Positions 1 to 64,000 of a stretch of DNA of 64,000 nt are shown one piece after another. The stretch lies in the IMG/VR virus record IMGVR_UViG_3300008110_000181, positions 1-64,000 of that record; one strand, given 5' to 3'. The DNA is from a virus. The notes under the pieces are model-generated. The model was not told where the DNA came from. It did not search any database and saw only the letters and a program-made list of their open reading frames with translations. Within the stretch, counting starts at the first letter, position 1. Each line of letters starts with the position of its first letter. A program made the position numbers and the translations under genes.

Positions 1-1326
1 CACCTGCTGATTTATGAACGGAAGATACTTCTTAATGATCTTCGTTTTTACACCATCGTCCTTGAGTAAGGAGTAGGCAAAATCGTAATAAACGATTTCT
101 TCTTTTTTCTTTGAGAGGTCTTCGAATGTTTTTTGGAGATTGGTTTGAAATTCTTCTAGCTTCTCATGCTCAGTATTTCGGTTTGCAAGGTTTTGGGTAA
201 TAGTTTGAATTTCAGATTCAAGTTCTCGTATTTGTCTCTGGTTGAGGTTAATCCGAGTATTGTTTTGAGAAATCTCATGGTTGAGTTTCGTAATCTCCTT
301 GGAAAGTGCAATGAATTGACGCTCTCTCTCCTGTTCTATTTTTATAGTCTCCTCTAGATCTTGATAACCTTTCTGGAGTTCCTTTGCTTTATTTTGAGCG
401 TCTGTAATTCTATTTAACCGAAATGATTCTTCAATAGTCTGAGTACAGGTAGGGCATACCGTATTTTCGGTAAAAAACTTATGCTCTTTGGTAATTCCAG
501 ATACTTTTTGCGATATTTTACCCTTGAGATTGTTTAGTTTTACTAACTTGTCTCCAGCACCAACAACCTCTTCTTGTTCCTTCATGAACTTAAAAATAGA
601 CTCTTCAGTTGTAGCAATCTCACCCATATAAATGCCAACTTCAGAATCTAACTTGGCAATCTTTTCTTGGTTGGCATTAATATTGGCATTACCACGATTC
701 TCAAGTTCATTGATAAACTCTTGCTGCATCTTCATCTTGTCCTTAAGAGTTTCCTTCTTAAGTTCAAGAGACTTGACTTGATCCTTCTTCTCACGGATCT
801 TATCCTTAATCAGAGCATTCATCGCAGAGAAGATGCGAATATCCAAAAGATCTTCAATCACTTCACGACGGTGTGCAGTCGCAAGTTGCATAAAAGGCAC
901 AAAAGTACTGCTACCCAGAATCACAATCTGAGTAAAAGACTTGTAATTAACCTTGAGAATATTTTCTTCTAGAATCCGTTGATTTGCACGATCATCTGCT
1001 TCTTTGTGTAGTGGATTACCATTTACTTCAATATCAAAAATATTTGGTTTGATACCACGACGGACCAAATAATCCCGACTATTGACAGTGAACTCAATTT
1101 CAACCAAACAATCTTTCTCATTGGTAGTGTTCACCAATTGAGGTTTGTTGATTTTACGAAATGGTTTATTGAATAATACAAATGTAAGAGCATCAAGAAC
1201 GGTAGACTTACCAGCACCATTAGTTCCAATGATTAAGTTTGTATGATTTTTTTCAAAGTCAATCTCTGTAAATTGATTACCAGACGAGAGAAAATTTTTG
1301 TATCTAATCTTGTGGAATACTAGCAT
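1..1326 (-). CDS. 46: gp46 recombination endonuclease subunit (Rad50/SbcC-like), C-terminus cut by window edge
   Basis: ATPase subunit of the T4 gp46/gp47 nuclease, which resects DNA ends for recombination-dependent replication. The frame is open for 442 codons from the ATG at 1326 to the window edge. The Walker A motif GTNGAGKST lies at about residues 34-42. A zinc hook CPTC lies at residues 291-294 between long charged coiled-coil stretches. T4 gp46 is about 560 residues, so roughly 120 C-terminal residues with Walker B are outside the window. The start overlaps the end of the DUF3110 gene by 23 bases. Its partner gp47 just upstream appears broken. Confidence 0.95.
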   Translation of the reverse strand, partial: MLVFHKIRYKNFLSSGNQFTEIDFEKNHTNLIIGTNGAGKSTVLDALTFVLFNKPFRKINKPQLVNTTNEKDCLVEIEFTVNSRDYLVRRGIKPNIFDIEVNGNPLHKEADDRANQRILEENILKVNYKSFTQIVILGSSTFVPFMQLATAHRREVIEDLLDIRIFSAMNALIKDKIREKKDQVKSLELKKETLKDKMKMQQEFINELENRGNANINANQEKIAKLDSEVGIYMGEIATTEESIFKFMKEQEEVVGAGDKLVKLNNLKGKISQKVSGITKEHKFFTENTVCPTCTQTIEESFRLNRITDAQNKAKELQKGYQDLEETIKIEQERERQFIALSKEITKLNHEISQNNTRINLNQRQIRELESEIQTITQNLANRNTEHEKLEEFQTNLQKTFEDLSKKKEEIVYYDFAYSLLKDDGVKTKIIKKYLPFINQQV

Positions 1327-1579
1327 CTTTTGGGGGAATAACGATATCGTCAGGAGTGATCACAGCATACTTGTAATTATACATCTTGCAAGTCTTTATG
1401 GCAAGTTCATCATCAACTTCAACCACATCCATTTCAGTTTCTTCTTGATCTTCTAACTGTAGAGCATATCTTACTGCATCATCCTCATCCTCAAACAGAA
1501 ATAAGACCTTTTGACCATATTGGTCCTGAACTGCATAGGCACCGTCGTCTTTTCTGTCTTTGAGTGTAAGGAGAAACAT
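1304..1579 (-). CDS. DUF3110 family protein
   Basis: A 91-residue acidic protein whose central stretch (VLFLFEDEDDAVRYALQLED) matches the DUF3110 pattern I know from cyanobacteria. Its function is unknown. It sits between the two nuclease subunit genes 47 and 46 and overlaps the start of 46, so it is part of that operon. Its family points to a cyanobacterial host or origin. Confidence 0.8.
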   Translation of the reverse strand: MFLLTLKDRKDDGAYAVQDQYGQKVLFLFEDEDDAVRYALQLEDQEETEMDVVEVDDELAIKTCKMYNYKYAVITPDDIVIPPKDASIPQD

Positions 1580-2002
1580 TTACTCTACCTCGCAAGCTTG
1601 TCGATAAAGATCCTGAAAAATACCTTTGATGATGTTCTTATCAAATTCAAATTCTGCTTCTTCAATATAACGATTCAAAATTGACATTGTATTTTCCTCT
1701 TCATCAATTTCAAAGTCTTCATTTTCTTGAATATCAAAGTTCTCAACGATTTTGAGATCTTGAATACCCACCGTATAAAGTTTGTCAATAAACTTCTCAA
1801 AATCTTTAGGTTTTGATTTCTTACGAACAATCACCTTAACAATCTTATTCTCATACTCAGTAGCATCAAATAATTGATAAGGAGTATCTTCGTAATAAAG
1901 GTTATAGAATAATTTATAAGGATTGTTGATTGGAGTATGTGTCAGGGTTTCCGTATCAAAAATATGAAATCCACGAGTATCATTTACATCTGTCCAATAC
2001 AT
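1580..2002 (-). CDS. 47: gp47 nuclease, C-terminal fragment (gene interrupted by deletion and frameshift)
   Basis: This frame encodes the C-terminal domain of the Mre11/SbcD-like nuclease gp47. The opening residues MYWTDVNDTRGFHIFDTET align with the T4 gp47 segment ENDPRGFWMFDTETE. The frame continues upstream of the ATG as NPYE, the expected preceding residues, and then meets the N-terminal fragment in a different frame. The ATG at 2002 is therefore an internal methionine, not a natural start. Either a separate polypeptide is made or the gene is dead or misassembled. Confidence 0.85.
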   Translation of the reverse strand: MYWTDVNDTRGFHIFDTETLTHTPINNPYKLFYNLYYEDTPYQLFDATEYENKIVKVIVRKKSKPKDFEKFIDKLYTVGIQDLKIVENFDIQENEDFEIDEEENTMSILNRYIEEAEFEFDKNIIKGIFQDLYRQACEVE

Positions 2003-2003
2003 T

Positions 2004-2477
2004 TCATAAGGATTCTAGGTGTCCCATTGCAACTTTTGCTTTGGTTTTTTTGATTTGGTTTAAAGTTTGTTCCTGATTTTCTGGGTTGATCCAGGGCAAA
2101 ACCATGATTTTGAGACCACCAACAGTTATCTCTGTTGCTTCACTATAAGTCTTGACATTTGGGTAAGTTTGAAGTAACAGACCTGGAGAATTGACACTGT
2201 TGGTTGATTTGTAGTATGTGTCGTGATTTCCGATAATCATATGAACATCATACTTTTTCAAATTGTCAAACACAACTCTCTTTGACCATTCAAGACTTTG
2301 GTAATCAATTGACTTGCGACTATCAAAAGCATCACCCATATGAATGACTGCCTCTACCCCGTGTTCTTCAAGGGCAGGAAAAAATACATTCTTATAGAAA
2401 AGTTCAAAGTAATCGTGAAGATACTTTGATCCTTTTTTCGCACCGTAGTGACTGTCAGTTATAATTGCAACCTTCAT
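2004..2477 (-). CDS. 47: gp47 nuclease, N-terminal fragment (truncated)
   Basis: N-terminal half of the gp47 Mre11-type phosphoesterase. Metal-binding motifs are visible: DSH at residues 8-10, GDAFDSR from residue 48, GNHD at 83-86 and GH at 152-153. After GHLE the frame runs into a stop at residue 158. In T4 gp47 about 44 residues, including the GHFH metal site, separate the two segments joined here. The product would lack the final metal ligands and the capping domain. It overlaps the end of gene 55 by 4 bases. Confidence 0.9.
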   Translation of the reverse strand: MKVAIITDSHYGAKKGSKYLHDYFELFYKNVFFPALEEHGVEAVIHMGDAFDSRKSIDYQSLEWSKRVVFDNLKKYDVHMIIGNHDTYYKSTNSVNSPGLLLQTYPNVKTYSEATEITVGGLKIMVLPWINPENQEQTLNQIKKTKAKVAMGHLESL

Positions 2478-2947
2478 CGGTTCCTGTATTGAATGGCGTC
2501 TTTGATACTATTATAGTCCGAACTACTGCCAGAAAGCAAGCTATCGTCAACAACCATAACTTCATCAAATCCAGTCCGTTCAATGATCTTGGTTTTAATA
2601 TCCAGTTGTTTCTTTTCTTTTTGAATACGTCTAAGAAATGCATAATGAATAATCTGAGTAAAGTATGCAAAGGGATTCTTGGACTTCTCTGGATCAAAAT
2701 TATGAATGTACTGAACGCAATTTTCAATTCCATCAGAAATCATATCCTCACGGAACATATAATTCACAAAATTTGGTTTATATGATAAATGAGTCGCAAT
2801 CTTCAGAAAACACTCACCCAAGTAGTTTGTAATACGGGGTTTCGGTAAACCTGCTTCTTTTGCAGCAGCAACCTTTGTCCGATAAACAATCAGTGCTTCT
2901 AATAATTCCTTATTATTTACATAATGTTCTGTTTTCTTCTTGGGCAT
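2474..2947 (-). CDS. 55: gp55 late-transcription sigma factor
   Basis: Phage sigma subunit that redirects host RNA polymerase to late promoters (TATAAATA boxes). It is 157 residues long; T4 gp55 is 185. The region MISDGIENCVQYIHNFDPEKSKNPFAYFTQIIHYAFLRRI matches sigma region 2 and the gp55 family. It follows a consensus host-type promoter and precedes gene 47. The many late boxes in this window are its expected targets. Confidence 0.92.
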   Translation of the reverse strand: MPKKKTEHYVNNKELLEALIVYRTKVAAAKEAGLPKPRITNYLGECFLKIATHLSYKPNFVNYMFREDMISDGIENCVQYIHNFDPEKSKNPFAYFTQIIHYAFLRRIQKEKKQLDIKTKIIERTGFDEVMVVDDSLLSGSSSDYNSIKDAIQYRNR

Positions 2948-2978
2948 AGCATTGGACTCATTATTATAACTTTTGTTT

Positions 2979-3008
2979 ATTATAACACATTTTTCAAGGG
3001 CTTGACAA
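2979..3008 (-). promoter_or_regulatory. sigma70-type promoter for gene 55
   Basis: On the minus strand TTGTCA (3008-3003) and TATAAT (2984-2979) are separated by 18 bases. The -10 box ends 31 bases upstream of the gene 55 start. A second TATAAT lies at 2968-2963. This host-type promoter would start the 55-47-DUF3110-46 operon before late transcription begins. Confidence 0.65.
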
Positions 3009-3024
3009 GATACAAAAACATGTG

Positions 3025-3060
3025 TAGACTACCTTTGTCTGGGTTGAAGATGGGAGTCTA
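3025..3060 (-). terminator. possible hairpin terminator
   Basis: On the minus strand a stem TAGACTCCC / GGTAGTCTA (one mismatch, 18-base loop) includes the stop codon of the upstream gene. It is followed a few bases later by a run of five T. It separates the uvsW side from the gene 55 promoter. The T run is short and offset, so this is uncertain. Confidence 0.4.
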
Positions 3061-3465
3061 GCTTTCTTTAATACCTTTAAAGATTCTTTCAAGTTTCTTG
3101 CGAGCATCTTCCACTGAAGACAAATATCCCATCTTCGAAGATAATTTTACTTTACCTGATGGATTGTAAACATCAATTGAATCATCATCTTCGATATAAT
3201 TATTGTAAATATTGATTAATCTTTTATCTTTAGTTTCAGTCATTGTAATAATTTTATCTAGTTTAACAATAAAGAAATCATCATTTGCCATTTCCATCCA
3301 TGGTTTTACTTTAATGTGAGCTCCATGTTGATTATGAAATGCTTTCATCGTAACTGGATTTTGAAGAACTACAACAGGATCTCCATCATTTTCATCTATC
3401 AGAACTAATGATAGAATTTCTTCACCTGATACTAGTTTAATAATTGCGTAAAACTCGTCTCCCAT
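3058..3465 (-). CDS. conserved cyanophage protein, Sm-like fold suspected
   Basis: This 135-residue protein lies between uvsW and gene 55. The first half (KLVSGEEILSLVLIDENDGDPVVVLQNPVTM) resembles the Sm1-type strand pattern of LSm/Hfq-like small beta barrels. The C-terminal third is charged and helical. I infer an RNA- or nucleic-acid-binding accessory role from the pattern only. Its start abuts the stop of uvsW, so they are cotranscribed. Confidence 0.75.
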   Translation of the reverse strand: MGDEFYAIIKLVSGEEILSLVLIDENDGDPVVVLQNPVTMKAFHNQHGAHIKVKPWMEMANDDFFIVKLDKIITMTETKDKRLINIYNNYIEDDDSIDVYNPSGKVKLSSKMGYLSSVEDARKKLERIFKGIKES

Positions 3466-4712
3466 TAGTTCTTTAGTGGTATGTTTACAATATCATAATT
3501 AAAGTTTTCTTCGTTATAAACTTTGATTCTTTCGATTAAGTGATTGAGAGTATAATTTTTTCTTGACTTATAACTGATATCATCGGCAATGTCATATAGA
3601 GTTGCTTTGGTTTTATTATCGCCTTTTCTGAGAACTCTACCGATTGACTGAAGATTTCTGATTCTTGATTTAGATGGTGAAGCAAAGATTACATTATGTA
3701 GATTCTTGATATTAATACCAGTAGAAAAAGTTCCGTATGATGCAACGATGATTGCGTTGTTTTCTTTTTCAGTAATTTCTCTAACCTTTTCTCGATCTTC
3801 TGTATCTACACCACCATGCACAAAGAACACATGGCGTTGTTCAACTGTACCATTATTTATGAGTTCGTATAAAGGTTGTCCGTGACCTTCAACTCTGGAA
3901 AAAAGAATGAGAGTATTACCTTTAAGATCAAGAGCAAGATTACGAATAAACTTGTTGCGTTTCTCGTGATTGATAATATACTGAACCTCATCCTCAAAAG
4001 TCTCAAATTTATTCGGTGGGTGTTTCAATAGAAGTATATTGATATCCAATTTAGCAACGTGACCCTTCTGCATCAGTTCTTCTGTTCTGATGATTTTATA
4101 TGAAGGACCAAATAAACCTTCTAGAACCCACTTGTGTGTTTGTGTTCCGTCTAGAGTTCCTGTAAAACCGTAACGAAATTTAGCATCAGAAAGTTTTGTC
4201 ATTATAGATACTAATGACTTTGATTTAAACTGGTGTGCTTCATCTCCAACGACCACATTAAATCTTGAGAAATATTGTCGGGGAAGTTTGTAGATGGTTG
4301 GAGATATCAACAACTTTCGATTGTGTCTTAAAGCGTCGTATACTCCCTCAACTTGGTACTCACGGGGAGCATACTTGCAAATAGAAGTCATATAATCTTT
4401 GACTCCTTCTTTTGAGATATGCTCATTTACCTCAAAAGGAAGACCATAGAACTTATTGTTCGTGAACTCATAAGTGTACTCATGATTTTCACAAAAACGG
4501 GTAAGTTTATCTAATAGACCTACATAGATCTCACCTGTTTGTGTGTTGAATAAACGAATTTTTCCATCCCAGTGCCTATTGCGGAACTGTGGCATGAATT
4601 TTGCTCCTGGCACGTCAAATGTGAACTGATCTGCAAGTTCGTAATAGACGTGCGGTTCTGCTTTTACTTGAAGATATACCTCGTTCTTTTTTGAAATGAT
4701 CAAATGAGACAT
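3465..4712 (-). CDS. uvsW: UvsW RNA-DNA helicase with internal deletion of Walker A
   Basis: Superfamily 2 helicase of T4 type that unwinds R-loops and branched DNA. Visible parts are the N-terminal substrate domain, the DEAH box (residues 157-160), GFTGTLDGT, and the C-terminal helicase lobe with ASYGTFSTGINIKNL and QSIGRVLRKG. After LLISPT (133-139) the sequence jumps directly to IYKLPRQYFSRF. In the family these are separated by the Walker A motif and a further 70-90 residues. The deletion keeps the frame but removes ATP binding, so the product should be inactive. Length is 415 against about 500 in T4. Confidence 0.93.
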   Translation of the reverse strand: MSHLIISKKNEVYLQVKAEPHVYYELADQFTFDVPGAKFMPQFRNRHWDGKIRLFNTQTGEIYVGLLDKLTRFCENHEYTYEFTNNKFYGLPFEVNEHISKEGVKDYMTSICKYAPREYQVEGVYDALRHNRKLLISPTIYKLPRQYFSRFNVVVGDEAHQFKSKSLVSIMTKLSDAKFRYGFTGTLDGTQTHKWVLEGLFGPSYKIIRTEELMQKGHVAKLDINILLLKHPPNKFETFEDEVQYIINHEKRNKFIRNLALDLKGNTLILFSRVEGHGQPLYELINNGTVEQRHVFFVHGGVDTEDREKVREITEKENNAIIVASYGTFSTGINIKNLHNVIFASPSKSRIRNLQSIGRVLRKGDNKTKATLYDIADDISYKSRKNYTLNHLIERIKVYNEENFNYDIVNIPLKN

Positions 4713-4735
4713 ATACTCATAATATTACTTATGAG

Positions 4736-4742
4736 TATTTAT
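4736..4742 (-). promoter_or_regulatory. late promoter box upstream of uvsW
   Basis: ATAAATA on the minus strand, 23 bases upstream of the uvsW start, matches the core of the T4 late box TATAAATA. Confidence 0.5.
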
Positions 4743-4746
4743 TGAC

Positions 4747-5178
4747 TCAATTGAAACCTGCTTGGAACCTATGCCACTCAATTGCGTTTTTAATTTGAAA
4801 AGTTCGATTCGCAACTGTTTTTATAACTTCTTCAAGAAACTTGAGCATAATATCATAATATCTAATTTTGAGATCAATTTTATTTAACCTCTCATCGGCA
4901 TCCAGATGCCTCTGTAATGCCTCTTTGTCTCTAACCTTATATGGGAAAGGTTCCTCCTCATACACCTCTATTGGTGCCTTTCCCGTATAGTAATTATACC
5001 TTTCAAGTCTAACCTTACTATAAGTTTCTCTTGCTTTCTCACGTAGCAAAGTAATTGTATTATAGATGGTATAATACTTTGCATGGAGTTGAGGAATTTT
5101 TAAAGATTCATCATGTAAATTATCAGGGTCAATAACAGAATCTCTCTGCCACATCTCCTGGATTTCATCAAGATTCAT
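4747..5178 (-). CDS. uvsY: UvsY recombination mediator
   Basis: Loads the UvsX recombinase onto gp32-coated single-stranded DNA. The length of 143 residues matches T4 UvsY (137). The opening MNLDEIQEMWQRDSVIDPDNL, the central YNYYTGKAP and the C-terminal NAIEWHRFQAGFN are characteristic. It sits between a tail-tube-like gene, with a 4-base overlap, and uvsW, the usual cyanophage arrangement. Confidence 0.93.
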   Translation of the reverse strand: MNLDEIQEMWQRDSVIDPDNLHDESLKIPQLHAKYYTIYNTITLLREKARETYSKVRLERYNYYTGKAPIEVYEEEPFPYKVRDKEALQRHLDADERLNKIDLKIRYYDIMLKFLEEVIKTVANRTFQIKNAIEWHRFQAGFN

Positions 5179-5714
5179 AAAGGTTTGCCGTTTTTGCCCA
5201 GGATATTATAGACAGTATACTTGAAAGTGACCTCTGCTGTAAAGTAGTTTACATCAGTGTCTTGTGCTTCAAATTCTAATGAGGTTAAATAAGTTGGAAA
5301 AAGATCTTTAAACCTCACCACCGCAGTAGTATTATAGTTACTATTTAAAATATGTAAACTTCCATCACTAAAGGATTCTAGTATATCTGATATACCATCT
5401 TCATTTGTTGTAAAATCTTTAAATTGTTGTGTTGTTTCTGGGAATCCCAATCCAGTCAACCAATTGTGAATTGCCATGTAATTCTTAAGATCTTCATCAA
5501 CTAAAAATCTTAAGTTTAAATCACCATAGATTAGTTTATCACCAGGTACATCAATATCCTTGAGATATGATGGTTGAATTGTTGTACCTAAAGATATTTC
5601 TGGTATTCTAGCAGAATTACAGAAAAAAGAAACTTTTTGGTTTTTTGCTAAAGTAAATTTAAAACCAATTGGTGACAAAAAATTTCTATTCTGTATTTGG
5701 TTCTCAAAGGCCAT
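5175..5714 (-). CDS. tail-tube-fold structural protein (gp19 family paralogue)
   Basis: A 179-residue protein with the gp19-like pattern: SARIPEISLGTTIQPSYLKDIDVPGDKLIYGDLNLRFLVDEDLKNYMAIHNWLTGLGFP, then a beta-rich C-terminus ending FKYTVYNILG. The bona fide gp19 lies at 10989-11582, so this is a second tube-fold protein, perhaps a tail-baseplate junction component in the style of gp48 or gp54. It lies right after the strong terminator of gene 23. Confidence 0.78.
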   Translation of the reverse strand: MAFENQIQNRNFLSPIGFKFTLAKNQKVSFFCNSARIPEISLGTTIQPSYLKDIDVPGDKLIYGDLNLRFLVDEDLKNYMAIHNWLTGLGFPETTQQFKDFTTNEDGISDILESFSDGSLHILNSNYNTTAVVRFKDLFPTYLTSLEFEAQDTDVNYFTAEVTFKYTVYNILGKNGKPL

Positions 5715-5732
5715 TTTTATTTTTATTTAGAT

Positions 5733-5758
5733 AAAAAAAGAGGGTCCGCAGACCCTCT
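5733..5758 (-). terminator. strong intrinsic terminator after gene 23
   Basis: On the minus strand an 8-bp perfect stem AGAGGGTC / GACCCTCT with loop TGCG is followed directly by seven T. It lies 21 bases after the gene 23 stop codon and ends the highly expressed capsid transcript. Confidence 0.93.
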
Positions 5759-5778
5759 GATAGATATGTGAATCGAGA

Positions 5779-7170
5779 TCACATGAGGTTGGTAACACGT
5801 ACTCTTCTGTAGTAACGGTTTGCGTTAGCAGTAAGAGCACTTGTACCAGCAGCAGTACCAGAAGCAAGAGCACCGTTATTAGCAAATGGGTTAGCAACAA
5901 TGCCATAACGGGTCTTGAATCCGATCTTAGGCTGGAAGCTCGTCTCACCAACTGCACGTACCATCTGAAGAGGTACATATGGGCAATAGAAGAGACCAGC
6001 ATCATAAGGGGAAGAACCCTTATAACCTACAACGTAGTACTGAGCACCAGATCCAGCAGAACCAACGTTTGCCGAATATGGGTCAATATATACACGATAC
6101 TTACCTTGGAGAACACCAGCAAAGGTATTGCCAGTATCGTCTACGTTCAGGTTAGCATTGAGTGCAGGGGTGTAGTCGAGAACACCAGCCATGGTCAGTG
6201 CTGAAGCAACGTCAGCAGAGCACATGATGATGTTGCCCTTCCCTCTACGAGTTCTTTGTGCAATTGCGTTTGCATCACGCTCGATTTGGAAGATCAGACC
6301 CTTGAACTTTTCAACAGACCAACGACCGTTGGAGTCAACGTCAAGGTCAAAAGTACCTGCGGTAGCAACGTTTGACTGAGCACCTGCTTCAGCAACGTTG
6401 TAGATGGTACGAATGACTTCACGGTTGATTTCTGCAAGAATTTCAGTTGACAGAATGTTTGCCAACTCAGCTTCTGCATTCAGACCGTGAATTGCCTTGA
6501 GGTCCTGAGCAAGCTCAAGTGAGTACTCAGCCTTGAGGGCTCTTGAACGTGCGGTAACGGTGACCTTCTCGATTGAGAATGCCATCTCGTTGAACGAACC
6601 AGAGTCTCCGCCAAGGTTCTCTGAGTCACCGGTGTGCATACCAGTGTTTACATTATAGGTGCCTGAGTCATTCAGAACTGCAGGGTTATCACCAGTTTGT
6701 GCTGCAGTGGTGCCGATACCAGTTGCGGTAAGTGAACCAGCAGCATTCTGACCAGAGAATCTGGTATTTACTTCATTGAAGAATGCTTCATCACCAGTCT
6801 GGCTGGTGTAACGTGAACGCATTGCGAAGATGAGTCCAGTAGGACCGTTCATTGGTTGAACACCTGCGAGGTCATATGCGACCAGGTTAGGCATTGAACG
6901 TCTGATCAGTGAGATCAGAACTGGGTCGAAACCTGCAACAGGAGCATTAGCAAGACCACCATATGCACCCGAGTTTGCTACAGCATTACCCGAGTTGGTG
7001 ATTGGGGTTTCGGAAAGAAACTCACGCTCTTCACGAAGTGTTTTTTCTTGGTTCTCCAGGAGAACTGCGGTCACCATTCTGCGATGTGCATCTTTGATTT
7101 CTCCAAGACCATTATGGTCTAGGAGTGGTGCCCACTTCTCCTGCAGTTGTTCTGCATTGAACATTTGCAT
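5779..7170 (-). CDS. 23: gp23 major capsid protein precursor
   Basis: Main hexamer subunit of the T4-type head. It is 463 residues with the family landmarks NLVAYDLAGVQPMNGPTGLIFAMRSRY and GLNAEAELANILSTEILAEINREV. The N-terminal segment contains FLSE at residues 51-54, a good match to the (L/I)xE cleavage rule of prohead protease gp21, so maturation probably removes about 54 residues. Terminator and gp22 flank it as in other cyanomyoviruses. Confidence 0.97.
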   Translation of the reverse strand: MQMFNAEQLQEKWAPLLDHNGLGEIKDAHRRMVTAVLLENQEKTLREEREFLSETPITNSGNAVANSGAYGGLANAPVAGFDPVLISLIRRSMPNLVAYDLAGVQPMNGPTGLIFAMRSRYTSQTGDEAFFNEVNTRFSGQNAAGSLTATGIGTTAAQTGDNPAVLNDSGTYNVNTGMHTGDSENLGGDSGSFNEMAFSIEKVTVTARSRALKAEYSLELAQDLKAIHGLNAEAELANILSTEILAEINREVIRTIYNVAEAGAQSNVATAGTFDLDVDSNGRWSVEKFKGLIFQIERDANAIAQRTRRGKGNIIMCSADVASALTMAGVLDYTPALNANLNVDDTGNTFAGVLQGKYRVYIDPYSANVGSAGSGAQYYVVGYKGSSPYDAGLFYCPYVPLQMVRAVGETSFQPKIGFKTRYGIVANPFANNGALASGTAAGTSALTANANRYYRRVRVTNLM

Positions 7171-7216
7171 TTGAATTTACCTCTTTAGGAAAGTTAGTTT
7201 GACTATGATCTATAAA

Positions 7217-8119
7217 TCACTTTTTAGAAACTCTATTCAGAGTCTGAAGATATGATTCCATCAAACCAGAAACTGGTTGATGTGAACCTTCAATACCTTC
7301 GGAGATTGTTTCTGAATTGTTTCTCTGAGTACCAGCATTAGATGGGAAGTATGATTCCCTCAGGGTTACTAGTTTCTCACGATAGTTCTCTTCACTATCA
7401 AACTCAACATTTTCGGCAAGAGAAGCGAGTTTGTCCTTCTGAGAAAGTGCAAGACCCTCAGTGACATCTGCAAAGATTACATCAGCAACCGACTCTGCTA
7501 ATCTTCTATTTAGAGCAACGTTTCTTTGAATTTGCTCGTTGAGTTTTTCTTCCATTTCATCAAGTTTATCTACCATGCTCTCGATTACATCATATCTATC
7601 TTCAGGGATTGTTACATAATGATCTTCAAAAAGATTGATAGCAGCTTCAAAAATGGTACGTGCCTTCTCTTGGAATTCCTCAGAAAGCTCTTCACCTGCA
7701 AGGAGAGCATTGACATCTTCTTCGATATCAAACTCTTCTTCAACTTCTTCCTCTTCCTCTTCTACTTCCTCTTCAGAAGAAACTTCGGCAACTTCCTCAT
7801 CTTCTTCTGCTTCTACTTCTGCATCAACAAGTTCTTCTTCCTCTTCGGTCTCTTCTTTGACACCGGCAGGCATTGGATCTGCTGCTTTAGCACCCTTGTT
7901 GACAATATTCTTAACCTGAGAAAGAGTTGCACCAGGCGTTTTTAACTTTGCCGAATCATCATCGGACTTATAGTTTTCTGGGGTAGGACCACCAAGATCT
8001 TCCCAAGAACCTGATTGGCCATCAGGAATACCTGTGGTCAATTTAGGCATTGGATCTGCAGGCTTGGCTCCTTTGGTTACTACGTTTTCCATTTCTTGTA
8101 AATTGCTACCAACGGACAT
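7217..8119 (-). CDS. 22: gp22 prohead core scaffold
   Basis: Scaffolding protein inside the prohead, degraded by gp21 on maturation. It is 300 residues with a glutamate-rich block at about 90-140 and a helical C-terminal half. The N-terminus contains a repeated unit, TKGAKPADPMP and NKGAKAADPMP, about 55 residues apart. It sits between genes 21 and 23 as in T4. Confidence 0.9.
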   Translation of the reverse strand: MSVGSNLQEMENVVTKGAKPADPMPKLTTGIPDGQSGSWEDLGGPTPENYKSDDDSAKLKTPGATLSQVKNIVNKGAKAADPMPAGVKEETEEEEELVDAEVEAEEDEEVAEVSSEEEVEEEEEEVEEEFDIEEDVNALLAGEELSEEFQEKARTIFEAAINLFEDHYVTIPEDRYDVIESMVDKLDEMEEKLNEQIQRNVALNRRLAESVADVIFADVTEGLALSQKDKLASLAENVEFDSEENYREKLVTLRESYFPSNAGTQRNNSETISEGIEGSHQPVSGLMESYLQTLNRVSKK

Positions 8120-8150
8120 TTGTTTAGATATTTTTGTATTAATCTATATT

Positions 8151-8158
8151 TATTTATA
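8151..8158 (-). promoter_or_regulatory. late promoter TATAAATA for genes 22-23
   Basis: A perfect T4 late box on the minus strand, 31 bases upstream of the gene 22 start. It would give the abundant scaffold and capsid transcript that ends at the terminator at 5733-5758. Confidence 0.8.
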
Positions 8159-8160
8159 AA

Positions 8161-8811
8161 TTATAGATTTGAAAGAAATTCGTTGAATAAATTCAACTTA
8201 TGTTCTTCAAGTCTTTTTTGGTCAACAAGGGTGTTAATTCTTCTTTGAGTCTGCTCGGCAAGTCTTTCACGAAGAATGCCACCTTCCCAAACCCACTCTT
8301 TTCCTTCCATAATGCCTTGAACAAAAGCATCAGGTGCAGAAGGATCGGCAACGATATCTGCAGCAGTCGCTAACATAAAATCTTCACCAACAATTTTATG
8401 ACCTTCATTGGTCATTTTTAATGAACCAACACCACGAGAAGAAACACCAAGACAAACTCCTTCACCAATTAGAGATTTTGCAATCTTACCCATTGGTGTT
8501 TCGAGGAGTTGTGCCTTACCTCTAAAATTAGAACCTTCTTGAGTAAGTGAAACAATTTTATGAGAAACACGATCTAAATTTACTGTAGGACCATCGGGAT
8601 GTCCAAGTTCACCAAGAGCACGACCTTTTTGAATAAAGGTTTCATCGTATCTCTTTACTTCTCTTGAAAGAGTCTCCATTGGGTACATTCTGCCATTTCT
8701 ATTAGTAATGTTTCCTTGTAAGAAAACACCTTCGATATACATTTTTTTGGCAGAACCCTTACCTTCTACAATAAATTCTACTTTTTGAATTTCTTCTGTA
8801 ATGAGTTTCAT
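8161..8811 (-). CDS. 21: gp21 prohead protease
   Basis: Serine protease that processes prohead proteins after (L/I)xE. It is 216 residues. The catalytic histidine is in GELGHP (H71) and the serine in LGVSSRG (S124/S125), matching the T4 gp21 / S78 family. It lies between the small structural gene and gene 22. Confidence 0.93.
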   Translation of the reverse strand: MKLITEEIQKVEFIVEGKGSAKKMYIEGVFLQGNITNRNGRMYPMETLSREVKRYDETFIQKGRALGELGHPDGPTVNLDRVSHKIVSLTQEGSNFRGKAQLLETPMGKIAKSLIGEGVCLGVSSRGVGSLKMTNEGHKIVGEDFMLATAADIVADPSAPDAFVQGIMEGKEWVWEGGILRERLAEQTQRRINTLVDQKRLEEHKLNLFNEFLSNL

Positions 8812-8816
8812 TTTTA

Positions 8817-9083
8817 TTAATTGGTAAAACCTACTTTTGCTGCTTTAATTGCTGGAGTTGTATAGATTACATCAGTTGGTAATTTTGTTAAAAATTCAAC
8901 TGAGTTTGCAGGCATACTAAAGAATATAGTTGATCCAGCACCTACTACTGTCGAAATACCAACAGTTGCGATACCACCACTATTATTATGCAATCTTACG
9001 CAAGTAGCTTGACTGATACTTGACGCAGCACCTGCTGTAGTTGGAGTTGCAACTTCTGTTGCAACCATCTTAGTTATTGGCAT
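8817..9083 (-). CDS. small conserved structural protein, function unknown
   Basis: An 88-residue Ala/Thr/Gly-rich protein of predicted beta structure with few charged residues. It sits in the head assembly block between the gp67-like gene and the protease, where T4 has gene 68, but I see no similarity to gp68. Coupled to the upstream gene by TAATG. A decoration or core protein is possible, but nothing visible proves it. Confidence 0.7.
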   Translation of the reverse strand: MPITKMVATEVATPTTAGAASSISQATCVRLHNNSGGIATVGISTVVGAGSTIFFSMPANSVEFLTKLPTDVIYTTPAIKAAKVGFTN

Positions 9084-9250
9084 TACTCTTCCTCTGGTTC
9101 TGTCTCAGTTTGATCAAACATTGATGAAGCAACCACTGGTCTCAGAGAATCAATTTTCTCAGATGCTTTAGCAAACAATGCATTTTTAATTTCATCACTA
9201 ATCTTGGATGCTGCAGCGTCAGTGCTAATCAAATTTACAATTTCTTCCAT
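9083..9250 (-). CDS. 67: gp67-like prohead core protein
   Basis: A 55-residue protein starting MEEIVNLIST and ending in the acidic tail TETEPEEE. T4 gp67 starts MEGLIEAI, is about 80 residues, ends in an acidic tail and occupies the same place between gene 20 and the protease region. Homology is inferred from position and composition. The stop overlaps the next start as TAATG. Confidence 0.7.
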   Translation of the reverse strand: MEEIVNLISTDAAASKISDEIKNALFAKASEKIDSLRPVVASSMFDQTETEPEEE

Positions 9251-9276
9251 AAAAACTTTAATACTATGTATAAATC

Positions 9277-9284
9277 TATTTATA
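9277..9284 (-). promoter_or_regulatory. late promoter TATAAATA for genes 67-21
   Basis: A perfect late box on the minus strand overlapping the gene 20 stop codon, 26 bases upstream of the gp67-like start. Confidence 0.75.
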
Positions 9285-10956
9285 TTTCTGCCTTTTTAGT
9301 ATCTTTTTGAACCTGAGCATCAGTTACAGCACCTTGATCATCAGTATTTGGTTCCATAGGAACATCGCCTAAAGGACCAGTTGACCCTTCAGGTGGAAGT
9401 GGTTCACCAGTAATTGGGTCTACTGAATTTGGATCTGGAATTATACCCTCTGCAATTTCTTTTTCAATTTGTTCGTTCATTTCTACAATTTCTGCATCAG
9501 TTTGACGTAAGACTTTTCTTCTGACCCAATCTGTAGAATAATACTTACCAATGTATGGTTCGATAGTTGCTAAAGTTCCGAGTCTTTCATTTAAAAGTTC
9601 AGACTCTTTTAGCTCAGAGAACTGATTATCATATAAAAAGTCATATTGGATATGATCACTAATTTGTTCCCAATCTTCTGGACTGACAATGTTCTTGAGA
9701 ATCAATTGCGTTCTCAACATATCATTGAACATTTGAGCAAATCTTTTTCTTAAACGACCAACAAACTTAGCAAACTTAAGTTCGTCTCTTAAAATTTCTG
9801 AAGAACGACCTAAGTTAAAACCACCATCACTTGCAATTCTTGATTCAGGAACTCCCAATGCTCTATAAAGTTTCTTTTGGAAATATTCAATATCTGCAAG
9901 TTCACCAAGATTCTGCCCACCAGGAAGGGTTGTAATTTCTGTGCCACGACCACCTTCACGACGAGGAAGCCAAAAATCTTCCATCATACTCATAAATTTG
10001 CGATCATCACGAACTTCACCAGTATTTGCATCATAAACAAGTTTATTACGATAACGCATCATAACATCACGAAGATATTGTTCTGCCTTTACTTTAGGAA
10101 GATTACCAACATCGATGTAAAAAATTCTTCTTTCCGGTGCTCTTGATAATCTATAGATAACAAGACTATCTTCAATCATGCGAAGCTGATTAAGAGACTT
10201 GATTGCTTTATGGAGATATGATAAAACAGTACCTTTATTTCTATCTACTAACCCAGATGTACAATATGCAATGGAATCTTTGGCAATTTTAATAGAATTT
10301 TTTTGTCTATCCATACCAGAGGTTAAACTTCCGGCATATGCATTTGATGGAGTATACAGGAAATATTCTTCAATTTCTGGAGAAATATTTTGATACCCAT
10401 CATCAATATTAACGTTTCTTAACGACAATCTATCCTTTCCTTTCTTTTTTTCTTGCCTAATATATTTCATCTTCATTGGATCAATATACCTTAGATCCTG
10501 AATTCCTGCTTGAGGATTTTTTACGTCGATGATTTTTAAATAATATAACCTTCCATCTATATACCAATTTCTAAAAATTTCATGACACTTTCTATCGAAG
10601 TCCATGATTTCTTTGATATATCTAAATTCATTTCTAATAGATTTTTTTAATTTATCACTAGCATTTACATTTGTTAATTCAATTTCTACAGGAGAATCAT
10701 AAAGGTCACTAACCAATGCTTCATTTACAACATCTTCGATGGCATTATCACACTCTGGGTGCAATGCCATTTCTCTATATCTTTTAATTAAATCTTGCTC
10801 AGTTCTGTAAACACCTTCAATATCTACATAGGAACCATAAAATCCACTTGCAATATAATTATCAACCCCGTCATCGTTGTTAGGCGGGACGGGGGAAATT
10901 ATAGAAGTGGATTTGGTATTTTTATCTTCAATAGAAAAACCAAAAAGTTTTGCCAT
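9280..10956 (-). CDS. 20: gp20 portal protein
   Basis: Dodecameric portal at the head vertex through which DNA is packaged and ejected. It is 558 residues; T4 gp20 is 524. The family segments AIEDVVNEALV, NWYIDGRLYYLKIID, RAPERRIFYIDVGNLPK, TLPGGQNLGELADIEYFQKKLYRALGVPESR are all present. It is the standard cyanophage marker gene. Confidence 0.97.
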   Translation of the reverse strand: MAKLFGFSIEDKNTKSTSIISPVPPNNDDGVDNYIASGFYGSYVDIEGVYRTEQDLIKRYREMALHPECDNAIEDVVNEALVSDLYDSPVEIELTNVNASDKLKKSIRNEFRYIKEIMDFDRKCHEIFRNWYIDGRLYYLKIIDVKNPQAGIQDLRYIDPMKMKYIRQEKKKGKDRLSLRNVNIDDGYQNISPEIEEYFLYTPSNAYAGSLTSGMDRQKNSIKIAKDSIAYCTSGLVDRNKGTVLSYLHKAIKSLNQLRMIEDSLVIYRLSRAPERRIFYIDVGNLPKVKAEQYLRDVMMRYRNKLVYDANTGEVRDDRKFMSMMEDFWLPRREGGRGTEITTLPGGQNLGELADIEYFQKKLYRALGVPESRIASDGGFNLGRSSEILRDELKFAKFVGRLRKRFAQMFNDMLRTQLILKNIVSPEDWEQISDHIQYDFLYDNQFSELKESELLNERLGTLATIEPYIGKYYSTDWVRRKVLRQTDAEIVEMNEQIEKEIAEGIIPDPNSVDPITGEPLPPEGSTGPLGDVPMEPNTDDQGAVTDAQVQKDTKKAEI

Positions 10957-10985
10957 ATTATAAAGTTTAAACTGCTATTATGTAC

Positions 10986-10992
10986 TATTTAG
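10986..10992 (-). promoter_or_regulatory. CTAAATA late-type box upstream of gene 20
   Basis: CTAAATA on the minus strand overlaps the gene 19 stop codon, 29 bases upstream of the gene 20 start. This variant resembles the T4 late box and recurs before speD and the fibre gene. Confidence 0.5.
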
Positions 10993-11582
10993 CTGATGTC
11001 TTCTCCACCAGCTTTAGCAGAATTTCCTCTGTATGCTTCCCACCAATGTACTTGTAGTTCTACAGTAAATTCTTCAATGGTATCACCAGTTTCATAACTT
11101 ACATCAATTGCAGAAATATTGGTTGGGAAAATATCCCAGAACTTATAAGATCTGAGAATTGACCCATCACGGTCTAGTTGATGAACTGTTGCATCTTTAT
11201 GGTATTCTGCAGGATTTGTCAATCCTGTTGCATTATCCATTTTATTAATTACATTCATCCACTTTTCAAAAGCAGAACGAATTGAGAAGTCTACATCATT
11301 AATTACTGTAATTGTCCAGGTATCAAATGTTCTATCTCCTGCAACTTTTAAAATACGACCTCTAAAAGGAACTTCAATTGGAGTAATATTTGATGCTGGC
11401 AAGGCAGCTGCTTTCACAAGAAATCTTGCCTTGTTCAAAATTTCATTATCAACATTTACATCAGTTGGAAATGCTAATTCAACTTCAAAAAGATTAGGTC
11501 TTGCACCACCACCAGCTAACTTCCCTTTGAAGTCAGTGATTTTTCTGAGTGGGATAGTATTTTGTTGTTGACGATTTGCCAT
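10989..11582 (-). CDS. 19: gp19 tail tube protein
   Basis: Forms the inner tail tube. It is 197 residues; T4 gp19 is 163. LFEVELAFP, VKAAALPASNITPIEVPFRGRILKVAGDRTFDTWTITVINDVDF and HQLDRDGSILRSYKFWDIFPTNISAIDVSYETGDTIEEFTVELQVHWWE are typical. It lies directly after the sheath gene, as in T4. Confidence 0.95.
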   Translation of the reverse strand: MANRQQQNTIPLRKITDFKGKLAGGGARPNLFEVELAFPTDVNVDNEILNKARFLVKAAALPASNITPIEVPFRGRILKVAGDRTFDTWTITVINDVDFSIRSAFEKWMNVINKMDNATGLTNPAEYHKDATVHQLDRDGSILRSYKFWDIFPTNISAIDVSYETGDTIEEFTVELQVHWWEAYRGNSAKAGGEDIS

Positions 11583-11605
11583 TGTTCTTTAAACCTCTTA
11601 ATGAA

Positions 11606-13774
11606 TTAAACGTTACCAATTACTTCTTCAAATGCAACACCAGTTCTGGTGGCAACGAAGGTTAGACCAATAAAGTTGATTGATCTTGCTGGTTTAATAT
11701 AGATGTCAGCAACAAATTCATTATTATCAATTACAGAAGCAGTATTATTAGTTTCATCACAAATAACGACATAATCAGAAATACCTCGTTTTGATTGAAT
11801 ATCACGGAGGAATGGTTCAATAATATTTACGAAGTTTGTTCTTGTGATCTCATCATTAAATTCAAAGAGTTGATCTTTTGCTGCAGCAGAAATTGCATCT
11901 TCAAGATAGATGAACAGTCTGCGAACATTTACACGATCAAATGCAGATGCTTTAGCAAGTCCTGTTTTATCCCCAAATAATACGATACCAGAACCAGGTG
12001 AGAAGATTACAGGATTGACTCTATTGCTGTAGAGACGATCTCTTTGTGTCTTCGATGGATTATATGCAAGTTTAACTGCATTGAGAATTGTACCTCTGGT
12101 TGTTCCTGCTGGTGAGAACCATGGGAAATTATTAATGTCATTACGGGCACAAATGCCAGCAATATCTCCATTTAATGGTACATATCTAAATGTATTATTA
12201 AATCTGTCGTACATGTACTTATAACCACTATCAAAAATTGCATATGATGAAGATGTTAGTGGTGCATAGAAACCAACAACATTAGATGTGATTGTTTCAC
12301 TATTTTCAACGGTTACTGATCCAACTGCAGTATCGGTAATGAATGCTTTTCTATATGGTGAGATAAATGCAATAGAATCTTTTCTGATCTCAGCAACAGA
12401 GATTAATTTATTTGCAAGTGCTTGTGCAGATTCTTTTTCAAGGTTAGCGGAACCCATGATAAGAAAATCAACTTCATATTGCTCTTGATTTTCTAAGATA
12501 CCATATCCATTTACAATATTGCTTAGACCAGCTGTGAGTGATCCAGTATTTGTAACACCATTTAGACCACCGTAATCTCTACCACCTGCTAATTTTGAAT
12601 TAAATGCACCAATAGATGAGAATAATTTTCCTTCCGTGGTTTGATCCCAGGCACCATTAGTAGCAAGAGTAAATCCACTGCTATAACCGGTTGTCACAAC
12701 TCCAGTTGGTTGTGATCCACCATAAACATATAGAGAATTCTCAGAAAGATATTTTCTCCAATATGAAGTGGATCCAGCAGAAAATTCTGCATCTTTTGCT
12801 TTAGAAAGACCTAAATGCTTCTCTAAAATTGTACCAGCATTTCCAGTGATACTTCCATCTCCATCAATTACTACAACATGTAACTCATCAAATCTAGAAG
12901 CTCTAGCATCGGCATAAGTGGTTGTTGTTGGTTTATCGGCAATGGTTGACCACTTTATTGAAACCTCTGTAGTTGCAGTACCAACTACGGCAGTGCTTAC
13001 CACAAGATTTTGTTGCTCAAACCAATCTTGAATTGTTGATGGTGTTAGTGATGTAAAAGATGTTGTGGTTCCAACCGTATGAATGCCAATATCACCAGAT
13101 CCGAATGCCCAAACACCTGCTTGCTGATAATCAACGGCAACTTCAGTTCCTGCTGCAGAAACATGACTTAATACTTTTACTTCAATGCTAGCAGCACCTA
13201 TATTAGTAATTATACCTTTTAAGTGACCATTTAATGCAGTAGTTGTTCCAGAACCAATATTAACTTTGCCTAAAACAGATTGTGTAACACCCATACCAAT
13301 CGAAAGACCAGATGTGGTTACACCTAAGATTTGATCTGCCTCAGAGTCAATAATTCCGATTCTTAGACCGTTTGCCCATGAACCTGGTGTTCTTGCAGTA
13401 ACAACTACACCATTAATTGTGGTTTCATCATAACCAAGTTGCTGATAGTGCTCACTACTTTTAATCTTTGTAGTTCCACCTACACCAGCATTTGCAAATC
13501 CATTGTCATCTGCTCTAATGACTTGTAATGCTCCACCATAAGCTAAGTATGATGATGCACACAGCCAGGTCTCATACTGCTTATCTGTTGAGTATGGTTT
13601 TCCAAAAAGTTCTATTAAATCCTTTTCACTCTGAACTAATGTTGGTAACTCGACTGGTCCTCTTTCAAAAGGACCAACAATTGCCCCTACTTTATCTGAG
13701 GTTGGGTCAATTCTACCAACTGTTAGATCAACTTCTCTTACTAAAGTTCCAGGAGATGCTAAATTTAGTGGCAT
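11606..13774 (-). CDS. 18: gp18 contractile tail sheath
   Basis: Sheath subunit of 722 residues (T4 659). The N-terminus LASPGTLVREVDLTVGRID and the C-terminal domain with NPVIFSPGSGIVLFGDKTGL, NVRRLFIYLEDAI and the final FVADIYIKPARSINFIGLTFVATRTGV are diagnostic. The middle region is a variable surface domain. Confidence 0.96.
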   Translation of the reverse strand: MPLNLASPGTLVREVDLTVGRIDPTSDKVGAIVGPFERGPVELPTLVQSEKDLIELFGKPYSTDKQYETWLCASSYLAYGGALQVIRADDNGFANAGVGGTTKIKSSEHYQQLGYDETTINGVVVTARTPGSWANGLRIGIIDSEADQILGVTTSGLSIGMGVTQSVLGKVNIGSGTTTALNGHLKGIITNIGAASIEVKVLSHVSAAGTEVAVDYQQAGVWAFGSGDIGIHTVGTTTSFTSLTPSTIQDWFEQQNLVVSTAVVGTATTEVSIKWSTIADKPTTTTYADARASRFDELHVVVIDGDGSITGNAGTILEKHLGLSKAKDAEFSAGSTSYWRKYLSENSLYVYGGSQPTGVVTTGYSSGFTLATNGAWDQTTEGKLFSSIGAFNSKLAGGRDYGGLNGVTNTGSLTAGLSNIVNGYGILENQEQYEVDFLIMGSANLEKESAQALANKLISVAEIRKDSIAFISPYRKAFITDTAVGSVTVENSETITSNVVGFYAPLTSSSYAIFDSGYKYMYDRFNNTFRYVPLNGDIAGICARNDINNFPWFSPAGTTRGTILNAVKLAYNPSKTQRDRLYSNRVNPVIFSPGSGIVLFGDKTGLAKASAFDRVNVRRLFIYLEDAISAAAKDQLFEFNDEITRTNFVNIIEPFLRDIQSKRGISDYVVICDETNNTASVIDNNEFVADIYIKPARSINFIGLTFVATRTGVAFEEVIGNV

Positions 13775-13809
13775 CTTAATTCCCCTCGCGATCCAAATTT
13801 ATCTACAAA

Positions 13810-13817
13810 TATTTATG
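13810..13817 (-). promoter_or_regulatory. CATAAATA late box for genes 18-19
   Basis: CATAAATA on the minus strand, 35 bases upstream of the sheath gene start; one base differs from the T4 consensus. Confidence 0.7.
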
Positions 13818-13859
13818 AAAAGGTATACTTTCAGGTGGGAAACGATGCGTGAACACTAA

Positions 13860-14090
13860 TTACCAATCAGGATAATCCCACAAAACCATATTATCTTTTA
13901 TTTTTCTTTTTTTCTGCACTCTACCAATTGTGCATTGCTTACATTCATATGAATATGAGGATGCTATTGTATTTTTATTTTTTCGAGTTAAATAAAAATC
14001 ATTCATTAAACTTTTTATCTTCCCACACTTTTTACACTTTCTATCAAAAAATAATAAATGTTCAAATTCTATCTGATCATCTAAATCCAT
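13860..14090 (-). CDS. small zinc-ribbon protein next to terminase
   Basis: A 76-residue basic protein with two Cys pairs, CKKC and CKQC, about 33 residues apart: a zinc-ribbon pattern similar to that accompanying HNH or recognition domains. No nuclease motif is seen. I chose the ATG at 14090 because it forms a TAATG overlap with the terminase stop; an ATG at 14105 would add five residues. Confidence 0.75.
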   Translation of the reverse strand: MDLDDQIEFEHLLFFDRKCKKCGKIKSLMNDFYLTRKNKNTIASSYSYECKQCTIGRVQKKRKIKDNMVLWDYPDW

Positions 14091-15733
14091 TAAACATAAT
14101 CCCACATGTAGGATCGATCACCATATTCATCTGTATACCATCTGTCACCATCAGCATCTACAAAACTGTCCTCATCCAATCCATCAAGAATAAATCCAAA
14201 CGGTGCCATATCTTGCTCAATTTGATTTTTTTGTTCTTCATAGATTCTTTTACGAACATCATTATCTGTCATCTCTTTAAAATAGTCCTGAGCAACTAAC
14301 CAAGAGAAAATAACAAGACACATTGCTAAGTCATCATTACAGCCTTCTTCTGCTTCAAAGGAATTGTGCTTTTGTGCAAATGTCGTTAATTCAGAAATAA
14401 TATCATAATCAACAGTCAGTAACTTATCATCTTCTAACAACGTCTTTAAATTAGAACATCCCAACTTCTTAACTGCGGCAGTCATCCTCACACCCAATTG
14501 AGACTTCTTACCACTAAATCCAGAACCTACAATCTGACCAGCACGACCACGCATGGCACACATCAAAACATTGTCATATTCTAGATCAAAATGTAAAATA
14601 CTTGCGACTTGATCTCCAATATCATTGACTTCAATTAATAACCAAGCATCATTATACCCCTTAGCAACTTCATGAATGATATTGGGGAAGAGCATTGGTT
14701 TTATTTCGTTGTTTTTATATTTTGCAACAACTTTATATGGAAACTCTGTAATGTCAAAAACAATAAATGCCGAATAGTCATTACCAAGACCTCGGGCAAC
14801 GTCTACAGTAATCAAATAATTATTTTCTTCTTTGGGTTCTTGATATATGTCTAAACCAGCATTTCTTTTGATTGGATCTTCGTAGACAAGATTTCTTAAC
14901 TTTGATGCATTAATTAAAGTATTGACAGATCCTAAAAATTCACATTCAAACTCAACCTTAAACTGTTGCTCAGAAGTGTTTGCAATAGTCTGTTGCTTCC
15001 ATCCTTCGTCTCTACCAGGCACTTCCGACCAATGAACGTCTGTGGGTACATATTCGTTCTTGCCCCGTTCAGAGTCATGCCACATGCGGTAGAAGTGATT
15101 CATACCACGGGGAGTAGAAACTATGATGACCTTCGTGCTTTGTCCAGAAGAAATAGTAGGATAAACAGAGGCAAAGAAGTCATCAGCAATGTGATTCGGG
15201 ATGAAAGCGAATTCGTCAAGAAAGATGACATTATAGGATCCGCCTCGGACAGCAGATGACGAAGTAGAGTTAGATGAAATTTTGGAGCCATTTTCTAGTT
15301 CTAATGATCCTTTATTCCAAGATATAATACCTTGTTGCATCCACTTTGGTAGATTTTCATAAGCAAGTTGTAATCTTCCAAGTAAGTCTCTTGCAGTAGA
15401 TGCTTTGTTTGCTAATATAGCTATATTAACATTATCGTTAAAAACAGCATAATGCAACAGATATGAAACAACAGTTGTAGATTTACCTGTCTGACGAGGC
15501 ATTTTACAAATGTTGAATCTATTGTCATGGAAATTTTGAATTAACCTTTCTTGGAAAGGATACATCTTGAATGGAACAAGTCCGTGATCCAGAGACACAA
15601 TCTTAATATAATTCCTAGCAAAATATACAGGATCTTCTTTACACTTTAAGAACTCAATAATTTGGTCCTGCGTAAATTCAATTGCTGTATTTGCTTTTTT
15701 TAGATTAGGATTACCAAGATAAACTTCACTCAT
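14090..15733 (-). CDS. 17: gp17 large terminase subunit
   Basis: ATPase and nuclease that packages and cuts concatemeric DNA. It is 547 residues. Walker A RQTGKST lies at 80-86 and Walker B VIFLDE at about 169-174. The nuclease domain starts near ITVDVARGLGNDYSAF and contains the later LLIEVNDIG and CNDDLAMCLVIFSWL acidic motifs. All expected catalytic residues are present. Confidence 0.97.
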   Translation of the reverse strand: MSEVYLGNPNLKKANTAIEFTQDQIIEFLKCKEDPVYFARNYIKIVSLDHGLVPFKMYPFQERLIQNFHDNRFNICKMPRQTGKSTTVVSYLLHYAVFNDNVNIAILANKASTARDLLGRLQLAYENLPKWMQQGIISWNKGSLELENGSKISSNSTSSSAVRGGSYNVIFLDEFAFIPNHIADDFFASVYPTISSGQSTKVIIVSTPRGMNHFYRMWHDSERGKNEYVPTDVHWSEVPGRDEGWKQQTIANTSEQQFKVEFECEFLGSVNTLINASKLRNLVYEDPIKRNAGLDIYQEPKEENNYLITVDVARGLGNDYSAFIVFDITEFPYKVVAKYKNNEIKPMLFPNIIHEVAKGYNDAWLLIEVNDIGDQVASILHFDLEYDNVLMCAMRGRAGQIVGSGFSGKKSQLGVRMTAAVKKLGCSNLKTLLEDDKLLTVDYDIISELTTFAQKHNSFEAEEGCNDDLAMCLVIFSWLVAQDYFKEMTDNDVRKRIYEEQKNQIEQDMAPFGFILDGLDEDSFVDADGDRWYTDEYGDRSYMWDYV

Positions 15734-15739
15734 AAAAAA

Positions 15740-16378
15740 TTACCTCTGTTCAATCCAGTTCAGAACTGCAAGTGCTTTCTTATTGGTACTAGGACTTGCA
15801 CAAGCAAGAGTATAAGTATCACTGATTGTTCCAATACCACTTCTACCCAACTGAAGTGCTGCTTTATCATCAAGATCAACTAATGTACCATTACCATTAA
15901 TTACAAAACCACTCAAAAGAGTATTTCCACCAGTCGTTGCAGTTTCAGTAATATTGTATTGCATAAAGGAGTTTGGATCTGGATGATCTACCCAAGTTCC
16001 GCCTGTATTTGTTGCATTTTCAATAAGTTCCCAATAGACATTTGCATTATCATCCGTTGCTGCTTGTAATGATCTCAAAAGCATCACCGCACCTAGATTA
16101 CTAGATTTTAGACGAAGACTTATAATTGGATAGAATGTATTTGCAAGAGGCATCGTTGTCCCTGTGATGGGATTTGATATACTCTCAAGAGCTCCAAGTT
16201 TTTCTGGTTCTCCTTCTTGAATGAGAGAATTAGAACCCTGATACAGATAATGAGTTCCTGCAACACCAGTTACATTTTCTATCTCAAGTCTAATTGGTAA
16301 GAATGGAGTAGAACACCACACTCCTGGATTTGTATTTGAGTTCTCAAAAGTATGGGATACAACAGTCTCATTCTTCAT
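15740..16378 (-). CDS. virion structural protein, C-terminal fragment (split gene)
   Basis: This frame ends in LNWIEQR, as does the single large cyanophage protein encoded beside gene 17 that I recognise. Upstream of the first ATG the frame stays open as WYGAGIVEFAWL, the expected preceding sequence, until it meets the N-terminal fragment in another frame near 16410. The protein is beta-rich and probably a virion component. It is likely untranslated unless it is restarted at the internal ATG. Confidence 0.75.
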   Translation of the reverse strand: MKNETVVSHTFENSNTNPGVWCSTPFLPIRLEIENVTGVAGTHYLYQGSNSLIQEGEPEKLGALESISNPITGTTMPLANTFYPIISLRLKSSNLGAVMLLRSLQAATDDNANVYWELIENATNTGGTWVDHPDPNSFMQYNITETATTGGNTLLSGFVINGNGTLVDLDDKAALQLGRSGIGTISDTYTLACASPSTNKKALAVLNWIEQR

Positions 16379-16392
16379 CAACCAAGCAAATT

Positions 16393-16740
16393 CTACAATG
16401 CCAGCACCATACCAGGAATGTATCTCATCACATTCTTGGTTTGGCGAATGATTTTGCTTCCTGTAGTGGAACCAACTTGCATGATTACATTACTGGCATT
16501 TACATTAAATGTTGCGGTTGCAATTCCAACTATTCTTTCATCCCATACATCAGTCTCTTTACCATACTGAAAGGTGTTAAAGAATACTGTTTGATACGGA
16601 GCAACTTTGAGACGATTGTTATTGGTGAATTGAGGTCTCCAGTCAGTCTGGTTTCCCCAGTGATCTGCGATATTATAAACCTCAAATAGACTTCTCTCCT
16701 GATCTAGAAAGTCTTGTGTTTTCTTATTCCACTGTGCCAT
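16393..16740 (-). CDS. virion structural protein, N-terminal fragment (split gene)
   Basis: The N-terminus MAQWNKKTQDFLDQERSLFEVYN starts the same large cyanophage structural protein whose C-terminus lies downstream. After KNVMRYIPG the frame is lost and ends at MVLAL. The DNA at the junction, CCTGGTATGG, can be read as RYIPG in one frame and WYG in another, so TGGT is a candidate microhomology at a deletion of roughly 100 codons. Confidence 0.78.
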   Translation of the reverse strand: MAQWNKKTQDFLDQERSLFEVYNIADHWGNQTDWRPQFTNNNRLKVAPYQTVFFNTFQYGKETDVWDERIVGIATATFNVNASNVIMQVGSTTGSKIIRQTKNVMRYIPGMVLAL

Positions 16741-16742
16741 AA

Positions 16743-17057
16743 TTAATCAGTCCAAGTTAGTCTTTCTGGTTGATATCTTTGTGAATTTTTGATTCTTAAA
16801 GAACTTTGAGATTGTGATGGATAGATGTTATGAACAATCGCACCAGGATATTCTCCTTGAAGTTGTTCTGCAAGAGCGTTCTTATCCATCATAGAACCTT
16901 CAACTTCCATACGATATAGTTTTCCTTCCCAAACTACATCAGCAAGGAAAGATTCTGTTGCTTGCTCTGGTTGAGATCCACCACTCATATAGAGATTTCC
17001 ATTGAAATCTCCGGCGATATTGATGCTTTCTGATAAGAATTGTTGAAAAGATTTCAT
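16743..17057 (-). CDS. putative internal head protein with capsid-targeting-like N-terminus
   Basis: A 104-residue protein starting MKSFQQFLSES. T4 internal proteins begin MKTYQEFIAEA, the capsid targeting sequence cleaved by gp21 after IxE. Here FLSE fits the same rule and equals the FLSE in gp23. The rest has no recognised domain. I infer packaging into the prohead core and possible ejection with DNA. Directly follows the Cys-module protein. Confidence 0.72.
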   Translation of the reverse strand: MKSFQQFLSESINIAGDFNGNLYMSGGSQPEQATESFLADVVWEGKLYRMEVEGSMMDKNALAEQLQGEYPGAIVHNIYPSQSQSSLRIKNSQRYQPERLTWTD

Positions 17058-17058
17058 T

Positions 17059-18597
17059 TTAGTTGCAGTTCCAACGACGGAGGGCTTTGTTGATTCTTGA
17101 ATCTGGGTCTCTTGCAGTTTTTGCAGAAGTCAGTTTAGACTTCATACCAGACATACGTGAACAGAATGATTTGCGTCTTGAGGCTCTTTTTCCAGTTGGA
17201 TTTTTTTCAGTTACAGCAGTCTTAAGTTTAGAACCTGGATTCTCACGACGATAAGCATTGACTGCCTTTTGACTTAATCCATCAGTTTTATCTTGGCGAT
17301 TGACTTTTTGCCAATCTTCACCAAGTTCTTGTCTCCAATCTGAATACTGCTCTGGAACACAATTGGGAACTAGTTTTTTGCCTTTCTTTTTTAGACCAAC
17401 TTGATTATATCCTGTCCAACATGCTTCATCAACTTTACCTTGTCCACTATCAAGATAATCTGCCGCAGTATCAATATAATCTGCTGCTTTTGTAATTTTT
17501 GATTGTACCCATGCTTCAAGACCACCTTCACCTTTACCCATTTTCTTCTTCAATCTTTTTGCAGCAGAAATAATCGTTGAGAGTTCCGAACGAGCCATTG
17601 AATACTCGTGATCCTTTTCTTCATTTGCTGGATGAACCTGAGCAACACTGAACTTCATTTGATTATCAGTTAAACCTTGTGCTGGTTGTGAGTATGCTTC
17701 CCAAAACTTAGGACCGTACTTACATTCTGACTGAGTTTCATTCTTCTCACATGCTGGGCAATATCGAATCATGTCCACCGATTCTGATTTATTTCCCCAA
17801 TTAGCAGCACCAACTTTACGACACTTGACAAGTGCTCCTGATGCATATGCACTTGGCCAAACACTATATCTTGATTTTACTTTATTATAACAGGCATCTT
17901 TTTTTGCTTTTTTCTCTGCTTCTTGTAGATCAATTTCTTCTTTCATCTTCTTTTTTGGTTTATCTGTTGAAACATAAGTTGGTTTTGCAGCACCAGATTT
18001 TTGTTGCTGGCCAGGATCTGCTGCTTTTTTTCTTCTTGCTGCTGAAAGTCTTTCTGCCTTTGTCATGCTTGCTCTTTTTGCAGAAGACACGCATTTTGGA
18101 GTTCCTTCTCCTGGTTCATCACTTGCACATGTTCCACCAGTTACGACATTGACCCAACCAGGTTTTCCATCCTTTGATTTGGATTTTCCAAACCAATCAC
18201 GAAGACCCTCTTCATTCATAGTTTCTTCATATGCCATACCTCTTCTGGTATGCTTTAATTCACCTTTTTGTTTTGCCATTAGTTCTTTGGAATATTTTTG
18301 TGCTTTTACTGCACTTGAAACATTCTCATCTGGAGTTTTTTTCTTTGGATTGTCATATACATCAACATCTCCATCAGCATCTCTATCAACATATTGAACG
18401 GTTGAATGATGTACAAGATGCTTGAGTTGAAGATTAGGATCTAATTGATGCTGTGATTTTTTTAAATGGGGTGTTTTATGGGTAAAAACAGCCTCATCAA
18501 CTTTTTTGAGTTTACGTCCCTGACAATGGGCACGTTGACTAAATCCTTTTGGATTATCACAATCAATTGATTTTTTATATTTTTCGGACCAACCCAT
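17059..18597 (-). CDS. multi-module cysteine-containing protein, probably virion-associated
   Basis: This 512-residue basic protein is built from short Cys-bearing modules familiar from marine myoviruses. They are WSEKYKKSIDCDNPKGFSQRAHCQG (1-31), GWVNVVTGGTCASDE with PKCVSSAKRASMT (about 140-200, DUF5872-like), KKDACYNKVKSRYSVWPSAYASGALVKCRKV (about 232-262), a helical segment ending VDEACWTGY, and a C-terminal SFCSRMSGMKSKLTSAKTARDPDSR module. A perfect EF-hand-like loop occupies 71-82. Function is unknown. Its place between gp16 and the internal-protein-like gene suggests a head role. Confidence 0.8.
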   Translation of the reverse strand: MGWSEKYKKSIDCDNPKGFSQRAHCQGRKLKKVDEAVFTHKTPHLKKSQHQLDPNLQLKHLVHHSTVQYVDRDADGDVDVYDNPKKKTPDENVSSAVKAQKYSKELMAKQKGELKHTRRGMAYEETMNEEGLRDWFGKSKSKDGKPGWVNVVTGGTCASDEPGEGTPKCVSSAKRASMTKAERLSAARRKKAADPGQQQKSGAAKPTYVSTDKPKKKMKEEIDLQEAEKKAKKDACYNKVKSRYSVWPSAYASGALVKCRKVGAANWGNKSESVDMIRYCPACEKNETQSECKYGPKFWEAYSQPAQGLTDNQMKFSVAQVHPANEEKDHEYSMARSELSTIISAAKRLKKKMGKGEGGLEAWVQSKITKAADYIDTAADYLDSGQGKVDEACWTGYNQVGLKKKGKKLVPNCVPEQYSDWRQELGEDWQKVNRQDKTDGLSQKAVNAYRRENPGSKLKTAVTEKNPTGKRASRRKSFCSRMSGMKSKLTSAKTARDPDSRINKALRRWNCN

Positions 18598-18603
18598 TAG
18601 AAA

Positions 18604-19035
18604 CTAAGACTCTTCTTTATTATTTAGGAAACCCTGTTTCAACAATTTTGATAGTTCTGCTGTTGAACCTACGAATAAAGCATTATTAGTGACATTATTT
18701 GTAGTTTTTGGTGAGTCTTCTTCAACATCTTTTAATTTCTTCTGAAGATCAATTAACTTATCGGTCGTATCAGCAACACTTTTGATCAATTGACCTGCAA
18801 CTTCATAGGCTCTTGGACTTCCCCCTTCACCGGCAAGTTCCATGATACCATTAATTGCCTCTTGCCCTTTTTCAATTAATGAATATAAATTTGCACGAGT
18901 ATATTCGTAATCTTTTTGGATATCATCATTTTTTATATTTAAAATTGGTTTATTTATCTCTGAAGGTGCTTTTTCAACTTCTATGATAGAACTTTCAATA
19001 TTCAATGCTTTATCCAAATCTTCATAATTTGCCAT
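18604..19035 (-). CDS. 16: gp16 small terminase subunit
   Basis: DNA-recognition and regulator subunit of the packaging motor. It is 143 residues (T4 164), helical and acidic. NLYSLIEKGQEAINGIMELAGEGGSPRAYEVAGQLIKSVADTTDKLIDLQKKLK is the central coiled-coil typical of T4-like small terminases. Gene order between 15 and 17 agrees. Confidence 0.9.
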   Translation of the reverse strand: MANYEDLDKALNIESSIIEVEKAPSEINKPILNIKNDDIQKDYEYTRANLYSLIEKGQEAINGIMELAGEGGSPRAYEVAGQLIKSVADTTDKLIDLQKKLKDVEEDSPKTTNNVTNNALFVGSTAELSKLLKQGFLNNKEES

Positions 19036-19040
19036 AATTT

Positions 19041-19889
19041 TTAATAATCAGTTTGTCTTGGTTGACTATATGTTTTAGTATCCAATAAATCTTGCCACGA
19101 CTCATTAAAACCAAAATCATCATCTGCTTCTACGAATGGATCATCCGATGATGTGATTGCACCATCGTTGTTATAATCCTGTTTTGCTTTTGGTGTAGCA
19201 ACATATCTTACTTCTCTCGTTGCAGTTGCTATATTAGTGCTGGTTGCCATGTCAACCTGAACTTTTTTAATCAGTCCATCAGTATTGTCTGCTATTGCAC
19301 CGAAGAGATATGTTTTTACTGTAAATTGTAATGTGTATATCAATGCTCTTCTGGTTGAAAAATCACCCTCATAATCATCTTGAAAACTGATACTATCTAA
19401 AACTACGGGTATATCTCTTTTTTCACCAATAGAATCCACAAGATCTAATGTAATTGTAAATGATGGTTGAAAATATGGTAATATTTGTTCTACTATTTGC
19501 AAGGCATCATCATTTAATTTTGAAAGAATATTAAGTTCAAAACCAATGTTATATGGCACTGGCATAAAAACTTTTTTCACTTTATTATTGCTTTCATCAA
19601 CTGCTTTAAAAGTTTGTGTTACTGTAGTTTTTCTTGTAGGATCATATGAAATACTATTATGCTCAAATGACATTCTAGGCAATGTGATTTGATATGGTCG
19701 GTTCAAATCTTTTTGTTCTGTAATTCTTGCTAGAAATTTTTGAGCTGGTCCATAATTCAGAGGAACTCTAAGAACACTTAGAACATCAGAATTTTCATCT
19801 TTATGTTTGATATGAATATCATTAAATAAAGTACCAAAACCAATAATGGTTTTTCTAATAATTTCGTGATAGTAATAATTTCCAAGCAT
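19041..19889 (-). CDS. 15: gp15 tail completion / sheath stabiliser
   Basis: Caps the tail after assembly and joins it to the neck. It is 282 residues (T4 272). The start GNYYYHEIIRKTIIGFGTLFNDI and central YQITLPRMSFEHNSISYDPTRKT are diagnostic. The C-terminus carries an added EF-hand-like loop, DYNNDGAITSSD, at about 238-249. The start overlaps the end of gene 14. Confidence 0.94.
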   Translation of the reverse strand: MLGNYYYHEIIRKTIIGFGTLFNDIHIKHKDENSDVLSVLRVPLNYGPAQKFLARITEQKDLNRPYQITLPRMSFEHNSISYDPTRKTTVTQTFKAVDESNNKVKKVFMPVPYNIGFELNILSKLNDDALQIVEQILPYFQPSFTITLDLVDSIGEKRDIPVVLDSISFQDDYEGDFSTRRALIYTLQFTVKTYLFGAIADNTDGLIKKVQVDMATSTNIATATREVRYVATPKAKQDYNNDGAITSSDDPFVEADDDFGFNESWQDLLDTKTYSQPRQTDY

Positions 19890-21352
19890 TAATAGACACC
19901 AAATGGATTATCTTGACTAAAATCTATAATATCTATACCCTCATTCTCAATTTCGTCATTTTGTGCATATGGATCTTCTGTAATAAAGGTATCATACTTC
20001 TTAACAGTCCATAGAGCACTAGATGCCGCTCCAACAATTGACTCACCTTTTATAAAATCACCTGATATAATAGAAATTAATAATTGTTTATTATTTATGT
20101 TCCAATTCTTAACCCTAGCTTTCGCACCAGAAATAGATCCAGTAACAATTTCATTATCTTGAAATGTTCCTATACCAGTATTATTTACTATTGCGGATGG
20201 TGATGAAACAGTAATAGATGGATCAACAACTCTATTTAAATCGTCATATTGAATTGAATATCCACTACCTGCATTTCTTATACCAAAAGTTAAAATACCA
20301 GAGACTGAATCTTTTATATTTGCAACTATAATTGCACTAGTTGAACCAATACCTGTTGGTGTCTGATTAATTGTAATAGTTGGAATTGTAAAATACCCTA
20401 AACCTTGATTTATAGCAGTAAGAGACTTTATTCCTACCCCACCAGAAGTATTAATCATACAAGTAGCAGCTGCCCCAGATCCACCTCCACCAATAAAAGT
20501 CAATATTGGTGCTTCAGTATAACCATAACCAGTATTTGTAATTAAAACTTCCTTAATAGAATGTGCATCTCCAACTGAAGTTGTGATTGCAACTGCTCTT
20601 GCATTAGCGCTTGATAATCCAATTGGAGATGTTGAAATTGAAACTACAGGTGGATTGATATAACCATTTCCATCATGATTTAAAATTATACGTTGTACAT
20701 ACCCAGTTTGTGTTGCCTGTGCAACTTTTAGAGTAGCATTTTGTGCATCATCATAATCAATGAGATATAATGTAGCAGTAACATCCTTAATAAGTTCATC
20801 AACTTCATCAACCGTAGTATCCATAATCTCATCTTCATATTCAAATAGTTCACAAACTAATTCATAAACATAAAGTTTTCCTAGTTGATAAAAAGGTTTT
20901 TCATGCTCAACAAATTTAACTTCAAATAATCTTTGACCCAATGGAAAATAAATTAAATCACCCTCTCTTGGTCTAGTTACAAGTTCTACTTCATTTGGGT
21001 CATTGTAAATTAAGTTTGGGTTATAAATTGAAGTTAAGATTGGTGCAATAAATTCTTCAAATCTTTCTTTTGAAATTGTAAGAGTTACTTCATCACGCAA
21101 AGAAACCCCAAATTTTGTCATAATATCACCGGCACCAGCATATCCTTCATAGTTATTGACATATGCTTCAATAATAAAATTGTCATCAAATTTTGATGAT
21201 TGTATTTCTTTGAATACGTTATCCGATCTTAATATTTTTCTTGGGATATACATAACGTCAATTCCATATATCCTCAACTGTTCATTTATTAGATCTTGAA
21301 TTAAGTTTTGTTCAGTTGATGAACCATTTAAAAAGAAAGGATTAAGTGCCAT
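19889..21352 (-). CDS. 14: gp14 neck protein with GxGY-repeat extension
   Basis: Head-tail connector of 487 residues against 256 in T4. Residues 1-190 hold the gp14 core (GSSTEQNLIQDLINEQLRIYGIDVMYIPRK, REGDLIYFPLGQRLFEVKFVEHEKPFYQLGKLYVYELVCELFEYEDE). The extra C-terminal half contains four beta repeats with a GxGY signature (DGNGY, NTGYGY, NQGLGY, NAGSGY). The same repeat type occurs in three other virion proteins here. Confidence 0.93.
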   Translation of the reverse strand: MALNPFFLNGSSTEQNLIQDLINEQLRIYGIDVMYIPRKILRSDNVFKEIQSSKFDDNFIIEAYVNNYEGYAGAGDIMTKFGVSLRDEVTLTISKERFEEFIAPILTSIYNPNLIYNDPNEVELVTRPREGDLIYFPLGQRLFEVKFVEHEKPFYQLGKLYVYELVCELFEYEDEIMDTTVDEVDELIKDVTATLYLIDYDDAQNATLKVAQATQTGYVQRIILNHDGNGYINPPVVSISTSPIGLSSANARAVAITTSVGDAHSIKEVLITNTGYGYTEAPILTFIGGGGSGAAATCMINTSGGVGIKSLTAINQGLGYFTIPTITINQTPTGIGSTSAIIVANIKDSVSGILTFGIRNAGSGYSIQYDDLNRVVDPSITVSSPSAIVNNTGIGTFQDNEIVTGSISGAKARVKNWNINNKQLLISIISGDFIKGESIVGAASSALWTVKKYDTFITEDPYAQNDEIENEGIDIIDFSQDNPFGVY

Positions 21353-21359
21353 ATTAAGA

Positions 21360-22202
21360 TCATCCTATCATATCTAATGGTGGTAGTTCATATTCAAGTG
21401 CCATTCTTTGTTTAATATCTTCTAAATCTCTCTGTGCATCGTCGTAAATTTGTCTTCCATTGAGTTCTATACCACCAGGAAGTTTTACCCCCTGGAATTT
21501 AATCAAGTTCTGTCCCCACTGTCTTTTTATGAGTGCAGTTAGATATTTTTTTAAGAAACTGTCATTATAAACCTTAGTAAAGGTATTTGGATCTAAAATT
21601 CTGTAGCATTCAATAACAATATAAGTATCTTTTGTTTGTGATCCCCAATCAATATCCAGATAAAGTCTATTTTGTCTCTTGTTGAATCTTATTTGTTTAT
21701 CTGTAGTAAGTAAAAAGTCAATATCTTCTAAGTAACTTTTTACCATTGCATATTGCAAAAGTTCAACAGAATTAAAATAATATAAGTCATTTAAAAATAA
21801 TTGATATTTGATACTCCACATTCCACCAGAAATAGAACTAGTATCAAATTTAAATATCTTTTCTATTCCAATGACAGAATCTGGGACTTGTATATAATTA
21901 GAAGCTTCGTAAAAATTAAATGTAGTTGTACCAATACCAGCAATGTTGGAAGAACCTGTCGTAGTTGTAACACCAACTCCACCAGGAAGAGTACCTTTAC
22001 CTTTATTGAGATCTTGCTCAGTAAATTTGTACTTTAAGTACATTTTTTCAATACCATCAAAATGACGTTCTTGAAAGTATTGAAGAGCATCATCTACTAA
22101 ATCATCTAATTGTTCTTCGGCAACGTTAATTTCAATAACTGGTTCACCAAGTTGTCTTAAACAATAATCAATTAATTCTTGTCTTGAAGCTGGTTTTGAC
22201 AT
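21360..22202 (-). CDS. 13: gp13 neck protein
   Basis: Head-completion protein that seals the packaged head. It is 280 residues (T4 309). SRQELIDYCLRQLGEPVIEINVAEEQLDDLVDDALQYFQERHFDG is characteristic, as is LTALIKRQWGQNLIKFQGVKLPGGIELNGRQIYDDA. Overlaps the upstream fibre gene by one base. Confidence 0.95.
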   Translation of the reverse strand: MSKPASRQELIDYCLRQLGEPVIEINVAEEQLDDLVDDALQYFQERHFDGIEKMYLKYKFTEQDLNKGKGTLPGGVGVTTTTGSSNIAGIGTTTFNFYEASNYIQVPDSVIGIEKIFKFDTSSISGGMWSIKYQLFLNDLYYFNSVELLQYAMVKSYLEDIDFLLTTDKQIRFNKRQNRLYLDIDWGSQTKDTYIVIECYRILDPNTFTKVYNDSFLKKYLTALIKRQWGQNLIKFQGVKLPGGIELNGRQIYDDAQRDLEDIKQRMALEYELPPLDMIG

Positions 22203-22792
22203 CAGTAGAATCCTCCATCGATACTGTCAGTCCAAACAGGTACATTATTTGCATTAGTGGTTAGTAATAAATTTGTAGTTTGAATTCCCACCGATGGGGT
22301 TGCAGTCGCAATAACTTCAGCATTAGGACCAAAATATGCAATACCGTAAGTTTTTCCAACCCCTGCTTGTAATGTTGTAATTCCTGTTAATGAAAAATCA
22401 ACAACATTAATTGAACCCCATCTTTGTGATGGGGTTCCCAGACTATAAGTATTATCAATATTTGGTACAATATTGGAATTTACTTCTCCAGAAAATACAA
22501 CATTATCTGTTGTTGAATTTCCAAGACCAATAGTGCCACCATAAAAAATTGCATTACCTACAAACGTAGACGTTCCTTCAACCTGAATATTTTGGTCAAA
22601 ATAAACATTATCGTAGAATGTACTTATGCCCAAAAATTCAGATGGACCGTCAACAGATAATGAACTAGATGTTACACTACCTCCTACAACATTAGTGGCA
22701 TTAACTGCTAGATATGGAATATCTGGAGCACCAAATGCTGTGATAACTTTTATTCTGTTTTCTTGTCCGATTCTTACTGGTATTCGGGGCAT
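22202..22792 (-). CDS. fibre-like protein in whisker (wac) position
   Basis: A 196-residue protein with fibre repeats: GISTFYDNVYFDQNIQVEGTSTFVGNAIFYGG and then NIDNTYSLGTPSQRWGSINV, the pattern of phage tail fibres. It lies directly upstream of gene 13, where T4 has wac (fibritin). The position suggests a neck appendage; sequence alone supports only a trimeric fibre-like protein. Confidence 0.75.
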   Translation of the reverse strand: MPRIPVRIGQENRIKVITAFGAPDIPYLAVNATNVVGGSVTSSSLSVDGPSEFLGISTFYDNVYFDQNIQVEGTSTFVGNAIFYGGTIGLGNSTTDNVVFSGEVNSNIVPNIDNTYSLGTPSQRWGSINVVDFSLTGITTLQAGVGKTYGIAYFGPNAEVIATATPSVGIQTTNLLLTTNANNVPVWTDSIDGGFY

Positions 22793-23130
22793 TAGTAAGT
22801 TACTCCTTTTCTTACAAATACCATTCCTTCAACGACCTTGGTTTTTTTGGAACCATCATCTAAAACTACATCATAAACGTATCTACCTTCTTTCAATGCT
22901 GCAGTTTGTTGTTGAGTCAAACTGATTTGAAGTATCCCTGCACTAGGGACTACAAAAGTTACAGCAAATCCAACTTTTGTTGCACTATATGGATGCTTAG
23001 ATAATTTAGCAGCAGCGGTATATCCACTGAGATTTAAAGCACTATTACCAGAACTACTAGCTAAGGTAAAAACTTGATCAAAGTCTACTCCTGTATTAAT
23101 GATTAAATTGTTAACATAAACAGCAGACAT
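22792..23130 (-). CDS. small virion protein, BppU-N-like beta domain
   Basis: A 112-residue protein with LIINTGVDFDQVFTLASSSG, LNLSGYTAAAKLSKHP, LQISLTQQQTAALKEGRYVYDVVLDDG and VEGMVFVRKGVT. This strand pattern is common to phage baseplate or fibre attachment domains of the BppU N-terminal type. It probably anchors the fibre-like protein that follows. It is first in a transcript led by a late box. Confidence 0.72.
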   Translation of the reverse strand: MSAVYVNNLIINTGVDFDQVFTLASSSGNSALNLSGYTAAAKLSKHPYSATKVGFAVTFVVPSAGILQISLTQQQTAALKEGRYVYDVVLDDGSKKTKVVEGMVFVRKGVTY

Positions 23131-23152
23131 CTGAATATTCTGTTATTTAAAC

Positions 23153-23160
23153 TATTTATG
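23153..23160 (-). promoter_or_regulatory. CATAAATA late box for the neck operon
   Basis: CATAAATA on the minus strand, 22 bases upstream of the 112-residue gene that starts the neck and terminase operon (genes 13-17). Confidence 0.7.
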
Positions 23161-23177
23161 AATGCTATAGATTATGT

Positions 23178-23360
23178 TTATTTAAACTTAGAACCTTCTA
23201 AATCTGCTAAAACTTCTTGTTGCTTCATGTACAACTTAATATATGATTTAGTCAGATTGCGAAGTTTATTTAAATCTTCACATTCATCAATTTCTCTACT
23301 GAGTTTCTCATATTCAAATAATTTATTCATATCACTTAAACTAATTTTACTTGGATCCAT
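23178..23360 (-). CDS. small helical protein, unknown
   Basis: A 60-residue highly charged helical protein (FEYEKLSREIDECEDLNKLRNLTKSYIKLYMKQQEVLADLEG), probably a coiled coil. The start overlaps the end of the preceding small gene by 14 bases. It sits between the DUF4815 protein and the neck operon. No family is recognised. Confidence 0.65.
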   Translation of the reverse strand: MDPSKISLSDMNKLFEYEKLSREIDECEDLNKLRNLTKSYIKLYMKQQEVLADLEGSKFK

Positions 23361-23547
23361 TTAAAATCTCCTTTAATAATGATTTAATTTCATCAATATC
23401 TTTTTTCATTTCATTGATTTCTCTTTTTTGAAATTCTCTTTGATTGATTGAATTTACATATTGGTCATATGCTGTAGAATCGCAATTAATTATAGCACCA
23501 CTATTTTCATCACGATATAAATTTTGATACCCTTCTACCTTAATCAT
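23347..23547 (-). CDS. small protein with C-terminal coiled coil, unknown
   Basis: A 66-residue protein: an N-terminal part (EGYQNLYRDENSGAIINCDSTAYDQYVNS) typical of small virus proteins that mention residues between DUF4815 and neck genes in cyanophages, and a coiled coil (FQKREINEMKKDIDEIKSLLKEIL). It starts one base after the stop of the 2481-residue gene, so it is cotranscribed with it. Confidence 0.7.
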   Translation of the reverse strand: MIKVEGYQNLYRDENSGAIINCDSTAYDQYVNSINQREFQKREINEMKKDIDEIKSLLKEILNGSK

Positions 23548-26500
23548 TTATCGAATTGCTAATGTTCTTAAACTCTTAATTCTAGGTGCTCTAGATTGAT
23601 CTGTACCAGACATAACTATTTTAATTGTGTATCCAACAAAAAGATCCAGATTGTCTGCAGTAAATTCATATTCCAAGAATTCATTATCTAAACTTGGTTG
23701 TACATATCTATCTGGTCTGCCCGTATTCTTAGAAGAGTCGAGAACGAGGAATCCTTGATCCGATACAGATCTTAGATTATCATATCCAGGGAATAGTTCA
23801 AAAGTTTGAGGAATACCATCAGAATCTGCTCTGATCAAACTGTAAAGAACTCTAAAATCAGCTGATGCATGTCTATATGCACTTAAAATCACTTTCAATG
23901 TTGTTGCTGGTTGTGCTAGATTAACAGTATTTGATACATAAACTGCAGCATGAGGGTCATTATTGATTGAATTAACCCTATTGTCTGTTACATAATTTGT
24001 AATCGGTACGTTTAATCTACTACATCTAAACTCTGTAATTGCATTATCTAGATAAATTATTGGAGATAAATTAGAATTTTGTGTATTTAAAGTTATACCC
24101 GTTACAAAAGATTTGTTTCTCAATAGTTTAGCTAAACCGGGTTGATTTTTCTCATTAATCTCTGAAGCCACTATTCTCATTGATCCTAACGTATTGACAG
24201 CATTTAGTTGAACCGGTTCGGAAACTTGCTCAACGAATGCATTTTCTGTTCCATTTGCACTTCTACCACTTACAGTTCTAATGAAAGCATTTACAGATGT
24301 GTCAGCTCCTGGTGTCAATAGATCATATGATGGAACCAGACTACTATAATTAATATTTTCAGATGCTTCTACTTTTGATCCACCATAAGAAGATTCATCA
24401 ATAAATGACAACTCTGGAGCAGATGTTGTTGAACCGTCAGAAGATCTATTAGCACCATTTCCAGTTCTAGAAACTTCTATATGGTAGTTATCAATTCCAA
24501 TTCCAGTTAAACTCATATCATGATCTTTATTGATTCTTCGTAAAGATACTCCATTTAGTTCGTATTTGTAAACTAAACTATCTTTATCATGTAAGGTAAT
24601 TAAAGATTGATCAATACCTCTTCCACTTGGTGAATTTGAAATAGTCAAGGATCCATTTCCAACTGCAGAATAACCTATAATCTCCTGACCAACCAAGATA
24701 TAACCAGTATTTCCTGCTCCAACAGGAATACCTTCAAAGGTAGTAAATATCGATGTGTTTGCAACACTGACAGTATTACTTTCACTAATAGAAAGTTCCG
24801 CACTTAATGAAGTTGGTGAGTAACTAGATTCTACGTTTGCAATTCTAACTTTATCAATACCAGAATACATTCCATGATCAAAATGTTCTAGTCTAAAGTA
24901 ATTGCCAGAATTAACACCACCATCAGGGACAAAACTTCTTATAGTTGTTGTTGCTAGTGAAACTATGGTTGAGGACGGGAAGTTATCTGGATAGAAACTT
25001 ACTCCAGCACCAACTCCAAAAGAACTAGACTCTCCTTGTATACCAGATAGGTATAAAGTATCCACTCCAGAGATGGATGAAATTGATACTCTTGCATCTC
25101 TACCCAAAGTCGTTACAATACCAACAACATCACCTATCTTGTAACCAGTACCTGTTGCGGTAGTTGCTGCAATACCCGTAATTGCACCACTAGAGTTTGT
25201 TGTTACAGTGAGTTTTAGACCAGATCCACGACCGATAATATTAGTTGTATCTAAATTAATCAATGTTGAACTTGCTGGGTAATTTGTACCACCACTTGTA
25301 ATCACTGTTTGTGTTACTGAGCACCCAACTCCAACGATATAACCATAAGTATTCGGTTTTGTTCCTGAAATTTTTCTACCGACTTTTAAAATGTCATTGA
25401 CTAGAGTTGCGTTTGATGCCGTTAAAACAGTAGAAATTCCAAGAGTTGCAGTTTTTGGTAATGTTCTAATTGGATTATTATTTAACCTTGCAATATAACC
25501 ATTGCTCTGATTTAGAGGTGGAGTAGTAAAGAATGCGGTACCAGTTTCTGCTGTAAACTTAGCTTTATATAATTTAAACTTAAGATCTTGATATTGATTA
25601 GCAGTCCAAATAGATCCATTCTGTGATTTAAACAGACTTCCCATTGAGAACTGCTTAGAGTAGATTACAGATTCTGTAATTGGTAGTGATTGGGTTTTCT
25701 TGCTAGCTTCACCCATTGTTGCAATCCACATTTCATATTTGTCACTATGTGCAGATATAACTACAACCGCATATTCATTGTTGGGTGCCAAATAGATTGG
25801 TTCTGGGAAAGTTACCTTTGTTTCTATTTCACCATCATCTGAAATTAGAATATCAGATGGTCTTAAAGTTACTGATTTACCCAAAACAATTCTAGTTGGG
25901 GTACCTAAATCAACCGTTCTAATTTCAACTCTTACTGGAGCATTTCCATCATCTTTCTTAGCAAAGAACAATCCAACAGAAGTTAAAAATGCACCATTGA
26001 TATCATCAATACTATCATTTTCTCCTGGTGCTTCTACACTTCCACCCACTGTAAATGATTGTGCTAATGGATCAAAGAATTGTGCAACAGTATTTTGGGT
26101 ATTTCTTGTAATTGTTGTTAGATTTGTAGTTAGACTTAGATTTAAGTTTGTAACAGTTTGAGTGGTTAAATTATTTGTAATAGCAGTTACTTCATTTTCC
26201 CATTGATTTAATGTACCATCAGAACTATATGCAACTTCTGCAAAAGAAATTGAATTACTTCCTGGGATTCCCAATTCATTAGTTGGGCTAGAAGTAAGTT
26301 TAAATGTTTTAGTTCCTGTTGGAATTCTTACTGTAGGAACTGGTGTACTATTTGGATCTCTCAAGAAGAAAGTACCGATTAAGTCACCATAGTTATCAGA
26401 TACTAATCTGAGATCTTTTACATATGCTATAGCACCACTAGTTTGACCAATCAATAACATACCTTTGGTTAAATAACCAGTATATCTTCCTTGTGCCTCT

Positions 26501-29500
26501 TCTGCCAATGAATTTGTATCTATATTCAATACTTTTGTTGTATTACTATATGATGTCTGTAAAGATTCTGTTTTAATATATGGATTAATATTGTATTTCT
26601 TTGATGGAGCATTAAAAGGACCATACTTATGATCAGGTGTTGCCAATCTAAATGAAATTAAATTAACACCATTGACAGATCCAACGACAGTTTCACCTGT
26701 TCTAAAGATACCGGTAGTTCCTGGTGTAGATAGTGTAGTATCTGTTGCAACTTCAATTAATTTTGGTGTAAAATCAACAGCACTATTGCTATCAAGGAAT
26801 TGGTAATATTGAGTTGATGGTTTTAAATTTGATACAGAAAATTCTGTATTTCTTGATCTCATGAAAGATTCATCTGATGAAGAAACTAAAACATTTCTAA
26901 TAGAAACATCAGTATTTGTTACTGTATCAAAAGTAACATTGGTAGATGAACTTGAACTATTAAATGACTGTGTATCTCTAGATTCTGAGACACTGCTTCC
27001 AATTACTGCACTACTTCCTGCTCTACGTGGGTTTGCTATTCGAACAACAGATGTGGATGAAGTTTCTCTGACAACTGGATTCGTAATGTCTTGTCTAAGA
27101 CTACCATTAAGATCCCTAGTAATAGTTCTACTGGAGTTATTTGTGATATTAATATTTCTATCTGGGAGCTGAATAGTTCTAACCCAGGTATCTACTGCTG
27201 GATTTAGATTAATAATACCGGTATAAACAACAACATTAAATGGATTTACATTCTCTACACCAGTTGCATATAATTGGGAAATCCAGTCAATTTCTTCATA
27301 TTTTAAAGTTACAGAATTGCCTGTTTTTTGAACATTTGCATCTAATAATTTAAAATCTTGTTGATAATCTAATGATTCATCGATGACATCAGTTGCTGGT
27401 AATACTCTGGATTTAATAGAATTTCTAGTAATTAATGGTATTAATTCTTTAGCAGATGGATTAACCTGTACATTTGATAATCCACGATTTATTAAACTAT
27501 TATTTCTAAAGTCATCAACGAAAAATCCACTCTTAAATCTATTTCTACCTTCACTATCTTGAACTTGAAGAGTTTGTGTTTGAACCTCTAAGAAAGATAG
27601 TGAAGTTACTCTTTCTAGATTTTGAACTCGGTTATCAATATAACCGATATCTCTCATGGTATATCTTCTATTATCTCTAAGTTGTATTACTGCATCTTGT
27701 GGATTAAACAAATATGGGGGCAACTGAATAGTTGCTATTTCCATCATAGCATCATTTTTTGTAGGAGCTTTTGGATTAATTGCAGATATCCCTTTTTCTA
27801 ATATAAAGTTTCCAGATTTATCTAAGTATAATCTATCAATTCTTGGAAGGTAAAAATCATAAGATACTGAGAATGATTCATTTGGTGTCAATAATAATTT
27901 TGGATCGGTATTAAAATTTCTGGATGAGAAATCAAATGGTGATGCTGAAGTTGTAGATGGATTAAAAGTTGAAACCCTAGGTCTAAAATCTAATATATCT
28001 GATGCTCTAATACCAGAAACAATAGATGGGATATCTGTGGTATATCTGTCCTTATCATAACTTAATACCGTAAAGACGTCCCCATTATCGTTAGATTCTA
28101 CAGTATAGTAATCATATACAACTAAAAGTTTTTTAGATGGTTCAGGAACATCTTTGTTTCTAACTATCTTAGAATAATCATAATATTCTTCTTTTTGACC
28201 CTTATCTAGAGTATATGATGATGTAATATCTTTACATTTACCCAAAGTTACTAACTCAACCTGAGTTTTAATATTCGATTCTTCAAATGTTACTTCTTCA
28301 CCAATTACAAATCTATCACTAGTTAAGTAAATAACTTCTAAAGTATTTGTTGGATTAGATACTTTTTCGACAACTCTTGCGACTGTTTTAGAAGATCCAC
28401 CAAGTATTAATTCTCCAACTATTGCATTATTTGTAACATTTGCAGTTGATGTAAATAAAATTCTATCTAAAGATGGAGATGATGAATCGTATGATTCAAA
28501 TACTCCCATAATTTTTACAACATCTGGTTTTAGTAACGATATTTCTTCATCTTGAACTCTTAAACCATAATATGGACTATATGTTAAACCATCGGAGATT
28601 GAGGTATTGATACCAGTTCCAGACTGTTGGAATTCTGATCTAGTTATTTCTAATTTTTCACTTCTTACATATTTTTTAATTTTATTCTTTACTCCAGACT
28701 TAACTAATGTTACATTTATTGTTGCTGAACCATTAGTCAAATTTCTAATCGTTAAAGTGTTATTTGTTACATCAACAGAATCACTAGATAGTGGTGCTAT
28801 AGTACCATTAGCATAAACTACTGAATATCTTTCTTGGTCGAATGAATCAAAAAATGCGGAAGTAATCCCTAAAGTCGAAGATACTGTAGATGCATTTAAA
28901 ACTATTTGGTTACTGGCAATAGTTTGATTTATTAACTGAGCAGAAATTTTTAGTGAGGATCCTGTAAGACCTACACTTGCAATATTTTTATGCGGTAATA
29001 TGCTGTAGAGATAAGAATCGGATGGATTTCTTATAATCGTTGCAGATGGGAATGCATCAACTTGTATAGTACTCGTTGGTAAATTACCTTCAAAAACACC
29101 AGAAACTGATGGACTTATTGCAGAAAGTTGGAATGATGAACCATCTGAGGAAACTGCTGAAATTCTATTATAGGTTTCTGTAGAAAATCCTGGTTTTTGA
29201 TATCTAACAATGGTACCGGTTCTAACATTAAAGAACTTTCCTGGACAAGTTACAGTTGATATACCTCCTTGTGCTGTAGATATGGAGACATTTGTAATTC
29301 CACCAAAAAATCTAAATCTCTCTAATACTGCATCGGCAGTAAATGTTGGAATACCAACAGCACCAAATACATCTTGCTTGAATGATTTTATGCTTTGAGT
29401 ATTGTATACTGTAGCAGAATTGATTGTTCTTGGAAAATCAACACCATTTACAATAATTGATTCACCGACCATGAAACTTCCAGAAGTCTGTCTAACATCA

Positions 29501-30993
29501 ATCGTATCGGAACCTGCAGCTGCAGATACAACATAACCATTTGCACCACTACTTTTTCCTTTGATATATGAAGATGCTGGTATTTCTGTTGAACTCGCAG
29601 ATCTATTTAATACTAATCTTGTATTGGTTTGTATATCGTATAAGTATAAATCATGATTTGTAGCTGCGTTAGAATATGCAGAGTCTGTTAAATTGAATGC
29701 ATATACTCTTGCGCTACCAATTCCAACTCCACCTGCAGCAAATTCGTCATATAATGTTACAACTCCTTTTGTTTGTGGAGTACCTTTAACATTATTAACT
29801 CTTATCAAATTCCCCATCTCAAAGGAAATACCAACATTAGATTGTGATTGAGTATCTCTTGGTTTTTCTACGTCTAAAATTGTTGATGAAACTTTTTCAA
29901 TATCATAACCTCTAACGTATGCTTTTCCCGGAGATACTTTTACACACATCAGATCGTTTGATGGTTTTGATCCTCCAGGGGTAGTTTCATTTGAGAAAAA
30001 TAACCCATTTCCACCTAATCTATCGTTGAGTGAATTGTGAATTGATGGGTTAAATGGATCAACTGCATAATCACCAGACTCTTCGTAAGTTCTTTGTGCA
30101 AGATAATCTCTAAATTTATCATTGGTGGATTTATTTTCTATCTTTTTAATTTTACCACCATCAATTCTCAATAATTCAATAAAATTACTGTCATTAAAAT
30201 CTGTTAATAATTTTTTATCTAACGTTAATTTAATTTGTAATCTATCTGCACCAGGTGCGGCATAGTTTTCAAATCCTTTTGCATTATCATAAATTGACTT
30301 ATCATCCTTTGGTGTAATAATAACTTCATCAATAGTCAAACCAACACGATAATTTGGTGTATTGCTATAATAATCTAGCATCAATATTTGTTTGGGGACA
30401 TTTACAAAATATCCTCTTACAAAATATACACCATTATTAATAAAAGCTGCTGAACCAATTGACGTGGCATTAAAAGAAATCAATGATGCAAAAGAAGAAC
30501 CAGCATTAATCGTGGTTCCTCCGTATGTAATATTCTCATTGATTGTCAGATCTTCACCATCACTAAACTGTCTAAAAATAAAATCATTATCAGAATCTAA
30601 GTATTTTACATAAATTGTTGGATCTAATACTGTATTACCATTAGGAATTTCTACATGTTGTATAGTTGCAGTTATTCCAGAAACAGAACCAGTAATTTTT
30701 TTACCAACTAAATCTTCTAGATATAAAGTAATGTCTGTTCCAGCATTTGTTTGATTTAACTTTACTGCATAGAACTGACCGTCATATATTAAATTTCCGG
30801 GGATAACTACAGATCCCTCTTTAAACATATGACTACCAAATGTTTCTATTTGGTTTTGTAATAAAGATTGTATAGACGTTAATTCTCTGGCTTGAACTGG
30901 CCTTCCTGGATTAAATAAAATCTTATAAAAATTTTTATCAGAACTGAAATCGTCGTAATATGGACTAATATTTAAATTTGTTTTTTGTGCCAT
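23548..30993 (-). CDS. 2481-residue DUF4815-type tail/baseplate protein
   Basis: The N-terminus MAQKTNLNISPYYDDFSSDKNFYKILFNPGRPVQARELTSIQSLLQNQIETFGSHMFKEGSVV is the DUF4815 signature. It is a long beta-rich protein in the place where T4 has the gp9-gp12 baseplate and fibre genes. Further features are Ser/Thr-rich linkers, GxGY-type repeats near residues 1880-1960 (TSGGTNY, ATGTGYKIGDVVGI) and a C-terminal jelly-roll-like domain. I infer a peripheral baseplate protein connecting fibres. The length is unusual but the frame is intact. Confidence 0.85.
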   Translation of the reverse strand: MAQKTNLNISPYYDDFSSDKNFYKILFNPGRPVQARELTSIQSLLQNQIETFGSHMFKEGSVVIPGNLIYDGQFYAVKLNQTNAGTDITLYLEDLVGKKITGSVSGITATIQHVEIPNGNTVLDPTIYVKYLDSDNDFIFRQFSDGEDLTINENITYGGTTINAGSSFASLISFNATSIGSAAFINNGVYFVRGYFVNVPKQILMLDYYSNTPNYRVGLTIDEVIITPKDDKSIYDNAKGFENYAAPGADRLQIKLTLDKKLLTDFNDSNFIELLRIDGGKIKKIENKSTNDKFRDYLAQRTYEESGDYAVDPFNPSIHNSLNDRLGGNGLFFSNETTPGGSKPSNDLMCVKVSPGKAYVRGYDIEKVSSTILDVEKPRDTQSQSNVGISFEMGNLIRVNNVKGTPQTKGVVTLYDEFAAGGVGIGSARVYAFNLTDSAYSNAATNHDLYLYDIQTNTRLVLNRSASSTEIPASSYIKGKSSGANGYVVSAAAGSDTIDVRQTSGSFMVGESIIVNGVDFPRTINSATVYNTQSIKSFKQDVFGAVGIPTFTADAVLERFRFFGGITNVSISTAQGGISTVTCPGKFFNVRTGTIVRYQKPGFSTETYNRISAVSSDGSSFQLSAISPSVSGVFEGNLPTSTIQVDAFPSATIIRNPSDSYLYSILPHKNIASVGLTGSSLKISAQLINQTIASNQIVLNASTVSSTLGITSAFFDSFDQERYSVVYANGTIAPLSSDSVDVTNNTLTIRNLTNGSATINVTLVKSGVKNKIKKYVRSEKLEITRSEFQQSGTGINTSISDGLTYSPYYGLRVQDEEISLLKPDVVKIMGVFESYDSSSPSLDRILFTSTANVTNNAIVGELILGGSSKTVARVVEKVSNPTNTLEVIYLTSDRFVIGEEVTFEESNIKTQVELVTLGKCKDITSSYTLDKGQKEEYYDYSKIVRNKDVPEPSKKLLVVYDYYTVESNDNGDVFTVLSYDKDRYTTDIPSIVSGIRASDILDFRPRVSTFNPSTTSASPFDFSSRNFNTDPKLLLTPNESFSVSYDFYLPRIDRLYLDKSGNFILEKGISAINPKAPTKNDAMMEIATIQLPPYLFNPQDAVIQLRDNRRYTMRDIGYIDNRVQNLERVTSLSFLEVQTQTLQVQDSEGRNRFKSGFFVDDFRNNSLINRGLSNVQVNPSAKELIPLITRNSIKSRVLPATDVIDESLDYQQDFKLLDANVQKTGNSVTLKYEEIDWISQLYATGVENVNPFNVVVYTGIINLNPAVDTWVRTIQLPDRNINITNNSSRTITRDLNGSLRQDITNPVVRETSSTSVVRIANPRRAGSSAVIGSSVSESRDTQSFNSSSSSTNVTFDTVTNTDVSIRNVLVSSSDESFMRSRNTEFSVSNLKPSTQYYQFLDSNSAVDFTPKLIEVATDTTLSTPGTTGIFRTGETVVGSVNGVNLISFRLATPDHKYGPFNAPSKKYNINPYIKTESLQTSYSNTTKVLNIDTNSLAEEAQGRYTGYLTKGMLLIGQTSGAIAYVKDLRLVSDNYGDLIGTFFLRDPNSTPVPTVRIPTGTKTFKLTSSPTNELGIPGSNSISFAEVAYSSDGTLNQWENEVTAITNNLTTQTVTNLNLSLTTNLTTITRNTQNTVAQFFDPLAQSFTVGGSVEAPGENDSIDDINGAFLTSVGLFFAKKDDGNAPVRVEIRTVDLGTPTRIVLGKSVTLRPSDILISDDGEIETKVTFPEPIYLAPNNEYAVVVISAHSDKYEMWIATMGEASKKTQSLPITESVIYSKQFSMGSLFKSQNGSIWTANQYQDLKFKLYKAKFTAETGTAFFTTPPLNQSNGYIARLNNNPIRTLPKTATLGISTVLTASNATLVNDILKVGRKISGTKPNTYGYIVGVGCSVTQTVITSGGTNYPASSTLINLDTTNIIGRGSGLKLTVTTNSSGAITGIAATTATGTGYKIGDVVGIVTTLGRDARVSISSISGVDTLYLSGIQGESSSFGVGAGVSFYPDNFPSSTIVSLATTTIRSFVPDGGVNSGNYFRLEHFDHGMYSGIDKVRIANVESSYSPTSLSAELSISESNTVSVANTSIFTTFEGIPVGAGNTGYILVGQEIIGYSAVGNGSLTISNSPSGRGIDQSLITLHDKDSLVYKYELNGVSLRRINKDHDMSLTGIGIDNYHIEVSRTGNGANRSSDGSTTSAPELSFIDESSYGGSKVEASENINYSSLVPSYDLLTPGADTSVNAFIRTVSGRSANGTENAFVEQVSEPVQLNAVNTLGSMRIVASEINEKNQPGLAKLLRNKSFVTGITLNTQNSNLSPIIYLDNAITEFRCSRLNVPITNYVTDNRVNSINNDPHAAVYVSNTVNLAQPATTLKVILSAYRHASADFRVLYSLIRADSDGIPQTFELFPGYDNLRSVSDQGFLVLDSSKNTGRPDRYVQPSLDNEFLEYEFTADNLDLFVGYTIKIVMSGTDQSRAPRIKSLRTLAIR

Positions 30994-30998
30994 TTTGC

Positions 30999-32561
30999 TT
31001 AAAATTCCAGAATAATTTTAACGTCTTCTTTTTGTCTAAGATTTCTTGCCACCAGAGGTCTATTATCGATGTAAATAACATCTCCTGACTTTTTATTTAT
31101 CTCTGGTTCTGCAAGTCCATTTGTAAATAATACTCCTAGATCTATTACTTTATTTCCTACTGTAACTTTATTATCATTAAATGAAGTATTGATTGGTGCA
31201 TTAAAACCAGATGTTATAAAAAAGATATTGTTTGCGGATGATTCAAATTCGTTAATTTTTGATTTTGTCGTAATATTCGAATTATCAGTCTCATTAGACT
31301 TATTTGGATAATATAATGATCTATCTCTGAAATACTTTAGAACTAATGTATCACTATCATATGATGCTACATATCCTCTAGCAATTGTTCCATCAGATCT
31401 AGTTTGATTTATTTCTTCACCAATTACTGGTTTTTGACCAATAGAATTTAATTTTATTGAATACAATCCAGAAAAAGCATTTTCATCAAAAATAGTACTA
31501 GATGCACCATATTTTGGATTTTTTAAAATACCAATTTGAGCAAACTTAGTGTCAATCGGAACATCTTTCGTTGAATCATCAAATCTTGCATAAATCAAAA
31601 CTCTATCAGCACCCAATTCTCTATAAACATCATATCCATGACCGTTAGAGGGTGGAATGATGGGTATTAATTTTGCATTTTGTGATAAAGTTCCTGTTCT
31701 TAGAGCACCCAGATCAACAATACCGTAAGTATAACCCTTCCCGCCTGCAGTAACAACGGCAGATTTAATTGAACTATTTTCTACCGTAACTAGTACCGTT
31801 GCTCCAGACCCATCACCATTAATTGAACAAGTATATGTACCATTAACATATCCATCACCAGCAGTATCAATATAAACTTTCTTGATTTGATTTTCTTCTA
31901 TTTCAGAATTGCCAGCATTTCGAATTCTTTGAATTTCACTATCAGTGTCAGTTTCCCAATTGTTAGGTAAGATTATATATTCTGTAGAATCAAACTTGAT
32001 AATGTCTGACGGAGAAACTGTAAATAAGTATTTCCAAACATAACCATCATTACTTGATCCAGCAGCAGAAGGTTCCGCATCAATAAATGATGGTTCATCT
32101 TGTGACTTATTTCCTAGTAAATTAGTACCAGAAGAACCATTATCAATGCAAATATAAACTCTATAGTTGCTGTTAATTACATAAAAATCCGAATCAAATA
32201 ATCTTGGTAGGTTGGAGTTAGGGGTTAAATTTGTAATACTATAATCATGACGATACATATCATATCTTGTATTAGAAGTCCAATTGACTTTTCTAACTAC
32301 TCTTCTAACATTTGCTGGTGTAATTTTTTTACCAAATAAAAGAGTATCTCTATAATGTGAAAGATACTGTAAATTGTCAGTTGGTGATGGTGGGTTTGAA
32401 TCCCATGTTGTTTCCGTACCTACAGTACCACTTGTTCTACTAAAACCACCATCATTAGGATTTGCTAATCCCAAAAAAACATAGTAGGAGTTAGTATTAA
32501 CAGAATCAACAAAATTTCCTGCATTAAATATTCTAAATTGATCTGTTATTATAGATGCCAT
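30999..32561 (-). CDS. 8: gp8 baseplate wedge protein
   Basis: Baseplate wedge subunit of 520 residues (T4 334). MASIITDQFRIFNAGNFVDSV, NSYYVFLGLANP, YDMYRHDYS, DFYVINSNYRVYICIDN and GYVWKYLFTVSPSDIIKFDS are diagnostic. Extra residues include two GxGY repeats (DTAGDGYVNGTY, TAGGKGYTYGIVDL). It lies between the giant and DUF4815 proteins. Confidence 0.93.
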   Translation of the reverse strand: MASIITDQFRIFNAGNFVDSVNTNSYYVFLGLANPNDGGFSRTSGTVGTETTWDSNPPSPTDNLQYLSHYRDTLLFGKKITPANVRRVVRKVNWTSNTRYDMYRHDYSITNLTPNSNLPRLFDSDFYVINSNYRVYICIDNGSSGTNLLGNKSQDEPSFIDAEPSAAGSSNDGYVWKYLFTVSPSDIIKFDSTEYIILPNNWETDTDSEIQRIRNAGNSEIEENQIKKVYIDTAGDGYVNGTYTCSINGDGSGATVLVTVENSSIKSAVVTAGGKGYTYGIVDLGALRTGTLSQNAKLIPIIPPSNGHGYDVYRELGADRVLIYARFDDSTKDVPIDTKFAQIGILKNPKYGASSTIFDENAFSGLYSIKLNSIGQKPVIGEEINQTRSDGTIARGYVASYDSDTLVLKYFRDRSLYYPNKSNETDNSNITTKSKINEFESSANNIFFITSGFNAPINTSFNDNKVTVGNKVIDLGVLFTNGLAEPEINKKSGDVIYIDNRPLVARNLRQKEDVKIILEF

Positions 32562-32578
32562 GCTAATAGTTTTTTATA

Positions 32579-32586
32579 TATTTATA
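32579..32586 (-). promoter_or_regulatory. late promoter TATAAATA for gene 8
   Basis: A perfect late box on the minus strand, 17 bases upstream of the gene 8 start. Confidence 0.72.
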
Positions 32587-32609
32587 AACCATTTCGATGA
32601 GTAACTATT

Positions 32610-35600
32610 TTATGTCAGTTGTTTTGGTAAAGCACCAGTATCATAAACCAATTTCAATCCAATAGATCTTCTTTGTACCGTTGGATATGTTGTCAATCCA
32701 ACATCAACTGTATTTGTTGTAACAGCAATTGAAACTGGATTAGTTCCTCTGGTAAATCCAGATAATCTTCCCCATGAAAATTTGCCAACTGGTCTTAATT
32801 CAGTTCCTGATGTAGAAAGACCTGCTATATTAGCATTAGAGTGTACGTTACATGTTATAATTCCAGCATTATCATCACCCACAACCCCAGACCAAGCACT
32901 TACATGATAAACACAATCTAGATAACTAGTTCCAATACCAACAACATTAGTATTAGAACTATTTGTGGCAGTTATACCATTACCAATTCTTGTATCATAT
33001 ATGTAAATTGGATATCCAGTAGATAGACCTGCTGTAACAAAAGTATCTGAATCTAAGTTATTAACAAAGAATTTTAATGCTTTTGAAGTTCCTATTCCGG
33101 TTGTAGTTCCTATGCCCGTAATTACTCCGCAGAATCCATTAACCGTAGTCACTGACTTAAGAGTTTCAATCAATCTTGGACCAGTGGTTGATAATCCTAC
33201 CGTGCTAGAACTTCCAACAATTAAGAGATCAAATGATTTTGCAGCAATTTGATTGTTATAGTTAAAGAAAGTTGCATTATCTACAAATATTTCTGTACTT
33301 GATGTTGTTATACCCGATATGACCTTTGCAGTTGGATAAACTTGTCCTTCAATAGAGTCTCTGGTTTTATATACTGTTTGTCCAAATACAATTCTATCTC
33401 TCTTTTGTTTGGTCCAGTTAATTGGTTTTGAATTAATTTCATCAATACCAGATCCACTGTACAAATCCGTTTCAATTCTATCAGCAAATTCTATATTTTG
33501 TACAAGTCTTTCGTTTTGCGTAATTGTATTTGGATATGCATTATTTTTGATTATTTGTACAGTATCACCTATTTTAATTGTTTGTGGAATATCAGAATTT
33601 AGCACACTATCTGAACCAATAGTCCCTCTATAGAAGAAAATTGCGATATTATCTTCTGGTTTTGGTGCGCTAGTGAATACAAATGTAGTGCCACCATTAA
33701 AATCATATGATTTGCCTGGTTCTTGTAAAATTCCATTAACAAAAATTACAAGCAAATTCTTCATATCCAGATCATAATTTTTATCTTTTTCAAAACTTAA
33801 TAACTGACCATTGTAATATAATGGGAAAGCAAGTCTAAATCCATCTTGATATGCAGCAATAGAATCAATGTAATCCAGATTACCAAATTGCCATAGTGCA
33901 AAAGAATCTGTAAATGTATCTAAAACAGTTAATTCAAAATTAGATAATGGTTCACTCAGTCTTGCATCAGTTACAAGTCCAACAGGTCTGATTACATCAC
34001 CCCTCTTAAATGAGTATCCAGGTCTTGTGATAGTGAAATTTTTGATACTAAACAAAGATCCTGGTGCAACAGTTTTAGTTGCAGGTACTGTTGCAGTTGC
34101 ACCATATGAAATTACATTTGCAATAGTTCCTGTAACAATACCAACATAAGATCCAATTGCTGATGCAACGTTTGCACACTCACCACTAAATGTGTACACC
34201 CCTGGTAATTGGGATACATCTCCAATAATAGTATTGTCAATTACTTGCACTTCAGTCGTATATCCACCTGTATCGACGACTTCATTTCTCATTACCTGAA
34301 TTGCAATATCTCTTGCTTGGTTAAATGCAAATATTGACTGCTGCTCTTCACCAGCCAGTAATGTTTGATTTGTTTTGTATATATTTGCTGCTTCCCAAAC
34401 TTGATCATTTCCACCAAATCTTAAATTGTATAAAACTGTTTCTAGAACAGCTTTGATGTCATCTGTACACTCTTTATTACCACCTGGTACTGTAAAACCA
34501 GGATAGTTTGCTAACATTCTACCGACCGCAATATCAGCAATAAACTGTAAGTTTCTAGAAATTAAATTAGCAGCATCATAGAATCTACCTCCAGCATAAT
34601 ATGGATTACTATCAACATCCAAACTTAGTACCAATCCAACTCCTGTTTGTGTTGTAGATCCTATACCAATACGGGAAACTCCTTGTACAGGTAGATTTGC
34701 GTAAGATGGGTCTGGAAGGAACACTTCACATGGTGTAATAGTGCTATAACCACTTCCACCAGTGTTAACTGTAAAGGAGAGAGTTCCACCAGCACCTACA
34801 TTGGCAGTTATAGATGCTATTGTACCACTATGACCAGATTGTGTTATGGCAACAGATACAGGTCCTCTATATCCAGAACCAATATTTAAATTATACCAAG
34901 GGAATACTGTACCAAAACCAATATATGTATGCGGTAATGTACTTGTCCCAACTTTTGCAGTAAACGTAGTACTTGATGCGACACTGACAATTGGGAAAAA
35001 TGTCTCCAATCTAGATACGGTATCTCTTGGGAAAAATGACGTAACCCCAGCATTAGATGGGCAAGTAAAACCTAAACCAACCAGTCTTACCAAATCACTT
35101 TCAGATAATCTATGTGGTTGTGTCGTTGTTATTTCAATTATTCCAGAGAAATTGTTATAACTTGCAGTGCTTACAGATACTGCAGTTCCGGTATATGATG
35201 TCCCAACAACAGAAGTAATTGTACCTGCAGCACTAACAATTGGTTTTACTATTGCCCCAACTAATGGTGCATAACCAATCCCAAGTGTTGAACCTATAGA
35301 GACTATTAAACCACCTCTAGGTCTGTCATTTTGATTAATATCATATTCAGATACAATATCAACTTCTGCACCACCTCCTGGTCTAATGCCTGAGAACACA
35401 ACACTCGTTATTCCAGCATTTTCTCTAAGTGCAAAATTATTTTTAGGGTTATTACTTGTTGTAGGAGTTTGGAATATGCCGTTGATTAATAGCAATCCAT
35501 TTCCACCACTTGTTCCTAGACCTACTGTATTTGCACTGCCAACTGTCAATGTAAATGTTCTACCGATTCCATTGAATTTTGTTGAAATATCATCATAAAT

Positions 35601-38600
35601 GATATTTGTAGTATAATCATTTCTTAAGAAAACTCTTCCTGTAAAATCAGACTTAATTGAATCTAAATTACTTTGATCTTTTTCTTCTTGAACATTGCCC
35701 TTTGGTGGGTCAGCAAAATATAAAATATTTTGGACAATGTTAAAAGCACCAACATTTACAGATACTTGGGCACCTGCAGAGTGTGAGGTTGAGGCAGTTC
35801 CTAAGTAACCTCTCGTTACTGTTACTAATGGATAAGTGCCAATTCCATTTACGGGACCAGTTGATGTTGTTCCAAATCCAACACTAATTACACCCATATA
35901 TTCATTATCAACTTTTATAATATCTTTAGGTACAATGGTGCTAATTCCAGTAACTTGGAAAGACGATTGACCAGCACCTATAGTGTTATTCAACTGATAA
36001 TATATTTGCTTAGGGAATATTGGATATTGAATTACATCGTCTATTGTTATTACACATTTTTCATTTTTCTTCTTCATTTCTAAAACATGTGCGTTACCTT
36101 CACCAGCAGATGTAAACGTAACGGCTGTTCCAGTTTTTGTGGTTGAAATTTGGAAAGAATCTTCCGTTTTATTAACAACATAAACTGTTGATGGTAAGAT
36201 CCCTGTAGCAATACCAGATTTATATGTTAATGCAACTGTTCCAATACCTATTATTGTTGATTTAGGTGTGTAAATTAACTCTTCATCTTCACTAAAGAAA
36301 TGCTTTGATGATTTAAATGTCCCAGTGGTTAAATCTAAATCGTCAGGGTCACTTGTATCAAATTCTCTAGCAAAAATTGGTAATTCATCAGAGAACATTA
36401 CAAAATCTGTTTTATTGATTCTTCCACCATTAAATGAGTTATAAAACTTGACAATTACGGAATCTCTTGTGAATGTTAATCCATTACTGTCTTTATAATT
36501 TAATGGTGGTGCAATATTAATTGCATCAGTAATAGTATACAACAATTTATTAAAACTTGATAATTTAACAGTTCCTGATAGATTGTTATCTGGATAGAAT
36601 GTCAAAATAACATTTCCACCGGAAATATTCCCACCAAAAGTACCTAACCCAAGTCTAGTATCATTTGTTGAAATACCACTAACTGATAAAAATGGTAGTT
36701 GTTTTACATATACTGAAGAACCATCATGAATTGTTAAAACTTGATGAACTGCTTTAGTAGAACCAATACTTACTTCTACTAGAGATTTGCTCGAATTAAA
36801 TAAGGTGTAATTGTATGAAGATACTACTAATGGATTAGTGGTTAATCCCGATGTAGCATATGAGTCGTATATTGCACTTCTCTCTGAACCATTTGGAGTT
36901 CCAGATGTTTTAAACCTATATGTCGAAATACCAATTGTTGTAGTTCCAAAACCAACAATATTTGCCTTAACTGAAACATTATTTTGGGAAGTTAGATTTT
37001 CAAAATCTAATGATAAGACATTAGAACTTAAATTGGCTGCAAATGATCCAATAAATCCAGCAGTATATCCATTTTCATCTGCACCAAAGTCATCAAAGTA
37101 AAATTCAGAAATAAAAGTATCACTATTATCATGAGTCACATATAACTCAGAATATTGCATCTTGTTACTAACAGTATCGGTTATATGTACAGATGCATGG
37201 AGAGATTTAAATACTGACGCATCTACAGATAAAATATTGGTTGTAAGACCAACTGTAGTGCTTAATCCAGATGTACTTTTTATGGAGTTAAATTTTGTAA
37301 TAAATCCTATCGAAGTTGATGCCACTCCAATTGCATTAGTTTGGAACGACTTTTGTATAAATTTAATATCATAATCCGTATTTGCAAAATCTACAGGTGC
37401 AAATCTTAAATTGACTTCAGTATTTTTTGTTTCTAAAGAAAACTCACCAATCTTTTCTCCAGCATATTCTGTAGATCCAATTCCTGCAGTGACAATTGTG
37501 CCTTTCTCTAGTAAGAAAGCATCAGATCCATTATTTACAACAACTAAATCTGTCAATTGAACTTTAGAGCCATCACTAGTTGATATTTTTACAAGAGCAT
37601 CCAAGTACTGAATATTGGATGTAGATAAATTGATTATATCAAGATATTGATTTAAATTTGAATCTAAATTTGAAAACTGTTTATTGATATTATCAATTTT
37701 TAAAACTCTATTGGTTTTGTTGCTAATAAATGGAGTTAAAAGTTTACTATCAAATTTTATAAACTTTGAATAACCATTAAATGAACCAATATCTTTTACA
37801 AGATCAAAACCATAAACAGTTTCAGTTCTTTGCTCAGTAATAATATCTTTTATTGCAATGGTAGAGTCTTCACTAGTAAATGTGAAATTACGTGATGAAG
37901 TTATGCCAGTATCATTAAAGTTTTTTGTACCAATCGTATGCAAGAAATTATTTACAACTGTTTTAGATTGATCATATGTAATAGGGCTCTTAATTGTATA
38001 TGATAAATTTTGATAATAATCATTATCAGGAACAACTTGTATGTCATTATTTAATTTACCGATATTATTTGCCCATCCAGTATTTGTTTTTGTTGCATAA
38101 TCTATCTCAAATTGTCCAAAATTCTCTCTAATTTCAGAGATAGTTACAATAGTTCCAGATTGTTTCCCAGTAATTTTTTCTCCAACATTTAATTCATATG
38201 AACCAAAAACTTTTATGTATGAATTATTAAAAGAAGTTACTTTTAAATCTCTCTCTATTCCATTTGAGAACACTTTTTCATTTAAAGCAAATCCCAATTT
38301 CTCCTTAGTTAATTCAAATTCTGGATAGATTTTTCTATTAACTATTACTGGAACAAAATCCTGAATTGTTTTTGGCGTCCCAACATCATCTGTTAATGCT
38401 GATGCGTCTACTCTTATTCTTGCTAATAAACCTGTAGTATTAAAATCAATTACCTTAAAGAACTTATAACCATAATTTTCAGAATTAAATCCGTTACCAG
38501 AAAGACTGGTATTTTTCTGAATACCTTCGATAAAGACTTCATCTCCAGGAGCAAAGGGTGCAGTCACAAATCCATCGGTTGGTTGTGAAATATAAACATC

Positions 38601-41600
38601 AAAAATTACCGAAGAATAATATTCAATCTTTTGAATACTGAATCCATTTGTGTTATTTGTTGCTGCTAATTTTATTTCTGTATCTACAAGACCTTTTGGT
38701 TTTTGAATAATAGCAACTGAAGATACTGAACTACCAGATAATCTAGCTTCTAAAATTCCTGTATCTAATTTTTGACCCGTTAGAACATCAACTATTACTA
38801 TACTTGGTGCATTAGTATAATTTGAACCACCTTTTAGAACAGAAATATCTTTAATTGTATTTGCATCTTTAATGAATATTTGTGGTGAAATATACGCAGA
38901 TGGTTTTAACGTAATATCAGATTGATATGAAAAACCTTCATTAATTATATTAACTTCCTTTATGTCACCAATTGTTTTTGAATCTAAAATAATATTTGCA
39001 TCAATACCATCATCTGTTACAATTTCATTTAAAACTGGAACTGTATTATAATCTGATTTTGATGATGTTATCTCAATCTGATGAATTGGTCCCTTAGTAG
39101 TCTTAGATGAAGTGACATATTCTAAACTTTGACACTCTGTACTAGCATAAGATAGTCTCTCCGGTAATCTCTTTAAGAAAATATTGAAGGTTGTGGATGC
39201 TACCCCTACCACAGTATATGTGTCACTTTCTATGAATAGACTATCTTCATAAGAAATTGATGAATTTTGCTTAACATCAAAGTCTGAATTTATAACTTTA
39301 CCATCTTTTTCTAAACCATAATATAATCTTTGTGGAATCTGATCATCAAAAATAATTTTTAAAGATGCATTTGTACTAATTCCAGGATTTCCTACCCTGT
39401 AACTATTAAACGAACTAGTAGAAGCTGTTGAAACAAATTCATGTATAAATGATTTGTCAAAATAAACTTTAAAATCATAACCAGAGAGAGAAGGATCTAA
39501 TAGATCAAAATTGATAGAATTATTTTTAGTTACTTTTATTTCTGGGTTAATCAATCCAACTGATTGACCCTCCATACCACTAAACCCAATACTGACAGTA
39601 TTTGGTGGATCAACGGTGCAATCTTTGTAGGTTAATGCCAGTTGAATATTATCTTTATCAACTCTAACAATATAATATTCACCATCATCTAATGGTTGTA
39701 ATAAATTGTTACTGTTACTTGTATATAATACTTTGTCTCCAGTTTTAAATCTATGATTTATTAGTCTAATAGTACCTCTTAAAGAAGATGGGTTATATAC
39801 TCCAGGTTTACCTAGTCCATCTGTATTTGTAAATCTCTTAAGAAGTTCTCCATCAATTGAGGCATCTACTATTCCACTATTATTAATATCATAAGTTGTG
39901 CTGCCAATGCCAACATTAGAAGTTAAAGAGTTTATATAAGACCTTATTGATGTTGCCGTTCTTCTTGTGGCATTTCCTGGGAATATCACATCTTTAATCA
40001 GAGCATCTCCAGTAAATCCAACTCCAATCATTTCTCTAGTAGCCACTAGAGCATCGTTGTAACTTACTACACCATCACCATCTAAGTCAAATTTTGAGTA
40101 ATTACTCCAAATAAAATCGTAAACATCTTGCCCACTTCTATTGCCAGTAGTTCCAAGTCCCACCGTAAATCCTAACCCCACCAATACTCCGATTGATGGT
40201 TGTTGAGTGGGTTTTGTATAATAAAAATTTGAAACTGTTATAGATGTAGAACCAAATCCAACAGGATCTAAAACAAGTTTTTGATAGTCTTCATTAAAAG
40301 AAACCCTAACAGATGTAGATTCTCCAGTTCCAATAGGACCTGGAGGTACTAATCCAATACCAACATTGAGATTTGGTTTAACATTTAATTTTACAGTATC
40401 ACCACTAATTAATCCATGAGAACTTGCGACAGAAACTGTTGTTTTAAATCTTGTTAAAGAACCCGTAATTTGATTAAAAGTACTTTCTAGCAAATAACGA
40501 TCATCATCATTTCCATTTGTATGGAAGAACAATTCTGGGGCATCAAAAGATGTTTTTAATCCAATACTATTGATTGTTTTATTAACAATGTAAAAATCTT
40601 GATATTGCCCGTTAATCGGTATACTAAATGTGGATGAACCGTTTGTTGAAACTGATATTGTACCAGAGGGTGGAGTAAATCTTACCTTTTGATTAGTTAT
40701 GAATGGATGATTTTCTAAGTAGATTGTCCTTGTTGGAATATCTCTAGATACTGTAAAATCAGCAAAATTAAATGATACTGACGTTCCATCTCCAGATCCA
40801 GTCCCAACACCGATAGATTCTCTAGGATTAAAATAAACTCTGTCATTCAATTTAGAATCAACATTATCTCCTAGATTTTTATCAATAGTAAATGAATTTG
40901 GTAGAAGTGAAATTTGTGCTTGGGCACTATGAGCAACTCCAACAGTATCTCTGTAAACTCGAATTATATTTTTTATTCTGAATAGATTTAAAACTTTTAC
41001 AACTTCTGTGCCAATTCCAATACTACTTCCTGCTGAAATTGTAGATGGTATTTGAGAAACATAAATTTCAGTTGAACCAATTGATACATTTGCAGGTATA
41101 TTCTTAGTTAAAGTTGTAGTTATAGAAGATACACCAATTTGATAAATTCCATCTAATTTTGTAAAAATAGTTGAAAAACCAGTTAATGAAATAAATTCAT
41201 TATTAAGTAAATCATGTGATGGCAATATAGAAAGTTGCAACTTTTCTGGATTAATCTGAGTAAGAATTACGTTATTGTAAACATCTTGGTTGCAAACAAT
41301 ATTTGTAACATCTTTACCTTTTAATGAAGATACTTTTGCTGATAAATCTTCTCCATCATCAGATTTAAATCTTAATATATCATTAATTTTATAATTATCC
41401 CCATCATTTACAATCTCATATGAATCTACATTTCCAGTGGAAACAGATTGTACTTTAACAACCTGATTTTTTAAATCCGAAAAACTTGAAAGAAAATCAT
41501 TTTCAACGTTTGGATCAATTAGTTTATATGGGTAAGTATTCCTTAAAACTCCAGATGTTGAAAAATCAAATAATTTTTGATTTAAGTATAAATTATCTTC

Positions 41601-44600
41601 AATCACATTTGATTTAAAAGCATCACCAATATAATATGGGAATTGAGGTTGGAAGCTAATATTATTGATTGGTGCAAAATAAGCATAAACACCAAGTGGA
41701 AATTCTGGTGTTTTGCAGAATCTTCCATTATTTTCATCAAGATCACCATTTTCCGTATATTTGTAATCCTCAACAAAAAATCCAGACACAAATCCAGAAG
41801 GACGATCAGTATAAGTAATGTCTAATTGATATCCAGATACAAGAGATTTTGGAGCAGAATTTACGTTCTGTGGATTGGTGTATCCATATGCACCATAAAT
41901 TGGATTGCCATCATATGCCCATCCGATAATTTTAGAGTGATTAGCACCGTTATCACTAAATGCATCTTGCAATTGCTTATTGTATGCAATAGATGCATAC
42001 TTTAAATCATTTTCTAGGGTTTCAGAAATAAATTCACTACCAAACCTAGATACATTATTTAAAGTTAAAGATCTAACTTCAGAATTAAAGAATCCATTTG
42101 AACCTGCAGAAACAACAGAAATTTTAGAAGTCGATGAATAACCTATACCAGAATTTATAACTTTAACTGACTTTATTCTTCCATTTTCTATAATTGGTAA
42201 AAATTCAGCTCCACTTCCCTTACCACTTGGATCTGTAACTACAATATCTGGTGTAGAATAATATTCTAATCCACCATATTCAATTTTTACGGTATTAATT
42301 CTTCCTTCACTAATATTTGGAGTAACTTTTGCATCTTTACCATTCTTAATTGTTATGATTGGTTTTTTCTCAAAATTTAATATTGTAGATCCATATCCAG
42401 TTCCAGATTCATATAGATATGCATCTATAATTTTTCCTCTAACTGATGGTGTTATATTTAAAACTTTTGTTGGTTGAACTGTAGATGCAATGCCTACAGA
42501 AGTGAACTCAACCGAAACCAAAATTGAGGGATAACTAAAATATTGATAACCAGAACCTTTTGATTTAAATTTAACATAATTTTTTCTTTCATAATTGGTT
42601 GCAACTGTTCCATTTATTCCAGCATCACAAATCCTAAATGAATTGTCATCTATTTTTAGAATATAAAACTGATTAGAAGTATCTGTTGAGACTCCAACTA
42701 TTGGACTTGTCTGATAATTATATACTACCAAATCACCATCATTAAATCCATGATTTGTGAAATTAACAGTATTACTTGATGTGGATATCCCCGATGGTTT
42801 TACAATCAACTTTCTATTAGTATAACCTTCTCCACCATCAATTATTTTAATTTCTGTTAAGGTTTTTTTATTTGATTTTGTATAAAACTTATGAACACCA
42901 AAATTATTATCAGTGTTAAACTTTATAGTATTAATACCAGTAGAGTAATCCTTTAGACTTGGATATAGTAATACTGTTCTTGGACTTGTGCTTTTTGGAT
43001 AATATGAAGAACTATCAATCAGAGTTGAAGTTCCTATTCCAACACCAATTCCTTTATTACCATTTGCATTATAGAAGATTTCTTCACCATCTGCAAAGAA
43101 ATGGTCTGTATCAAACGTTAGTTGCCCTGTAGTGGTGTTTATACCACCACCTGTAGTAGTTGCTCTACCATCAAAAAGAACTTCTCTAAGTCTTAGATTC
43201 AAGATAGGTTCTAAAACTGCCCCACGACCATTACCACCATTTACCCCAATAGAAACAATCCTATCAATGTCAAAATCTTGTGGATCAACGTATACTTTTT
43301 TAATTAAACCACTGATTACGGGTTGAATGAGTGCAGTAGTTCCAATACCAGCAGAGACAGAAATTTTTGGTAAATTGATAACATCATAATCTCTTCCACT
43401 GTTAATCACAGAAATTGACTTTAATGGTCCATAATAAATCTTATCCTGAGATTTATAACTATCAATTTCAACACCATTAACTAGCATTCCAACTGGACCT
43501 GGTAAAATTACTTTACTCTTATCATCAGTAACATTTGGATTAAAGTTAAGTGGGAACTTTTTCAGTAATTTTTGTGGTCCAATTACTCCAGATTTTTGCG
43601 ATGCAAGTGTAAAAGTATGTGTTCCTATTCCAGAATTATATGGAGATCTAAAAAGAACATAATTTGAACTTCCAATAAAAGATGAAGATGCATATAATCT
43701 TATTTTCTTTGCATCTGGAGACACCATTTCTACAAAATAAAATCCAGTATCTAATCCAACAAGAGTATCTGTGTTTGGTTTATAAAAAATTCTATCTCCA
43801 GTAATGAAAGTAATTGGATTTTCAAATGCTATTACACTATAATTAATATCAATTAAAGTTTCTAAAGCACCACTAGTATTATTAATTGTATAACTATCTA
43901 ACTTTTTAGTTATCTGATAATTATATGGAATACTAAATCCTCTATTACTAGATGGTAAAGAATTTGATGCAACGTATCCATAGTTTGTATCTGTATATAA
44001 GTTACTAATGTCAGATATTAAAGTATCGTTACCAAATTTTATAGGAGCATAAACACTACTTGCTTTATTAAGTTTTCTTCTTAAATCATATAATACACCA
44101 GATACGGGTGTAAAGTTTCCTAAAATCTTAATAGAAGTTGTATTTTCACCAATTTTCTCGTCAATATAAGAAGTAAATACGACGTTGTTTGTACCTCTTT
44201 GAACAATTTCTACTTGATCACCATGTTTAAAACTAGTTTGATCATCTTTTAAAATTGGTGACTTTAAATTTAATGATTTTGGACCATTGAAATTATCAAT
44301 ATGAAATCTTGAGTTTGCATTATATAACCAAGAATTTACAAAAACTTCTTTGAACGATTTATTAGAAAATCTAGTTTTTATAATTGGGTTGCCTAGACTT
44401 TTAATATTAATAGAATCTCCTTCTGCAACACCATTAAGATATTCCGAAATTTGTTCAAATTTTGCTAAAGACCCTAAAATGCTAAAAGTAACCTTCTTTG
44501 TTAGATCCCCATTTTCATACCCAAAATATATTTGATCATTACGAATATCTGCGGCAAATGGAATAGCAGTTTCTATACCAGAACAACCGAAAAATTGATT

Positions 44601-45668
44601 AATTGATTTATTTGTATATGTTATATTAGTATTTTCACCCGAAACAAGAACTCCAGATTCTTCAAAACCAATTGTAGAATCTACTGAAATTATTGAAGAC
44701 CCAATAGATACTGCTTCTGTACATTTTGAGTTAGGTGTAACTTTAAAAGTACCTTGAACTGCAGATGGTATATCGTAACCAACAAATAAAGATAATTTAT
44801 AATATGTTTTAAAATTTCTTGTTAAAATTTCAACATTAGATACTGATGCAGTTGTTGCAGGATCATTATTTTTTTGAATTTGTTGACCAACTAGGTTATT
44901 TGGTTCTCCAGAAATTTTTTCAATTAAAACAACTTCTCTTCTGAGATATTCTGCTGTTGATGGTTTAAGTAGAAAATTTTCTAAGTTAACAATAGATGCG
45001 TTAACACCATATAAAACTTTGAATAAAATTTTAAACGATTCTGAAGTTCCTTTAGATTGATAAAATGCCCTAATAGACTTAATAAAGTTTCCTGGATTGA
45101 GATTTTCATCAAAATCAATTTCTTCAAATCCTGGTGCAAAAGTATACTTTAATTTTTTAAATAATTCTTTTAAGAATAAAGCACTTAAGTTGGTAATTTT
45201 TGCAGATGCTTTATGAGATGAAGCCTCAGAATTTTGGAATATTAATTCTTCTTGATTTATTTCTTGATGGTAGTTAGTAATACCACTAAAACCACGTTGA
45301 CAATTTAAGAAAGAGTTTGTGGTTATTCCAGTATAAGTAATGATTTCATCATCAATCTTTAGTAAACCGTATTTTTCAGGAAATCCTTCTGTAGTGTTTA
45401 CATTAATTGTAATTTTATTTTCAGTTCCAATATCAGAAGTCAAGTATATACTTCTATTTGAAATTGATGATGATAAAATATTGCTAACTTTTGAATATTG
45501 ATCTAAATTTTCGGCAATATCAACTGGACCACCCTGATATTCCTGTGAAATGTAATACTGTTTTAAAAATTCTCCCACTTTTGGATTTTCATCCAAAACG
45601 AAACTTGGAAGTTGACTTTCAATAATTTGATGAATTTTAACCCTTGAATCAAATCCCGTCTGTATCAT
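32610..45668 (-). CDS. giant 4352-residue baseplate/tail structural protein (gp7 position)
   Basis: An unbroken 13-kb reading frame between gene 6 and gene 8, where T4 has gene 7 (1032 residues). The N-terminal region (to about 300) resembles wedge proteins, with EFLKQYYISQEYQGGPVDIAENLDQY. The body is beta-rich with many GxGY repeats. A dockerin-like pair of Ca loops lies near residues 1861-1872 and 1927-1939. A helical domain lies at about 3690-3830 (YDAANLISRNLQFIADIAVGRMLANYP and following). The C-terminus ends KLVYDTGALPKQLT. Likely a baseplate-wedge or host-contact protein; the exact role is not visible. Confidence 0.85.
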   Translation of the reverse strand: MIQTGFDSRVKIHQIIESQLPSFVLDENPKVGEFLKQYYISQEYQGGPVDIAENLDQYSKVSNILSSSISNRSIYLTSDIGTENKITINVNTTEGFPEKYGLLKIDDEIITYTGITTNSFLNCQRGFSGITNYHQEINQEELIFQNSEASSHKASAKITNLSALFLKELFKKLKYTFAPGFEEIDFDENLNPGNFIKSIRAFYQSKGTSESFKILFKVLYGVNASIVNLENFLLKPSTAEYLRREVVLIEKISGEPNNLVGQQIQKNNDPATTASVSNVEILTRNFKTYYKLSLFVGYDIPSAVQGTFKVTPNSKCTEAVSIGSSIISVDSTIGFEESGVLVSGENTNITYTNKSINQFFGCSGIETAIPFAADIRNDQIYFGYENGDLTKKVTFSILGSLAKFEQISEYLNGVAEGDSINIKSLGNPIIKTRFSNKSFKEVFVNSWLYNANSRFHIDNFNGPKSLNLKSPILKDDQTSFKHGDQVEIVQRGTNNVVFTSYIDEKIGENTTSIKILGNFTPVSGVLYDLRRKLNKASSVYAPIKFGNDTLISDISNLYTDTNYGYVASNSLPSSNRGFSIPYNYQITKKLDSYTINNTSGALETLIDINYSVIAFENPITFITGDRIFYKPNTDTLVGLDTGFYFVEMVSPDAKKIRLYASSSFIGSSNYVLFRSPYNSGIGTHTFTLASQKSGVIGPQKLLKKFPLNFNPNVTDDKSKVILPGPVGMLVNGVEIDSYKSQDKIYYGPLKSISVINSGRDYDVINLPKISVSAGIGTTALIQPVISGLIKKVYVDPQDFDIDRIVSIGVNGGNGRGAVLEPILNLRLREVLFDGRATTTGGGINTTTGQLTFDTDHFFADGEEIFYNANGNKGIGVGIGTSTLIDSSSYYPKSTSPRTVLLYPSLKDYSTGINTIKFNTDNNFGVHKFYTKSNKKTLTEIKIIDGGEGYTNRKLIVKPSGISTSSNTVNFTNHGFNDGDLVVYNYQTSPIVGVSTDTSNQFYILKIDDNSFRICDAGINGTVATNYERKNYVKFKSKGSGYQYFSYPSILVSVEFTSVGIASTVQPTKVLNITPSVRGKIIDAYLYESGTGYGSTILNFEKKPIITIKNGKDAKVTPNISEGRINTVKIEYGGLEYYSTPDIVVTDPSGKGSGAEFLPIIENGRIKSVKVINSGIGYSSTSKISVVSAGSNGFFNSEVRSLTLNNVSRFGSEFISETLENDLKYASIAYNKQLQDAFSDNGANHSKIIGWAYDGNPIYGAYGYTNPQNVNSAPKSLVSGYQLDITYTDRPSGFVSGFFVEDYKYTENGDLDENNGRFCKTPEFPLGVYAYFAPINNISFQPQFPYYIGDAFKSNVIEDNLYLNQKLFDFSTSGVLRNTYPYKLIDPNVENDFLSSFSDLKNQVVKVQSVSTGNVDSYEIVNDGDNYKINDILRFKSDDGEDLSAKVSSLKGKDVTNIVCNQDVYNNVILTQINPEKLQLSILPSHDLLNNEFISLTGFSTIFTKLDGIYQIGVSSITTTLTKNIPANVSIGSTEIYVSQIPSTISAGSSIGIGTEVVKVLNLFRIKNIIRVYRDTVGVAHSAQAQISLLPNSFTIDKNLGDNVDSKLNDRVYFNPRESIGVGTGSGDGTSVSFNFADFTVSRDIPTRTIYLENHPFITNQKVRFTPPSGTISVSTNGSSTFSIPINGQYQDFYIVNKTINSIGLKTSFDAPELFFHTNGNDDDRYLLESTFNQITGSLTRFKTTVSVASSHGLISGDTVKLNVKPNLNVGIGLVPPGPIGTGESTSVRVSFNEDYQKLVLDPVGFGSTSITVSNFYYTKPTQQPSIGVLVGLGFTVGLGTTGNRSGQDVYDFIWSNYSKFDLDGDGVVSYNDALVATREMIGVGFTGDALIKDVIFPGNATRRTATSIRSYINSLTSNVGIGSTTYDINNSGIVDASIDGELLKRFTNTDGLGKPGVYNPSSLRGTIRLINHRFKTGDKVLYTSNSNNLLQPLDDGEYYIVRVDKDNIQLALTYKDCTVDPPNTVSIGFSGMEGQSVGLINPEIKVTKNNSINFDLLDPSLSGYDFKVYFDKSFIHEFVSTASTSSFNSYRVGNPGISTNASLKIIFDDQIPQRLYYGLEKDGKVINSDFDVKQNSSISYEDSLFIESDTYTVVGVASTTFNIFLKRLPERLSYASTECQSLEYVTSSKTTKGPIHQIEITSSKSDYNTVPVLNEIVTDDGIDANIILDSKTIGDIKEVNIINEGFSYQSDITLKPSAYISPQIFIKDANTIKDISVLKGGSNYTNAPSIVIVDVLTGQKLDTGILEARLSGSSVSSVAIIQKPKGLVDTEIKLAATNNTNGFSIQKIEYYSSVIFDVYISQPTDGFVTAPFAPGDEVFIEGIQKNTSLSGNGFNSENYGYKFFKVIDFNTTGLLARIRVDASALTDDVGTPKTIQDFVPVIVNRKIYPEFELTKEKLGFALNEKVFSNGIERDLKVTSFNNSYIKVFGSYELNVGEKITGKQSGTIVTISEIRENFGQFEIDYATKTNTGWANNIGKLNNDIQVVPDNDYYQNLSYTIKSPITYDQSKTVVNNFLHTIGTKNFNDTGITSSRNFTFTSEDSTIAIKDIITEQRTETVYGFDLVKDIGSFNGYSKFIKFDSKLLTPFISNKTNRVLKIDNINKQFSNLDSNLNQYLDIINLSTSNIQYLDALVKISTSDGSKVQLTDLVVVNNGSDAFLLEKGTIVTAGIGSTEYAGEKIGEFSLETKNTEVNLRFAPVDFANTDYDIKFIQKSFQTNAIGVASTSIGFITKFNSIKSTSGLSTTVGLTTNILSVDASVFKSLHASVHITDTVSNKMQYSELYVTHDNSDTFISEFYFDDFGADENGYTAGFIGSFAANLSSNVLSLDFENLTSQNNVSVKANIVGFGTTTIGISTYRFKTSGTPNGSERSAIYDSYATSGLTTNPLVVSSYNYTLFNSSKSLVEVSIGSTKAVHQVLTIHDGSSVYVKQLPFLSVSGISTNDTRLGLGTFGGNISGGNVILTFYPDNNLSGTVKLSSFNKLLYTITDAINIAPPLNYKDSNGLTFTRDSVIVKFYNSFNGGRINKTDFVMFSDELPIFAREFDTSDPDDLDLTTGTFKSSKHFFSEDEELIYTPKSTIIGIGTVALTYKSGIATGILPSTVYVVNKTEDSFQISTTKTGTAVTFTSAGEGNAHVLEMKKKNEKCVITIDDVIQYPIFPKQIYYQLNNTIGAGQSSFQVTGISTIVPKDIIKVDNEYMGVISVGFGTTSTGPVNGIGTYPLVTVTRGYLGTASTSHSAGAQVSVNVGAFNIVQNILYFADPPKGNVQEEKDQSNLDSIKSDFTGRVFLRNDYTTNIIYDDISTKFNGIGRTFTLTVGSANTVGLGTSGGNGLLLINGIFQTPTTSNNPKNNFALRENAGITSVVFSGIRPGGGAEVDIVSEYDINQNDRPRGGLIVSIGSTLGIGYAPLVGAIVKPIVSAAGTITSVVGTSYTGTAVSVSTASYNNFSGIIEITTTQPHRLSESDLVRLVGLGFTCPSNAGVTSFFPRDTVSRLETFFPIVSVASSTTFTAKVGTSTLPHTYIGFGTVFPWYNLNIGSGYRGPVSVAITQSGHSGTIASITANVGAGGTLSFTVNTGGSGYSTITPCEVFLPDPSYANLPVQGVSRIGIGSTTQTGVGLVLSLDVDSNPYYAGGRFYDAANLISRNLQFIADIAVGRMLANYPGFTVPGGNKECTDDIKAVLETVLYNLRFGGNDQVWEAANIYKTNQTLLAGEEQQSIFAFNQARDIAIQVMRNEVVDTGGYTTEVQVIDNTIIGDVSQLPGVYTFSGECANVASAIGSYVGIVTGTIANVISYGATATVPATKTVAPGSLFSIKNFTITRPGYSFKRGDVIRPVGLVTDARLSEPLSNFELTVLDTFTDSFALWQFGNLDYIDSIAAYQDGFRLAFPLYYNGQLLSFEKDKNYDLDMKNLLVIFVNGILQEPGKSYDFNGGTTFVFTSAPKPEDNIAIFFYRGTIGSDSVLNSDIPQTIKIGDTVQIIKNNAYPNTITQNERLVQNIEFADRIETDLYSGSGIDEINSKPINWTKQKRDRIVFGQTVYKTRDSIEGQVYPTAKVISGITTSSTEIFVDNATFFNYNNQIAAKSFDLLIVGSSSTVGLSTTGPRLIETLKSVTTVNGFCGVITGIGTTTGIGTSKALKFFVNNLDSDTFVTAGLSTGYPIYIYDTRIGNGITATNSSNTNVVGIGTSYLDCVYHVSAWSGVVGDDNAGIITCNVHSNANIAGLSTSGTELRPVGKFSWGRLSGFTRGTNPVSIAVTTNTVDVGLTTYPTVQRRSIGLKLVYDTGALPKQLT

Positions 45669-45669
45669 A

Positions 45670-47601
45670 TTACTTTCTTATAAGATTTCCGTTAAGGTAA
45701 CTAGATGTATAATAATTTTTAGTAAATTCTGATCCAGATACTTCTTCACCAGAAGATATTACATCCTTTATCATATTTATTTCACTTTTTGAAATACTGA
45801 AATTTAAATATAATTCTTTTAATCCAACCACATCATTTGATTCTGGTATTGCCTGAACTTCGATAATGTTATTTTCTTTTACCGTAGAAGTAATGTTTAT
45901 ATTATTAATGAGGATTTCTCCCTTTTCATAATCAATTGTTCCAGCAGATTTTAAAACAACTCTCGTCTCTGTCTCACTGATGGGTTTAACTATTGATAAA
46001 AATCCTGTTTTTCCATCATCACTTGGAATATCTGTAAAGTACACAGTATCAGATTCACCAAATATTGTAAAACCAGTTGATTTAATATTATATCCTTTCT
46101 TGCTGATATGAAACTTATTACCAAAGCAAAGTTCATATTGTGCATATTGATTTATATAAGCTGGTAAATCTCTTCTAATTCTAACTTTTGTGATATTTGA
46201 GGTGATTGAAAAATCAGTATTGTCTATAATTTGTAAAACTTTACTATACTTGAATCTCCCACCAAATTTATTAAGATCTAAAGAGTTTGCATATTTGTTC
46301 AGAGAATTTACAACTTTATTCTTTAAAAATTCTGCAGAAGAAATTTTTGAATAATCATAGTAAATACCAGCATCAATTTCAACATATAGAACTTTAAGGT
46401 CAACTATTTTTTGATTAATTCCAGAAACACTATATTTTCTTAAATTGTCTAATATATTTTTCTTATTAAAATCTGAAACAAATGTTCCATTTTTAGGCTT
46501 AATGCTAATCATCACCGTGCCATATTCTGGTGGATCTAATTCTTCACCACCAACAATACTGACAGATTCTGTATCTGGATAAACTCTTTTGATTATTGAT
46601 TCATAATCACTTGCGGTAACTGCTCTATTTTGTGATGCATAAATTCTTGGTGCAAAATATTTAATAGAATCAATTCTTTCAATGTCAGATCCATTTTGGG
46701 ATACTTGATTTGTCGTCACCGTAACGGGTGAATCTAGAACTAAAACATCATTATTATCATCTTCTAAAGAACCAGAAAATAAGAATCTTCCTACACCATT
46801 TCCCTTCTTACCTTCAGTGACAATATAATTTGCTGTTATAATATCTCCGTCTTGATTTGTACCATTTCCTAACTTTCTACCAATTAATCCATCACCAAAG
46901 AATATTTCATATTTTTCATCTTGAACTTCTTGAATCAAAAAGATTCTCGATGTTTCATCTAAATTTAAAATATTTTCTACTTGATTATATTTAAATCCTA
47001 GTTCTTCTGCATTCGATGCTTTTTTTACATAAACTCTAACTGTAGAAGTATCAATAAATGGGTTATCTAAAATAAATCTTTGGTCTAAGGACCCGTCATA
47101 CTTAAATTTACTTGTTAAAAATGTTCCTTGATATACTGTTATATTATTGAAACTTGCTATACCAGCAGAACTTACATTTACTGTGATATTTTCTGGTATT
47201 GAAAATACATGAGAAGTATTTTGTATATCACCTGTACAAACTAATCCTGCTTTTAATGTTAAAGTCTTAGTAGTTTGCTTACCATTACCATCTAATAACC
47301 CAGTTATGCTAAAAGATATTTGTGCTTTAGATGCTGTTGTTGAGTGAGGTATATATCCAACATTTCTTGCTAGTGAGACTACATTCTCTCTAAGAGTTGC
47401 AGAGTCTAAGAAAGACTCATTAACAACCATGTTTGTATTGAATGCTGTAATATATGTGTTATATGCTAAAGTATCAATCAGCACAGAAAAATTAGATCCT
47501 TCAAAGTCAAAATCCGTGAAGTCTGAATTTTCACGAATATAATCTTTTATAGAATCTCTGATTTGATCGAAATCTAAATTAGTAAATTTAGTAAAAGGCA
47601 T
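45670..47601 (-). CDS. 6: gp6 baseplate wedge protein
   Basis: Core wedge protein of 643 residues (T4 660), related to baseplate J proteins. NLDFDQIRDSIKDYIRENSDFTDFDFEGSNFSVLIDTLAYNTYITAFNTNMVVNESFLDSATLRENVVSLARNVGYIP is diagnostic, and YEIFFGDGLIGRKLGNG and ITASDYESIIKRVYPDTESVSIVGGE continue the family pattern. It follows gp25, as in T4. Confidence 0.96.
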   Translation of the reverse strand: MPFTKFTNLDFDQIRDSIKDYIRENSDFTDFDFEGSNFSVLIDTLAYNTYITAFNTNMVVNESFLDSATLRENVVSLARNVGYIPHSTTASKAQISFSITGLLDGNGKQTTKTLTLKAGLVCTGDIQNTSHVFSIPENITVNVSSAGIASFNNITVYQGTFLTSKFKYDGSLDQRFILDNPFIDTSTVRVYVKKASNAEELGFKYNQVENILNLDETSRIFLIQEVQDEKYEIFFGDGLIGRKLGNGTNQDGDIITANYIVTEGKKGNGVGRFLFSGSLEDDNNDVLVLDSPVTVTTNQVSQNGSDIERIDSIKYFAPRIYASQNRAVTASDYESIIKRVYPDTESVSIVGGEELDPPEYGTVMISIKPKNGTFVSDFNKKNILDNLRKYSVSGINQKIVDLKVLYVEIDAGIYYDYSKISSAEFLKNKVVNSLNKYANSLDLNKFGGRFKYSKVLQIIDNTDFSITSNITKVRIRRDLPAYINQYAQYELCFGNKFHISKKGYNIKSTGFTIFGESDTVYFTDIPSDDGKTGFLSIVKPISETETRVVLKSAGTIDYEKGEILINNINITSTVKENNIIEVQAIPESNDVVGLKELYLNFSISKSEINMIKDVISSGEEVSGSEFTKNYYTSSYLNGNLIRK

Positions 47602-47602
47602 T

Positions 47603-48004
47603 TTATCTTGTTGCCTCTAATAGGAACGAATATTCTTGAGTGGGAAACTCTTGACCAATAATATTAAACACAATATTCACATAAAAAGCATTTTCATCTG
47701 GATTTGGTTCAACTTCAACTTGAATAACTTCAACTCTAGGTTCATAATTTGCAATCGCAGTTTCAATTTCAGTTTGTATGACAGAAGCAGTACCAAAATC
47801 TACAAAATCAAATAGACTGTCTCTGACTCGGGAACCAAATGTTGAATTAAAGAACTTTTCTGTTGGTATCGTTTCGACAATATTTCTCACAGATCTACGA
47901 ATCGCATTTTCATTCTTTAAAACTTGAAGATCTTTTGTTACTGGATGAGGTTCGAATGATAGGCTAATATCTTTGAAAGATCTAGATATTTTTTGAGATG
48001 CCAT
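47603..48004 (-). CDS. 25: gp25 baseplate wedge protein
   Basis: Sheath-initiating wedge protein, 133 residues (T4 132), related to T6SS TssE. NENAIRRSVRNIVETIPTEKFFNSTFGSRVRDSLFDFVDF and the end EYSFLLEATR are typical. First gene of the baseplate operon behind a late box. Confidence 0.95.
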   Translation of the reverse strand: MASQKISRSFKDISLSFEPHPVTKDLQVLKNENAIRRSVRNIVETIPTEKFFNSTFGSRVRDSLFDFVDFGTASVIQTEIETAIANYEPRVEVIQVEVEPNPDENAFYVNIVFNIIGQEFPTQEYSFLLEATR

Positions 48005-48026
48005 TGACCAAGAGTTTTCTTTGCTT

Positions 48027-48034
48027 TATTTATA
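48027..48034 (-). promoter_or_regulatory. late promoter TATAAATA for genes 25-6
   Basis: A perfect late box on the minus strand, 22 bases upstream of the gp25 start. Confidence 0.78.
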
Positions 48035-48035
48035 T

Positions 48036-48278
48036 TCAGTGCCAGGGAGAACCATATGTTGGTTCTGTTCCATACTCCCAATCATCATAATCGTCATCAT
48101 TTCTTATTTTTTCATGTAATTCTACTTGTTTCTTCAAATCGTGCTTTGGTGCCAAATCGTGCATAACCTCTTGAATAATTCTTTTCGGTTGTGCAGATTC
48201 ATAATCTGTAATTAGTTTAGATGTACCCCACATTTCTCTCATGTAATTGGGGTCTCGATCAACGGGTAAATTCGACAT
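48036..48278 (-). CDS. conserved small cyanophage protein, unknown
   Basis: An 80-residue acidic protein with paired motifs MREMWGTSKLITDYESAQPKRIIQEVMHDLAPKHD and a Tyr/Asp-rich tail DDDYDDWEYGTEPTYGSPW. No domain recognised. Its mRNA leader contains an inverted repeat immediately before the ribosome binding site. Confidence 0.75.
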   Translation of the reverse strand: MSNLPVDRDPNYMREMWGTSKLITDYESAQPKRIIQEVMHDLAPKHDLKKQVELHEKIRNDDDYDDWEYGTEPTYGSPWH

Positions 48279-48286
48279 AGTAGCTC

Positions 48287-48308
48287 CTGTTTTAACTGAA
48301 TAAAACAG
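48287..48308 (-). repeat. inverted repeat in front of a ribosome binding site
   Basis: On the minus strand CTGTTTTA and TAAAACAG (8 bp perfect, 6-base loop) end at the AGGAG sequence that precedes the ATG at 48278. The stem touches the ribosome binding site, so it could affect translation. Confidence 0.5.
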
Positions 48309-48346
48309 AACTTTTATAAAGGAGGTTGCTATCTCCCTACCTCTAT

Positions 48347-48688
48347 TTAACGATCTACTTCCCGAAGACTATAAGAATCTGAATTTAAATATTTTAAAAT
48401 TTCAAGTGCAATTAATCGTGGATTTCCTTCTCCACATGTATATACATCCACGGCAATGCATCCGTTTTCTGGCCAAGTATGGCACGATACATGACTCTCT
48501 GCTAGTGCCACAACGACCGTACAACCCTGTGGAAGAAAGCAATGTGAGAAAGTATTCAGAATAGTCATTTTGGCACGGTTAATGCCTCTTATCATTGCTT
48601 CTTGAAGTGATTTCACGTCATTAATCGCTTCAAAATTAACACCATACACCTCTAGAAGCAGGTGTTTACCCATCGGAAACTGTTTCAA
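48347..48688 (-). CDS. speD: SpeD S-adenosylmethionine decarboxylase proenzyme
   Basis: Makes decarboxylated SAM for polyamine (spermidine) synthesis. It is 113 residues in the short prokaryotic AdoMetDC class. The self-cleavage site is E64-S65 in AESHVSCHTWPE, which generates the pyruvoyl group, with H66 and the downstream C85 in VDVYTCG. It is a known cyanophage auxiliary gene. A CTAAATA box upstream suggests late expression. Confidence 0.93.
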   Translation of the reverse strand: MKQFPMGKHLLLEVYGVNFEAINDVKSLQEAMIRGINRAKMTILNTFSHCFLPQGCTVVVALAESHVSCHTWPENGCIAVDVYTCGEGNPRLIALEILKYLNSDSYSLREVDR

Positions 48689-48708
48689 TTCACTTGATTG
48701 AAAAAATC

Positions 48709-48715
48709 TATTTAG
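48709..48715 (-). promoter_or_regulatory. CTAAATA late-type box upstream of speD
   Basis: CTAAATA on the minus strand, 20 bases upstream of the speD start and overlapping the stop of the previous gene. Confidence 0.5.
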
Positions 48716-49302
48716 TTAATGTAAAATCCTTTGCGAAAATACTCCCCATCATCAATAAATTTCATATTTTCAACTTTTTCTTCGTCCCAAACGGGTATTG
48801 CAACCGAGTTTCCATGCCTAAAATCAGGATTTCTACGAAAATGCACTTCAATTAGGTTTCCATTGATAAATTCGCAGTTGATCCAGTCATAGTCACCCTT
48901 TAAATTATTTAAAATTTCTGGAAATTCAATATTACAGTCGATTTTTTCCCATTTTTTCCATTTATAGTATGGATCAGAATCATCTTTAGTGCCGACGACA
49001 ACGAGTTCCGACCATTTTTTGTAATAATCGACACTTAAATGAGTGCCAGTGAAGATTTCACACCAAAATTCTGCAGGGTGAAAGTGATCTGTCTCATTTT
49101 CGACCCATTCTTTACGTGCAAACCGACCCATACCAAGTAAATTGAATGATGGTCGGACAATATAAAAGTCGGGTTTAGGTACCGTGGTACCGACTGGACC
49201 ACAAGTATAACCTAAAACCCGACTTAAGAATAATTTATTGTATATCCAAAGGTCTGATGGATGAATATTGTACCATTCATCATCTCCCTCTAGATAGTAC
49301 AT
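48712..49302 (-). CDS. conserved cyanophage protein, unknown
   Basis: A 196-residue Trp/Tyr-rich protein: PKPDFYIVRPSFNLLGMGRFARKEWVENETDHFHPAEFWCEIFTGTHLSVDY. The VRPSFNLLGMG stretch hints at a nucleotide- or sugar-binding loop but gives no firm family. Starts directly after the stop of the 48-residue basic protein gene. Confidence 0.75.
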   Translation of the reverse strand: MYYLEGDDEWYNIHPSDLWIYNKLFLSRVLGYTCGPVGTTVPKPDFYIVRPSFNLLGMGRFARKEWVENETDHFHPAEFWCEIFTGTHLSVDYYKKWSELVVVGTKDDSDPYYKWKKWEKIDCNIEFPEILNNLKGDYDWINCEFINGNLIEVHFRRNPDFRHGNSVAIPVWDEEKVENMKFIDDGEYFRKGFYIN

Positions 49303-49449
49303 TTATTTTCCCTGCCCACGGTATTTTTTTCTGGCACCATTACGAGACGTTGCTGCGTATTTAGTACCACCACCATCACCCTGCCGAGACTTTTTCGGAG
49401 GACCGGGGATATAAGAACTTTTATTTAAACCGACTTTTGCTTTGGCCAT
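49303..49449 (-). CDS. 48-residue basic Gly/Lys-rich protein
   Basis: A small gene with sequence MAKAKVGLNKSSYIPGPPKK and then GDGGGTKYAATSRNGARKKYRGQGK. The net charge is strongly positive, suggesting nucleic-acid binding. It lies between two coupled genes: its ATG lies inside the end of the 63-residue gene and its stop abuts the next start. Confidence 0.75.
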   Translation of the reverse strand: MAKAKVGLNKSSYIPGPPKKSRQGDGGGTKYAATSRNGARKKYRGQGK

Positions 49450-49616
49450 ACATTATCTCCTTTTAAAATTTCAGTTTCAAGATCTTCAGGACATGGAGCA
49501 CCTGTCTGATAAAATTCAATTGCCAGATCTTCCATGGTATCGAAATATTCTTCTTCTGTTAGACCAGTGTAAATTCTACGGCCTTGACAGAGAATATTAT
49601 AGCGATCGTTTGACAT
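49425..49616 (-). CDS. conserved small cyanophage protein, unknown
   Basis: A 63-residue acidic protein MSNDRYNILCQGRRIYTGLTEEEYFDTMEDLAIEFYQTGAPCPEDLETEI. It has a pattern common to small T4-like cyanophage proteins next to the glycosyltransferase-like gene, but no assigned function. Overlaps the basic gene by 25 bases. Confidence 0.75.
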   Translation of the reverse strand: MSNDRYNILCQGRRIYTGLTEEEYFDTMEDLAIEFYQTGAPCPEDLETEILKGDNVWPKQKSV

Positions 49617-49620
49617 ACTA

Positions 49621-50379
49621 TCAAATCACTCTTGTTTTCTCGTGACCAACTCTAATACGTGGATCGCACCAAATTTCAAATCCTGCTTCTTTAGCATCTA
49701 AACAGAACGATACGTCTTCTCCACACATGTCCTGAACTTCACCCGATTCAAAGACTTGCATTTTAGGTGCAAACCAGGGGTACTTCATTTCGGGATGCTC
49801 AAAGACACCTTTCTTAATCAGAAGCCAACCAAAACCAGTATAATCGACAGTGAATGGTTTACGACGTTTTGAGATACTTTCAAGAGTTTCATGATTCATC
49901 ACACCACCATTGTTGCGGAAATCATCTTCCTCAAGCCAGTGGGCAACAGAAGTCGTCACTCCATCTTCGGTGCAGTACCAACCAGCCGCAATGTCTTTTT
50001 CCATCAGAACAAGTTGAAAAAACTTTTCTGTATTGAAAACAATATCGTTATCAATCCAAAGTTGCCAATCATAAGGAAGCTTGCCATCCCAGGGCAGTTG
50101 GTCAGGACCACGCAGCACATTCGCACCTAAGCACTTGCATCTTGCAAAGTTTACCATTGATGAATAATCTTGCGAGATTTGAATGCTTGCCCCTGCCTGC
50201 ACCAAGTCAAAGCAGAGTTGTACAAAACTTTTTAGGTAAGTGTAAGATACACTACGACCTGGCAGACAAAAGACAATGACTTTACCACGCACTAGTTCTC
50301 GGGCTTTTTCATAATCCCATTCTTCTACAGACCCCCCAGCTGCGGGTGCCTTTGCTTTTACAGTAAATCCTTTAGCCAT
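49621..50379 (-). CDS. glycosyltransferase-like (GT-A fold) protein
   Basis: A 252-residue protein with KVIVFCLPGRSVSYTYLKSFVQLCFDLV, YDWQLWIDNDIVF (a DxD motif), DYTGFGWLLIKKGVF and CGEDVSFCLDAKEAGFEIWCDPRIRVGH. This order, DxD, then ED, then terminal H, is that of GT-A transferases (GT2-like). Possible targets are virion proteins, phage DNA bases or host surface sugars; none is shown by the sequence. It has its own host-type promoter. Confidence 0.8.
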   Translation of the reverse strand: MAKGFTVKAKAPAAGGSVEEWDYEKARELVRGKVIVFCLPGRSVSYTYLKSFVQLCFDLVQAGASIQISQDYSSMVNFARCKCLGANVLRGPDQLPWDGKLPYDWQLWIDNDIVFNTEKFFQLVLMEKDIAAGWYCTEDGVTTSVAHWLEEDDFRNNGGVMNHETLESISKRRKPFTVDYTGFGWLLIKKGVFEHPEMKYPWFAPKMQVFESGEVQDMCGEDVSFCLDAKEAGFEIWCDPRIRVGHEKTRVI

Positions 50380-50401
50380 AATAGATTGTAATTACTTCAA
50401 T

Positions 50402-50430
50402 ATCATACTCTATTATGTATGACCTGTCAA
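50402..50430 (-). promoter_or_regulatory. sigma70-type promoter for the glycosyltransferase-like gene
   Basis: On the minus strand TTGACA (50430-50425), a 17-base spacer and TATGAT (50407-50402), ending 22 bases upstream of the start at 50379. The -35 box overlaps the stop codon of the preceding gene. Confidence 0.7.
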
Positions 50431-50597
50431 TCTCTCTCAGATAGGATAATTTCCGCACCAGATAACTCTAATTTAATTTCTGTATCTTCGTACCAATCTA
50501 AGTCATTAATTAATTCTTCTGGTATTACAAGATAATACTCCCCAGTAATTGGATCGACTTGTAGGGGCTTAAAAATTTCTCCGGAATTTTTTCTCAT
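50427..50597 (-). CDS. AbrB/MazE-type small DNA-binding protein
   Basis: A 56-residue protein: FKPLQVDPITGEYYLVIPEELINDLDWYEDTEIKLELSGAEIILSERD. It has the swapped-hairpin pattern of SpoVT-AbrB domains (hydrophobic strand, VIPEEL, acidic turn, strand). A transcription factor role is inferred. It lies at the border between the regulatory region and the late genes. Confidence 0.72.
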   Translation of the reverse strand: MRKNSGEIFKPLQVDPITGEYYLVIPEELINDLDWYEDTEIKLELSGAEIILSERD

Positions 50598-50768
50598 TTA
50601 CATCAAACTTATTTTTATTTTTTATATATTAAAAAAAATTTTTATATTCGTTGTATAGAGAGATGGCAAAAGCAAGACTTTATAGATTACAGGGACCCAT
50701 GGGTTTTATATAACGGCGGCAACCCCCGAACCGCACGGGCACGGGGGCACTGTCTTGGTCACGAACGA
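50598..50768. other. 171-bp intergenic junction, AT-rich to GC-rich
   Basis: Abrupt change from an AT-rich stretch (poly-A/T around 50620-50645) to GC-rich sequence. A CCCCCG / CGGGGG inverted repeat lies at 50723-50747, just after the stop of the next gene on the minus strand. On the plus strand a 16-codon frame (MAKARLYRLQGPMGFI) starts at 50663; I do not call it a gene. No clear promoter or gene seen. Confidence 0.4.
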
Positions 50769-50954
50769 TCAGGCAGGGGCACCGCTGCGGATGTGACGGT
50801 TGGCATGACCTGCTTTCACTGCAGGTCGCCATGCGGTCTTGCTGCCTCCAACCTGAGACATGGTTGCCTCACCCGTACGGGGACCACGGACGGGCAGACG
50901 GGTGATCTTGAATTGACCTGCTGCGATTGCTGCGTTCAGTTCGGTTGCGGTCAT
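50769..50954 (-). CDS. 61-residue basic protein in GC-rich island
   Basis: MTATELNAAIAAGQFKITRLPVRGPRTGEATMSQVGGSKTAWRP is its start, followed by a basic tail. The start at 50954 is chosen because the promoter -10 box (50986-50981) lies just upstream, inside a longer frame. Unknown function; codons are GC-rich compared with the virion genes. Confidence 0.65.
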   Translation of the reverse strand: MTATELNAAIAAGQFKITRLPVRGPRTGEATMSQVGGSKTAWRPAVKAGHANRHIRSGAPA

Positions 50955-50980
50955 GATGGGGGGTCGGTTGACTTGAGAGT

Positions 50981-50996
50981 ATTGTAGCAGATCGGG
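50981..50996 (-). promoter_or_regulatory. GATCTGCTACAATACTC promoter box, copy 1
   Basis: On the minus strand GATCTGCTACAAT, preceded by CCCCC; -10 TACAAT at 50986-50981, 26 bases before the start of the 61-residue gene. Identical boxes precede other genes in this island. Confidence 0.65.
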
Positions 50997-51004
50997 GGCA
51001 GGGG

Positions 51005-51175
51005 TCAACCCTGCTTCAGGTCATCCCGAAAGACATCAGCGAACTGCCCTGCGATGGCATAGGCAGAGATGCCCAATTGGGGCTGAAGACGTGACCCCAT
51101 GAGGGAGTCGTCGTTGCCACGGGCAGTCCAAACGATTTGACGGGTACGGAGGTCGGTTGACTGAGAGAGGATCAT
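51005..51175 (-). CDS. 56-residue protein in GC-rich island
   Basis: Likely product starts MILSQSTDLRTRQIVWTARGN and ends FADVFRDDLKQG. I choose the start at 51175 because the leader (CAAACGACCCCC before ATG) matches the leader of the neighbouring gene and the promoter box lies at 51209-51198. No family recognised. Confidence 0.6.
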   Translation of the reverse strand: MILSQSTDLRTRQIVWTARGNDDSLMGSRLQPQLGISAYAIAGQFADVFRDDLKQG

Positions 51176-51197
51176 GGGGGTCGTTTGAACTGAGATC

Positions 51198-51209
51198 ATC
51201 CTAGCAGAT
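51198..51209 (-). promoter_or_regulatory. GATCTGCTAGGAT promoter box, diverged copy 2
   Basis: On the minus strand GATCTGCTAGGAT, matching copy 1 except at the -10 (TAGGAT, 51203-51198). Upstream of the start at 51175. Confidence 0.5.
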
Positions 51210-51213
51210 CGGG

Positions 51214-51351
51214 TCACCAGATCACGGGGTTGCCTTCAAAATCCGTAACAGTGCCCTGCTCCGTATCGGTGGCAATGCTCTCCAGGATCTCCAGGAGTTG
51301 GGTGCCAGTGGTGGCACGGTTCAGCAGGGAGGTAGCGAGATCTTTGGTCAT
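51214..51351 (-). CDS. 45-residue protein in GC-rich island
   Basis: MTKDLATSLLNRATTGTQLL begins a 45-codon gene ending in GNPVIW. A longer overlapping frame on the same strand is less plausible because the promoter box lies at the right distance before this ATG. Unknown function. Confidence 0.6.
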   Translation of the reverse strand: MTKDLATSLLNRATTGTQLLEILESIATDTEQGTVTDFEGNPVIW

Positions 51352-51373
51352 GGGTCTGTGTGTTGACTGAATC

Positions 51374-51416
51374 AGTATAAGGGGTCAGAGGGGCATCAGA
51401 TGATCGAACTGTGCCA
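51374..51416 (-). promoter_or_regulatory. palindrome-type promoter (half-site + TATACT)
   Basis: -10 TATACT at 51379-51374. The TGTGCCA half of the regulon palindrome lies at 51410-51416, 30 bases upstream; the other arm position reads TGCCACG, five of seven matching. Drives the 45-residue gene. Confidence 0.55.
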
Positions 51417-51558
51417 GAGAGGAAGGTGCCACGTGGGCAGGAGATCCACAGGATCGATAGAAGTCCACCATGCACTCTGCCTCTGCCAGACTGGTGAACC
51501 ATTGAGACCTCCACTCACAGGAGTTGTAGGGGGTCTGGTAACGGACTTCGATTCGCAT
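51385..51558 (-). CDS. 57-residue protein in GC-rich island
   Basis: A 57-codon gene, MRIEVRYQTPYNSCEWRSQW then FTSLAEAECMVDFYRSCGSP. Its own promoter box lies 23 bases upstream of the ATG. Two Cys and several aromatic residues; no recognised family. The downstream promoter overlaps its 3' end. Confidence 0.65.
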   Translation of the reverse strand: MRIEVRYQTPYNSCEWRSQWFTSLAEAECMVDFYRSCGSPAHVAPSSLAQFDHLMPL

Positions 51559-51581
51559 GGATCGGTTGTGGTTGTGAGAGT

Positions 51582-51597
51582 ATTGTAGCAGATCGGG
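51582..51597 (-). promoter_or_regulatory. GATCTGCTACAATACTC promoter box, copy 3
   Basis: Same box as copy 1 on the minus strand, -10 TACAAT at 51587-51582, preceded by a C run. Drives the 57-residue gene. Confidence 0.65.
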
Positions 51598-51603
51598 GGG
51601 AGG

Positions 51604-51876
51604 TCACTCCTCCGACAGTTCCTCCATCATGTCGTTGATTTCGATCCCATCGATGGCAGGATCATCCCATCGGCATCCGTCAGGAGTCTCCTTGCTGCCA
51701 CACTCCCAAAGCATTGCCACCAGGTCCTGATAGGTGCCTCCACGTCGGGCAATGCGACGTGCCTCATGGTAGAGTCCCTCATCGTTGCCGATCCAGAGAG
51801 AGACATTCCAGGTCTCCCAGTTTGCCCATCCGTTGTAGGTTTCGGTTTCGGGGATCATGGAGGTGAGAGCGTTCAT
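51604..51876 (-). CDS. NGWxNxETWNVxLWI family protein (DUF7249-like)
   Basis: A 90-residue protein with the phage motif YNGWANWETWNVSLWIGNDEGLYHEA, followed by a charged helical region. Family is widespread in phages and has no known function. GC-rich codon use. Confidence 0.8.
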   Translation of the reverse strand: MNALTSMIPETETYNGWANWETWNVSLWIGNDEGLYHEARRIARRGGTYQDLVAMLWECGSKETPDGCRWDDPAIDGIEINDMMEELSEE

Positions 51877-51896
51877 GGGTGGTTGCGTGTGAGTGT

Positions 51897-51909
51897 ATTG
51901 TAGCAGGTC
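51897..51909 (-). promoter_or_regulatory. TGACCTGCTACAATACACTC promoter box, copy 4
   Basis: Close copy of the GATCTGCTACAAT box; -10 TACAAT at 51902-51897, 20 bases before the start of the DUF7249-like gene. Confidence 0.6.
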
Positions 51910-51916
51910 AGGGGGG

Positions 51917-52027
51917 TCAGTCCCACCATCCGTTGCGGGTGTTGACCTTCATGCCCAAGGCGGCACACATCATGGGGAAACCGATGGCGACGATCATCAG
52001 GAGAGCGGCAGCAAGGTAGTGATTCAC
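51917..52027 (-). CDS. 36-residue membrane mini-protein with GTG start
   Basis: A GTG start at 52027, preceded by GAGGGA, which overlaps the stop of the ligase-like gene. The product is (M)NHYLAAALLMIVAIGFPMMC... with one hydrophobic segment of about 22 residues and the tail KVNTRNGWWD. A single-pass inner membrane peptide. The function is unknown. Confidence 0.65.
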   Translation of the reverse strand: MNHYLAAALLMIVAIGFPMMCAALGMKVNTRNGWWD

Positions 52028-52031
52028 TCCC

Positions 52032-52928
52032 TCATGCGGCACACTGGAAACGACCGTGGTTGAAATTAGCATTAGAAAAGACCTCACGATTCACCAGTTT
52101 GAACATACCAAACTCATTGGTCAGTACATAACCTTCGGCATCAATGCGATTCCCGTAGAGGTATGCTGCAGGACCATTGTTGCGGCAGAGATAGAGGCAG
52201 TCATCTTTGATAGACTTCACCAGTGCCCACAAACGCAGCAGGTTGGTATCACAATCGAAGTCTTCAGGGTTGACTTCCTCACCAGCACGAATGCAGGCAT
52301 TGATCTGTTGCTTAATCTTTGCTGCCTCTTTATCAGTTACAAAGGTGGCAGTGGTTGCCATCTGTCGGGCAAAGTTGCAGACTTCCTCTACATCAGCAAA
52401 TCGGGTTTGACCGTGTGCAATCCATGCATCAGGTTTCACGAATAGCACGGAATCAGTAGACTCCAGATTCACCGTGAGAGGGATTGCCCAACTATCACGA
52501 AGATCTGCAATTGCCTCATAACGAGTGTGAGGTGCAATGATCACCTGTTGATCTACTACCTCTGGGAACTTGTAAGTGAGTAGGTTGGAGTTGTATTCAT
52601 CAGATCCACCAAACCCGATAAAATCTCCCTGCAGAATGGAGTCTGAATGAGGAAGGCAATCATAACAAACGTGCAGAATTTTTGCAACTTCACCATCATA
52701 GAATTGATCGATTTCTTCATGATTGTGTGCAATGCGAATCTTTACTTTGTTGAAGACTGCTTTGGTGCCAATGAAGAACTTACCAGTTGCAGGGTTTGTG
52801 CCCCATACAATTGCGGGAGCACCGTCAATCTTAACACTGAGAGTGCCAGCAGCAGTGAACCAATCCAGAACATCAAGATTGCCCGTGAGGATCTCATCTT
52901 CGGGGTGTTCGAGGTGTGTGTTTTTCAT
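52032..52928 (-). CDS. nucleic-acid-ligase-like protein (DUF6267-type)
   Basis: A 298-residue protein with SVKIDGAPAIVWGTNPATGKFFIGTKAVFNK. K33-I-D-G resembles motif I of DNA/RNA ligases and nucleotidyltransferases. The C-terminus has AEGYVL (E265) and FKLV (K277), plausible motifs IV and V. So it could be a covalent nucleotidyltransferase; polynucleotide ligase or RNA repair are options. Flanked by two genes sharing the same leader CTATACTAAGAGC before ATG. Confidence 0.72.
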   Translation of the reverse strand: MKNTHLEHPEDEILTGNLDVLDWFTAAGTLSVKIDGAPAIVWGTNPATGKFFIGTKAVFNKVKIRIAHNHEEIDQFYDGEVAKILHVCYDCLPHSDSILQGDFIGFGGSDEYNSNLLTYKFPEVVDQQVIIAPHTRYEAIADLRDSWAIPLTVNLESTDSVLFVKPDAWIAHGQTRFADVEEVCNFARQMATTATFVTDKEAAKIKQQINACIRAGEEVNPEDFDCDTNLLRLWALVKSIKDDCLYLCRNNGPAAYLYGNRIDAEGYVLTNEFGMFKLVNREVFSNANFNHGRFQCAA

Positions 52929-52934
52929 GCTCTT

Positions 52935-52977
52935 AGTATAGGGGGTGATCAGTTGAACCAGTAGGCAAGTTGTGCCA
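52935..52977 (-). promoter_or_regulatory. palindrome-type promoter (half-site + TATACT)
   Basis: -10 TATACT at 52940-52935 after a C run, 7 bases before the ATG. TGTGCCA half-site at 52971-52977, with exactly 30 bases between. Drives the ligase-like gene. Confidence 0.55.
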
Positions 52978-53158
52978 GTTCCTCTGCCGTCTCTTGCAGG
53001 TTGTCAGGGGTCAGACGTGCCAGGATACGCTCCGCATCCTCCTCAGGCACGTAGGAGAGGTCACCATTGATCTCACCTGCCAGGATCTCAGCGAGTGCGA
53101 TGCAACGGTCCTGCAGGGTCATGGAGAAGTTCAATGCCTTGAGTTCGGTGCTGTTCAT
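52949..53158 (-). CDS. 69-residue acidic helical protein
   Basis: MNSTELKALNFSMTLQDRCI begins the product, followed by ALAEILAGEINGDLSYVPEEDAE. Start at 53158 rests on the leader CCCCCTATACTAAGAGC shared with the ligase-like gene; a longer frame begins upstream of the -10 box. No family. Confidence 0.65.
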   Translation of the reverse strand: MNSTELKALNFSMTLQDRCIALAEILAGEINGDLSYVPEEDAERILARLTPDNLQETAEELAQLAYWFN

Positions 53159-53164
53159 GCTCTT

Positions 53165-53222
53165 AGTATAGGGGGTCTGGGGGTGCTGTGGGGGTTTGGT
53201 GTCCAGTCCACGAAGTGGCACA
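53165..53222 (-). promoter_or_regulatory. palindrome-type promoter (TATACT, degenerate inner arm)
   Basis: -10 TATACT at 53170-53165 after a C run, then a palindrome at 53200-53222 whose outer arm TGGCACA is perfect and inner arm (TGTCCA) degenerate. The gap to the -10 is 29 bases. Confidence 0.55.
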
Positions 53223-53345
53223 GGGTCAGCCGCTGGGGGTGCCCTGAGATCTTATACTAAGGGCACAACGGAGAGAGGGGTGAGGTAACCCCGAAGACGA
53301 AAATGATCGACACCTCCCCTGCCATAAAATAAAAAATAAAAACTA

Positions 53346-53370
53346 TAAAAAAGGGGGCACGAATGCCCCC
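53346..53370 (-). terminator. intrinsic terminator with UUCG loop
   Basis: On the minus strand GGGGGCA / TGCCCCC stem of 7 bp with a TTCG tetraloop, followed by six T. It lies 8 bases after the stop of the 115-residue gene. Confidence 0.93.
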
Positions 53371-53377
53371 GAATTCT

Positions 53378-53725
53378 TTATGCAAACATGAACCCATCTT
53401 CGAAGTCGTAGCAGTTAAACACAGGGGAAGTTCCTGCCTGCCCGATGAACTTGTGAATGAACCAATTGAAGTTCTTTTGAAATACACATTCACCCTTGAT
53501 TCCGTGCTCCGAAAGAATAGCATTCAGACGGGACTTAGTTGTCTTTGACTGATAACCACCGTCAAAGATTTGCACGAAGTCATCACCAACGACTGCAATC
53601 TTGTTACCGTGAAGGTATACAGTAGACTCGTTAGTTTCGGAATCGTAAGTAACTTCGGTATTGTCACAATGCCAGTTCAGGTTGTTAGAAATGGCATTGT
53701 TCATTTCACGTTCGATCTTACGCAT
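53378..53725 (-). CDS. conserved phage protein, unknown (115 residues)
   Basis: Product starts MRKIEREMNNAISNNLNWHC and continues with VYLHGNKIAVVGDDFVQIFDGGYQSKTTKSRLNAILSEHG and a C-terminus FGFMFA-like (DGFMFA). I recognise the pattern from phage early genes but it has no assigned function. The start at 53725 is chosen because the -10 (CATACT, 53756-53751) lies inside the longer frame. Confidence 0.78.
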   Translation of the reverse strand: MRKIEREMNNAISNNLNWHCDNTEVTYDSETNESTVYLHGNKIAVVGDDFVQIFDGGYQSKTTKSRLNAILSEHGIKGECVFQKNFNWFIHKFIGQAGTSPVFNCYDFEDGFMFA

Positions 53726-53750
53726 GAGTCCGTTTCGTGTGAACAAAGGT

Positions 53751-53810
53751 AGTATGGACCAGATCGGGAGGCATTGCAACCCCCCTTGTGCCACTTAGTC
53801 GATTGGCACA
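53751..53810 (-). promoter_or_regulatory. palindrome-type promoter with perfect TGTGCCA-N10-TGGCACA
   Basis: Perfect 24-bp palindrome at 53787-53810, -35 TTGCAA at 53779-53774, 17-base spacer and -10 CATACT at 53756-53751. Gap palindrome to -10 is 30 bases. The palindrome overlaps the stop codon of the upstream gene. Confidence 0.7.
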
Positions 53811-53980
53811 TCCTCCACCAGTTCAGGGTAGTATTCTTGACACTCAGTGATCAATTCTTCGTCCGAATACTTAGCATAACCCTCATCCAGATAATCATAA
53901 CAGAGTTGGGTCATTGTTTTGAGATCCATGTCATCCAACATCTGCTGAATGAGTTGATCTTGAAGTTCAGAACGGTTCAT
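53795..53980 (-). CDS. 61-residue acidic protein
   Basis: MNRSELQDQLIQQMLDDMDL begins this helical, strongly acidic protein. It ends EDVPID and its stop lies inside the TGTGCCA palindrome of the next promoter. No family recognised; member of a run of small acidic genes. Confidence 0.72.
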   Translation of the reverse strand: MNRSELQDQLIQQMLDDMDLKTMTQLCYDYLDEGYAKYSDEELITECQEYYPELVEDVPID

Positions 53981-53985
53981 GAGTT

Positions 53986-54192
53986 TCAGTTAAGAATGAT
54001 ACGATAATCAATGGATTTGATGCACCAACCTGTAGCAAATGTGATCTCTTCTACGAGGTCATCTTCATCATCTGCTTCCCAGATTGTACCAAACACAACA
54101 TCACGGAGTTCTTCTTTGTATTCATCAGTGACGGGTTCATCATAAGCATCATCGCTAAAATCAAAGGCGATTTCAGTAACTTGGAATTGCAT
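53986..54192 (-). CDS. 68-residue conserved acidic protein
   Basis: MQFQVTEIAFDFSDDAYDEP starts it, with VVFGTIWEADDEDDLVEEITFATGWCIKSIDY later. Resembles conserved small T4-like phage proteins of unknown function. Coupled to the upstream gene by TGATG. Confidence 0.78.
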   Translation of the reverse strand: MQFQVTEIAFDFSDDAYDEPVTDEYKEELRDVVFGTIWEADDEDDLVEEITFATGWCIKSIDYRIILN

Positions 54193-54341
54193 CAGTAGGT
54201 CACCAGTGCGGAAACTTTATCATACAACTGGGCGACATTCACACCCAGTTGTTCACTCACTTCATCCCAATCTTCATGAAACTCAATGAGATCCAGCAGA
54301 GCACGAATCTCTGCTTGGTTTAGTTCAAGAACTTCAGGCAT
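54192..54341 (-). CDS. 49-residue helical protein
   Basis: A small gene with product MPEVLELNQAEIRALLDLIE then FHEDWDEVSEQLGVNVAQLYDKVSAL. The stop overlaps the next start (TGATG). Unknown function; charged helices resemble a DNA- or protein-binding bundle. Confidence 0.68.
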   Translation of the reverse strand: MPEVLELNQAEIRALLDLIEFHEDWDEVSEQLGVNVAQLYDKVSALVTY

Positions 54342-54346
54342 TGTTT

Positions 54347-54472
54347 TCAGTAATCGTAGTTTCCGTTCAGGTACTCATTCACATCGAACTTTTCATCTTT
54401 GAGTTCAGGAATGTCCATGTCGAAGATTTCACCAGGCATGTCCTGAATCTCACTCCAAAGTTCATCAAACAT
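54347..54472 (-). CDS. 41-residue acidic protein
   Basis: MFDELWSEIQDMPGEIFDMD begins this very acidic mini-protein (11 or more Asp/Glu in 41). Lies in a small-gene operon driven by a palindrome-type promoter. Confidence 0.62.
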   Translation of the reverse strand: MFDELWSEIQDMPGEIFDMDIPELKDEKFDVNEYLNGNYDY

Positions 54473-54495
54473 GGTTCAATTTCTGACGACTTGAA

Positions 54496-54553
54496 TACAA
54501 TACACGATCTCGGTGCCCCATGGGGGTTTAGTGTACGGTTCCCCAACTGGCAC
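54496..54553 (-). promoter_or_regulatory. palindrome-type promoter (perfect outer arm)
   Basis: TGGCACA at 54547-54553 is perfect; the inner arm at 54531-54537 (TGTACGG) is degenerate. -10 TATTGT at 54501-54496; gap 29 bases. Drives the operon 54472 to 53795. Confidence 0.5.
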
Positions 54554-54566
54554 AGGGTCCGCTCCG

Positions 54567-54593
54567 ATTCTCAATAAGAAAATATTATTGAGA
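54567..54593. repeat. TTCTCAATAA / TTATTGAGAA hairpin, copy A
   Basis: Perfect 10-bp inverted repeat with 7-base loop GAAAATA, 20 bases after the stop of the 68-residue gene at 54614. No T run follows on either strand, so it is not a classic terminator. The same 27 bases occur at 55310-55336. Confidence 0.8.
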
Positions 54594-54613
54594 ACGGAAA
54601 CAGTTAGTGTTAC

Positions 54614-54820
54614 TTACTGACCAAAGAATTCTTCGTAAACATCAGCAATGCGATCAATCAACCAATCGGTGGCGTTTACATCAAACACCTCACAAACCCA
54701 ATCCACGCAATCATTCAGATCAGTGTGATTGTTGCACATAAAATCACGCAGGGCGGGAGCAATGTCGAGATCGAACTGGTGAACCTCAGTAGCAGTAGGC
54801 ATCGCAGTGGTGTTGTTCAT
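54614..54820 (-). CDS. 68-residue acidic protein
   Basis: The product begins MNNTTAMPTATEVHQFDLDI and has an acidic helical C-terminus (DWLIDRIADVYEEFFGQ). Unknown. Single gene between two palindrome-type promoters. Confidence 0.7.
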   Translation of the reverse strand: MNNTTAMPTATEVHQFDLDIAPALRDFMCNNHTDLNDCVDWVCEVFDVNATDWLIDRIADVYEEFFGQ

Positions 54821-54826
54821 GTGTAC

Positions 54827-54886
54827 ACATTAGGGCATCAGGGGGCACAGCACAAGGGGGGTTGTGCCAGTTCAACGATTGGCACA
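54827..54886 (-). promoter_or_regulatory. palindrome-type promoter with perfect TGTGCCA-N10-TGGCACA
   Basis: Perfect palindrome at 54863-54886, -35 TTGTGC at 54855-54850, spacer 17, -10 TAATGT at 54832-54827; gap 30. The palindrome contains the stop codon of the upstream gene. Confidence 0.65.
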
Positions 54887-55186
54887 CACGTAGTTGTAAA
54901 CATTGCGGCAATCTTGGTACAGTGCCTTACACTCAGGCACGAACACGTTCTTGACCCATGCCCAGAAAGTCTTGGCACCTTCGATGACACGAAGCACGAA
55001 AAGTTGAGTCCGTTCGGTCATATTGTGCTCTTGCCACTTCTCAGCAGTGATCATAGCAATTGCAGCAACGAATGCACAGAAGATCTCAACACCATCCATG
55101 AAAGTGTTGAAGTGTTTCTTATAATCAATCTCGGCGATCATCTCCACGAAAGCATCAGCAGGAGGGAAAGATTTGGTCAGTTCCAT
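54872..55186 (-). CDS. 104-residue protein with one membrane segment
   Basis: Product starts MELTKSFPPADAFVEMIAEI, with a hydrophobic stretch VEIFCAFVAAIAMITA at about 33-48 and a C-terminal helical domain (RVIEGAKTFWAWVKNVFVPECKALYQDC). I infer a membrane-associated early protein. The stop lies inside the next palindrome. Confidence 0.7.
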   Translation of the reverse strand: MELTKSFPPADAFVEMIAEIDYKKHFNTFMDGVEIFCAFVAAIAMITAEKWQEHNMTERTQLFVLRVIEGAKTFWAWVKNVFVPECKALYQDCRNVYNYVCANR

Positions 55187-55236
55187 TGTTGTTTTGTGTG
55201 GCGGGTTGTTGTAGAGAATTCCTCAACCACGAAACC

Positions 55237-55296
55237 AACATAAAATATTTTTCAGCAATCCGCAAGGGGGTCTGTGCCACCACGTGGATTGGCACA
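55237..55296 (-). promoter_or_regulatory. palindrome-type promoter with perfect TGTGCCA-N10-TGGCACA
   Basis: Perfect palindrome at 55273-55296, -35 TTGCGG at 55265-55260, spacer 17, -10 TATGTT at 55242-55237; gap 30. Drives the membrane protein gene at 55186. A further half TGGCACA lies at 55380-55386. Confidence 0.6.
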
Positions 55297-55309
55297 CGGG
55301 CAGCTGCCA

Positions 55310-55361
55310 TTCTCAATAAGAAAATATTATTGAGAATCAATAAGAGTACTGTTATTGAGAA
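55310..55361. repeat. TTCTCAATAA hairpin, copy B, plus extra arm
   Basis: A 27-base hairpin identical to copy A at 55310-55336. A second TTATTGAGAA follows at 55352-55361. Lies 27-78 bases after the stop of the small gene at 55388, on the minus strand. Confidence 0.8.
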
Positions 55362-55387
55362 TAAGACCAATTAATCAACTGGCACAT

Positions 55388-55546
55388 TCACCAATCGATA
55401 TCGAATTCCTTGATGCTAGCATGTACATCTTCGTCAGATTCTAGTCCTAGGATATCTCGCCAATTGAGATCTTCTAGTTCTAAATCATCATAACACATGA
55501 GATCTAGTGTGACGCGTACCATACGCTTTGTGTGTGTCGCAGGCAT
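55388..55546 (-). CDS. 52-residue acidic protein
   Basis: Product MPATHTKRMVRVTLDLMCYD followed by LELEDLNWRDILGLESDEDVHASIKEFDIDW. A shorter start at 55522 (MVRVTLDL) is equally plausible. Pattern recalls small phage proteins of unknown function. A TAGAAT box lies upstream at about 55575-55570. Confidence 0.65.
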   Translation of the reverse strand: MPATHTKRMVRVTLDLMCYDDLELEDLNWRDILGLESDEDVHASIKEFDIDW

Positions 55547-55577
55547 GTGATTCTCGTGCGTGGTGTGCTACATTCTA

Positions 55578-55739
55578 TCATGCATAATGTATATACGCAA
55601 GTGTATCATAGTCTTGCGTATCTCGTGCATAATCCTCGTCGATGTCTACGTCACGTTGTGCATAATTCTCGTAATACGTATCCTCGTCGAGATTATAATC
55701 GTTACTGAAAGTGTAGTCGAGATCGTAATCGTCGTACAT
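55578..55739 (-). CDS. 53-residue Asp/Tyr-rich protein, DNA-mimic candidate
   Basis: A small gene of 53 codons with 14 Asp, 3 Glu, 11 Tyr and only 2 Arg (no Lys): net charge about -15. The product begins MYDDYDLDYTFSNDY. Start at 55739 is supported by a TATACT box at 55775-55770. Composition resembles DNA-mimic inhibitors; function is an inference. The gene itself contains TCGAGAT repeat units. Confidence 0.6.
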   Translation of the reverse strand: MYDDYDLDYTFSNDYNLDEDTYYENYAQRDVDIDEDYARDTQDYDTLAYIHYA

Positions 55740-55917
55740 AATGCTCGTCGAGATTGTGTAACTAGATGTAGTATAGCATAGTCTCGACGAGTTTGCAAGC
55801 CTTATGATGCACCGTCTCGTCGAGATCATAATGATATATATGTATTCTTGTCGAGATTTGTTAAGAAATGCTTATAAGTCTCGTCGAGATTTGTGTGGGT
55901 CTCGTAATATCTCGTCG
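55681..55917. repeat. TCTCGTCGAGA repeat cluster
   Basis: Seven or more copies or near copies of the near-palindrome TCTCG-T-CGAGA in about 240 bases: near 55681-55692, 55715-55723 (half), 55743-55754, 55782-55791 (reverse), 55815-55825, 55846-55856, 55880-55890 and 55911-55917 (half). They run from the end of the Asp/Tyr gene to the plus-strand promoter. Most of the stretch 55740-55920 codes for nothing I can see. Probably a protein-binding array; an origin or centromere-like site are alternatives. Confidence 0.75.
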
Positions 55918-55923
55918 GGGGTC

Positions 55924-55952
55924 TTGACATTGAGACCTTCGTGTGTTATAAT
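55924..55952 (+). promoter_or_regulatory. strong sigma70 promoter on the plus strand
   Basis: TTGACA (55924-55929), a 17-base spacer and TATAAT (55947-55952): both hexamers are consensus. The inverted repeat GGTCT / AGACC (55920-55937) brackets the -35, a plausible operator. It is the best promoter in the window and points against nearly every gene. Confidence 0.85.
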
Positions 55953-55958
55953 CCGCAG

Positions 55959-56127
55959 ACTTAACTCACAAGTCCTAGAGGCATTTATGAGACTTTTAGA
56001 AGGTATTAAACACAAGTCCTAGAAGGGTTTAGAAGGCATTTAGAAGACCTATTCTCAACTATATTCTCAATTGATTCTCAATAATTATCATCTTATTGAG
56101 AATGTTATAAAACAATAACATATATTT
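55959..56127 (+). ncRNA. candidate small RNA / leader transcript
   Basis: Region downstream of the plus-strand promoter without a plausible gene. It contains a 13-base direct repeat CACAAGTCCTAGA (55967-55979 and 56011-56023), repeated GGCATTTA and TTTAGAAGG, then the TTCTCAATAA hairpin at 56075-56102, and a small stem GTTAT / ATAAC at 56104-56119 followed by TTTTTT. An 11-codon frame MRLLEGIKHKS starts at 55987 behind AGAGGC, so a leader peptide is possible. Boundaries are inferred. Confidence 0.6.
56075..56102. repeat. TTCTCAATAA / TTATTGAGAA hairpin, copy C
   Basis: The same 10-base arms with an 8-base loop, preceded by two more direct copies of ATTCTCAA (from 56051 and 56063). Lies 72 bases after the stop of the gene at 56174 (minus) and inside the plus transcript. 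Confidence 0.8.
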
Positions 56128-56173
56128 TTTAATACCTTTTTTAATTAACTTTAACCTTATTTTGTATCAATCA

Positions 56174-56437
56174 CTACCATTTTTGCACTGGACAATAGGC
56201 TGCCACAAACTTCACCTTATGTTCTAACCAACAACCACAATGTCTACAACGTTTCTGTTGTTCATGATAATATTCACAGGTCTTACATGTATTCAATCGT
56301 TCTTCCCTTAACTGATCACTGGCATAGATCTGATGTTCTATAGGCATCATTGCATCCTTGACAACTTCAAATGTAAACTGTGCAAGATTCTTTCCTTGCT
56401 CAACTAATGACGGAAACTCTTCTTTATTGTCCGACAT
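56174..56437 (-). CDS. zinc-finger protein with CxxC...CxxC...C cluster (DUF6171-like)
   Basis: An 87-residue protein; the C-terminus has CKTCEYYHEQQKRCRHCGCWLEHKVKFVAAYCPVQKW, the Cys pattern of small T4-like phage zinc proteins. Overlaps the oxygenase gene upstream. A homologous protein lies on the other side of that oxygenase. Confidence 0.75.
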   Translation of the reverse strand: MSDNKEEFPSLVEQGKNLAQFTFEVVKDAMMPIEHQIYASDQLREERLNTCKTCEYYHEQQKRCRHCGCWLEHKVKFVAAYCPVQKW

Positions 56438-57023
56438 AGAACCACCCTGTGATTACATACTTTGTTCCTTTTAAGACTAATCCACCACGATGACAATGTG
56501 TTAAACCAGCAGGCCAAATAAGTAATGTTCCTTTGCTTGGATTGATTCTCTTCTTATAATACAGAAACTCAGTCTCTCCACCTTCAAAATCATCATTCAA
56601 ATAAAACATCCAAACAGCAACTCTTGCCGAATGTTGCATGGCACTGTTCTCATCATGCCAGACATGATAACCACCACCAGCAGGAGTCTTTTGTACCTTT
56701 TGATTGATCGAATACAAGGTAATTGGTTTAAGATGTCCAAACACGGTCGTATACTCAGACAGACATTGTTTTAGAACTTCATTAACCTGTTGTTGTGGAT
56801 TTGTCGGTTTAATATGAGCACCGAGTTCACCTAGATCAAGTGCCCAATCAAATCGTCCTGCATTACTATTCTCAAACTGATGATCTTCACAAAAGACGGC
56901 ATCCATATCATGATAATAATCAAATGCGGATACGATCTCATCACACAGATCAAAACTTAATATATTTTCGTATGTGCCGATGAAGTCTTCATACGTTCCT
57001 TTTAATTGTGTAGATTCTTCCAT
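56424..57023 (-). CDS. 2OG-Fe(II) oxygenase (prolyl-4-hydroxylase-like)
   Basis: A 199-residue protein with the jelly-roll pattern GYHVWHDENS (H123, E125), WMFYLNDDFEGGETEFLYY, GTLLIWPAGLTHCHRG (H176/H178) and KGTKYVITGWFYV. H123-x-E125 and a distal His bind iron, and K186 could bind 2-oxoglutarate. Likely hydroxylates a protein or sugar; target unknown, virion proteins are candidates. Confidence 0.88.
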   Translation of the reverse strand: MEESTQLKGTYEDFIGTYENILSFDLCDEIVSAFDYYHDMDAVFCEDHQFENSNAGRFDWALDLGELGAHIKPTNPQQQVNEVLKQCLSEYTTVFGHLKPITLYSINQKVQKTPAGGGYHVWHDENSAMQHSARVAVWMFYLNDDFEGGETEFLYYKKRINPSKGTLLIWPAGLTHCHRGGLVLKGTKYVITGWFYVGQ

Positions 57024-57325
57024 TGTTCTGCTTCTGGATACTTTTCAATCACCTTATTCACAAACAAATCATAATACGTCTCATTCCATGATTCGACATT
57101 ACGTCCCCACTTTTCGATCGGACATTCTTCATACAAATGTTTCACCTTATTCGGCACATAACAATTGCACAGAATACAACCTTGATTCTCTGCATGATAA
57201 TGTTTACAATCAAGACAATGATCTAATCGTTTCTTTTCTTCTTCGGGATGAACGGGAAACAAGAACTTTGCATCGTTCATTTCACACACAATATGAAAGA
57301 CAAACTCTGATAGTTCCATACTCAT
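57002..57325 (-). CDS. zinc-finger protein, paralogue of the 56174 gene
   Basis: A 107-residue protein with CLDCKHYHAENQGCILCNCYVPNKVKHLYEECPIEKWG, the same Cys pattern as the neighbouring protein, and an extra C-terminal helix. First gene of the operon behind a consensus promoter. Overlaps the oxygenase start by 22 bases. Confidence 0.78.
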   Translation of the reverse strand: MSMELSEFVFHIVCEMNDAKFLFPVHPEEEKKRLDHCLDCKHYHAENQGCILCNCYVPNKVKHLYEECPIEKWGRNVESWNETYYDLFVNKVIEKYPEAEQWKNLHN

Positions 57326-57342
57326 TTCAATTGAATTCTTTG

Positions 57343-57371
57343 ATTATAACATTCTGATGCTGAAATGTCAA
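57343..57371 (-). promoter_or_regulatory. consensus sigma70 promoter for zinc protein-oxygenase operon
   Basis: On the minus strand TTGACA (57371-57366), 17-base spacer and TATAAT (57348-57343). It ends 17 bases upstream of the start at 57325 and overlaps the fibre gene stop codon. Confidence 0.85.
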
Positions 57372-58627
57372 GCAATGTTTGATCTCTGTACCAGTGCTCC
57401 TGATGCACCTTTGTTTGCCCAACGAGTATTGGATACATTCAACCATGGGCCAGCACTACCACCATTGGCGACGTTTGTTGAACCACCAGCGGCACCATAG
57501 GTTCCACCTGCACCGCCATTAAAACCTGCACTGGTATTCGATGTCTGATTCTGTGCCGAATATCCACCACCACAATTTAATGAAGCAGCAGATCCTGGTG
57601 AATTACCACCAACTGGCCCTGCGGTATTGTTTGATCCTTGTCCCGTACCTCCACCACCACCTGCGGCGGCAGCTGCAGACCCAATGTTCGTGTCTGATCC
57701 ACCACTACATCCCAAATACCATGGTGTAAAATACCAGACACCCTGGGATCTTTGTCCTCTGAAATAGGTCACACTTCCACCTGCATTACAATAGTTTTGT
57801 GTCTCTCCAGCCGCACAACTACCTGGGCAACCTGCCCACCAGTCCCAGTTAAATGTCGTCTGATAAGAATAATAATTAGAACAAATTGTCGTGCCACTGA
57901 CATTACCAAATGGCCCACCAGCACCACCACCTCCACCACCTGCAATCAGTGCCGTATTGGATAGATTTAAGTTAATGGTCGATGCATTCCCTGTCGTGCG
58001 ACTTGTCGTATTTCTCAGATACAATGCACCACCACCACTATTACCATTTGTCGCGGCAGAATTGACGGTTTGACCAGATCCACCCGTTCCTTCTCTTCCT
58101 AATACTTTCGTCGCGGCAAATGTCAAATCTAAATTCAGTGCGGATGCAGAAAAGACAATGGCATGAGCACCTGTCGTGCTTCCCTTCCATGTTGAATTAT
58201 CAAATGTAACTCTCTTAGGTACATTTAAATCAATGTTGGATGACCAGTTATCACCAATTTGTCCTCCACCAGGACTAATATCAACCTGACTATTACTTCC
58301 ACCCGTATAAGATACATCATAACGTTTGATCATATTTTTCAATGATGAAACTTTATGATTATTCGCAGCGGTAACTCCTGCACCATCGACACCACAAGTC
58401 TGATTCTCATAGGCATCGGGTACAATCGCAGTTGCCGCTGCTTTCTCATCGGGATTTGCATTAACATCCGCAAAGACTTCATTTGCACCTGTCTTTCTGC
58501 GATAATCACCAAATCGAATATTTGTCCCAGGTCTACCCATTGTAGAGGCAATCGTACTGAAACTCAGTGCTCCCACACCTGGCCCAATATCTTGAAAGTA
58601 TTTGGTCTGTGTCGTATTAACAGGCAT
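57368..58627 (-). CDS. glycine-rich tail fibre adhesin
   Basis: A 419-residue protein with an N-terminal fibre-like part (TKYFQDIGPGVGALSFSTIASTMG...), then glycine blocks GGGGGGAGG, GGGGGTGQG and GGAGGTYGAAGG. These resemble the polyglycine sandwich of phage adhesins (T4 gp38/Salmonella phage S16 type). Cys-rich loops between the blocks may bind receptors. Preceded by a late box and followed by oxygenase genes. Confidence 0.85.
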   Translation of the reverse strand: MPVNTTQTKYFQDIGPGVGALSFSTIASTMGRPGTNIRFGDYRRKTGANEVFADVNANPDEKAAATAIVPDAYENQTCGVDGAGVTAANNHKVSSLKNMIKRYDVSYTGGSNSQVDISPGGGQIGDNWSSNIDLNVPKRVTFDNSTWKGSTTGAHAIVFSASALNLDLTFAATKVLGREGTGGSGQTVNSAATNGNSGGGALYLRNTTSRTTGNASTINLNLSNTALIAGGGGGGAGGPFGNVSGTTICSNYYSYQTTFNWDWWAGCPGSCAAGETQNYCNAGGSVTYFRGQRSQGVWYFTPWYLGCSGGSDTNIGSAAAAAGGGGGTGQGSNNTAGPVGGNSPGSAASLNCGGGYSAQNQTSNTSAGFNGGAGGTYGAAGGSTNVANGGSAGPWLNVSNTRWANKGASGALVQRSNIA

Positions 58628-58656
58628 TGCGACAAGAATAGATGTCTATTTTTAGA

Positions 58657-58663
58657 TATTTAG
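58657..58663 (-). promoter_or_regulatory. CTAAATA late-type box for the fibre gene
   Basis: CTAAATA on the minus strand, 29 bases upstream of the adhesin start. Suggests late expression, unlike the neighbouring genes. Confidence 0.55.
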
Positions 58664-58668
58664 ACTCA

Positions 58669-59148
58669 TTACCGATATTTGATCGCAACCGTGAACCGAT
58701 GACGATTTCGAAATGTTGTCGCACGATGTAAAATCGATGCATCAAAAATTGATAATCGATTTGGTAATGGACAAATACCCTGAATACTATCATCCATATA
58801 AAATTGTGTCTCACCACCATCATTCAGATTCCATTCTAAATGTGGATAATACAACAAGGTATAACCAGTCTGATCATCAATATGAAAATAAGGATTCTCT
58901 CCTGGTGCAAAACAATTCACATACATTCGATACATCTTCAAAGATCCAAGAAAATCAAATGTTTCTATAATCTTTCGACTGAATAACTTATAGACAAATT
59001 CATGCCCAGAAATATGATGCACCATACCTGTCGGAGGATAACCAACAATATCAGGTTCACCATAATGATAATTCGCACTCAGACAGTATTGATATACTCT
59101 CTGATGCTCTGGTTTGGTTAAAAAGTTATCGACAAAATTAATTTGCAT
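58669..59148 (-). CDS. 2OG-Fe(II) oxygenase
   Basis: A 159-residue protein (start MQINFVDNF chosen at 59148 because an upstream start would overlap the previous gene by 44 bases). YFHIDDQ gives H89-x-D91, LHRAT gives the distal H141, and RFTVAIKYR the R151 for 2-oxoglutarate. The compact form is typical of cyanophage oxygenases. Downstream of and coupled to a second oxygenase. Confidence 0.88.
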   Translation of the reverse strand: MQINFVDNFLTKPEHQRVYQYCLSANYHYGEPDIVGYPPTGMVHHISGHEFVYKLFSRKIIETFDFLGSLKMYRMYVNCFAPGENPYFHIDDQTGYTLLYYPHLEWNLNDGGETQFYMDDSIQGICPLPNRLSIFDASILHRATTFRNRHRFTVAIKYR

Positions 59149-59758
59149 GAATCGTTGACCGAATGTGTAAATTAAATGCAACCGTGATTCTAGGATAATC
59201 TGGTGTCGGTTGTGATGGTCTCACCCGATGTCCCAAATGTGCAGGAAAGATAATCAAATCACCCTCACGAATCTGTGGATTGTACACATAGAAATTATTA
59301 TACCTTCGATTCAATTTACTGAGTGAATCAATGAATGTCACGGGTACATGACGTTCTGGATCGAATTGTAAGAAATGAATTGCGGAAAAGTGTGCATCAG
59401 GTTCATTAAATGACATTCCAATATGATCGTGCTCTTCCTGATATTCACCGTTCTCATAGTAATTAAACCATGCAGTCGTGAACTGAAATTCTGTACCTTT
59501 ACCGAATACCTGACTGAAATGTTTCTCATAGTTCTGTCGAACTTCTGAGGGTTGAATAAACATTTTATAATTGATGTTATCCTGCTCAAATGTTGTATAA
59601 ACCTTATCTGTAATCCAACCAGCAGGTTTATCAATCTGATGATCTTTCTGATACTGCAATATCTTCGGAAGAAGAAGTTCTTTGAGAACTTGATTCTTCT
59701 CCCGAAGACTGTATTGATAAATGTAAGTCGGAAAGATAATCTTTCTATATTTGTTCAT
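59138..59758 (-). CDS. 2OG-Fe(II) oxygenase
   Basis: A 206-residue protein of the family with AWFNYYENGEYQEEHDHIG, SAIHFLQFDP, DLIIFPAHLGHRVRPS and PRITVAFNLHI. Iron ligands are probably H110/H112 and H177, and R190 may bind 2-oxoglutarate. Substrate unknown. Third oxygenase in 3.3 kb. Confidence 0.88.
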   Translation of the reverse strand: MNKYRKIIFPTYIYQYSLREKNQVLKELLLPKILQYQKDHQIDKPAGWITDKVYTTFEQDNINYKMFIQPSEVRQNYEKHFSQVFGKGTEFQFTTAWFNYYENGEYQEEHDHIGMSFNEPDAHFSAIHFLQFDPERHVPVTFIDSLSKLNRRYNNFYVYNPQIREGDLIIFPAHLGHRVRPSQPTPDYPRITVAFNLHIRSTIHAN

Positions 59759-59954
59759 GCTTCACAGGTTGTTGATAGTACACATCATTCCAATGTCTTA
59801 TGACCCCCGCAACAATAAAAAGATTAGTAATGAGATAAGTGAGAAATATAAGAGTCCGTAAACAAGCAATGTGGTCTGCTTCTCTGTCATTTTTCGTCGC
59901 CTTCTGACCAAGTGCCTTCGCCCATAACCTCCACATATTCTTTTTCTTCTTCAT
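59745..59954 (-). CDS. 69-residue membrane protein
   Basis: A positively charged N-terminus (MKKKKNMWRLWAKALGQKA) is followed by one hydrophobic helix (TLIFLTYLITNLFIVAGVI). Conserved in cyanophages as far as I recognise. Start could be the ATG at 59936. Overlaps both neighbours. Confidence 0.72.
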   Translation of the reverse strand: MKKKKNMWRLWAKALGQKATKNDREADHIACLRTLIFLTYLITNLFIVAGVIRHWNDVYYQQPVKHEQI

Positions 59955-60180
59955 AGACTGATTCTCTTGATCTTACATATTGGAGTTCATTCCATTGATT
60001 ATTATAGCACAAAACTAACAACCGATCATTACGATGCAGATTACATGCTGCATAGTTCTCATAATTCTTCGGTTTGACGTTTAATTCAATCGTGATATAT
60101 TCTTTGCCCTTGAAATACACCCATCCCTCAACCTTGTGATTCCAATAGACATAATGATTGACTTCGGGTGTATAACTCAT
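59887..60180 (-). CDS. conserved phage protein, unknown
   Basis: A 97-residue protein with YTPEVNHYVYWNHKVEGWVYFKGKEYITIELNVKPKN, LLVLCYNNQWNELQYVRSRESVY. Start at 60180 makes an ATGA overlap with the gene before. A recognised cyanophage small-gene pattern, no function known. Confidence 0.72.
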   Translation of the reverse strand: MSYTPEVNHYVYWNHKVEGWVYFKGKEYITIELNVKPKNYENYAACNLHRNDRLLVLCYNNQWNELQYVRSRESVYEEEKEYVEVMGEGTWSEGDEK

Positions 60181-60458
60181 ACAAAGCAAGACTCCAGTAC
60201 AGTTTTCTTCGGCACCATTGCAGAATAGGGTGACGTATCATTTATACTAACAACGTCCCCGACCTTTCCTGAATTGATGGGGGAGTGATATTGTTTGGTT
60301 TTGGTGTTGTAGAAGCCCCAGATGCAACTGACTTTATCACCAAGGTTATAGTCAAAACTGCGATCAAAATGAATCCAGATTCCAACAATATTTCTTTGAA
60401 ATTGTTTTTGTTCATAATGATAACCTTTAGGTGCTTTGTGAGGGAATTCAATAGTCAT
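60177..60458 (-). CDS. conserved phage protein, unknown
   Basis: Starting at MTIEFPHKAPKGYHYEQKQF (ATG at 60458, overlapping the upstream stop by 11 bases), 93 residues. GIWIHFDRSFDYNLGDKVSCIWGFYNTKTKQYHSPIN reads as a beta-rich domain. Unknown function. Confidence 0.7.
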   Translation of the reverse strand: MTIEFPHKAPKGYHYEQKQFQRNIVGIWIHFDRSFDYNLGDKVSCIWGFYNTKTKQYHSPINSGKVGDVVSINDTSPYSAMVPKKTVLESCFV

Positions 60459-60747
60459 CGCCATACTTGAGTCCTGATTCGGCATTGAGCAATTCTACAG
60501 TAGTTTGAAACCCTTTGGCAACTGTCAATTCATGAGTCTTTCCAATGTCATACACTGCTTCAACATCGTAGGTTGGTGCAGTAATCCAACTAAATCCCTT
60601 GCCAAAAGTATTATCAGGATTGACCACATACCAATGGCAAGCAGTGTCAGGGACGAATACAGAACATTTTTTCCAGTCATTGTCCCATTGAGGTACTTGT
60701 ACAAAGGATAGTGCGGCAAACAGAAAACCGAAAAGACTCAGAAACAT
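60448..60747 (-). CDS. exported or membrane-anchored protein, unknown
   Basis: A 99-residue protein starting MFLSLFGFLFAALSFVQVPQ, a signal-like hydrophobic N-terminus, then CSVFVPDTACHWYVVNPDNTFGKGFSWITAPTYDVEAVYDIGKT. Two Cys could form a disulphide outside the cytoplasm. ATG at 60747 is used; a TTG two codons earlier is less likely. Confidence 0.68.
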   Translation of the reverse strand: MFLSLFGFLFAALSFVQVPQWDNDWKKCSVFVPDTACHWYVVNPDNTFGKGFSWITAPTYDVEAVYDIGKTHELTVAKGFQTTVELLNAESGLKYGDDY

Positions 60748-60749
60748 GA

Positions 60750-60911
60750 TCAATCTTCGTCGATAAGTGCTTTCAGATAGGCAGGATTCACTCCATCGGC
60801 AAGATAACCCTGAAGACGTACACTACACTCTTCTTTTGTAAGTTTAGTGTCGGTCACTTCCCACCCTTGGGTGAATACTTGTACGATTTTATAGTAAGTT
60901 GTTTCGGTCAT
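60750..60911 (-). CDS. 53-residue conserved small protein
   Basis: MTETTYYKIVQVFTQGWEVTD is followed by TKLTKEECSVRLQGYLADGVNPAYLKALIDED. A common cyanophage small protein pattern, unknown role. ATG at 60911 lies 3 bases after the previous stop. Confidence 0.72.
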   Translation of the reverse strand: MTETTYYKIVQVFTQGWEVTDTKLTKEECSVRLQGYLADGVNPAYLKALIDED

Positions 60912-60913
60912 GA

Positions 60914-61159
60914 TCAGGTCAGAAATACATCAACAAGTCGGGACTCTTCATCTTCTGCAAGGGCAAATTTGGGTGCCTTCACAATATTTGGCATAATGCG
61001 ATCTTCATAGTTAACATCAAAACATGAAGTTTCATGAACATTTTTATTTGTCAGAAGATCAAAGCATTCTTGATCATCGGATGCAATCACACTGATCATG
61101 CCACCATATTCAGAAGAAGGAAATGGAACCCAATAATCAACTAGATAAATGTATTTCAT
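60914..61159 (-). CDS. conserved small protein, unknown
   Basis: An 81-residue protein MKYIYLVDYWVPFPSSEYGG with MISVIASDDQECFDLLTNKNVHE. Pattern seen in cyanophages; no function assigned. Confidence 0.72.
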   Translation of the reverse strand: MKYIYLVDYWVPFPSSEYGGMISVIASDDQECFDLLTNKNVHETSCFDVNYEDRIMPNIVKAPKFALAEDEESRLVDVFLT

Positions 61160-61172
61160 TGTTACTTGTAAA

Positions 61173-61352
61173 TTACTCCTTGATTGTAGATGAATGTTTT
61201 GTGTTTGTCAATAGAGTTTGTTGCCTTTCAATTTCAAACTTAATGGGCAATAGATGAGAAGTAAAGAAACCAGCATAGGGACCGTCTTTTAACAGTTCAC
61301 GAATGTTCTCCACTTGCATCAGAGCAAGAGTTAGTTGCATTTTTCTATCCAT
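61173..61352 (-). CDS. 59-residue helical protein
   Basis: Starts at the ATG at 61352 (TGATG overlap with the previous gene), though a GTG one codon upstream is possible. MDRKMQLTLALMQVENIREL is followed by a charged helical tail. Unknown. Confidence 0.65.
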   Translation of the reverse strand: MDRKMQLTLALMQVENIRELLKDGPYAGFFTSHLLPIKFEIERQQTLLTNTKHSSTIKE

Positions 61353-61555
61353 CACATGAACTCTGCAATGTAATAATCACAAGTCACCTCAAGTTCTGCT
61401 GCTTTCCTCTCAATCTCATTATCAATAATCTTTTGAGCTTGATTTTCATATTCAAGATACCGTTGCTTGGCAAGATGATACATTTCCTGAACTTGAGCGT
61501 GCTTCATAAAATCATCAAAGGCATTCATGAATTGAGTGATTTCTTCATCGTTCAT
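61352..61555 (-). CDS. 67-residue helical protein
   Basis: I start it at MNDEEITQFMNAFDDFMKHA (61555). Upstream ATGs exist but would overlap the small membrane protein gene much more. The rest is a charged helix, possibly a coiled coil. Confidence 0.62.
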   Translation of the reverse strand: MNDEEITQFMNAFDDFMKHAQVQEMYHLAKQRYLEYENQAQKIIDNEIERKAAELEVTCDYYIAEFM

Positions 61556-61682
61556 TGGCGCATCCAATCGTTTGACAGTAGTAGGCATCATACATCTTCT
61601 GATCACGTTGGATCAGAAAGATATTATAACCAATAATGGTAATTGCCGCAACAGCAGCATAAGCAATATATTTCTTTTTCAT
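61545..61682 (-). CDS. 45-residue membrane protein
   Basis: A small gene: MKKKYIAYAAVAAITIIGYN, a single membrane helix, then LIQRDQKMYDAYYCQTIGC. The start overlaps the previous stop as TGATG, and its 3' end overlaps the next gene by 11 bases in another frame. Confidence 0.62.
   Translation of the reverse strand: MKKKYIAYAAVAAITIIGYNIFLIQRDQKMYDAYYCQTIGCANER
61623..61651 (-). promoter_or_regulatory. possible internal sigma70 promoter
   Basis: TTGCGG (61651-61646), 17-base spacer, TATAAT (61628-61623) on the minus strand. Lies inside the membrane protein gene and would drive the gene at 61555. Confidence 0.45.
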
Positions 61683-61945
61683 CAGCAGGCACCATAAAAA
61701 GGATTACCCTCTTGAGGAGAGTTTTGATTGTCACCAGTCACCACATAATCATAAGCAAGACGTTCACGAATGGCAACTGCCTTCTCCACACGGTTCAGAT
61801 ACTTCTTGGAGATCTGATCAATACCTTTCCAGGAAAGAATTTGCATACACCATTCTTCTGAGATGTCACCGAACGGAGTAGCAACAGGGTAGAAACCGAT
61901 CAGCATGGTGCCATCTTTAGATTGCAGGGTGGGGAAGTCAGGCAT
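61682..61945 (-). CDS. conserved phage protein, unknown
   Basis: 87 residues from MPDFPTLQSKDGTMLIGFYP to GNPFYGAC, with ISEEWCMQILSWKGIDQISKKYLNRVEKAVAIRERLAYDYV. The start at 61945 is chosen because a TATAAT box lies at 61975-61970; a longer frame exists. Stop overlaps next start (TGATG). Confidence 0.7.
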   Translation of the reverse strand: MPDFPTLQSKDGTMLIGFYPVATPFGDISEEWCMQILSWKGIDQISKKYLNRVEKAVAIRERLAYDYVVTGDNQNSPQEGNPFYGAC

Positions 61946-61977
61946 GAGGTGTGTCCCGATTACCTCTGTATTATAGG

Positions 61978-62181
61978 TCAGAAAGACGGCACCACGTCGT
62001 TGCGTAGTCCAGTTTGGGAAGTGTCCATCTGCTCCCAAACGGAATAGAGTTTGTTATACAGTGCAGGCACACTCCCATATTCCCGTGCGATTCTATTTTC
62101 TTCACGGAGATTGAGTTCTTGCAGTGCAGATAGAATCACACCAAGTTCATGAACATTTAGATTTACTTGTGTTTCAGTCAT
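61978..62181 (-). CDS. 67-residue helical protein
   Basis: MTETQVNLNVHELGVILSAL with QELNLREENRIAREYG; amphipathic helices. A conserved cyanophage pattern without a known role. Overlaps the stop of the membrane protein gene before it by 4 bases. Confidence 0.7.
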   Translation of the reverse strand: MTETQVNLNVHELGVILSALQELNLREENRIAREYGSVPALYNKLYSVWEQMDTSQTGLRNDVVPSF

Positions 62182-62396
62182 TTCTTTTCAGTCTCCTTTA
62201 CTACAGGTTTGGTATAGGGAATTCTACCAGTCTCATTATAATTGATAATATCATACTTAAACTTACACTCTAATGGTTTTTGATTACAAAGTTTGAGTGC
62301 ATCATTATAAGATGACTGGCTATAAAAAGCACCCCCAGTAATGAATCCAAGCACGGCAGTTAAAATAAAACTTGGATAAACAACAACTTCTTTCAT
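62178..62396 (-). CDS. small membrane protein
   Basis: Starting at MKEVVVYPSFILTAVLGFIT (62396), a single N-terminal membrane segment, then a region with two Cys (CNQKPLECKF) and a charged C-terminus. 72 residues. Unknown role; probably inner membrane. Confidence 0.65.
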   Translation of the reverse strand: MKEVVVYPSFILTAVLGFITGGAFYSQSSYNDALKLCNQKPLECKFKYDIINYNETGRIPYTKPVVKETEKK

Positions 62397-62398
62397 AT

Positions 62399-62782
62399 TC
62401 AATCCCAAGAAACATTTTGAAGTAAGAACCCAGGCATCACATATGTCCAGGCACCAGTGTCAGTGCTTCCACCGACCTTATATTCCCACTTATACTCATA
62501 TTTGTTGTGACTGTCCCAAGTCATGTACCCCTTCACTTTATCAAAACGACCTTTGATCGTCAACTTATGTTTGTTAGAAAAGATATTACGGGTGCGAAGT
62601 GCTCCACCAGTCTCACGGGTTTCGACAACCTTACAGACATCAGGATAGGTTTGAAGTCCTGCTTCAAGTACACAGGGAGTTTCATATACAAATGGTCGAT
62701 AGACTTTAGGTGCAGGTGGTGCAGTCTGTGCAAGTGCTGGTGATGTGACCAGCAATGACATGATAAGAAAAAGTTTTTTCAT
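62399..62782 (-). CDS. exported protein with signal peptide, unknown
   Basis: Starts MKKLFLIMSLLVTSPALAQT, a typical signal peptide with an A-L-A cleavage site, then PPAPKVYRPFVYETPCVLEAGLQTYPDVCKVVETRETGG. The ATG at 62782 forms an ATGA overlap with the RlpA-like gene. 127 residues. Periplasmic role inferred. Confidence 0.75.
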   Translation of the reverse strand: MKKLFLIMSLLVTSPALAQTAPPAPKVYRPFVYETPCVLEAGLQTYPDVCKVVETRETGGALRTRNIFSNKHKLTIKGRFDKVKGYMTWDSHNKYEYKWEYKVGGSTDTGAWTYVMPGFLLQNVSWD

Positions 62783-63093
62783 CCAATTACTCTCCAACAA
62801 ACAACAGCATTGCCCTTACTTGTAGAAGCAATATGGGCAAAGGCAGCATAAGACAGATCAAGGTCAGCATGAGAATATGGACCACGATCATTTACACGAA
62901 CGATTACTTGTTTTCCGTTGTCTTGGTTTGTAACTCTAATTTTAGTTCCCATAGGAAGGTAAGGGTGAGCAGCAGTCCAACGGTAAGCATCAAATCGTTC
63001 TCCGTTTGCAGTAGTTTGTCCATGAAAACCATCACCAATTCCATAAAATGTAGTGATGCCACATGCAAGACCAGCAATCAAAGTTTCAATCAT
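62779..63093 (-). CDS. RlpA-like double-psi beta-barrel protein
   Basis: A 104-residue protein with TTFYGIGDGFHGQTTANGERFD, MGTKIRVTNQDNGKQVIVRVNDRGPY (D69) and DLSYAAFAHI, the RlpA/DPBB pattern of septal lytic transglycosylases. N-terminal hydrophobic segment MIETLIAGLACGI looks like a signal or anchor. Possibly cleaves peptidoglycan glycan strands. ATGA overlap with upstream gene. Confidence 0.85.
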   Translation of the reverse strand: MIETLIAGLACGITTFYGIGDGFHGQTTANGERFDAYRWTAAHPYLPMGTKIRVTNQDNGKQVIVRVNDRGPYSHADLDLSYAAFAHIASTSKGNAVVCWRVIG

Positions 63094-63248
63094 TCCTTAA
63101 TTTCATCTCCCACAAATTCCAGATAATTATATCCAATTAATTTACGACCTTGATGTGTCTCAGTATCAATCAAAATATTTTCTTTTTCTAGTTTTTCCAA
63201 TCGACGATTGGTTGCAGTATTCAGTTTAGGTGTCCAGTAATAACTCAT
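63090..63248 (-). CDS. 52-residue conserved basic protein
   Basis: MSYYWTPKLNTATNRRLEKL begins it. The start has a perfect Shine-Dalgarno (GGAGGA) 5 bases ahead. Coupled to neighbours by ATGA overlaps. Unknown. Confidence 0.7.
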   Translation of the reverse strand: MSYYWTPKLNTATNRRLEKLEKENILIDTETHQGRKLIGYNYLEFVGDEIKE

Positions 63249-63412
63249 GAGATTCCTCCTTTCTTGTTATATTCTATCATAGATCGTCGTGCAGAGTAAT
63301 CCTCAAATTGAGTTGCAAACGATGCAATCGTCCGACCATTATCTGCCCAGTGCAAATACCAACGATTTGCAAACTGTTTAATTAGAATTGGTTTATCCAT
63401 ATTGGTAATCAT
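63245..63412 (-). CDS. 55-residue basic protein
   Basis: MITNMDKPILIKQFANRWYL starts it, then HWADNGRTIASFATQFEDYSARR. The ATG at 63412 overlaps the upstream stop as ATGA; the internal ATG at 63400 is an alternative. Unknown. Confidence 0.65.
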   Translation of the reverse strand: MITNMDKPILIKQFANRWYLHWADNGRTIASFATQFEDYSARRSMIEYNKKGGIS

Positions 63413-63600
63413 TTGATGTCACCCTCGGCAATCAAACCCATGATCTCACGGGCAGTGGCAGCAAAGTTAATGTGATCCTCAAGACCTTCATCACTGTAGA
63501 TCTTGAACACATCAGATTGCCGATAAGTGTCTACAATCAGAGCACAGGCATCATACAGAGCAGCAACGTGGTGTGCCTTAGAGGGAAAAGAGAGTGCCAT
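63409..63600 (-). CDS. 63-residue helical protein
   Basis: MALSFPSKAHHVAALYDACA continues with helical segments. First gene of the small coupled operon that includes the RlpA-like gene. Preceded by the palindrome-type promoter at 63627-63685. Confidence 0.7.
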   Translation of the reverse strand: MALSFPSKAHHVAALYDACALIVDTYRQSDVFKIYSDEGLEDHINFAATAREIMGLIAEGDIK

Positions 63601-63626
63601 GGGGGTGTTCTCTTGATTACCTTGTA

Positions 63627-63685
63627 ATTATACTGCCGAACAAAGTCGGTTGCCAAAGGGATGTGCCACTTGCAGTTCTGGCACA
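63627..63685 (-). promoter_or_regulatory. palindrome-type promoter with perfect TGTGCCA-N10-TGGCACA
   Basis: Perfect palindrome at 63662-63685, -35 TTGGCA at 63656-63651, 18-base spacer, -10 TATAAT at 63632-63627; gap 29. It lies inside the end of the metallopeptidase gene and 8 kb from the other copies, which supports a regulon. Confidence 0.7.
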
Positions 63686-64000
63686 TTCAATTCATCGTAC
63701 AAATAGTCCAGATATAGGGTTTCTTCTTGCTCCCGTGCCTCTATTTCGTGTGGTTGATGCCAATAATCCATATTTTCCATGCATTCTTTACCATAATACA
63801 TTTTTCCGCTTCGCAACCGCAGTGAACCGACTACCCACTGCCGCAGATGGGTCAGTTCATGTAAAAGAGTTTTTATATACAACTCATCATCCATATGGGT
63901 ATTCAGTTCAATCAGAAAGTGACGTGGACGATAGGTCTCACCCACAACGTCACAATATCCATAAACCTGCTCACGATTCAGACCACGATGAACAATATCC
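63628..64000 (-). CDS. SprT-like zinc metallopeptidase, N-terminus cut by window edge
   Basis: The frame is open to the edge (VHRGLNREQVYGYCDVVGET...). HELTH is the HExxH zinc site, followed by DYWHQPHEIEAREQE with candidate third ligand. C-terminal region DYLYDELNVPEL. Function probably proteolytic or degenerate SprT-like; beginning outside the window. Confidence 0.85.
   Translation of the reverse strand, partial: DIVHRGLNREQVYGYCDVVGETYRPRHFLIELNTHMDDELYIKTLLHELTHLRQWVVGSLRLRSGKMYYGKECMENMDYWHQPHEIEAREQEETLYLDYLYDELNVPELQVAHPFGNRLCSAV

Follow-up and report, generated by a model that had tools for sequence, protein, structure and literature searches.

The recurrence of a 24-bp palindrome (TGTGCCA-N10-TGGCACA) in front of small genes in a viral DNA stretch of 64,000 nucleotides (positions 1 to 64,000 of IMG/VR record IMGVR_UViG_3300008110_000181; hereafter the window) raises the question of what the palindrome does and which protein would read it. 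Among the viruses that infect marine picocyanobacteria, T4-like cyanophages are abundant. They are without alt, modA, modB, motA and asiA, T4's tools for early and middle transcription (PMC2984593). The element described here is real and, judged from sequence, most likely serves to activate early genes. In every test available it behaves as a predicted protein-binding promoter element; in cyanobacterial viruses of both sea and fresh water the motif would most likely be the docking site of a protein that switches on the first genes. It probably belongs to a class already described, reportedly by Doron et al. The precise consensus and the fixed spacing make candidate early promoters findable by sequence alone in uncultured cyanophage contigs, and the 24-mer can serve as an exact bait with which to fish out the regulator.

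Source record and sites in the window

The window comes from a 74.7-kb IMG/VR record (G000) of a T4-like cyanomyovirus whose portal, terminase and tail sheath match the corresponding PHROGs; window positions 51000–57000 have DNA similarity to 406 phage records, all of them Synechococcus, Prochlorococcus, cyanophage or marine phage by name. At ≤3 mismatches the palindrome was matched 8 times in the window vs 2.0 expected in shuffles (no more than 5 in any of 100 shuffles). Every window copy reads leftward, as a minus-strand promoter with a −10 hexamer 28–30 bp downstream.

Exact copies were found at the four places where the sequence-only reading had put them: 53787–53810, gap of 30 to −10 CATACT (53751–53756), in front of gene 53725–53378 (115 aa, Pfam Kyano_Gp96 PF23790, phrog_554); 54863–54886, gap of 30 to TAATGT (54827–54832), gene 54820–54614 (68 aa, phrog_10297); 55273–55296, gap of 30 to TATGTT (55237–55242), gene 55186–54872 (104 aa, no family), the 3' end of which is overlapped by the palindrome 54863–54886; 63662–63685, gap of 29 to TATAAT (63627–63632), gene 63600–63409 (63 aa). 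Poor −10s among these are CATACT, TAATGT and TATGTT. Degenerate copies: 51410–51433, exact in the promoter-proximal half, gap of 30 to TATACT (51374–51379), gene 51351–51214 (45 aa); 52971–52994, exact in the promoter-proximal half only, gap of 30 to TATACT (52935–52940), gene 52928–52032 (298 aa, phrog_455, a family of unknown function); 53199–53222, proximal arm degenerate, gap of 28 to TATACT (53165–53170), ATG at 53158; 54531–54554, proximal arm degenerate, gap of 28 to TATTGT (54497–54502), ATG at 54472 (41 aa). A gap of 29 or 30 had been claimed for all eight sites; it holds for six, and the last two copies have a gap of 28 when placed in the 24-bp register. Five further copies lie in G000 beyond the window (64456, 65330, 65511, 66593 and 68293; gaps 29, 29, 30, 29 and 30, respectively).

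Spacing to the −10 hexamer

The exact palindrome was scanned for in IMG/VR viral contigs and was found in at least 120 stretches, many of them with several copies (the sample is not random); the control, a palindrome with its arms reversed, was found in 46 stretches, one copy each. A near-consensus −10 at a gap of 28–30 accompanied 143 of the 222 unique exact sites (64%) among the matches listed, and 3 of 40 control sites; per-gap counts among the same matches were 23 (28), 96 (29) and 31 (30) vs 1.3 on average at each other gap. With a gap of 26–33 allowed, the −10 oriented 203 of 226 unique IMG/VR sites among the matches listed, the oriented sites falling mostly at gaps of 29 (n = 103), 30 (n = 50) and 28 (n = 34); about 10% of the exact sites among these matches had no −10 on either side. 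In the window record and the isolate genomes outside the training set, strong −10s were counted 45 times at a gap of 29, 16 times at 30 and about once per other gap. The initial assignment is borne out: the motif has the character of a transcription factor site at a set phase from the −10 and not that of random hairpins. In relatives the constancy of the spacing goes far beyond chance; when the rest of the genome and the relatives were searched for copies lacking a constant distance to start signals, constant distance was found instead.

Consensus and anatomy of the cassette

The 24-bp consensus is TGTGMCAsTTnnnnAAsTGKCACA, at about −42 to −65; gap-29 promoters among the IMG/VR matches listed were aligned as TGTGCCAgTTnTnnAAsTGGCACA-N29-TATAAT. 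When one arm was left free in the search, the fifth base was C or A (or the complement) and the remaining consensus was unchanged. Pairing between the arms is not conserved: partner positions 4/19 were C-G in 32, A-G in 30, A-T in 19 and C-T in 12 cases, and positions 7/16 were G-G in 27, G-C in 26, C-C in 21 and C-G in 13. The arms therefore vary independently, which argues for a DNA site bound by a dimer and strongly against a hairpin.

The −35 is weak (≥4 of 6 matches to TTGACA in 35% vs 17% shuffled), and the ATG is at a median of 23 nt past the −10. In 67 of 101 promoters from isolates, the palindrome overlaps or abuts the stop of the ORF ahead of it. The spacer is variable in sequence, folds better than its shuffled copies (z < −1 in 37% vs z > 1 in 7%) and sometimes ends in a T-run; a clear terminator-like spacer hairpin is seen at site 65511 of G000. 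Palindrome, spacer and −10 together are a compact promoter cassette.

The overlap with upstream stops and the spacer hairpins, some of them with a terminal T-run, would also fit a palindrome that works as an RNA hairpin and terminates the transcript or marks it for processing where the upstream gene ends, like the promoter–stem-loop cassettes (PeSLs) of other T4-like phages. The hairpins lie in the spacer, though, and not in the palindrome; the arms vary independently, no T-run follows the palindrome, and a hairpin has no need of a −10 at fixed distance, so that this explanation is very improbable. As a selected feature, whether of RNA or of DNA, the hairpin is for the most part refuted, since the arms show no compensatory changes.

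In 17 of 261 promoters, including those of window ATGs 52928, 53158 and 54820, just 6 nt separate the end of the −10 from the ATG; the mRNAs would be predicted to be leaderless.

Proposed function

Each copy is best read as the operator of a dimeric activator that marks a phage promoter, most likely an early-gene promoter, read by the host sigma-70-type RNA polymerase; from the sequence evidence this reading is given a rough probability of 0.77. A dimeric DNA-binding protein would sit on the palindrome at about −42 to −65; the 28–30-bp spacer, whose −35 is weak at best and which often holds a hairpin or the terminator of the previous gene, would be followed by a TATAAT-like −10 and, about 23 nt on, by the ATG, and the host sigma-70-type polymerase would read the promoter. 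Placed just upstream of the −35 region, the activator may touch the polymerase directly (class II-like), and such a contact would explain the nearly rigid spacing.

A palindromic dimer site would fit a repressor equally, the palindrome being then an operator by which early genes are turned off later. Against this, the whole site is upstream of the −35 region, its phasing to the −10 is rigid, and the −35 elements are weak; a repressor operator is accordingly judged improbable, and activation is the preferred function. Early timing is suggested by the genes served: the sites are concentrated where small genes precede gp25, and since the genes are mostly small, variable and located before gp25/gp6, the promoter would most likely be the one from which T4-like cyanophages express their early (host takeover) genes. 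In P-HM2 the sites face the direction of their own small genes, on the plus strand and the minus strand alike.

Comparison with known systems

Doron et al. reportedly described, in 2016, a novel element that precedes early genes and is conserved among T4-like cyanophages. The phages are the same (Syn9 and P-TIM40), and in both of them the palindrome lies 28–31 bp from −10 boxes, mainly in small-gene regions; the palindrome is probably that early-gene element. The motif was in none of the papers found by a literature search, which excluded Doron 2016, Comeau 2014 and Arbiol 2010.

Like the T4 middle promoters (MotA box and TATAAT), the cassette has an activator box in place of a good −35 before a TATAAT −10. 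The MotA box of T4 lies at about −30 and does not form a 24-bp palindrome; the cyanophage site is not centred near −30 and lies at about −42 to −65. From cyanomyoviruses motA and asiA are absent (PMC2984593). The sites of CRP and NtcA resemble the present one as palindromic upstream activator sites. CRP recognises TGTG and CACA 8 bp apart, and NtcA recognises GTA-N8-TAC. The motif logo does not have the CRP-type TGTGA-N6-TCACA spacing: its outer TGTG and CACA are N16 apart vs N8 in CRP. The motif differs from NtcA sites as well; the sequence-only reading had stated a different spacing for both families.

PeSLs of T4-like phages, as cited in PMC4503421, combine a promoter and a stem-loop between small shuffled genes, like the spacer hairpins here; the cyanophage cassette differs in adding a conserved 24-bp palindrome of protein-binding type that is itself no hairpin. 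A stem-loop between small genes within the promoter was found, as a sizeable share of the promoters has spacer hairpins, variable in sequence; a base-paired palindrome with compensatory change, as expected of a PeSL or terminator, was not found. Few PeSL candidates are given for S-PM2 (PMC4503421).

Distribution among phages

A profile built from the IMG/VR loci was used to scan isolate genomes. Counts of sites that have a matching −10: S-PM2, 16 of 22; P-SSM2, 18 of 21; P-SSM4, 10 of 13; P-TIM40, 12 of 12; S-CRM01, 14 of 26; Syn9, 4 of 10 at the same cut-off and more if TATTCT is allowed. Such sites are also present in P-HM2, and S-SKS1 carries the motif (genome examined in part). S-TIM5, an unrelated Synechococcus myovirus isolated on WH8102, has four sites of shifted form (TGGCCCA arm) at a gap of 30. 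The profile scan gave no sites in T4, Syn5, P-SSP7, PSS2 and S-CBS2 and a single weak site without −10 in pelagiphage HTVC008M, which infects SAR11; Ma-LMM01 had 0 matches to the exact pattern. Exact-pattern counts agree with the distribution from the profile scan, and at ≤2 mismatches most Kyanoviridae cyanophages tested have 5–18 copies per genome.

DUF7717/phrog_818 is a conserved gene behind the site, directly in P-TIM40, P-SSM2, P-SSM4 and the window record and as second gene in Syn9. A very basic peptide of about 47 aa ending in RGQGK is conserved near gp25 in motif-bearing phages (Syn9 57786–57932; S-PM2 ORF 26039–26221; S-CRM01 ORF 177562–177744) and is also present in S-TIM5.

Host genomes and origin of the binding protein

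The composite promoter was found in 28 stretches of 257 Gb of prokaryotic genomes vs about 22 by chance (estimate). The prokaryotic matches that cluster lie on misfiled cyanophage contigs: NZ_RMVE01000006 (L360, L386), filed as Nonlabens xiamenensis, and NHFO01000063 (L362, L374), filed as a Flavobacteriales MAG, look like cyanophage DNA, one of the two having 8 kb at 98.2% to P-TIM40 and the other resembling cyanophages. In three genomes of one Cyanobiaceae clade (G009, G092 and G064; L392, L393 and L394) a near-identical palindrome precedes the 16S rRNA gene by about 420–435 bp, with TACCTT at a gap of 32. This G009 clade has 3–7 similar sites per genome, most of which are not accompanied by a −10 at the spacing seen in phages.

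If the palindrome is an activator site, a host and a phage source of the binding protein are about equally likely. A host transcription factor exploited by the phages is a tentative possibility, somewhat short of an even chance. It would fit the finding that no recognisable HTH protein is universal to the motif-bearing phages at BLAST sensitivity, the variant sites of the unrelated S-TIM5, the want of the motif in SAR11-infecting HTVC008M and the similar sites of the G009 clade, the one before 16S rRNA included. Against it stand 9 exact matches in 201 Cyanobiaceae genomes vs about 6 expected (estimate), about 37 matches at 1 mismatch in 61 genomes vs about 15 with the arms reversed as a control, and the lack of the motif in podo- and siphoviruses infecting such hosts. 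A general host regulon was rejected, exact sites being near chance in the 201 genomes, and so was mimicry of a host rRNA promoter (the palindrome of G009, G064 and G092), a high score being obtained in only 3 of 70 rRNA-upstream regions, which also counts against a host factor.

A phage-encoded protein, either expressed at the outset from a host-type promoter or brought in with the virion, has a chance close to even on the same condition. The concentration of the motif in phages, at the copy numbers given above, the misplaced cyanophage contigs behind the clustered matches in bacterial records and the shifted consensus of S-TIM5 argue for it; against it, BLAST gave no universal candidate gene, and AbrB-like phrog_661 and DUF7717/phrog_818 are both absent from P-HM2. 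The AbrB/MazE-like protein at 50427–50597 (minus strand, 56 aa, phrog_661), which the sequence-only reading had offered as candidate regulator, is judged unlikely: its family co-occurs with the motif in ten records, one (S-TIM5) weakly, and is missing from three motif-bearing phages: S-CRM01, the one with the most sites, P-HM2 and SynMITS9220M01. It was rejected also as strongly acidic and, in Syn9 and P-TIM40, as adjoining baseplate or tail genes and not motif-driven genes. DUF7717 was rejected as a conserved target gene missing from P-HM2.

Rather unlikely is a further reading in which an activator of the cyanophage lineage, with a site absent from host regulons, would drive nearly all early genes through a self-contained cassette of about 85 bp (stop codon overlap, palindrome, nested terminator and −10), the protein being a new kind of early regulator, perhaps delivered by the virion; if true, such a cassette would let small takeover genes insert and shuffle as ready-made units.

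Repeats near the palindromes

Inverted repeats ATTCTCAATAA...TTATTGAGAAT adjoin palindromes in the window (54567–54595, 55309–55362 and 56074–56103) and are also present near motif copies in cyanophage loci L008, L036, L095, L101 and L107. Window positions 55600–55900, poor in long ORFs, contain several copies of CTCGTCGAGA / TCTCGACGAG; repeats resembling these flank motif copies in L093 and L111.
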